From a virus: DNA of 25,600 nt. The stretch covers positions 1-25,600 of the IMG/VR virus record IMGVR_UViG_3300021963_000592; one strand, 5' to 3'. The notes under the pieces were generated by a model. It was not told the origin of the DNA, made no database searches, and saw only the letters and a list, made by a program, of their open reading frames with translations. The translations under genes and the position numbers were made by a program. This document shows, in pieces, positions 1 to 25,600 of this stretch; the stretch's first letter is position 1, and the number at the start of each line of letters is the position of its first letter.

Positions 1-207
1 TTGCGTGAACATGCACTGGGTGAGGTTCAAAGGTTTGGGGAAGAGATGGAAGAAACTGGAGCTGCCATTAAAGCCGAGCGTGAGGCATGTGCAAACCTGC
101 GTAAAGAAGTGGCTCTGCTAGGTAAACAATCAACAGAGTATGAAGAAGGGTTTTGGGAAGGCTTAAGTAAGTACGAAGAATTAATAAGAGCAAGGGGACA
201 AGCATGA
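1..207 (+). CDS. Hypothetical phage protein, 5'-truncated by window edge; paralogue of the next gene
   Basis: The reading frame is open from the first base and ends at TGA 205-207. The first codon is TTG, but it is probably an internal leucine. The visible N-terminus (LREHALGEVQRFGEEMEE) matches the C-terminal part of the next gene (LREQAMIEVQRLGQEIEE) at 12 of 18 positions, and there this segment follows a tryptophan-rich region. The real start is therefore likely upstream of the window. The visible 68 residues are charged and rich in Glu and Ala, with a probable coiled coil at about residues 5-45, and end in an aromatic segment (EEGFWEGLSKYEE). No function is known to me. It overlaps the following start codon by 4 nt (ATGA), as in a coupled early operon. 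Confidence 0.7.
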   Translation: MREHALGEVQRFGEEMEETGAAIKAEREACANLRKEVALLGKQSTEYEEGFWEGLSKYEELIRARGQA

Positions 208-392
208 CACACGATGAAGCTGTTGACATGAAAGACTTCAATGAATGGTGGGATAGCGACATCATTCGTAGTAGTCCATTTAGAAGAGGTAGTCCTAAAT
301 ACTGGGCATGGGCAGCATGGCAAGCTGCCTTGCGTGAACAAGCCATGATTGAAGTGCAGAGGCTTGGACAAGAAATTGAGGAGAACAAATGA
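204..392 (+). CDS. Small Trp-rich phage protein (FNEWWD...AAWQAAL type), unknown function
   Basis: This is a 62-aa ORF starting in an ATGA overlap with the upstream gene. The N-terminal half holds FNEWWDSD (about residues 12-19) and WAWAAWQAAL (about 34-43). Pairs of such 'F..WW' and 'AW.AW.AA' motifs are common in small early proteins of phages of Gram-negative hosts, often as modules next to other domains; that is recalled family knowledge, not a search. The C-terminal 20 residues are shared with the truncated gene upstream, so the two look like tandem paralogues. It ends in an ATGA overlap with the next gene. No catalytic motif is visible and the function is unknown. Confidence 0.75.
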   Translation: MTHDEAVDMKDFNEWWDSDIIRSSPFRRGSPKYWAWAAWQAALREQAMIEVQRLGQEIEENK

Positions 393-643
393 AACTACAC
401 GAACTAGAAGACCTCATCATGGCAGCATGGATAACTAAAGAGGACATTGACTCCATCCTATGGGTGTTAATGGACAGAGAGAAACAAGCAACAGAAGATG
501 AACTTGCCAATTTATTAATTGGACTACACAGCTTGCACGATGCTAGAATGACCAAGCTATTTAGTGGATACGAACAAGTATTAAAGACCAACAAAGTAAC
601 TTACAAGGGCTATGACATTCTTAAAAACCCATCTACCCTGTGA
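389..643 (+). CDS. Hypothetical phage protein
   Basis: An 84-aa ORF whose ATG (389) overlaps the previous stop in an ATGA. It is acidic and predicted helical (ELEDLIMAAW, EDIDSILWVL, EDELANLLIGL), with no cysteine pairs, signal peptide or membrane segment. I do not recognise the family. The 3' end overlaps the primase-helicase start by 32 nt. That overlap is real on both sides, because the primase needs its first 10-32 residues for the zinc motif. It probably belongs to the same early transcript as its neighbours. Confidence 0.65.
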   Translation: MKLHELEDLIMAAWITKEDIDSILWVLMDREKQATEDELANLLIGLHSLHDARMTKLFSGYEQVLKTNKVTYKGYDILKNPSTL

Positions 644-2225
644 GACATGTGGCAGTAGTGATGGCTTGTCCATCAACGAAGATATGTCCACTAAATGTTT
701 TGTATGTGATACATACATCCCATCAACCAACAATGAAAGACTCGAAGTGATTGATGTTGATACAGAAACGAAAGACACAAGCTCTTTCGTTAAAGACTAC
801 AACGAAGGTGTTAGTGTGTCTGTTTCAGACAGACGCATCAACAAAGCCACAATGGAACGCTATGGTGTTGTTCGCAGTGGTGGCTATTACTACTTCCCCT
901 ATTACGATAGCAACTCCCAACTGGTAGCAGCTAAGCGTAGAGAGGTGAAGGACAAGAAGTTCACGACAGTGGGTGGGTGGAGCAAGGGTACGCTGTTTGG
1001 ACAGAACCTATACCCATCCAATGGCAAGTATCTCACCATCACTGAGGGTGAGTTTGATGCACTGGCTGCATACCAATTGACAGGTAGTAAATATCCTGTT
1101 GTGTCTATACGCACAGGTGCAGGTAGTGCATTGAAGGATGCCAAGGCCAACTACGAATACATCAACAGCTTTGAAACTGTAGTGCTATGCTTTGATGGTG
1201 ATGAGGCAGGGCAGAAGGCAGCAAAGGAAGTTGCTGAATTGTTTGGTAGCAAGTGTAAGATATTTAAACCTGATCCTTCATACAAAGATGCATGTGAGTG
1301 GCTTGCTGAAAGCAAGGAGGCTGCATTCGTATCCCGTTGGTGGTCAGCAGAGCCGTTCATACCTGATGGTATTGTTAGTGGCACTGGATTGTGGGACTTG
1401 GTATCTAAACCAATGGAAGCAGCAGACTGTTTCTATCCTTGGAAGGGACTCAACGACATCACCTATGGCATTAGAGCAGGTGAGCTAGTCACATTCACAG
1501 CAGGTAGTGGACTAGGTAAGAGTCAAACCCTAAGGGAAATAGTGTGGCACTTGTTGCAGAACTGTGATGACAGCATTGGCTTGATGTTTCTTGAAGAGAG
1601 TGTGCGTAAGACTAGCCTGTCCATGATGAGCCTTGCTGCTGATCTACCGATGCACCTACCTACAACTATGGTGTCTGATGCCATACGCAAGGACGCATTT
1701 GAAAAGACACTAGGCACTGGACGCTTGTACTTCTTTGATCACTTTGGCAGCACTGCCATTGAGAACATTGTTAATCGTGTGAAGTATATGGCTAAGGGAC
1801 TAGGCTGTAAGTATGTATTCTTAGATCACTTATCCATCATCGTGTCCAGTCAGGACAATGGTGATGAGCGTAAGGCCATTGATGAAATCATGACCAAGCT
1901 TCGCATGCTTGTGCAGGAAACTAACATTGCTCTCATCATTGTTAGTCACCTCAAGCGTCCATCAGACAAGGGTCATGAAGAAGGTGCAGCCACTAGCTTA
2001 GCTCAGCTAAGGGGTAGTGCAGCCATTGCACAGCTTAGTGACATGGTGGTGTCTCTTGAGAGGAACGGTCAGGCTGACGATCCTATTGAGCGTAACACCA
2101 CTAAGGTGAGGGTGTTGAAGAACAGATACAGTGGTCAGACTGGTCCTGCTTGCAGCTTGCTTTATAACAAAGACACTGGCAGAATGTTTGAGATTGATGA
2201 CACTATGGAAGGGATGATGCTATGA
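612..2225 (+). CDS. T7 gp4-like bifunctional DNA primase-helicase
   Basis: This 537-aa protein would unwind DNA at the phage fork and lay down primers, as T7 gp4 (566 aa) does. The zinc motif is Cys10, Cys13, Cys29, Cys32 (CETCGSSDG...CFVC), with the same C-x2-C-x15-C-x2-C spacing as T7 gp4A. A TOPRIM domain follows with EGE (residues 145-147) and DGDEAG (195-200). The RecA-like helicase domain has Walker A GSGLGKS (298-304), a Walker B-like FLDHLSII (403-410) and a motif QLRGSAAIAQLSD (465-477). KNRYSGQTG (503-511) carries the expected arginine-finger region. MFLEESV (325-331), DERKAID (418-424) and HEEG (455-458) also match gp4. The start is forced by the zinc motif, although the AAGGG at 605-609 sits very close to the ATG. 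It leads the replication operon; the stop overlaps the next ATG (ATGA). Confidence 0.96.
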   Translation: MTFLKTHLPCETCGSSDGLSINEDMSTKCFVCDTYIPSTNNERLEVIDVDTETKDTSSFVKDYNEGVSVSVSDRRINKATMERYGVVRSGGYYYFPYYDSNSQLVAAKRREVKDKKFTTVGGWSKGTLFGQNLYPSNGKYLTITEGEFDALAAYQLTGSKYPVVSIRTGAGSALKDAKANYEYINSFETVVLCFDGDEAGQKAAKEVAELFGSKCKIFKPDPSYKDACEWLAESKEAAFVSRWWSAEPFIPDGIVSGTGLWDLVSKPMEAADCFYPWKGLNDITYGIRAGELVTFTAGSGLGKSQTLREIVWHLLQNCDDSIGLMFLEESVRKTSLSMMSLAADLPMHLPTTMVSDAIRKDAFEKTLGTGRLYFFDHFGSTAIENIVNRVKYMAKGLGCKYVFLDHLSIIVSSQDNGDERKAIDEIMTKLRMLVQETNIALIIVSHLKRPSDKGHEEGAATSLAQLRGSAAIAQLSDMVVSLERNGQADDPIERNTTKVRVLKNRYSGQTGPACSLLYNKDTGRMFEIDDTMEGMML

Positions 2226-2449
2226 AACAGTGGGATGATCTTGATGATTCCATCATTGGACAAGCTTCCATATGGAATGGTAATAAGAGAGTGGAGGTCT
2301 TGGTCTACGATGCTGACAAGATGATTAAAGTATTTATGGACAGAGATGGTATGTCTGAAGAGGAAGCCAATGAATATATTCTCTTCAACATTGAGGGTGC
2401 TTATATAGGAGAGGACACACCTGTATTGGTGTGGCAAAGATATGAGTGA
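2222..2449 (+). CDS. Hypothetical acidic phage protein
   Basis: A 75-aa ORF coupled to the primase-helicase by an ATGA overlap. It has a beta-strand-like segment (KRVEVLVYDADKMIKVFM) followed by a helix (MSEEEANEYILFNI) and the C-terminal stretch DTPVLVWQRYE. No catalytic motif or membrane segment is visible. Comparable short acidic proteins often sit between primase and polymerase genes in T7-like phages, but I cannot assign a family. It overlaps the next gene by 8 nt. Confidence 0.65.
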   Translation: MKQWDDLDDSIIGQASIWNGNKRVEVLVYDADKMIKVFMDRDGMSEEEANEYILFNIEGAYIGEDTPVLVWQRYE

Positions 2450-2639
2450 TGGAGGGAAGGGACATACTCAGCGTCCCAAATCAATAGCTGATGAAGAGTG
2501 GGCATCAAGATGGAATGCCATCTTTGGTAGAGACTCATTAGAAGATTACAAACAGTCGGAGAAAGTTAATAACCTCCGACAAAATGATAAGGACAAGGAC
2601 GATGATCTTCTTAGACATAGAGACAAATCTCAAACATGA
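2442..2639 (+). CDS. Small phage protein of the MSDGGKG...RP...IFG type, unknown function
   Basis: A 65-aa ORF starting with MSDGGKGHTQRP and containing WASRWNAIFGRDS (about residues 21-33). The pairing of an N-terminal SDGGKG...RP with a later 'W..IFG' motif recurs in small proteins of many phages of Gram-negative hosts; I recall the pattern but know no function. The C-terminal 25 residues are highly charged (Lys/Asp/Arg). The last 38 nt overlap the start of the DNA polymerase gene in another frame. Confidence 0.65.
   Translation: MSDGGKGHTQRPKSIADEEWASRWNAIFGRDSLEDYKQSEKVNNLRQNDKDKDDDLLRHRDKSQT
2589..2593 (+). promoter_or_regulatory. Ribosome binding site choosing the DNA polymerase start
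   Basis: AAGGA lies 8 nt upstream of ATG 2602. An in-frame ATG at 2584 lies upstream of this site and lacks one of its own. T7 gp5 begins MIVSDIEAN, which aligns with the MIFLDIETN that starts at 2602, so 2602 is preferred. Confidence 0.55.
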
Positions 2640-4317
2640 CACCATATGGTTGTGTGTTACTAAGCACAGTGTTACTGGTGAGATAAGGCACTGGCGGGAA
2701 GCCGACAGTCTGCAAAGTTATTTAGAGGGTGAGCAAGTTGTAGGCCACAACATCATTGGCTTTGACGCACCCATACTAAATAAGGTATGGGGTGTTGGCA
2801 TTCCTGCCAACATGCTAGTGGATACACTGGTGATGTCACGACTGTACAAACCTGACATTGAGGTGGTGCTCCCTAAGGAAGGTAAAGCACCCACCCCTCA
2901 CAGCTTAGAGGCATGGGGCTACCGATTAGGTAGCTACAAGATTGGCTTCACTGACTTCGATGGTGGGTGGACACAAGAGATGGCTACCTATTGTGAGCAA
3001 GATGTTCAACTTGTCAGAAAACTGTATGAGTTTCTGACAACAACCATGATAAGAGAAGGGTTTTCCCTACAAAGCATACAGCTTGAGCATGAGGTGGCAC
3101 TGATCTGTCGTGGCATGGAAGAGAATGGCTTCATGCTAGATATGCCTAAGGCTATGGCGTTGCATGCCACCCTCAGTGGGCGTATGTCTGAGATTGAGGA
3201 GAGCATGCAGCAGGTGTTCCCTCCCATCGTGGAGCAGCGCATCTCTGAGAAGACAGGCAAGCAGCTTAAGGACAAGGTAACCATCTTCAATGTTGGAAGC
3301 AGACAACAGATTGCTGACCGCCTTATTACGCTTGGATGGAAGCCAAAGAAGATGACCCCAACAGGGCAACCGATAGTGGATGAGACTACATTAAAGGATG
3401 TTGTGTTCCCAGAGGGACAGATAATTGCTGAGTACTTAATGATTCAAAAGCGTGTAACTCAGATAAGTAGTTGGCTTGAACTGGTAGCCGATGATGGCAG
3501 GGTGCATGGTAGGGTTACTACCAATGGTGCTGTCACTGGCAGAGCCACACACAGCAGTCCTAACATGGCGCAGATCCCTGCAGTGGGTGGTCCATATGGG
3601 GCTGAGTGTAGGGAGGTGTGGACAGTGCCTAAGGGGTATAAGCAGGTGGGTGTAGACCTATCAGGCATTGAGCTACGCTGCTTAGGTCACTACCTAAATG
3701 ATCAAGAATGGATGGATGAGTTGCTTAAAGGAGACATCCACTGGTTTAATGCACAGAGCTTTGGCTTAGTTGACAAAGGCACTGTGAAGGACGATAACAA
3801 CCCTGAGCATAAGAAGGCTAGGAATATCACCAAGACCCTAACCTATGGTGTGTTGTATGGAGCAGGGGCAGCTAAAGCTGGATCGATTGTTGGTGGTAAC
3901 AGCAGCAAAGGCAAGAAACTTATTGATAGTTTTATCAATAACACACCCGGCTTGTCTGCCTTGAAGAAGAAGATATCTAGGCTGATGGCTAAGGGTCATC
4001 TCCCTGCACTGGATGGACGCAGGGTGTGGGTTAGATCGGAGCATGCAGCATTGAACACATTGCTACAAAGTGCAGGTGCTATCGTAGCTAAACAATGGCT
4101 TGTTGAATCAACAAAGCTGTTGCAAGAGAAGGGAATAAATGCTAAACTGTTAGCGTTTGTTCATGACGAAACACAATGGGAAGTGAGAGAAGATCAGGCA
4201 GAGGAAGCAGCTAGGCTCATAGAGCAAGCAGCAACCAAAGCAGGAGAGGCTCTTAAGTTCCGTTGCCCAGTGGATGCCGAAGGAAAGATTGGCAACAACT
4301 GGCGTGAGTGCCACTGA
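2602..4317 (+). CDS. T7 gp5-like family A DNA polymerase with 3'-5' exonuclease
   Basis: The replicative DNA polymerase, 571 aa from ATG 2602. Residue numbers below count from the alternative ATG at 2584; subtract 6 for the 2602 start. Exonuclease residues are Asp11 and Glu13 (LDIETN), Asp61 (GHNIIGFD) and Tyr136/Asp140 (YCEQD). Polymerase motif A is VDLSGIELR (Asp358). Motif B is R413-NIT-K417-TLT-Y421-GVLYGAG, with exactly the spacing of T7 Arg518/Lys522/Tyr526. Motif C is His527-Asp528-Glu529 (FVHDET). EYLMIQKR, NGAVTGRATH, HAALNTLLQSAGA and the C-terminus DAEGKIGNNWRECH closely follow T7 gp5. The protein is shorter than gp5 (704 aa), so the thioredoxin-binding loop is probably reduced or missing. 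Tyr421 is the equivalent of E. coli Pol I position 762. Confidence 0.96.
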   Translation: MIFLDIETNLKHDTIWLCVTKHSVTGEIRHWREADSLQSYLEGEQVVGHNIIGFDAPILNKVWGVGIPANMLVDTLVMSRLYKPDIEVVLPKEGKAPTPHSLEAWGYRLGSYKIGFTDFDGGWTQEMATYCEQDVQLVRKLYEFLTTTMIREGFSLQSIQLEHEVALICRGMEENGFMLDMPKAMALHATLSGRMSEIEESMQQVFPPIVEQRISEKTGKQLKDKVTIFNVGSRQQIADRLITLGWKPKKMTPTGQPIVDETTLKDVVFPEGQIIAEYLMIQKRVTQISSWLELVADDGRVHGRVTTNGAVTGRATHSSPNMAQIPAVGGPYGAECREVWTVPKGYKQVGVDLSGIELRCLGHYLNDQEWMDELLKGDIHWFNAQSFGLVDKGTVKDDNNPEHKKARNITKTLTYGVLYGAGAAKAGSIVGGNSSKGKKLIDSFINNTPGLSALKKKISRLMAKGHLPALDGRRVWVRSEHAALNTLLQSAGAIVAKQWLVESTKLLQEKGINAKLLAFVHDETQWEVREDQAEEAARLIEQAATKAGEALKFRCPVDAEGKIGNNWRECH

Positions 4318-4335
4318 CGTTACTAGTGGGTTTTT
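4311..4335 (+). terminator. Weak candidate intrinsic terminator after the DNA polymerase gene
   Basis: CCACT (4311-4315) can pair with AGTGG (4325-4329) around a 9-nt loop, followed by GTTTTT (4330-4335). The stem is only 5 bp and overlaps the polymerase stop codon, so it may only attenuate transcription before the ssDNA-binding protein gene. Moderate to low confidence. Confidence 0.35.
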
Positions 4336-4340
4336 ATATT

Positions 4341-4345
4341 GGAGA
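4341..4345 (+). promoter_or_regulatory. Ribosome binding site of the ssDNA-binding protein gene
   Basis: GGAGA lies 5 nt before ATG 4351. An in-frame TTG at 4339 overlaps this site and so cannot be the start it serves. Confidence 0.6.
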
Positions 4346-4350
4346 AAATT

Positions 4351-4770
4351 ATGACTGAAGAAAAGAAAGCTATTAAGCTGAAGGCTGATTTGTTTTGGTG
4401 TCAACACACTAAGATTAATGAGATGTCTGGCAAGTTTCAAGTTAACTTATGCAACTTGTCTGATGCTGCTGTTGAAGCATTGGAAGAGATGGGCATCAGT
4501 GTTCAGACTGGTGAAGACAAGAAGGCTGACATGGGCAGGTACATCACTTGCAAATCAGAGAAGCCTATGCGTGTCTTTGACGTTGAGAACGATGAGATTA
4601 CTGAAGCAATTGGTAATGGCAGCAAAGCCAAAGCCTTGGTGTCTTCATACTCTTGGACATACAAGAACAAGAAAGGTGTTAGCCCTTCGTTGAAGAAGCT
4701 GGTTGTCACTGACTTGATTGAGTATGCTGCAGCTAGCGGCATCAGCGCAGACGATGAGGATGTGCTGTAA
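4351..4770 (+). CDS. Single-stranded DNA-binding protein (T7 gp2.5-type OB-fold, probable)
   Basis: A 139-aa protein from ATG 4351. Conserved-looking segments are GKFQVNLCNLSDAAVEALEEMG (about residues 27-48), YITCKSEKPM, GNGSKAKALVSSYSW (about 88-102) and KKGVSPSLKKLVVTDLIEY (about 108-126). The C-terminus is acidic (SADDEDVL). The pattern 'NGS+A.. Y.W ... KKGVSPSLK.L.. .LIEY' and the acidic tail fit the gp2.5-like ssDNA-binding proteins found beside T7-type polymerases. The acidic tail normally contacts polymerase and helicase. It sits between polymerase and exonuclease, where such a gene is expected. The assignment rests on motif memory and position. Confidence 0.72.
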   Translation: MTEEKKAIKLKADLFWCQHTKINEMSGKFQVNLCNLSDAAVEALEEMGISVQTGEDKKADMGRYITCKSEKPMRVFDVENDEITEAIGNGSKAKALVSSYSWTYKNKKGVSPSLKKLVVTDLIEYAAASGISADDEDVL

Positions 4771-5472
4771 ATGAAAGCTCTGTTCGATAGCGATATCTTC
4801 GCTTATCGGGCAGCATCTGCATGTGAGGACGAAGACGAAGCAACGGCACAGCGAACACTGGATCGTTTAATTGTTGATGTCCTCATGTGCGGTGTTGATA
4901 CCCTCTATCCTGATTGCTTCGTGGATAGTTGGAGCATGCACCTAACTGGTAAGAACAACTTCCGATACAAGATAGCAACCACCGTACCTTATAAAGGCAA
5001 CAGAGTTGACAAACCTAAGCCTAAGCATCTAGCTTTCCTTAGAAGCCATCTTGTTAAGGAATGGGGAGCTACCATTTCTGAAGGTGAAGAAGCCGATGAC
5101 ACCATTGCCATTGAAGCTACAAAGCTTGGTGACAATTGTGTCATTGTGTCTTTAGATAAAGACTTAGATCAGATTGTTGGTTGGCATTACAACTTCGTTA
5201 AACATCTAGGCTATTACATTAAACCAGAGGAAGCTCTGGTCAAGCTGTACACGCAGATGATTACAGGTGATGCTGCTGATAACATCAAAGGATTGTTCCG
5301 TGTTGGTCCAGTGAAAGCAGCCAAGATAATTGGGGACACAACAGATGAGCTTGAGCTGTACAACAAAGTGTTGGAAGCTTACGAGGGTAATGCTGAGCGT
5401 GTGTTAGAGAATGCTCAGCTTCTTTTTCTACGAAGATATGAAGGACAGATATGGACTCCTCCACAAGCTTAA
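4771..5472 (+). CDS. 5'-3' exonuclease (FEN/T7 gp6-like)
   Basis: A 233-aa metal-dependent 5' nuclease. It would remove RNA primers and help degrade host DNA or process recombination ends, as T7 gp6 does. Acidic metal-binding clusters are visible: FDSDIFAYRA (Asp6, Asp8), EGEEADDTIA (about residues 104-113) and VSLDKDLDQI (about 126-135). TGDAADNIKGLFRVGPVKAAKII (about 165-187) contains the metal-binding Asp pair followed by the helix-hairpin-helix (GPVKAAKI). YKGNR and KP (about 75-83) match the DNA-binding region of gp6. ATG 4771 follows the previous stop with no spacer (TAAATG). The gene ends 22 nt inside the next gene. Confidence 0.9.
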   Translation: MKALFDSDIFAYRAASACEDEDEATAQRTLDRLIVDVLMCGVDTLYPDCFVDSWSMHLTGKNNFRYKIATTVPYKGNRVDKPKPKHLAFLRSHLVKEWGATISEGEEADDTIAIEATKLGDNCVIVSLDKDLDQIVGWHYNFVKHLGYYIKPEEALVKLYTQMITGDAADNIKGLFRVGPVKAAKIIGDTTDELELYNKVLEAYEGNAERVLENAQLLFLRRYEGQIWTPPQA

Positions 5473-5789
5473 AGCCAAATGACATTGCACTAATCCTGCG
5501 TCCTACTATTGTAGATGGGAAATACACAAACAACTTTCAGGTGTTAGTCAGTGGCTTTGGACCACTCACTATCAGTGAAGATGATGTAAATAATTTAATT
5601 GGTATGGCTACTATATTGGCAGCAACTGTACAGTATATGGAAGAAGATGAAGCACTTGCTAACAAGCTTGTTGAGTATTGCGGTAAGATGTTTGGTGATA
5701 TTGGTGACATTTCATACAACGCAAATCATGATAGCTTTGGTGATGGCAGCTTCACTATTAACACCAAGACAATTGGGGGCATCCAATGA
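5451..5789 (+). CDS. Hypothetical phage protein next to the exonuclease gene
   Basis: A 112-aa ORF that overlaps the exonuclease gene by 22 nt. It has a beta-rich start (DIALILRPTIVDGKYTNNFQVLVSGFG), then a helical part (EDDVNNLIGMATILAATVQYMEEDEALANKLVEYC) and a Gly/Asn/Asp-rich C-terminus. The hydrophobic helix is too short and too interrupted for a confident membrane segment. Similar small proteins occur in other T7-like replication modules, as far as I recall, but with no known function. It ends in an ATGA overlap with the next gene. Confidence 0.7.
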   Translation: MDSSTSLKPNDIALILRPTIVDGKYTNNFQVLVSGFGPLTISEDDVNNLIGMATILAATVQYMEEDEALANKLVEYCGKMFGDIGDISYNANHDSFGDGSFTINTKTIGGIQ

Positions 5790-6049
5790 ATGTAGATGAC
5801 ACACTAATACAGCGAGGCGTTAGGTATGGCAACTACAAAGAAGATGTGTCTAGGGTTTCACAAGCCTTGAAAGAAACTGTCAGGTCTGGTGCTGAATGGA
5901 AAGAGATGGATGATGATATGAAGGAAAGCCTTGATCTTATCTGTAACAAAATCTCTCGCATTGTTAATGGTGATCCTTGGTATCATGACTCATGGCATGA
6001 CATCATTGGCTATGCTAGGTTGGTAGAAGAACGATTGGAACGATTATGA
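5786..6049 (+). CDS. DUF6378-like phage protein
   Basis: An 87-aa ORF. Motifs are the N-terminal ERYGDF-like segment RGVRYGNY (residues 10-17), then SQALKETV, a middle helix ESLDLICNKISRIVNGDP (about 47-64) and the C-terminal DSWHDIIGYARLVEERL (about 68-84). The order RYGdf ... i..KisRi..GdP...DSWhDiaGYa.L is that of the DUF6378 family, which is frequent in phages and has no settled function. The His and Asp residues in the helical core recall MazG-like nucleotide hydrolases, but that link is speculative. It is coupled by ATGA overlaps on both sides, within a run of nucleotide- and DNA-metabolism genes. Confidence 0.8.
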   Translation: MNVDDTLIQRGVRYGNYKEDVSRVSQALKETVRSGAEWKEMDDDMKESLDLICNKISRIVNGDPWYHDSWHDIIGYARLVEERLERL

Positions 6050-6222
6050 TTTCTGTTGACATCAACTTGAAGGTATTCTTTAAAGCTAAAGACCTGCCCA
6101 ATGTCTACTTAAATGAAGAGGTGCTGAGTGAAGCCATCACTGAAAACTTAACTGCTTCGTTGGAACGAATGGACGCACAGGATGTTGTCTTTCGTTTCGT
6201 TGATATTGAAGGACTAGAATGA
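6046..6222 (+). CDS. Small hypothetical protein (58 aa)
   Basis: A short ORF read directly from the sequence: ATG 6046 overlaps the previous stop as ATGA, and TGA 6220-6222 overlaps the next start as ATGA. The product starts MISVDINLKVFF and ends in FRFVDIEGLE, with two beta-like ends around a helix (EEVLSEAITENLTASLERM). The perfect chain of four-base overlaps with both neighbours is the main evidence that it is translated. The family is unknown; there is no signal peptide or membrane segment. Confidence 0.65.
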   Translation: MISVDINLKVFFKAKDLPNVYLNEEVLSEAITENLTASLERMDAQDVVFRFVDIEGLE

Positions 6223-6419
6223 ATGTTAATTCTGTAACCATTAGAGAAGCCAGTAATGGCTTTGTTGTTGAGCATGTAGCTGAGGGTGAATTCGATAAGT
6301 ATCAAACTGAGTTTGTTGCTTTAGATGTTGACGAAGCTTTACTAATTGCTAGAGATTTATTTGTGCATTATGATGCTGCTGACATGTCGCATCTAGTAGA
6401 TACACCAATTGGTAGATAA
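6219..6419 (+). CDS. Small hypothetical protein
   Basis: A 66-aa acidic ORF coupled to the gene before it (ATGA) and overlapping the HNH gene by 11 nt. A beta-hairpin-like start (NVNSVTIREASNGFVVEHVAEGEF) is followed by a helix (VDEALLIARDLFVHY). I recognise no family. It lacks cysteines and membrane segments. Confidence 0.6.
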   Translation: MNVNSVTIREASNGFVVEHVAEGEFDKYQTEFVALDVDEALLIARDLFVHYDAADMSHLVDTPIGR

Positions 6420-6789
6420 GAAAAGAAACGGAGGCGAGTGGACTGACTCTAGGTTCAGAAGCTTTGTCACCTCAGCCCTTCGTGCTGCGTCTAGGCGTTG
6501 GCCTCCTAAGTACAAGGCTCTTAAAGAAGCCTTCGTTGGTAGGAAGACTAACAAGAAGACAGGCAAGTTGGCAATGCATTACAAATGTGCCAAATGTAAG
6601 AAGCACTTTGTTGCTGCTGATGTACAGGTAGATCATATACTGCCAGTAGTATCACCAACAGAGGGCTTTGTTAGTTGGGACTTGTTCATTGATCGTATCT
6701 TCTGTGAGATAGAAAATCTACAGGTGATGTGTAAACCCTGTCACAAAGTGAAGACAGAACTAGAGAAGGTAGAAAGGAAAAAGAAATGA
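6409..6789 (+). CDS. Phage HNH endonuclease
   Basis: A 126-aa HNH nuclease. The N-terminal part (WTDSRFRSFVTSALRAASRRWPPK, about residues 11-34) is typical of a recurrent phage HNH family. The nuclease core has a zinc pair Cys60/Cys63 (CAKC), the HNH dyad VDHILPVV (Asp75-His76), FVSWDLFIDRIFCE, Asn103 (ENLQVMC) and the second zinc pair Cys108/Cys111 (CKPCH). It lies inside the operon with no intron or intein signs around it, so it is more likely a phage-metabolism enzyme (resolution or packaging cleavage) than a homing nuclease; that is inference. The only in-frame start before the conserved region is TTG 6409, with no clear ribosome binding site, so translation probably depends on coupling. 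Confidence 0.88.
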   Translation: MVDKKRNGGEWTDSRFRSFVTSALRAASRRWPPKYKALKEAFVGRKTNKKTGKLAMHYKCAKCKKHFVAADVQVDHILPVVSPTEGFVSWDLFIDRIFCEIENLQVMCKPCHKVKTELEKVERKKK

Positions 6790-7019
6790 ATGTAATGATG
6801 TTAGAAGAACATGAAGATGGCAGTGCCACCTATTCATTTGATTTAACAATGGAAGAGCGTGACATCTTACTGAGCTTAGGTATAATGACAGCCATCAAGA
6901 ATGGTATTAAAGAAGGAAAGCAATATGTCGGTAACACTGATCTGGGCTACACCAAATGCGGAACACCTGATAGCGTACATGGCGAGGGTGAGCAACCCAG
7001 AGAATCAGGACAACCCTGA
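6786..7019 (+). CDS. Small phage protein, 3' part overprinted by thyX
   Basis: A 77-aa ORF starting in an ATGA overlap with the HNH gene. The first 45 residues look like a real small phage protein: EEHEDGSATYSFDLTMEERDILLSLGI followed by a short helix. The pattern 'DGSA.y.fdlt.eE...l...Gi..a' recurs in phages, from memory. The last 95 nt lie inside thyX in another frame, so the C-terminal 31 residues (Gly/Glu/Pro-rich) are probably not conserved. Function unknown. Confidence 0.6.
   Translation: MNVMMLEEHEDGSATYSFDLTMEERDILLSLGIMTAIKNGIKEGKQYVGNTDLGYTKCGTPDSVHGEGEQPRESGQP
6914..6918 (+). promoter_or_regulatory. Ribosome binding site choosing the thyX start
   Basis: AGGAA lies 6 nt upstream of ATG 6925, while the upstream in-frame start at 6901 has no such site. 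This places the ThyX N-terminus at MSVTLIW. Confidence 0.55.
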
Positions 7020-7548
7020 GACAGCACCTAAGCTGCTGAAGTATTTGATGGACAACAAACACTGGAGTCCATTTGAGATGGTGAATGTGTGCATGGAAAT
7101 TACGACAACCCGTGACATTGCACGACAGATATTGCGACATCGTAGTTTTAGCTTCCAAGAATTCTCACAACGCTATGCCATTTCCTCACGCTATGAAACC
7201 AGTGAAGTGAGGATGCAGGATAACAAGAACAGACAGAACTCTATAGCCGTTCAGGACCGTGAATTGATGGCGGTGTGGGAAGAGCTACAGACAGATGTTT
7301 TGATAGCTGCTAAGCGGTCCTATGAAGCTGCATTGGGTATGGGCATTGCCAAGGAGGTGGCTCGAAAGGTGTTGCCTGAAGGACTAACCACCAGTAGAAT
7401 GTACATGAACGGTACACTGAGAAGTTGGATGCATTATGTTGATATTCGTTGCGACAAAGCAACACAGAAAGAACACCGTGATGTAGCAGATCAATGTAAG
7501 ACAGTGCTAACTAACTTGTTTCCATCTCTATTTGCACCTAGCAAGTAG
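6925..7548 (+). CDS. thyX: Flavin-dependent thymidylate synthase ThyX
   Basis: A 207-aa enzyme that makes dTMP from dUMP with methylene-tetrahydrofolate, FAD and NADPH. The ThyX signature RHR-x7-S is present as RHRSFSFQEFS followed by QRY (about residues 71-84). Other matching parts are ARVSNPENQ near the N-terminus, HWSPFEMVNVCMEI (substrate-binding His and Glu), ARQILRHRS, EVARKVLPEGLTTSRMYMNGTLRSWMHYVDIRC and the C-terminal helix. Length is normal for phage ThyX. It overlaps the upstream small gene by 95 nt and is followed by an intrinsic terminator. With the reductase downstream it forms the deoxynucleotide supply block. It is independent of a host ThyA and does not leave dihydrofolate behind. 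Confidence 0.95.
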   Translation: MSVTLIWATPNAEHLIAYMARVSNPENQDNPETAPKLLKYLMDNKHWSPFEMVNVCMEITTTRDIARQILRHRSFSFQEFSQRYAISSRYETSEVRMQDNKNRQNSIAVQDRELMAVWEELQTDVLIAAKRSYEAALGMGIAKEVARKVLPEGLTTSRMYMNGTLRSWMHYVDIRCDKATQKEHRDVADQCKTVLTNLFPSLFAPSK

Positions 7549-7580
7549 AAGTCAACTGAGGTATAACTACCTTTCCTTTC

Positions 7581-7603
7581 GGGAGCTTTTGCTCCCATTT
7601 TTT
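7581..7603 (+). terminator. Rho-independent terminator between thyX and nrdA
   Basis: GGGAGC (7581-7586), loop TTTT, GCTCCC (7591-7596), then ATTTTTT (7597-7603). The 6-bp GC-rich stem with a tetraloop and a U-tract is the clearest terminator in the window. It lies in the longest gene-free gap (7549-7625) and divides the + strand arm into two units. Confidence 0.88.
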
Positions 7604-7625
7604 CCACTACAACAAAGGTATTTAT

Positions 7626-9407
7626 ATGGCAAAGTTTAAGGTCGCTATTGACCTGTCTCGGGATAGTTTGTTCGATGAACTAGGCATCCAGAGATTGAGA
7701 GAGAGTTATATGAAAGATGAAGAGGCTAGTCCTCAAGAAAGATTTGCATATGTTTCGGAATCGTTTGCGTCCAATCAAGAACATGCTCAAAGACTATACG
7801 ACTACAGCAGCAAGCATTGGCTTAGCTACTCTACACCTATCCTATCTTTTGGTCGCTCTAAGCGTGGCCTCCCTATTAGCTGTTTCCTTAATTACATGGA
7901 TGATAGTGCAGAAGGCTTGGTTGATAACCTATCAGAAACTAACTGGCTATCCATGTATGGTGGTGGTGTTGGGGTTCATGTTGGTATTCGTAATGGCGAT
8001 GATAAGTCTACTGGTGTTATGCCCCACCTTAAGATCTATGATGCTAGTTCATTGGCCTACCGCCAAGGACGCACAAGGCGGGGTAGCTATGCTGCCTACC
8101 TAGACATCCATCACCCTGACATCATCCAGTTCTTAGAGATGCGTAAGCCTACAGGTGATCAGAATGTACGCACATTAAACCTGCATCACGGCATCAACAT
8201 CACTGATGAATTCATGACCATCATTGAGAAGGCCATGAAAGACCCTGACTTTGATGACAGCTTTCAGCTAAAGAATCCTTCTAATGGTGAGGTGGTAGAG
8301 ACAGTGTCTGCTAAATATCTGTGGCAGAAAATACTGGACCTACGCATGCAGACAGGTGAGCCATACCTAGTGTTCATTGACACAGCTAACAAGGCTATGC
8401 CTAAGTGGTTGAGTGACAAAGGCTTGAAGATTAATGGCAGCAATCTGTGTACAGAAATCTTCCTACCAACTAACGAGAAACGAACAGCAGTGTGCTGCTT
8501 GTCTTCCCTCAACTTAGAATACTATGATGACTGGAAAGATGACAAGCGATTCATTTTAGATGTTATGGAAATGCTAGACAATGTCTTGCAATACTTCATC
8601 GACAAAGCACCATCAACAATTGCTAGGGCTAAGTACAGCGCAATGATGGAGCGAAGCATTGGTGTAGGTACTCTAGGCTTTCATGCATTCTTACAGAAGA
8701 AAGGTGTAGCCATCGATGGTGTGATGGCTAAGAGCTTTAACAATGAAATCTTTAAGCACATTCATTCTTCGTGTTTAATTGCTGACTCTATCTTGGAGCA
8801 GCAGCGTGGTAGTTGTATCGATGCTGGTCACGGAAATATTAGTAGAAGGTTTAGTCATCATACTGCTATTGCCCCTAACGCTAGTAGCAGTCTTATCATG
8901 GGCAATACTAGCCCTTCAGTCGAGCCGTACAGAGCGAATGTATTTCGCCAAGACACGCTCAGTGGGTCATTCGTTTACAAGAACAGGTTCTTGAAAGCAC
9001 AACTTGCTGCACTGGGTATGGACGATGATGACACATGGGCATCCATCATCAGCAACGAAGGATCTGTACAGCACCTAGACATCTCTGATCAATTGAAGGA
9101 AGTGTTTAAGACTGCTATGGAGATTGATCAGCGGTGGTTGGTTGAGCTTGCAGCAGACAGACAGAAATACATTGACCAAGGCCAGAGCATTAACCTGTTC
9201 TTCCATGCCAATGTATCCATTAAATATCTACATGCCATTCACTTCCTTGCTTGGAAGAGTGGACTGAAAAGCTTATACTATCTTCGTTCAGAGAAGGTGC
9301 GTAAAGCAGATAAGGTGGGTGCTCAGATTAAGCGTCAGCGTATTGAAGACGATATTGATTTGAAGCAGGTGGCAGAAGGTGAAACTTGTTTAGCATGTGA
9401 AGGTTGA
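7626..9407 (+). CDS. nrdA: Ribonucleoside-diphosphate reductase class I, large (alpha) subunit
   Basis: A 593-aa catalytic subunit that reduces ribonucleotides to deoxyribonucleotides. Active-site residues in family order are Cys86 (LPISCFLNYMDDS, E. coli Cys225), Asn273, Cys275 and Glu277 (SNLCTEIFLP), Cys291 (CCLSSLNL, E. coli Cys462) and the radical-relay pair Tyr551-Tyr552 (SLYYLRS). NASSSLIMGNTSPSVEPYRAN is also typical. The C-terminal shuttle cysteines are CLAC (588 and 591), closer together than in E. coli. The protein starts just before the catalytic barrel, so the N-terminal ATP-cone is absent and dATP feedback inhibition is probably lost. ATG 7626 has AAAGG 7 nt upstream. The gene follows the thyX terminator and is coupled to nrdB. 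Confidence 0.96.
   Translation: MAKFKVAIDLSRDSLFDELGIQRLRESYMKDEEASPQERFAYVSESFASNQEHAQRLYDYSSKHWLSYSTPILSFGRSKRGLPISCFLNYMDDSAEGLVDNLSETNWLSMYGGGVGVHVGIRNGDDKSTGVMPHLKIYDASSLAYRQGRTRRGSYAAYLDIHHPDIIQFLEMRKPTGDQNVRTLNLHHGINITDEFMTIIEKAMKDPDFDDSFQLKNPSNGEVVETVSAKYLWQKILDLRMQTGEPYLVFIDTANKAMPKWLSDKGLKINGSNLCTEIFLPTNEKRTAVCCLSSLNLEYYDDWKDDKRFILDVMEMLDNVLQYFIDKAPSTIARAKYSAMMERSIGVGTLGFHAFLQKKGVAIDGVMAKSFNNEIFKHIHSSCLIADSILEQQRGSCIDAGHGNISRRFSHHTAIAPNASSSLIMGNTSPSVEPYRANVFRQDTLSGSFVYKNRFLKAQLAALGMDDDDTWASIISNEGSVQHLDISDQLKEVFKTAMEIDQRWLVELAADRQKYIDQGQSINLFFHANVSIKYLHAIHFLAWKSGLKSLYYLRSEKVRKADKVGAQIKRQRIEDDIDLKQVAEGETCLACEG
9399..9403 (+). promoter_or_regulatory. Ribosome binding site of nrdB
   Basis: GAAGG lies 5 nt before ATG 9409. 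It overlaps the end of nrdA and makes ATG 9409 a better start than GTG 9397. Confidence 0.55.
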
Positions 9408-9408
9408 T

Positions 9409-10368
9409 ATGGTAAAAACTAAATTAGATATTACGCAAGAGCGTACAACATTCAAACCCTTTAAATATCCTTGGGCATATGATGCTTGGCTGCAGCATGA
9501 GCAGAGCCATTGGCTTCATACAGAAGTGCCTATGTCTGAGGACGTTAAAGACTACAAGAAGCTGAGCAAACAGGAGCAAGAGTTTCTAACAAAGATCTTG
9601 CGCTTCTTTGTGCAGGGGGACTTGGACATTGGCAGTGGCTACCATGACCACTACATCCCAGTGTTCAAGCAACCTGAGGTGAGGATGATGATGAGTGGCT
9701 TTGCAGGTAGGGAAGCCCTGCATGTAGCAGCCTATGCTCACCTCATTGAAACCTTGGGCTTGCCTGAGTCTACCTACAATGAGTTTCTCCAGTACAAAGA
9801 GATGGTGGAGAAGCATGACTACATTAACAATCTTAGTGCAGCACCAATGGCTGAGAAGATTGCAGCCATCTCTGCCTTTGGGGAGGGCATGCAGCTATTC
9901 TCCAGCTTTGTAATGTTGTTAAACTTTGCAAGGAATGGTAAACTCAAAGGACTAGGTCAGATCATTGCTTGGTCCATAGTGGATGAGACTCAGCATGCTG
10001 AAGGTATGATAAAGGTGTATCGTGAATATGTTAAGAACAACAAAGATGAGAGCACTTCGGATCGTATCAAGGAAATTGCAAATCAAATGGTGGGTCTGGA
10101 GGATCAGTTTGTGGATCTGGCTTTTTCAATGGTTGAAGTCGAGAAGCTTACGAAAGAAGAAGTGAAGCAATACATCCGCTACATTGCAGATCGTAGACTC
10201 ATCTCTATGGGGATGAAGGGTATCTATAAGATCAAGAAGAACCCTTTGCCTTGGGTGGATGGTATGCTAGGTGTTAGCCACACCAACTTCTTTGAGCAGC
10301 GTGTAACAGACTACAGCAAGGGTGCTACCACTGGTACTTGGGATGATGTATGGGGTAAAGCAGCATGA
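9409..10368 (+). CDS. nrdB: Ribonucleoside-diphosphate reductase class I, small (beta) subunit
   Basis: A 319-aa diiron/tyrosyl-radical subunit that starts the radical used by NrdA. Metal ligands, counted from ATG 9409: an Asp in QGDLD (71 or 73), Glu102 and His105 (REALH), Glu159 (FGEGMQ), Glu193 and His196 (DETQH). Tyr109, four residues after His105, is at the radical tyrosine position (E. coli Tyr122), so a tyrosyl-radical class Ia-type enzyme is expected. The C-terminal end TTGTWDDVW is probably the peptide that docks on NrdA. The gene starts 2 nt after the nrdA stop and overlaps the next gene in an ATGA. No glutaredoxin or thioredoxin gene is visible nearby. Confidence 0.96.
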   Translation: MVKTKLDITQERTTFKPFKYPWAYDAWLQHEQSHWLHTEVPMSEDVKDYKKLSKQEQEFLTKILRFFVQGDLDIGSGYHDHYIPVFKQPEVRMMMSGFAGREALHVAAYAHLIETLGLPESTYNEFLQYKEMVEKHDYINNLSAAPMAEKIAAISAFGEGMQLFSSFVMLLNFARNGKLKGLGQIIAWSIVDETQHAEGMIKVYREYVKNNKDESTSDRIKEIANQMVGLEDQFVDLAFSMVEVEKLTKEEVKQYIRYIADRRLISMGMKGIYKIKKNPLPWVDGMLGVSHTNFFEQRVTDYSKGATTGTWDDVWGKAA

Positions 10369-10571
10369 TTGTTGTAGAGCTAAGGCAAGGCATAGGAATT
10401 GATATTGAATTCAATGACACCATCTGTCACATCATAGATGATGGTGGACCACAGGATAAGTTGTTCTCTTATAGTGGTATACTAATCAAGTTGCCTTTTC
10501 TTAGTATCTATATTGGTGAGTTTGAAGAGATAGGTGAACTCATCAAGGGCGATAAACCTACAGGGAAATAA
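10365..10571 (+). CDS. Hypothetical phage protein
   Basis: A 68-aa ORF coupled to nrdB by ATGA. It is predicted to be mainly beta strand (MIVVELRQGIGIDIEFN, CHIIDDGG, KLFSYSGILIKLPFLSIYIGEF). Its position after nrdB might suggest a redox partner, but no CxxC motif is present, so it is not a glutaredoxin. Function unknown. Confidence 0.6.
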   Translation: MIVVELRQGIGIDIEFNDTICHIIDDGGPQDKLFSYSGILIKLPFLSIYIGEFEEIGELIKGDKPTGK

Positions 10572-10572
10572 C

Positions 10573-10764
10573 ATGCAAGTCAAGACAGAACGATCTGCAC
10601 CTTTGCGTATTCAATTTGAACAGGGCTATAAAGCTTTCAGGCATGGATGGTTGGTCAATCAATATGAACCATCATCTGTGGCAGGTAAGGAGTGGCAACG
10701 AGGATTTGATCGTGGCTACTTTGATAACATTGAAAGACTAGATGGCTACCAAGCGGTTCGATAA
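10573..10764 (+). CDS. Rmf/CrpP-like small protein (possible)
   Basis: A 63-aa basic protein from ATG 10573, which follows GGGAA by 7 nt; an in-frame start at 10534 lies inside the previous gene and is less likely. The core is FEQGYKAFRHGW...YEP...GKEWQRGFDRGY (about residues 15-50). The order GY.A...G ... Y ... W..G(F/W) resembles ribosome modulation factor (Rmf, 55 aa), a small protein that dimerises and silences 70S ribosomes, and the Rmf/CrpP-like domains found in phages. The match covers only a few positions, so ribosome binding is an inference. It overlaps the next gene by 23 nt. Confidence 0.55.
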   Translation: MQVKTERSAPLRIQFEQGYKAFRHGWLVNQYEPSSVAGKEWQRGFDRGYFDNIERLDGYQAVR

Positions 10765-11185
10765 AGAACTCCACGATACCTACGACAAGTTTGGAAGAGA
10801 TATAGTTAAGAGCTATGTCTCTTCTTTTTGGGATATGGAAGCTAGAGATAATCCTGATAGGTATGGGATTGATCTGCATCTGTATAAAGACGACTTGTTG
10901 GTGGGATATGCTGAGGTAGAAGTCAGACTGTCATGGAAAACTGTAGAGTTTCCCTATGAAGATTTAAATGTTCCTAACAGAAAAAAGAAGCTTCTAACAC
11001 AGGACATGTTAACATACTTCTTTTCTGTTAATAAGGATGGAACAGCCTTGTTCCATTGCGAAGCTGCTGCTGTGTTAGCTTCAGAAGTTAAAGAGTCTAG
11101 AAATAAATATGTCTACCAAGGTGAACTCTTCTACAAGGTTCCTCTTGATAGACTTTCTTATGTTGTATTACCTACGGCTAGCTAA
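10742..11185 (+). CDS. PD-(D/E)XK nuclease-like hypothetical protein
   Basis: A 147-aa ORF, the last gene of the + strand arm. The segment RYGIDLHLY (Asp44), then YAEVEVRLSWK (Glu58, Glu60, Arg62), then an aromatic/Pro stretch and PNRKKK (about residues 78-83) resembles the core of small restriction-endonuclease-fold proteins: an Asp, 13-16 residues, then E-x-(E/K) on the next strand. The lysine usual in motif III is not at its standard place, so activity is uncertain. I recall similar uncharacterised phage proteins with 'YG.D......EVEVR..W...RK'. The 3' end overlaps the convergent ejection-protein gene by 18 nt. Confidence 0.6.
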   Translation: MATKRFDKELHDTYDKFGRDIVKSYVSSFWDMEARDNPDRYGIDLHLYKDDLLVGYAEVEVRLSWKTVEFPYEDLNVPNRKKKLLTQDMLTYFFSVNKDGTALFHCEAAAVLASEVKESRNKYVYQGELFYKVPLDRLSYVVLPTAS

Positions 11186-14100
11186 GCCACCCTTATTAAA
11201 TTTCCTAGTAAGGTTTCGGACATTATCAATAGCATTGATTTGTTTCTTCAAATCATTACCATACTTAAACTTACCTAGTTCACTATTAAGGTCTGTTAAT
11301 AGTTTAGCTTTTTCAGTTGATCCGTTAGCTTTCAAAACTTCTGCTGTATTCTCTAGAAGTTTACCAGTATAAACTCTTCTTCTTTGACCTGCTAAGTTTC
11401 CACTAGCAACAGTTTTTGGATACTCTTCAGCTTGAATAACTTCTGATACATCTCTTAAGAAATTATGGTAACGCTGACCAGTACCTTCTTTAGTTGAGGT
11501 GATAGTTCCATACTCTAAAGCATTATTAAAGTAGTCTTTAATATTTTTATATGCTTGGTTAGCAGCAATGATGCGCTCTTTCTCTGTTGTCTTTGCGTTA
11601 GTAAACACACTATTCAACTCAAATAAGTTAAGAGCAATCTTTTTACTTTTATCTGTTCTCTCAGTGAAGCCAACACTTTGTGTTCTTCCTTTAGAGAACA
11701 TGGGAGTCTTTCCTTCTTCAACCAAAGGAACACCCGCCATAGCTTTCTTAGCTTCCTCAGCAGCAGATAACACTTCAAGCTGTCTGCCTGTTGCTTTGCC
11801 TTGTGGCCTTAGTTTATCTGTCTCAGTAATCATGTCCTCTGCTTCTTTAAAGCTGTTAGAACGGGAAAGAGAAACAGGTCTAACTACTCTTTCAGATCCA
11901 TTGATTGATCTGGCAATGATATTAAAGTCTTCAAGGCCATATTGTTTGCTGGACATAGGAACCCTGCTAAACATATAGTCAGCATAAGGTATCTTTGTAT
12001 AAACAAGTTTCTCTGGGTTAGTTCCACCAAAGGCTTCGTTTTCAAAGTTTAAATTAATATCTCTAGTGAAGGATGTACCACCAACATGCAATTCACTATG
12101 TGCATTACCATGAAACTGGGGATCATCAAAGCCAGTCTTCCATCTTAAAGATGGTCCTTCTTTATATGAAGATCTCCCATGAAATAATTTAATAGGAGGA
12201 ACATCTTTATATTCTTCTCTAAGTTTATTGAGTCTGCCTTGATATTGCTTAGCCATTTCAGCAGCTTGCTGCATATCTTCTGCACTCTTTAAATTAATTT
12301 CTCTGCCTGTTGTATATCTAAAGTCACCCTGCACTACAGCCATAACATCTTCTGCATCAGGCAGTTTAGAAACTTCGGGCATAGCAATTAAAGAATCAAA
12401 AGCATCTTGTCTATCTGTTCTGATCTTAGCAAGCATAGCCTTTCTAGTTTCAGTACTGCTTATACCATTACCTACTTGTGCATTTAAGTTACCTTCGGGT
12501 ATCTTTGAGAAAGATACTCTTTTCTGTACCAATGATTTAGTAGGTGGTGTGGGTGTGCTTCCTAGTTCAATAGGATAACCTTCTTCATCATATTCAACTT
12601 CTTTAATTGTAAACTCTGGATCTTTATCAGGAGTAGCTTTAGGATTTGTTGGCTCAGCATTCCAGAAATCATCTTCTTTAGTTGTTGGTTTAAATGAAGC
12701 CTCTGCTTCATCAACTATCTTCTCCATGTCAACATCTAATGCTGCTGGCTTCTGTGCTGCTTCAAGGTCAGCTAGTTTATTAGCCCCCTCTACATCCATA
12801 GGAATATCTTTTGCTGGTTTAGAGACAGAAGGACCATACTTGTTCTTATCGTATGGTATCTTAGCCATAGCAGATGCAGCACCTTCTTTAACTACAGGCT
12901 TAGTAGGAATTGCTTTAGCTGTTAAGTCTGCTTTATTTAAAGCACTCTCTACAACATTGTTAATTTCATTGGCAACAAGAGCTTCTGGATTCTTAACCTT
13001 TCTAATAAGGTCAAGCATTCCTTCAGTGCCTGTAGCAGCAGCTTTAGCTCCAGCTCTGAATACCTTACCCGCCACTATACCACCAGTAGCAAACTGAAGA
13101 TCTTTAATCTTAGCTGCATACTCAGGTACTCTCATGTAGTCATTAGCTTCTTCTAGTGTCTTACCTTCACCACGCTCAGCAGCATATCTATTATTAATAA
13201 TCTTACGAGTGTCTTCAGGAAGTTTATTAAACTTCATCTTATACACACGATTTAAATCTTCCTGCATAAACTTAGCATCAGTGAGCTGTCTGGCTACAGG
13301 AAGAATATCTTTAACTACATTCTCAATGGCTTTCTTCTGCTCAATCTCAGGCAGGGCTTGATAGCGAGGGCTTAGCATTGCCCTTTGAATGGTGGCAATA
13401 ACTAATGGGTTAGCTTCTTGAACATAAGCCCTGTCATATTCTTTATCACCTGATGGTTGACCAAAGAGTTTATATGCTTCAATACCTAGATAGACCAGTT
13501 CAGTTTCTTCTGGTGTCTTCTCTGGTGTAATACGAATACCAACTAAGTTGTTAAAGAATTCACCTTCTTTATATATTGGTCCTTGTCTTACACGGGGAAT
13601 AGTTTCAGGTAGTTGTTCTTTCAACACAGGAAGTTTAGATTGAATTCTATTTCCCGCTGCTTCTAATATTCTATCTACTGGCTTCTCTGATTTAAGTACA
13701 TTAGGATCTCTAGCAACAGAGCCACCCTCACGAATCAAATCAACAAGGTTGAAGATGTCTTTAACAATGAATGGTGATACAAACCTAGCACCAAAGTCAC
13801 CAGCCACTTTACCCATCTTATCAGCCCATTTCTCAACATCTCTCTCCGAAGAAAGAGCAGAGATGAGTTGATCCATGAATTGGTTCTGTGTACCTGCTGG
13901 CATTTTCATACCAATGACAGCTTCAAAGGCATCACCAGTCTTTGCAGACAGGCCACGCTTATGCTTCACTGATACATCAGCCATAGCTAACAAAGGACCA
14001 ATAGGGAAAATACCACGCATATCCACTGTAGTACCGTCACTTCTTTTCCACAGGTTCCATTCAACATCTTGATTGTTCTCACGATAGTCAATGGCAGAAA

Positions 14101-16429
14101 GCAACGCTGCTGTACCTACAATACCTTTAGCTGTATTCTCTTGCCCTTTTCTAATGAGAGAAGCACCTGTCTCATCCCCATTAGCTAACATCTTAGAGCC
14201 TCTAAGAATGTCTTCTGCACCAGAGATACCACCTAATGGGCTATAACGATACTGGAATGCAATGGCATTAGTCATGAAGCGAGGGAAGGTAACAAACAAG
14301 CTACCACCGGGAACCTCTGCAGCCTTAACAAAGTAATTACCTACAGCCTCAGCACCACCCTCAAATGTCTTGATGCCACCCTTAGGTATCTTAGGTGTAT
14401 AAGAGAAGGTAGCCTTCAGTGTATCGTCTGCTGCTTCTTTAAGGATGTCAGCAGGAATAACTTTACCATCAGCAATAAGCTGATACATATCTAAGCCAAC
14501 ACCCTTAAGCTTCTTTTCCACTGAGTTAGCAAAGATGGCCTTTCTAAAGAAAGCGTCCTGTGCCACATTCAATGCATTAGCCATACGAGCAACTTTAGAC
14601 AAGTCTGTGTCTGTCTCTTGCATAGCAGAGAGGATGTTACTTCTAATGGATGGGTTGTGCTTTAGCAACTCATCTGTCACTTCAGAGGCTAAGTCATTCT
14701 TACGCAAGTAACCCCATGTACCAAAGGCATTCTCAATGGTATCGCCAATGCTTGTCTTGAGTGTAGAAAACCTAGCACCTTTAGCTTCTGGTGATAGTGT
14801 CTTTCCTATGGTCATCAACGAGCCTTCAATAACAGAAGCTGCTGAGTTGAATGTCAAACCAATACCACTGCCCATAATGTTACGGACAGTAGTGCCAATA
14901 CCGCTGACAATGAGGGCTTTACTTTCTCTCTCAAGGCGGTTGAATGCACCACCTAAGTAACCAAGAGTGGATGTATATTCATCAGGCTTACCGTACAAAG
15001 CATCCACTTGCTTAGCAACATCTGGATCGATTTGACGCAGACGATTTAGAGCCTTAGAAGCTGTTGAATATTGCTGCATGATTTGAGCAGCTTGTGTAAC
15101 TGTCACTCTGTTAGCTTGGGCAAACTGTTCAGGACTCAATCCTTCTTTTCTAATGGCTTGCTCTAACAGGGTGTCATCAATAAGACCTTGGTCCATAGCA
15201 GAGAACACTTCAGCAATAGCTGTACTGGTCTTCTGTCCTGCCTTAACCTTGTAGGTAGGATCGTTCTCAATCACATTCAAAGCCACACGAATAGCTCTCT
15301 GTGATAAGTCTCTGCGGATGGCTGGCTCTACCAGAGCAGCAGCAGGAGAGATCTGATCTAACACCTTAGCACCCTCTTGCTTCATGAATTGCTCAGCAAG
15401 CATATCCATGTTCTCATCTACAGGAGATAATAAAGCTGTCTCTACTTTAGTAGGGGGAGCAGTTGGATCTATTGGTGCTTTTTCTTTAGACTTCTTAAGC
15501 AAGTCAGCAAGCTGTTCTTTACCAGATTTACCAAACTTAGTAACAGCAGCCTTAGCTTCTAAACCACCAAAGAGTCCACTAACAACACCACTTAAAATCA
15601 TTTGAGGTGCGCTAAGTTCTTCTGGTTCTTGACCGATAGTCTTAGCAACTTCTTGATCTAAGCGTTGGCTAACAACACTTTGGCCTACGCCTGATGCGGT
15701 TTCTAGCCCAGTAACTCCAGCTACTACTTTGCCTTTAGTTGGCTTGAGCATAGAAGCTATCTTACCTGTGGCGGCTGTACCAGCAGCAACTTGTGCAGCT
15801 TCTTTAGCTGCTGTAACTTTGATGGCTTGACTACCTAACTTACCAGCACCAAATCCTAAGTATGATAGTGGATCTGTTGCAATGGATGTTAGTGCATTCC
15901 AATAAGGAACTAAAGCATCAGCACTTCCATAGCCTTGACCACCGGGCTGGAATACGCTTCTTGTTTGTTTATATAGTTCTCTACCAAGCCCCAGTGTTTG
16001 AGCTTCTTCAGGCTTAGCATTTCTAATTCTATTCAGTTCAGGAAGAGCACCAGTGAAAGTGTTGAATTCAACATCCCTCATTGTTGCCATGTACTTCTTA
16101 ACAAAGTCTTCGTCTGTCTGTCCCTTTTCAGGTTCAATGTTACGACTAACTTTCATGTAGTCTTTAACTACAGAAAACAGTTCTGGATTTTTATACAGTT
16201 CTTCAAAAGGAATCTTCTCTTCAAGACCCTTCTTAGTTGCTTCCTCAATCTTTGCCTTACTAGGCATTGGAGCTTTAGTGATGATGGCAGGTTTCTCAGC
16301 AGCTTCCCGTTCAGCCGCCAACCCTCGAGCAGCCTCTCTTTCAATTTGCTGAAATGTTGGCTTTGGAATCAAATCATCAAACATCCCACCACTAGTTTTA
16401 GTGGGGATTAAGTCATCAAACATTCCCAT
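11168..16429 (-). CDS. Giant ejection-type internal virion protein, 1753 aa, with ART-like C-terminal region
   Basis: The largest gene here and the last of the late arm. By size and position it is probably an internal virion protein delivered with the DNA, comparable in role to T7 gp16; no direct homology to gp16 is visible. Residues 3-9 and 16-22 are two copies of MFDDLIP. Hydrophobic, membrane-like stretches occur near residues 200-225, 500-535 (LIVSGIGTTVRNIMGSGIG) and 700-730 (GGSLFVTFPRFMTNAIAF). A Pro/Thr/Lys-rich linker lies near 1200-1300. Residues 1413-1502 (IKLFHGRSS ... GGTSFTRD ... YGLEDF) resemble the order of ADP-ribosyltransferase fold motifs. The C-terminus is basic (KGGLASRR). 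No lytic transglycosylase motif was recognised. ATG 16429 follows the upstream stop directly, with GAGGA upstream. Confidence 0.85.
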   Translation of the reverse strand: MGMFDDLIPTKTSGGMFDDLIPKPTFQQIEREAARGLAAEREAAEKPAIITKAPMPSKAKIEEATKKGLEEKIPFEELYKNPELFSVVKDYMKVSRNIEPEKGQTDEDFVKKYMATMRDVEFNTFTGALPELNRIRNAKPEEAQTLGLGRELYKQTRSVFQPGGQGYGSADALVPYWNALTSIATDPLSYLGFGAGKLGSQAIKVTAAKEAAQVAAGTAATGKIASMLKPTKGKVVAGVTGLETASGVGQSVVSQRLDQEVAKTIGQEPEELSAPQMILSGVVSGLFGGLEAKAAVTKFGKSGKEQLADLLKKSKEKAPIDPTAPPTKVETALLSPVDENMDMLAEQFMKQEGAKVLDQISPAAALVEPAIRRDLSQRAIRVALNVIENDPTYKVKAGQKTSTAIAEVFSAMDQGLIDDTLLEQAIRKEGLSPEQFAQANRVTVTQAAQIMQQYSTASKALNRLRQIDPDVAKQVDALYGKPDEYTSTLGYLGGAFNRLERESKALIVSGIGTTVRNIMGSGIGLTFNSAASVIEGSLMTIGKTLSPEAKGARFSTLKTSIGDTIENAFGTWGYLRKNDLASEVTDELLKHNPSIRSNILSAMQETDTDLSKVARMANALNVAQDAFFRKAIFANSVEKKLKGVGLDMYQLIADGKVIPADILKEAADDTLKATFSYTPKIPKGGIKTFEGGAEAVGNYFVKAAEVPGGSLFVTFPRFMTNAIAFQYRYSPLGGISGAEDILRGSKMLANGDETGASLIRKGQENTAKGIVGTAALLSAIDYRENNQDVEWNLWKRSDGTTVDMRGIFPIGPLLAMADVSVKHKRGLSAKTGDAFEAVIGMKMPAGTQNQFMDQLISALSSERDVEKWADKMGKVAGDFGARFVSPFIVKDIFNLVDLIREGGSVARDPNVLKSEKPVDRILEAAGNRIQSKLPVLKEQLPETIPRVRQGPIYKEGEFFNNLVGIRITPEKTPEETELVYLGIEAYKLFGQPSGDKEYDRAYVQEANPLVIATIQRAMLSPRYQALPEIEQKKAIENVVKDILPVARQLTDAKFMQEDLNRVYKMKFNKLPEDTRKIINNRYAAERGEGKTLEEANDYMRVPEYAAKIKDLQFATGGIVAGKVFRAGAKAAATGTEGMLDLIRKVKNPEALVANEINNVVESALNKADLTAKAIPTKPVVKEGAASAMAKIPYDKNKYGPSVSKPAKDIPMDVEGANKLADLEAAQKPAALDVDMEKIVDEAEASFKPTTKEDDFWNAEPTNPKATPDKDPEFTIKEVEYDEEGYPIELGSTPTPPTKSLVQKRVSFSKIPEGNLNAQVGNGISSTETRKAMLAKIRTDRQDAFDSLIAMPEVSKLPDAEDVMAVVQGDFRYTTGREINLKSAEDMQQAAEMAKQYQGRLNKLREEYKDVPPIKLFHGRSSYKEGPSLRWKTGFDDPQFHGNAHSELHVGGTSFTRDINLNFENEAFGGTNPEKLVYTKIPYADYMFSRVPMSSKQYGLEDFNIIARSINGSERVVRPVSLSRSNSFKEAEDMITETDKLRPQGKATGRQLEVLSAAEEAKKAMAGVPLVEEGKTPMFSKGRTQSVGFTERTDKSKKIALNLFELNSVFTNAKTTEKERIIAANQAYKNIKDYFNNALEYGTITSTKEGTGQRYHNFLRDVSEVIQAEEYPKTVASGNLAGQRRRVYTGKLLENTAEVLKANGSTEKAKLLTDLNSELGKFKYGNDLKKQINAIDNVRNLTRKFNKGGLASRR

Positions 16430-17854
16430 TTAGAGATCCTCACCATATGTTTCTTTAAATCGTTTAGCCACATCCGCAGCAATTGCGCCTTGTTTTATAG
16501 CTGCATTTGCTTGTGCTCTAGCCGTGGCTTTATCAATAGGCGCAGTTGGCGCAGTTTCTGTAGAAGCTGGCTTAGCCATAGGCCCCCCCCTTGGTCTTGG
16601 TGTTTGTGCTGCTGGTGCTGCTGGAGCAGGTGCTGTACCACCATAGTTAATCTTAGGATTTACAGCATTACCATCTTGATCAAACTGAACACCAGCAGTC
16701 ATCAACGCATTCTTATGCATCTCAGATCTAGGCTTACCACCAACAGTCATCTCTTTAATCAACACTTCTCTACCAGCAGCGTAGCCTTTAGCTGCCTTGT
16801 CTGAGGAAGCTAAGTCTTTAACTTCAATGTTAGTTGTACCATCTTGATTAGATGTTGTAATGAAGCTACCGGGTGGTAGATAGTTAGACAAGGTAGATAC
16901 CATTGTCCTTGATGCAGCAGTGATGAGGTTGGCCTGAGAGATTTTATCAGCGTCTGTTTTTGTTTTATTATTTGGATTAGCAACAAGCTTCTGCCAGTTT
17001 CTAAGCTCAACTTCCATTGCAGCAGCTTCCTTAGGCTTACCTTCTTTTTGTAATTTGATAACACTATTAGCGTAATCAGCTTCAATCTCTTGTTGATTTT
17101 TCTTATGATATTTACCTAGCTCATCAAAGTAAGCAATTCTACCTAGCACTTTTGATGCTGCTAGTCTGTCTTCATCTGTACCTTCTTGATCAGCTTTTAA
17201 TGCTACGATCTTAGCGTTATCTGTAACCTTCTTCCAATCTTCTTTATCTTTAAGTTTGGAATAGTCAACTTCAAGAAGTGTTGGAAATGACTTAGCACCT
17301 TTAGCTGCACCAACATTGTACAGTTCTTCAGCACTAACACCATACTTAGCAGCAGCAGTTCTAATCTTATCTGCATTCTTACCATACACCATCTGATTGA
17401 AGATGCCATCTTGTTTGGTAGATGCAGCCTGTGTAAATTCAGCAGCATCCATCTTAGCCACCTTGCCATACTGCTCAACATATTGATTGAAGGTCATGCC
17501 CTCAGGAATTTTACCTGTTGCTTTAATGAATGACTTAGACAATCCTTCAAGCTTATCGGGATTTTTCTGTAGTTCTGTAGCAATAGCTTTTGCTGTAGGC
17601 AGGTCAGAAGCTAGAGCAATAAGCTCCTTCTCATCTAAAGTACCATCAGCAAATTTAAAAGAACGGAGAGAGCCAACTGTGTCTCTCATCTCTGTCTTCT
17701 TCTTCTCTGTCTCTTTTCTAAACTCTTGATAGTTATGGTACATGCTCTTAACACTCTCAGTAATCTGAGAAGCGTTAGTCTTTTCCATCTCTTCAATATA
17801 TTCGGTGGCTCCTTTAGCAGCACCACCAATAAAAGCACCTAGATTAAATCCCAT
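16430..17854 (-). CDS. Probable virion structural/internal protein, 474 aa
   Basis: Lies directly upstream of the giant ejection-type gene with no spacer, so the two are probably made together. The N-terminus (GFNLGAFIGGAAKGATEYI) is a small-residue amphipathic segment. Charged helices follow (about residues 20-60), then several helical blocks. A Pro/Ala linker with a run of eight G on the coding strand lies near residues 405-440, and the C-terminus is a charged helix (AIAADVAKRFKETYGEDL). Such helical proteins before a giant ejection protein are often part of the ejectosome or tail hub. No enzyme motif was found. GAGGAG lies 8 nt before ATG 17854, and the start overlaps the upstream stop by 1 nt (TAATG). 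Confidence 0.75.
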   Translation of the reverse strand: MGFNLGAFIGGAAKGATEYIEEMEKTNASQITESVKSMYHNYQEFRKETEKKKTEMRDTVGSLRSFKFADGTLDEKELIALASDLPTAKAIATELQKNPDKLEGLSKSFIKATGKIPEGMTFNQYVEQYGKVAKMDAAEFTQAASTKQDGIFNQMVYGKNADKIRTAAAKYGVSAEELYNVGAAKGAKSFPTLLEVDYSKLKDKEDWKKVTDNAKIVALKADQEGTDEDRLAASKVLGRIAYFDELGKYHKKNQQEIEADYANSVIKLQKEGKPKEAAAMEVELRNWQKLVANPNNKTKTDADKISQANLITAASRTMVSTLSNYLPPGSFITTSNQDGTTNIEVKDLASSDKAAKGYAAGREVLIKEMTVGGKPRSEMHKNALMTAGVQFDQDGNAVNPKINYGGTAPAPAAPAAQTPRPRGGPMAKPASTETAPTAPIDKATARAQANAAIKQGAIAADVAKRFKETYGEDL

Positions 17855-18327
17855 TATTCTTCTCCTCTAGCCATCAAACCCCTGCGCTCAAGCTTAGCTT
17901 CAGGGTTCTTTTGTACTGCAGTCTTAGCTTCTTTAATTAGTTCTCTAATAACAGAAGGACTAACTTTCTTTTCTTTATCTACATCTTCAGCAGTCATGTG
18001 ATAAGGAACATCGTTAAGCTCAGCAAGTGTTTTAATAATTTCAGCAATCACTGGAGTAACTAAGAAGCCTGTGTCCACTGTGTGAAAGCCCTTCATAATA
18101 CTCATTGTAATCATTCCATTCACAATGGAAGCAATTGGAATATTACCTTCCAACAGCTTCATCAAATCATCAATGGCTTCTGGATTGTTCATCTTCTCAG
18201 AATACATCTGAGCAACTTCATCTACAGTGACAAACTGAGGAGGCTGCTCCCAAGGAACACTGCCCGGCTCTACTGTCAAAGACATGCCGGGAATAGGTGC
18301 TGTCAGGTATGGATTAGGATCTGCCAT
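17854..18327 (-). CDS. Conserved phage protein in the virion module, unknown function
   Basis: A 157-aa ORF with GAGGAG 7 nt before ATG 18327. The N-terminus is proline-rich (NPYLTAPIPGMSLTVEPGSVPWEQPPQF, about residues 5-32). Then come NPEAIDDLMKLLEGNIPIASIVNGMITMSIMKGFHTVD (about 48-86), a hydrophobic helix TGFLVTPVIAEIIKTLAEL and a charged C-terminal half. The series 'PG.SLT.EPG..PWE.PP' followed by 'G.P...L...M...MeGkHTvD...lv.Pv..EfI' recurs in marine and freshwater phages as I remember it, usually annotated as hypothetical or structural. There is no signal peptide. Confidence 0.75.
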   Translation of the reverse strand: MADPNPYLTAPIPGMSLTVEPGSVPWEQPPQFVTVDEVAQMYSEKMNNPEAIDDLMKLLEGNIPIASIVNGMITMSIMKGFHTVDTGFLVTPVIAEIIKTLAELNDVPYHMTAEDVDKEKKVSPSVIRELIKEAKTAVQKNPEAKLERRGLMARGEE

Positions 18328-18529
18328 TCATCAACTCCTCTTTTTGTTTTCTAATAGCTGCTATGTAGTTGGATACTTTAGAGTATACATCTGAAGATGT
18401 CTTGTCTTCTTTGATAGGCTTATCCATAGTCTTAGATAACAAACCCTTACCTGCTTCTTTCTTGGGCTTAGACAGTTTGGCATTAGCCATACCATCCACC
18501 TTAGCATAATAGTTTTTAAAGTTCTTCAT
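18314..18529 (-). CDS. Small lysine-rich hypothetical protein
   Basis: A 71-aa basic ORF rich in Lys and Ser (KLSKPKKEAGKGLLSK, about residues 18-33) with a helical C-terminus (YSKVSNYIAAIRKQKEELMN). It overlaps the upstream structural gene by 4 nt and the downstream gene by 14 nt. It could be a minor virion component; no motif supports a specific role. Confidence 0.6.
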   Translation of the reverse strand: MKNFKNYYAKVDGMANAKLSKPKKEAGKGLLSKTMDKPIKEDKTSSDVYSKVSNYIAAIRKQKEELMNGRS

Positions 18530-20619
18530 ATTTTAATTCCTCCAGTTGCATAAGCAAGTGTGAGCTTTCCTAAGAAGTTACCAAAGTCAGAAGAGCTTTG
18601 TGCGTCTGCTTTAAGTGTAGCGGTTGCTATGGCAGCAGCAGCAGATATTTCAGAAGCAGCAATTGTTGTGGCCCTGTTAGCATCATTCTCAGCAGACTGC
18701 CAAGCATGTGTCACAGAGTCACGATATCTCTGTAGCTCATTGTTATATTCTGTCAATGTCATTTGCTGTGCAAGTTGAGCATTCTGTAAGTTAATGCTAT
18801 TGACAGCACCAGTATTAATTGTAGCAATCTCTCTTTGCCATTGAGCATTTGACTGGTCAATAACCAATCGTTGTTGTGCATTAAATTGCTCACGCTGGTT
18901 AGTCACTTCAGCATTAAACTTCTTAACAGAGTTTGCTTGGTCAGTTTTAAACTGTTCCATTGCGTTAGTCTGTGCAGAATTAAACTGACTAACTTGTGAA
19001 GTTAGAGAAGCAAAGAATTGATTTGTTTGATTTACGCTTGCAGCATTAAACTGTTTAGCAGCATTCTGAGCAGCAGTATCAGTTAATAAAGCTTGAGCTG
19101 TGAGCTGTGTCTTTAATATTGTTGCTTGCTGTTCATTTGACATGTTAGTCAAATCAATTTGCAAAGCAGCTTTAGCGTTTTCTACTGCAGCTATCTGTCT
19201 GTTATTTAAATTGGATGTTTCAAGAGTGGCTGTCTGTGCAAGCTCAGCCATGAAAGCGGCTTGTCTATTAGTTAGGTTGGCTAAGTCAACAGTTTGAGCA
19301 AGCCTAGAATTCTCCAAAGCAATCTGTTGATTGGAGTTGAAGTTCATGTTAGCAATGTCAGCTACACGGGCAGCATTAGTTACACGGGTCTGGAAGTTTT
19401 GATCAAACTCTTGACCCAAGAATGTAGCTCTTTGTTGTGCTGTGAGCACGGCAATCTGTTGTCTATTAGATAGGTTCTGTGTAGACATCTGCTGATATAT
19501 AGCAGCATCAGCAGAAGCAATGGGAAGAGCTTTCTCCATAGCAGCTTGTACCAAAGCAGCACCAGCCAAGCTAGAAGCACCTAAGCCCCTAGCAGCCATC
19601 TCTGCTGTAACAGCTCTCAATGCACCAGCAGCCCATGATGGGGGGTTGGTAGCATCAAAGTTTTTAGTAAGCTTAGCAAGCTGTCCCTGTACAGTCATGT
19701 CTTCAGTGACAGTTCCTTGTGCAGCTTCAGCCTTAGCAAGTTCTGTAGCTACTTTAGTCATGTCAACGGCAGAGCCAGCTATTGTTTCACCAGCACCTAA
19801 TGTCCTAGCAGTAGGGGCTACTACTTTTTGAGCAGCACCAATCTGTGCAGCTCTATCAGCCGCACCAGCAAGTGCTGTTGTATCTGCCTGTGCAGCTTCC
19901 ACTGTAGCTTCTGGAGATAGTGTACCTGTTGCTGGTGTAAATCCAGCTAACACTTTAGCCATCTCAGGATATGCTGTAGATGCTGTTACTTGTTCTGCTG
20001 TTAGCTTAGTAGGCATTGTTGCCAATGAAGCCGCAGCGGGAACAGTACCAGTAATTGTCTCTGCTTCTCCTGCTCTTGCTGTTGGAGAGATGTCTTGTGT
20101 AGCGCTATATACCACCTTCTCTGGTGTTATCTTAGAAGCTGCTGCTGCTTGAGGAACACCACCTACAGGTGTATATGTAACTTCACCACCACCAGTGACT
20201 CCACTTGTTACTTTTGCTGGCATTAGCGAGGCATAGGCGGTGCTCACTTCAGCATCTGTAAGACCATACACTGACTTAGCATGAGCAGCCAAAGCTACTG
20301 GATCTGTATCAGGTCTAGCTGTAAGTTCTTCACGAAGAGCTTGATTAATTTGCGCCTGTGTATAATCTTTAGTAGCTAAACTAGGATCAAACACTGTACC
20401 ACCAGCAACAAACTTAAGTACATCACCACCCTGAGCAAACTTACGCAGTCTAATCAATCCACCCCTAGCCATGCGCTCAGAAAACTTACCAGTGATGGCA
20501 GCATACTTAGCTTCCAAAGCAGGGGAAGATGCTATGAATTCATCAAAGCCCTGCATAGGACCATCGTAGCCCAGTTTCCTAGCTACAATTTCCTTTTGTT
20601 GTGCTGTAAAATCTTTCAT
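18526..20619 (-). CDS. Long helical-repeat virion protein, 697 aa
   Basis: A probable structural protein. The first 80 residues contain a Gly/Arg segment (ARGGLIRLRKFAQGG, about 51-65) of a type seen at the ends of many phage virion proteins. Residues 90-330 are Ala/Thr/Val-rich and low in complexity. From about 370 to 650 the protein is almost entirely Ala/Asn/Gln-rich helix with regular repeats: four 22-residue units (426-513) and seven 11-residue units (521-597). The end is YATGGIKI. The repeats predict a long hendecad-type coiled coil or amphipathic helix, suiting a fibre, tail-shaft or ejectosome tube part. No enzyme motif is present. Coupled by 4-nt overlaps to both neighbours. Confidence 0.75.
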   Translation of the reverse strand: MKDFTAQQKEIVARKLGYDGPMQGFDEFIASSPALEAKYAAITGKFSERMARGGLIRLRKFAQGGDVLKFVAGGTVFDPSLATKDYTQAQINQALREELTARPDTDPVALAAHAKSVYGLTDAEVSTAYASLMPAKVTSGVTGGGEVTYTPVGGVPQAAAASKITPEKVVYSATQDISPTARAGEAETITGTVPAAASLATMPTKLTAEQVTASTAYPEMAKVLAGFTPATGTLSPEATVEAAQADTTALAGAADRAAQIGAAQKVVAPTARTLGAGETIAGSAVDMTKVATELAKAEAAQGTVTEDMTVQGQLAKLTKNFDATNPPSWAAGALRAVTAEMAARGLGASSLAGAALVQAAMEKALPIASADAAIYQQMSTQNLSNRQQIAVLTAQQRATFLGQEFDQNFQTRVTNAARVADIANMNFNSNQQIALENSRLAQTVDLANLTNRQAAFMAELAQTATLETSNLNNRQIAAVENAKAALQIDLTNMSNEQQATILKTQLTAQALLTDTAAQNAAKQFNAASVNQTNQFFASLTSQVSQFNSAQTNAMEQFKTDQANSVKKFNAEVTNQREQFNAQQRLVIDQSNAQWQREIATINTGAVNSINLQNAQLAQQMTLTEYNNELQRYRDSVTHAWQSAENDANRATTIAASEISAAAAIATATLKADAQSSSDFGNFLGKLTLAYATGGIKI
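18829..19344 (-). repeat. Coding repeat: 22-residue units followed by 11-residue units
   Basis: Within the 697-aa protein, residues 426-513 form four 22-residue units of the type N-(L/F/M)-x-(N/S)-x-Q-(6 positions)... . Residues 521-597 form seven 11-residue units with the consensus xxQFNxxxxNx: AKQFNAASVNQ, TNQFFASLTSQ, VSQFNSAQTNA, MEQFKTDQANS, VKKFNAEVTNQ, REQFNAQQRLV and IDQSNAQWQRE. The nucleotide copies have diverged, so the repeat is old. Confidence 0.8.
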
Positions 20620-20924
20620 ATGTTTCTTGGTTTCTCTATTGCTTCAGTTAAATAGGCAAGCATATCTCTGTTATCTCTAAGTAGTGCTAACACTCCTACA
20701 GCTAAACAATACACCTGCCTCTCTGACAGTTTTAATTGGAAGCAGTCGTCTATAGCGTGTATACATTCATGTAACAATGTATCTGCCTCCGCTAAGGGGT
20801 GCTGACCAGACTTTATTTTAATTGCATAATCGTCATAGTTGTATTCTCCTAGTTGTTCTGGAAATACATCTACAACTCTAATCGGCACTTCTCTGCCAAT
20901 AATACTTAGAGAAGCTGGTAACAT
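20616..20924 (-). CDS. HECIH zinc metallopeptidase-like small protein
   Basis: A 102-aa protein with a zincin motif LLHECIHAIDD: His52-Glu53-x-x-His56, with a possible third ligand Glu68 (LSERQ). The N-terminal half is beta-rich (IIGREVPIRVVDVFP, YDDYAIKIKSG). The C-terminal helix has LALLRDNRDMLAYL. Small phage proteins with 'DTLlHE.lHAid' followed by 'E..v..La..l...Lrdn' are seen in many phage genomes and resemble minimal peptidase domains; substrates are unknown. It is too small for a complete secreted protease. It could process a virion protein or act on a host target, both guesses. It has its own promoter (20943-20971) and AAAGG upstream of ATG 20924. Confidence 0.72.
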   Translation of the reverse strand: MLPASLSIIGREVPIRVVDVFPEQLGEYNYDDYAIKIKSGQHPLAEADTLLHECIHAIDDCFQLKLSERQVYCLAVGVLALLRDNRDMLAYLTEAIEKPRNI

Positions 20925-20942
20925 TATATACCTTTAAGCCTT

Positions 20943-20971
20943 GTCATACCACAAATATCGACATCAGTCAA
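20943..20971 (-). promoter_or_regulatory. Sigma70-like promoter for the ejection-protein module
   Basis: On the - strand, TTGACT (20971-20966), a 17-nt spacer and TATGAC (20948-20943) are preceded by TGG (extended -10, TGn). It lies in the longest gap (49 nt) of the - strand arm, between the endolysin and the HECIH gene. Start of transcription would be near 20936, about 12 nt before ATG 20924. Read by eye, not tested. Confidence 0.6.
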
Positions 20972-20973
20972 TA

Positions 20974-21414
20974 CTACATTAAGGCACATTCAGCTCTTCG
21001 TCTTTTGTCAAGACCAGCTAATACTTTGCCACCGCCCTTGTTCCACTTGAGAAGTTCTTCTTTAGCTCCTTCCCAATCCTCTGCCACCACCTTGCGTCTA
21101 AGCGTAGAAGACTGTAGTCTACCTACACCTAAATTGTAACAAAAGTCTACAATGGCATTTAATCTTTTCTCATGTGCTGCTAGATTGGGACACAACCTAA
21201 GAGCACCGGGAAGATATGTATGGTGCAACTCAATCATTAATAAGTCATGAGCTTCTTTCTCGCTCATGGGTGGGTCAGTTAATACCACCTTGCGTCCATC
21301 ACCATAATATGTACTGCCGTAGCCAATGGTGGCTACGTTGGCAGGACATAAGTAGGGCTTGCTTCTGAAGCCCTCAAACTTCTTGCAGAGTTCTGCTGCA
21401 ATATCTAAGTTCAT
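20974..21414 (-). CDS. Endolysin, GH24 lysozyme with Glu-Cys-Thr triad
   Basis: A 146-aa muramidase that cuts the beta-1,4 bond between MurNAc and GlcNAc at lysis. The catalytic segment is FEGFRSKPY...CPANVATIGYGS: Glu14, Cys23, Thr29, with the same spacing as T4 lysozyme Glu11/Asp20/Thr26. Cys at the Asp position is known in the P1 and P21 endolysins. The substrate-binding part NAIVDFCYNLGVGRLQSSTL (about residues 85-104) and the C-terminal GLDKRRRAECALM are typical. There is no signal peptide or SAR segment, so release needs a holin. It overlaps the holin gene by 4 nt, the usual holin-then-endolysin order. Confidence 0.94.
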   Translation of the reverse strand: MNLDIAAELCKKFEGFRSKPYLCPANVATIGYGSTYYGDGRKVVLTDPPMSEKEAHDLLMIELHHTYLPGALRLCPNLAAHEKRLNAIVDFCYNLGVGRLQSSTLRRKVVAEDWEGAKEELLKWNKGGGKVLAGLDKRRRAECALM

Positions 21415-21905
21415 AATCCACGCTTGGACAGTGTACGATCAAGGAACCAATAGTTAATTGTTCCTGACAACAGAGCTGAGAAGTCTGGTGTCATCATTGT
21501 CTTAAACACTTCAACGGCTGGAGCACCTGCAAGCCATGCATTCCATGCAAACCAGACATGGATAAAGCTCCAAACAAACAGCACCCAGTAGGTAACGACA
21601 GGACGAACAGATGCGGATAAAGATGCAACCCACCCACCAGCAGCTTTAACCATCGTTGCTTGCTGTTCAATGGCTGATTGAAAGGCTCCCATGACACCTA
21701 CGTCCACAGCAGCTTCTCTTTGTGCACCTATTTCTGCGAGTTTCTGTGCGCCTCTTTGTTGCTCCAAATCGCATTGAAACTTAAACATGTTAAGCTCATG
21801 TGCTCTCTCATTCTTCTTGTCCATCCACTTCAATACTTCAGGGGCCATCCTAAAGATGCCACCAAAGATGGAGCCAAGCAAGCCCCCAGATAAAATATCA
21901 AGCAT
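21411..21905 (-). CDS. Holin of the three-transmembrane (GTA-type) family, probable
   Basis: A 164-aa membrane protein. The N-terminus (LSGGLLGSIFGGIFRMAPEVLKW, about residues 5-27) is hydrophobic with small residues. A charged coiled coil follows (ERAHELNMFKFQCDLEQQRGAQKLAE). The C-terminal half has two hydrophobic helices with the motifs SVRPVVTYWVLFVW (about 99-112) and SALLSGTINYWFLDRTLSKRG (about 143-163). 'RP..TYW...' followed by '...G...fWFg.Rt..K' is the pattern of the three-helix holins known from gene-transfer agents and many phages. It would make inner-membrane holes for the downstream endolysin. Coupled at both ends (TAATG upstream, ATGA downstream). Confidence 0.8.
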   Translation of the reverse strand: MLDILSGGLLGSIFGGIFRMAPEVLKWMDKKNERAHELNMFKFQCDLEQQRGAQKLAEIGAQREAAVDVGVMGAFQSAIEQQATMVKAAGGWVASLSASVRPVVTYWVLFVWSFIHVWFAWNAWLAGAPAVEVFKTMMTPDFSALLSGTINYWFLDRTLSKRGL

Positions 21906-22150
21906 TAGTCACCCCTTCTACAATGTTTGTCATCATCATGCGACAGTTTTACACCAGCTAATAGGCCAATAAAGCCACCAATAATAGTTTGAAATGCTGG
22001 AGATATTAGTTTAAATATCTCTGCATTATCTACTTCTTTTGCCCATAAGCCTAATACAAATGCAGACACCATAGCCAACACAGAAATACATAATGTAAAG
22101 CTAACCATGAATGTTACATAGAATGTCAATCTACTTTTTACATCTTCCAT
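21905..22150 (-). CDS. Two-transmembrane small membrane protein (possible second holin or antiholin)
   Basis: An 81-aa protein with two clear membrane segments: FYVTFMVSFTLCISVLAMVSAFVLGLW (about residues 10-36) and LISPAFQTIIGGFIGLLAGV (about 48-67), separated by an acidic turn. The short charged tails and small size fit class II holins or antiholins. It sits directly before the three-helix holin, with a 1-nt overlap. AGGAGA lies upstream of ATG 22150. A lysis role is inferred from structure and position only. Confidence 0.72.
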   Translation of the reverse strand: MEDVKSRLTFYVTFMVSFTLCISVLAMVSAFVLGLWAKEVDNAEIFKLISPAFQTIIGGFIGLLAGVKLSHDDDKHCRRGD

Positions 22151-22159
22151 TTAAGTCTC

Positions 22160-22396
22160 CTACACATATACATCTAGTTTACGATCTGTAAATATCTCAA
22201 GTCTGAGTTTCTGTTGCTCAGCTCTTTTGTTATAAAGCTCTAGCAATAGTTCTTCTATCTTTCGTTCTACTTTGTTAGCTTTAACTACTGCTCTGTATTC
22301 TTCTTGATACTTTTCAATTCTTCTTTCAGTGGCATCAGTCTTATCTGGATAACCAGTAGCATCCACCATAGGAAACAAACGGATCTTATCAATCAT
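22160..22396 (-). CDS. Small coiled-coil hypothetical protein
   Basis: A 78-aa soluble protein. The N-terminal segment IRLFPMVDATGYPDKTDATER (about residues 5-25) is followed by a long charged helix (ERRIEKYQEEYRAVVKANKVERKIEELLLELYNKRAEQQKLRLEIF in part; strongly heptad-like). It is not a spanin of the usual kind because it has no N-terminal membrane segment. Its start codon lies inside the end of the 26-aa membrane ORF, so the two are coupled. Function unknown; lysis region by position. Confidence 0.65.
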   Translation of the reverse strand: MIDKIRLFPMVDATGYPDKTDATERRIEKYQEEYRAVVKANKVERKIEELLLELYNKRAEQQKLRLEIFTDRKLDVYV

Positions 22397-22469
22397 TTCT
22401 AATTAATATCCAGTAGATATAATTCAAAGGTACTGCTAACCAAAGAAGAAGAAGTAATACATCAGTCAT
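22389..22469 (-). CDS. 26-aa single-pass membrane microprotein
   Basis: A very short ORF read directly from the sequence. ATG at 22469-22467 overlaps the previous stop as ATGA, and TGA at 22391-22389 lies within the next gene's start region. The product begins MTDVLLLLLWLAVP and ends YIYWILIRND: one long hydrophobic stretch of about 20 residues with an acidic N-end and a charged C-end. GGG at 22479-22477 lies 7 nt before the ATG, an excellent ribosome binding site. It fills exactly the gap between two neighbouring genes. It could be a small holin partner, antiholin or membrane regulator; I cannot name a family. Confidence 0.6.
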   Translation of the reverse strand: MTDVLLLLLWLAVPLNYIYWILIRND

Positions 22470-22756
22470 TTCTTTTCCCTTTCAATTGCCATCTTATAAG
22501 CACGAACAACTTTGTGTCTTATTTCTGCGCTGTCTGCTGCTCCTGCCCATTCAGACAAGTTGTTCCAAATAACAACCATGTCTTTACTAGAACAAAAACC
22601 TTCATGGTTAGTTAGCCACGCAGACATTTGTAGATGCCGTTCTGAAGGATTATGGATGGTGTAAGCTATACCATAAAACTGCCGAACACTACACTTGTCT
22701 TCCGCTGCCGAAACAAGTAAGCTCACTATCAATAGTGCAGCTATTACCCATTTCAT
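22466..22756 (-). CDS. Exported small hypothetical protein
   Basis: 96 aa from ATG 22756, which overlaps the previous stop by 1 nt (TAATG); a longer in-frame version would start inside the upstream gene. The N-terminus is a signal peptide (KWVIAALLIVSLLVSAAEDK, about residues 2-21) with probable cleavage after VSA or SAA and no lipobox, so a periplasmic location is predicted. The mature part has two cysteines (Cys22, and Cys in HEGFCSS) that could form a disulphide. FYGIAYTIHNPSERHLQMSAWLTN and VIWNNLSEWAG recall a recurring phage protein family of unknown role. It lies among lysis-type membrane genes and could be involved in envelope disruption or superinfection exclusion; both are guesses. 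Confidence 0.68.
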   Translation of the reverse strand: MKWVIAALLIVSLLVSAAEDKCSVRQFYGIAYTIHNPSERHLQMSAWLTNHEGFCSSKDMVVIWNNLSEWAGAADSAEIRHKVVRAYKMAIEREKK

Positions 22757-22983
22757 TATTGATGTAGTTTGTTTTCTATCGCAAGCCAAATAGCACCAAA
22801 GAAAGCACCAATAATTAATATTGGTTTAACTGCCTTAGCAAGCCATTCAAGCACAGTGAATGCACCAGAAGCTGCATTGAATGCAGCAACCACAGTTTGT
22901 GTGTTCTTATCTAGTTGGTCCACCTTAGCTTCAACTTCGCATAGGCGTTCATAGATTTGTTTGTGAGTGACATCTTCTGCCAT
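22756..22983 (-). CDS. Holin-like/XhlA-like protein: coiled coil plus C-terminal membrane segment
   Basis: A 75-aa protein. The N-terminal THKQIYERLCEVEAKVDQLDKNTQTVVAAF (about residues 6-35) is a coiled-coil helix. LEWLAKAVKPILIIGAFFGAIWLAI (about 45-69) is a single membrane helix, followed by a short basic/polar tail (ENKLHQ). The order coiled coil then one membrane helix is that of haemolysin XhlA and related phage lysis proteins, though sequence identity is not evident. It begins 5 nt after the upstream stop with a poor ribosome binding site, so it may be coupled to the upstream gene. Confidence 0.68.
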   Translation of the reverse strand: MAEDVTHKQIYERLCEVEAKVDQLDKNTQTVVAAFNAASGAFTVLEWLAKAVKPILIIGAFFGAIWLAIENKLHQ

Positions 22984-22988
22984 GATGC

Positions 22989-23252
22989 TTATGCACTGTT
23001 ACGAGCCGCTTCAGCCGCAGCCTGTGCCGCCTGATAAGCCGCAATAACTTCAGCAGTCCAAGCCGTATTGCAGATTGCAACAACATTAGCGGGAACGCCT
23101 GTTAAGTCTTGTGCTGGAACAAGGCCAGAACGATTAAAGGTCTGGCTAATTTGATTGCCATCCTCAAGGATGCGTGTGACCTCACGATAGAAAACTGAGC
23201 CATTTTCTACGACTGTAATTTGGTCAATGATTGTGGTTTTGGTAATTGACAT
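22989..23252 (-). CDS. Small tail-associated hypothetical protein
   Basis: An 87-aa ORF with AAAAGGA about 7 nt before ATG 23252. The N-terminal half is beta-rich (TTIIDQITVVENGSVFYREVTRILEDGNQISQTFNRSGLVP) and the C-terminal half is an Ala-rich helix (WTAEVIAAYQAAQAAAEAARNSA). Proteins of the pattern 'T....v..ieV.enG.v..r....I.edG..is....R....Pg.d' commonly follow tail-fibre genes in phages; I recall no known function. It probably belongs to the tail-fibre group. Confidence 0.65.
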   Translation of the reverse strand: MSITKTTIIDQITVVENGSVFYREVTRILEDGNQISQTFNRSGLVPAQDLTGVPANVVAICNTAWTAEVIAAYQAAQAAAEAARNSA

Positions 23253-23264
23253 GATGATTTCCTT

Positions 23265-24296
23265 TTAAGCTACTCTAAATGTGATAGATACTGCAATTTT
23301 ATGTCCAGACCCTATTGCTGTTGTGTTGTCATATTTCTTAATGCTCATTGCTGACGTACTGCCCGGAAAAACAAAACAAACAAAACCAACAGCATTAAAT
23401 TCAGAAGCAGAACCTGAGTAATGAGCCGCAGAAGCACTAAATGGGAAAGTTACATTTATAGAACCAGACGCAGACCCAGCAGTTGTTATTTCAACTGTTC
23501 CGCTACAAGTTACTATGTTGCCAATCTTTGTGTAAACACCACTGTTAAATGACACTGTAGTAAAAGTTCCTGATTGAGCCGTAATTGTTGGACTCCATGT
23601 ACCTTCTTCATAGTCATCTAGCGTATTAGCGTCTGATGATGCTGATTGAGTTGCGGGGAATGTGATGCCTGTACCTGATGTTGTTGGAGTTGCAGCACCA
23701 ACAGACAAATTCTTTTGCAGTTGTACATTGCCTGACGAATTAAGGCGCATACCTTCATTGCCACCGGTGTAGCACCAAATGTGCGCTAAAGCATAATACT
23801 GTGGTGTTGTATATGTAGATGTAGTTCGGTTGTAGTTAAAGTAAATTGGGTCTGCACTACCAATACCAGCGGGGTCAATTTCAACAACAGGGCCACCATT
23901 CTGAATACAAAATGTTCTTTGTGGCGAACTTGTACCAATACCAAGTCTAGTATTCGTGTTGTCCCAAACAAAATTACTGGAAGCACCAAATGCACCCGCA
24001 TTGTTATACTGAATTTGTGTGGTTGAACCCGCAGGAGTTCCACCACCACCAGAAGCCGCAATGCTAATTCCACCCGCACTGTTTGTAATCGTAATGTTTG
24101 AACCCGCAGTCAATGTTGTGCGAGTAAAACCTGTGCCATTACCAATGTCCAAAGCACCATTAGCAGGAGTTGTTGTTAAGCCCGTACCGCCATTGGCTAC
24201 TGGCAATGTTCCAGTTAATTCACTGGCTGCAATAGTTCCATCAGACAGGGGATTACCTGCTGATACAAAATTACCTAGTGTTCTTGCTTTAGACAT
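23265..24296 (-). CDS. Tail fibre / receptor-binding structural protein
   Basis: A 343-aa protein with AAGGA 8 nt before ATG 24296. It begins SKARTLGNFVS, then GTLPVANGGTGLTTTP (about residues 29-44), a very common tail-fibre repeat element, then GSNITITNSAGGISIAASGGGG and IQYNNAGAFG. A middle domain RLGIGTSSPQRTF (about 116-128) is typical of beta-helical fibres. The C-terminal domain starts at TLDDYEEGTWSPTITA (about 225-240) and ends SITFRVA. It would form a trimeric fibre at the virion surface. There is no chaperone or peptidase S74 domain. Host binding is inferred. Confidence 0.85.
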   Translation of the reverse strand: MSKARTLGNFVSAGNPLSDGTIAASELTGTLPVANGGTGLTTTPANGALDIGNGTGFTRTTLTAGSNITITNSAGGISIAASGGGGTPAGSTTQIQYNNAGAFGASSNFVWDNTNTRLGIGTSSPQRTFCIQNGGPVVEIDPAGIGSADPIYFNYNRTTSTYTTPQYYALAHIWCYTGGNEGMRLNSSGNVQLQKNLSVGAATPTTSGTGITFPATQSASSDANTLDDYEEGTWSPTITAQSGTFTTVSFNSGVYTKIGNIVTCSGTVEITTAGSASGSINVTFPFSASAAHYSGSASEFNAVGFVCFVFPGSTSAMSIKKYDNTTAIGSGHKIAVSITFRVA

Positions 24297-24322
24297 TTGT
24301 CATTCCTTAAATGTTTTTATAT

Positions 24323-24826
24323 TCATGGCTCTCTAGTCACTACTGGTGCAACCACCGCAATCAATGCTTCCATAGTCGTAGCCGCAGTAATAGCCGCCTC
24401 TTTAGCCGTACAGTCAGCAATAATCTTTGCACGTTCTGTCACCACATCACTAGGAATAGCCACATCACGCTCTGCCTTGCGAATGACCATCCAATCGGTG
24501 CTTGCCAGTTGGCTGTTAGCAGATGCCTTGTTCTGAGCAATCCATTGTGACTTCAAACCCTTAGTCGTTGTGGTCTTACCTTCAATAGTCTCAGTCACAT
24601 CCTCCAAAGCCTTTGGCGTGTTTGTGTAGGTGCGAGTGACCACATCGCCAACTTGGTAACTGTCAAAAGTCACCCAATAAAAGCGTTGGTCTTTTTGCTC
24701 ACCTTCAACCACTTCTAATGCACCTTGCTCAATAGCAAATGCGTGATTAGGGTTTGATGTGTTTGGAAAGAGAATTGATAGTTCACCAACTTGGGTGACT
24801 GCGTTGTTTTGAATGAGTGCGTACAT
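24323..24826 (-). CDS. Tail fibre assembly/chaperone-like protein
   Basis: A 167-aa protein. The N-terminal half (MYALIQNNAVTQVGELSILFPNTS, QRFYWVTF) and the C-terminal half (SQLASTDWMVIRKAERDVAIPSDVVTERAKII, about residues 104-135) follow the layout of phage tail-fibre assembly/DUF4376-like proteins. In these, 'LL..tDW.v.R..E...p.....yR..lR' is the conserved tail-associated motif. Such proteins sit next to fibre genes and either help fold them or cap the fibre. It is located between two fibre genes, as expected. GGA lies about 7 nt before ATG 24826. Confidence 0.75.
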   Translation of the reverse strand: MYALIQNNAVTQVGELSILFPNTSNPNHAFAIEQGALEVVEGEQKDQRFYWVTFDSYQVGDVVTRTYTNTPKALEDVTETIEGKTTTTKGLKSQWIAQNKASANSQLASTDWMVIRKAERDVAIPSDVVTERAKIIADCTAKEAAITAATTMEALIAVVAPVVTREP

Positions 24827-24834
24827 ATTGAGTC

Positions 24835-25600
24835 CTATCGTGCAAGGGAGAATTTAAGGGGTGCAGAAGCAAAGGCCATGAAAATCCAAGTTGACCCTGA
24901 AATGTTGATTTGACCCGTACCACGCAACTTAAATCCATTGGACAAAAAATCTATGTCATAAGTTGAGCCACCTGTGTCTTCTGCATTTGACAAATCAGGA
25001 TACAGTCTTGTGCTTGCGGCATTGTATGGACTTCTAGTTGCGTCATAAACAAACCAATCAGAAGTGTTATCTGTGCGTTTTAGCATTAAATATGCGGGGC
25101 GCATACCCGTGAACACAAAAGGCCCATCAGCAGAACCATTGCCTGTGTAAGAACCAAACTTGCTATACCCTGCTATTTCTGCAAAGCAGTAGGCAACAGT
25201 AGGCCCTGAATTGTTGTTGTACCCACCACCAATCACACCAAAAACAGTAGACGATGGATTTGTAGTTCCCCAATATCCAGTTACTGTATTGGCGGCGGCA
25301 GTAGTATTTAAAAACACATATTGGTCAATGCCTAAAGATGTGTGATACACAGCCCATGGGCCGCCATTTCTCTGTTTGGTAATAATCATTGATGGTGCAG
25401 AACCCAAACCGTGACCAATAGTAGCGGCAACCGCAGTGCCTGTATAAGTCACCACACTAAACCCACTCGTAGTGCTTGCGCTTACTGTTGAAGTGATAGA
25501 GCCTGATGTGTTGGATGAGCCAGAACCATTGGCTTTCCAGTTCCATGCGACATAAGTTGCGGCAGAAGTGTTAAGTTGCGCCAAAGCACCCGTAGTAAAC
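24835..25600 (-). CDS. Tail fibre/appendage protein, C-terminal part (gene runs off the right edge)
   Basis: The frame stays open to the window end, so the 5' part is missing; a TTG at 25584 is an internal Leu (the frame reads FTTGALAQL before it). The visible region of about 255 residues is rich in Gly, Ser, Thr and Asn. Motifs in order are WNWKANGSGSSN (near residue 20), STTSGFSVVTYTGTAV, GHGLGSAP, the pair YCFAEIAGYSKFGSYTGNGSADGPFVFTG, RPAYLMLKRTD, IDFLSNGFKLRG and WIFMAFA. This is a widely distributed phage tail-surface domain; I believe it is DUF7483-like, though that number is from memory. It probably forms part of a distal tail appendage or receptor-binding protein. Confidence 0.82.
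   Translation of the reverse strand, partial: FTTGALAQLNTSAATYVAWNWKANGSGSSNTSGSITSTVSASTTSGFSVVTYTGTAVAATIGHGLGSAPSMIITKQRNGGPWAVYHTSLGIDQYVFLNTTAAANTVTGYWGTTNPSSTVFGVIGGGYNNNSGPTVAYCFAEIAGYSKFGSYTGNGSADGPFVFTGMRPAYLMLKRTDNTSDWFVYDATRSPYNAASTRLYPDLSNAEDTGGSTYDIDFLSNGFKLRGTGQINISGSTWIFMAFASAPLKFSLAR

What the first reader, a model, noticed from the sequence alone, without database searches (positions are those of the whole stretch)
11900..12220. ADP-ribosyltransferase-like region inside the giant ejection-type protein
Residues 1413-1502 show, in order, a strand ending in a basic dyad region (IKLFHGRSS), a strand with T/S-S-F-(T/S) (GGTSFTRD, 1450-1457) followed by a helix, an AFGG segment, then VYTKIPYADY and a candidate catalytic Glu (YGLEDF, Glu1500). 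This is the general layout of ART toxins (H/R ... STS ... E). A phage that injects an ADP-ribosyltransferase with its DNA would resemble in principle T4 Alt, but in an unrelated protein.
Basis: inference. Interest (0 to 1): 0.6.

Follow-up and report, generated by a model that had tools for sequence, protein, structure and literature searches.

The report
Injected ADP-ribosylating enzyme with matching eraser
A group of uncultured aquatic phages appears to carry, on the tip of the large protein predicted to enter the host with the phage DNA, a previously unnamed enzyme domain that tags host molecules with ADP-ribose, and the same phages carry an early gene for a matching enzyme that would remove such tags.

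Summary
Residues 1325-1565 of the 1753-aa protein (window 11735-12457, minus strand) form an ADP-ribosyltransferase (ART) fold. AlphaFold2 gives pLDDT 93, and the listed PDB matches are ART-fold proteins. His1417, Ser1453 and an E-x-E (Glu1529/Glu1531) are invariant in 89 distinct homologues. Glu1500 is conserved in only 7 of 89 and Arg1419 in 8.

No Pfam, PHROG or NCBIfam profile recognises the domain, and it is absent from the cultured relatives tested. It sits on an HMO-2011-type ejection-like protein, where it is a swappable cassette: 11195-12888 is exchanged between phages while both flanks stay about 92-93% identical.

A DraG-type ADP-ribosylglycohydrolase (ARH, the eraser) occurs in 16 of 16 ART-bearing contigs above 50 kb and in 0 of 12 ART-less relatives. 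ART and ARH divergence correlate (r 0.72; partial 0.62-0.84, permutation p 0.0005), whereas ART barely follows the rest of its own polypeptide. The window stops short of where the ARH would lie.

Best reading: a virion-delivered mono-ART, possibly arginine-specific, with a matched eraser. Activity, delivery and target are untested. New variant of a known kind.

The parts
11168..16429 (-). 1753-aa ejection-type (internal virion-like) protein carrying the ART domain
   Evidence: Open reading frame; last gene of the late cluster, syntenic with the 1128-aa gp22 of HMO-2011; N-terminal ~1-1110 homologous to CRP-603 gp44 and the ctYwJ313 1219-aa protein
12905..16429 (-). Ejection backbone, residues 1-1175
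   Evidence: 76-100% identical to L031/L019/L021 in all windows scored, ~30% to L002/L003
11195..12888 (-). Swapped effector cassette, residues ~1181-1745 (linker, ART domain, C-terminal helical part)
   Evidence: DNA match to L031 stops at 11195 and resumes at 12888; the same segment is ~93% identical to L002/L003-class contigs; protein identity switches at residue ~1176
11735..12457 (-). ART domain, residues 1325-1565: N-terminal helical subdomain plus split-sheet ART core
   Evidence: AF2 pLDDT 93.2; fold matches; 89 distinct homologues
12179..12181 (-). His1417, strand 1; equivalent to the NAD-binding His of H-Y-E ARTs
   Evidence: 89/89 conserved; by the VIA-align start points, model residue 93 falls on ExoA 440 and diphtheria toxin 21 if no gap intervenes
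12071..12073 (-). Ser1453, strand 2 (V-G-[AG]-x-S-F-T-x-D motif)
   Evidence: 89/89 conserved; strand 128-131 of the model
11837..11845 (-). Glu1529-x-Glu1531, candidate catalytic E-x-E on strand 5
   Evidence: Both 89/89; on strand 204-210 of the model; counting back from the alignment ends places ExoA Glu553 at model residue 205, or at the Glu1531 equivalent in the second model
11930..11932 (-).
   Evidence: Glu in only 7/89 homologues
11171..11194 (-). C-terminal tail KGGLASRR, residues 1746-1753
   Evidence: Just outside the swapped cassette; same or similar ending in most homologues
16430..17854 (-). 474-aa protein, probable second ejection protein
   Evidence: Position and size only; no family hit. 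Inference
17854..18327 (-). 157-aa protein, probable third ejection protein
   Evidence: Position and size only; no convincing family hit. Inference

Best explanation
The region is a genuine ADP-ribosyltransferase domain of a new family with an H-S-ExE active site. It forms a C-terminal effector cassette on the large ejection protein of HMO-2011-type short-tailed phages. Proposed mechanism: the protein is packaged in the head and enters the host with the DNA. Its C-terminal part reaches the cytoplasm, as T7 gp16-C does, binds NAD+ with His1417 and Ser1453, and uses Glu1529/Glu1531 to transfer ADP-ribose to a host macromolecule, perhaps an arginine, before phage genes are expressed. The phage then makes a DraG-type ADP-ribosylglycohydrolase from its early region, which removes the mark and/or protects the late infected cell from the ART being made for packaging. 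Shown here: fold, invariant residues, purifying selection, cassette exchange, co-occurrence and co-divergence with the eraser. Inferred: virion location, delivery, catalysis, arginine specificity, the order of events and the target.
For: FOLD: AF2 model of 1325-1565 from 54 sequences, pLDDT 93.2, pTM 0.89. All 50 VIA-align rows are ART-fold proteins, Z up to 5.3, rmsd ~4.5 A over 128 residues. A separate model of the core of a ~45%-identical member (L142) has only ART chains among the 50 best Foldseek hits (best E 0.017, prob up to 0.97) and VIA-align Z 7.2. ACTIVE SITE: His1417, Ser1453, Glu1529 and Glu1531 100% conserved in 89 distinct homologues. SELECTION: dN/dS about 0.08-0.11 against four close relatives. 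MODULE: 57 domains fused to the ejection protein, 7 as a separate downstream gene; cassette exchanged at 11195/12888 with conserved flanks; 60 full-length relatives show widespread reassortment. ERASER: PF03747 in 34/50 ART-bearing records and in all 16 above 50 kb, 0/12 ART-less HMO-2011-type isolates and relatives (ART-profile positive control 16/16); Asp-Asp, Thr-His and Asp-Ala-Asp motifs kept in 30/30. CO-DIVERGENCE: ART vs ARH distance r 0.72 in 30 genomes; partial r 0.62-0.84 (permutation p 0.0005) given helicase plus integrase, RNR or other ARH neighbours, while these neighbours have no positive partial correlation with ART. Macro domains 0/50.
Against: No sequence-level match to any known ART: no Pfam, PHROG, NCBIfam or PDB-sequence hit, and profile comparison with one polyvalent ART aligned only 10 columns. 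Fold scores are middling (Z 5-7; the tool warns that Z below 8 can be a common arrangement). No coordinates were available, so the His-Glu geometry was not measured. The usual strand-2 tyrosine is replaced by Ser. No virion proteomics or enzymology exists; 'ejection protein' rests on size, position and synteny. The window contig does not contain the ARH gene; its presence in this phage is inferred from near relatives. The distance-matrix tests ignore shared ancestry beyond the control genes, and the 16/16 vs 0/12 contrast compares related clades.
Confidence: 0.72

Rival explanations
1. The domain is an ART-fold NAD+ glycohydrolase or phosphorylase that depletes host NAD+ rather than modifying a macromolecule.
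For: ART-fold NADases and NAD+-phosphorylases exist (PMC9503650), and the VIA-align list includes a RES toxin.
Against: The paired, co-diverging DraG-type hydrolase makes most sense if there is a macromolecular ADP-ribose conjugate; characterised family members act on such conjugates (PMC9503650). Macro domains, thought to prefer soluble derivatives in phages, are absent.
Confidence: 0.12
2. The fold is an ART but catalytically dead, kept as a structural or DNA/membrane-binding tip of the ejection protein.
For: Some ARTs lose activity (general knowledge); the domain is fused in most relatives to a presumed structural protein; the strand-2 Tyr is replaced by Ser.
Against: All four candidate catalytic positions are invariant in 89 sequences while neighbours such as 1419 and 1500 vary freely; the domain is a separate gene in 7 cases; isolates including HMO-2011 manage without it; strict partnership with an eraser.
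Confidence: 0.08
3. The ARH is a counter-defence enzyme against host ARTs and is unrelated to the phage ART; the co-occurrence reflects shared ancestry.
For: Host ADP-ribosylating anti-phage systems exist (CmdTAC, PMC11618068, title and abstract); ARH lies ~14 kb from the ART among early genes.
Against: ARH follows the swapped ART cassette even after controlling for helicase and for its own neighbours, and those neighbours do not follow ART.
Confidence: 0.15
4. ART and ARH are a weapon/immunity pair for competition between phages: the injected ART disables a host already occupied by a phage with a different ARH, while the matching ARH protects its own lineage.
For: Several cassette types on the same backbones and matched co-divergence resemble polymorphic effector/immunity pairs; an integrase-like gene sits beside ARH, with homologues in 30/30, so some of these phages may be temperate. 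The 2022 survey proposes such T-A roles for phage ARTs (PMC9503650).
Against: No direct evidence of superinfection effects; equally explained by timed writer-eraser control within one infection.
Confidence: 0.25

Closest known systems
T4 Alt (Alt/VIP2 family, R-S-E clade)
   Same: ART packaged in the head and injected with DNA to modify host proteins (PMC9503650, PMC5512222); strand-2 Ser and a strand-5 Glu
   Different: His instead of Arg on strand 1; fused to a podovirus ejection-type protein; paired with a DraG-type eraser; different phage type
ART-PolyVal / Tox-ART-HYD2 of polyvalent proteins (PF18760; RPP1 vRNAP)
   Same: ART domain inside a giant virion-associated protein of a marine short-tailed phage; strand-1 His in an LYHGT-like motif
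   Different: No profile match (none in five ART-bearing records, with RPP1 as positive control); S not Y on strand 2, E not D on strand 5; no second known enzymatic domain found in the same protein
Diphtheria toxin / exotoxin A / PARP group (H-Y-[EDQ] clade)
   Same: Best fold matches; strand-1 His falls on the catalytic His by alignment start points
   Different: Strand-2 Tyr replaced by Ser1453; E-x-E instead of a single Glu; phage ejection context; no sequence similarity detected
DraT-DraG and the ART-ARG pair of Aeromonas phages (PMC9503650)
   Same: ADP-ribosyl writer and DraG-type eraser in one genome
   Different: Genes are ~14 kb apart on opposite strands; the writer is fused to a presumed injected protein and is a different ART family (DRAT profile 0/16, without a positive control)
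T7 gp16 ejection protein
   Same: Very large last member of the ejection set; T7 gp16-C reaches the host cytoplasm, and its basic C-terminal residues are needed for infectivity (PMC8954989), cf. KGGLASRR
   Different: No family match to it was found; extra C-terminal ART cassette

Membership tests
ART superfamily | Split beta-sheet ART fold | tested here: met
   Two AF2 models; top structural matches are ARTs; scores are middling
ART superfamily | Basic residue (H/R) at the end of strand 1 | tested here: met
   His1417, 89/89, strand 89-94 of the model
ART superfamily | Catalytic acidic residue on strand 5 | tested here: met
   Glu1529 and Glu1531, 89/89, on strand 204-210; which of the two is catalytic is not settled, and distances were not measurable
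ART superfamily | NAD+-dependent transferase activity | not testable with these tools
   Needs enzymology
H-Y-[EDQ] clade | Tyrosine on strand 2 | tested here: not met
   Position is Ser1453 in 89/89; an aromatic occurs 9 residues on (Tyr/Phe1462, 79/89)
R-S-E clade (T4 Alt/VIP2, Mod) | Arginine on strand 1 | tested here: not met
   His1417 invariant; Arg1419 only 8/89
R-S-E clade (T4 Alt/VIP2, Mod) | Ser on strand 2 and Glu (E-x-E) on strand 5 | tested here: met
   Ser1453 and Glu1529-x-Glu1531 invariant
ART-PolyVal (PF18760) | Match to the family profile | tested here: not met
   No hit, none in five ART-bearing records; RPP1 vRNAP hit in the same kind of search
ART-PolyVal (PF18760) | Asp on strand 5 (H-Y-D) | tested here: not met
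   Glu, not Asp; definition from PMC5512222
Polyvalent proteins | Two or more biochemically unrelated effector domains in one virion protein | tested here: inconclusive
   Only the ART was recognised; no Pfam domain above cut-off elsewhere
Podovirus ejection (gp16-like) protein | Packaged in the virion and ejected with DNA | not testable with these tools
   Only position, size and synteny
DraG-type ADP-ribosylglycohydrolase (the partner, outside the window) | PF03747 match above cut-off plus Asp-Asp, Thr-His and Asp-x-Asp motifs | tested here: met
   34/50 records; motifs 30/30

The most novel reading that the evidence does not exclude
A new family of phage-injected ARTs with an H-S-ExE active site, delivered as a swappable warhead on a podovirus ejection protein and strictly paired with a co-evolving, early-expressed eraser. 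It would be either a timed on/off ADP-ribosylation switch across one infection cycle or an effector/immunity system for competition between abundant aquatic phages.
Probability: 0.6. Interest if true: 0.85.

Novelty: new variant of a known kind. Interest (0 to 1): 0.72.

Why it matters
A 2022 survey found ARTs in only about 3% of podoviruses and ADP-ribosylglycohydrolases to be rare in viruses (PMC9503650). HMO-2011-type phages are described as dominant and broadly distributed in the ocean (PMC9038755). That paper noted a DraG-like hydrolase in five metagenomic genomes and could not explain it; the ART found here supplies a likely substrate-maker. If correct, these phages fire an ADP-ribosylating warhead at the moment of DNA entry and carry the means to undo it. 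That would make the question of how such phages take over their hosts at time zero directly testable, and would offer natural matched and mismatched writer/eraser pairs for biochemistry.

Tried and rejected
Rejected: Glu1500 as catalytic residue and Arg1419 as part of a basic dyad. Rejected: membership of ART-PolyVal, the H-Y-E or the R-S-E clade as such (see membership test). Rejected as chance: weak Pfam/PHROG matches (Aegerolysin 0.2, PB1 0.12, phrog_37572 at 0.002-0.009, TFIIS_M 0.02-0.04) and a luciferase chain at E 0.57. Considered: assembly chimera as the cause of the mosaic protein. Unlikely, because L031 has both flanks of the window with a different cassette between the same two breakpoints, and many independent contigs show reassortment. 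Led nowhere: genome-contig scans for relatives in bacteria (two scans, none confirmed), tblastn of the phage records (no isolate has the domain), hhalign with a single polyvalent ART, a search for more relatives of that ART (2 loci), Macro domain (0/50). PF03496 and DRAT profiles gave 0/16 but had no positive control, so another ART partner for the ARH is not excluded. One search failed on a wrong frame.

Full report
OBSERVATION. The ORF at 11168-16429 (minus) encodes 1753 aa, and the quoted peptides are at the stated residues. Pfam, PHROGs and NCBIfam give no significant match, so this is not an annotated ART.

HOMOLOGUES. Searches of IMG/VR gave loci L002-L111 and L114-L188. 184 open frames contain the domain, 89 of them distinct over the aligned length. 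None was confirmed in genomes of 84,980 bacterial/archaeal species or in 50,697 phage records by tblastn. Over the 89, the invariant residues include H1417, G1418, E1446, S1453, F1454, T1455, D1457, Y1497, R1517, E1529, E1531, E1536 and K1539; Arg1419 is R in 8 and Glu1500 is E in 7. dN/dS for close pairs is 0.026/0.30, 0.038/0.454, 0.029/0.26 and 0.057/0.509, about 0.08-0.11.

FOLD. AF2 on 1325-1565 with 54 sequences: pLDDT 93.2, pTM 0.89. Foldseek's best PDB hit was exotoxin A domain III at E 0.31. The VIA-align second look put only ART-fold entries in its 50 rows: exotoxin A 5.3, diphtheria toxin 5.2, cholix, ParT, RES, tankyrase. BFVD contained one homologue, A0A6J5N986, 39% identical, named only for a polyvalent-associated domain. 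As a replicate, the core of L142 (about 47% identical to the window) was modelled from 47 sequences, pLDDT 81. All 50 best Foldseek hits are ARTs, E down to 0.017, prob up to 0.97, and VIA-align reaches Z 7.2. In both models the alignment start points place the invariant His on the catalytic His of diphtheria toxin (21) and of exotoxin A (440). Counting back from the ends of the exotoxin A alignments places the catalytic Glu at Glu1529 or Glu1531. The catalytic residue numbers of these proteins are from general knowledge. This counting assumes no gap between the anchor and the residue, so I do not decide between the two Glu. Z below 8 alone would not be compelling; the uniform identity of the hits, two models and the invariant residues make it so.

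ACTIVE-SITE TYPE. Per PMC9503650 the ART clades are H-H-h, H-Y-[EDQ] and R-S-E, and polyvalent ARTs are H-Y-D (PMC5512222). Here it is H-S-ExE, with Tyr/Phe1462 nine residues after Ser1453 in 79/89. It fits none of these exactly. An E-x-E on strand 5 is known from arginine-specific ARTs (general knowledge), and DraG-type hydrolases are classically arginine-ADP-ribose hydrolases (general knowledge); together these suggest an arginine target. This is inference.

CONTEXT. The window is HMO-2011-like. Its 697-aa structural protein is 40% identical to an HMO-2011 protein. The order late genes - large protein - convergent RNR region matches HMO-2011, whose counterpart gp22 is 1128 aa. Profile searches match the N-terminal part to the 1219-aa protein of ctYwJ313 (E 6e-81) and the 1153-aa protein of CRP-603 (E 1e-49), neither with the ART; the same profile did not hit an HMO-2011 ORF, so that link rests on synteny. 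In T7, gp16-C lies in the host cytoplasm and the basic C-terminus is needed (PMC8954989); the present protein ends KGGLASRR.

MODULE AND SWAPPING. Of the distinct domains whose gene start is seen, 57 are at the C-terminus of the ejection protein and 7 are separate downstream genes. Against L031 the window matches at DNA level from 3775 to 11195 and from 12888 to 21869 at ~92-93%, but not between. That interval matches L002/L003-class contigs at ~93%, whose large protein is only ~30% identical before residue ~1176. Among 60 full-length relatives many pairs have N-terminal identity >=85% with ART <55%, and many the reverse.

ERASER. PMC9038755 mentions a DraG-like ADP-ribosyl hydrolase in five metagenomic HMO-2011-type genomes, function unclear. 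PF03747 was therefore searched: 34 of 50 ART-bearing records and all 16 above 50 kb have it; Macro 0/50. Twelve ART-less HMO-2011-type or related phage records of 54-56 kb have neither ARH nor ART; the ART profile finds one copy in each of the 16. The metal and Thr-His motifs are kept in 30/30. In L203 the ARH lies upstream of an integrase-like gene and of the helicase-primase that corresponds to window 612-2225, which would put it about 1.6-2.5 kb beyond the window's left end. Contig IMGVR_UViG_3300020048_000818 (ART 96% to the window) carries both genes.

CO-DIVERGENCE. Distances in 30 genomes: ART-ARH r 0.72, ART-helicase 0.30. Partial ART-ARH given helicase is 0.71. With the ejection N-terminus (25 genomes) ART-ARH is 0.68 and ART-N-terminus 0.09 (p 0.06). 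Adding integrase, RNR, p198 or n279 leaves ART-ARH at 0.62-0.84 (p 0.0005, the floor of 2000 permutations), while each control's own partial correlation with ART is negative (first pass with polymerase). Relatedness is only partly removed by these controls.

INTERPRETATION. The evidence supports an ART writer carried by a presumed ejection protein and an ARH eraser matched to it. Which purpose the pair serves (timed modification, protection during late synthesis, or competition between phages) is open. No assay, virion or infection data exist.

Noticed in passing
L203:6990-7838 (-) and 30 homologous loci: DraG-type ADP-ribosylglycohydrolase in the early region of ART-bearing phages, off the left end of the window; co-diverges with the ART cassette.
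   Followed up: yes
window 11195-12888: Precise cassette exchange inside the gene, with backbone DNA conserved on both sides.
   Followed up: yes
window 11171-11194: C-terminal KGGLASRR shared by different cassettes; similar GG[LIV] motifs at residue 1116 (FATGGIV) and at the end of the 697-aa structural protein (YATGGIKI). Possible virion or processing signal.
   Followed up: no
window 12215-12457 (residues 1325-1405): Helical subdomain before the ART core with invariant R1340, G1368, R1371, E1377, Q1397; present with the core in all homologues aligned, role unknown.
   Followed up: no
L014:~7153-7167, L015:3639-3653, L016:4114-4128, L017:7166-7179: ART gene split from the ejection gene, with a probable TTG start preceded by a GGGGAT Shine-Dalgarno-like sequence; L064/L071/L089 use ATG.
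   Followed up: partly
L203:5893-6993 (-): Tyrosine-recombinase (integrase)-like gene next to the ARH; homologues in all 30 genomes compared, so some of these phages may be temperate.
   Followed up: no
window 6901-10368: ThyX-type thymidylate synthase and two-subunit ribonucleotide reductase, where HMO-2011 has an adenosylcobalamin-dependent enzyme.
   Followed up: no
window 23265-24296: 343-aa protein with a PHROG match to 'pectin lyase activity' over its last third, probably a tail-fibre-type protein.
   Followed up: no
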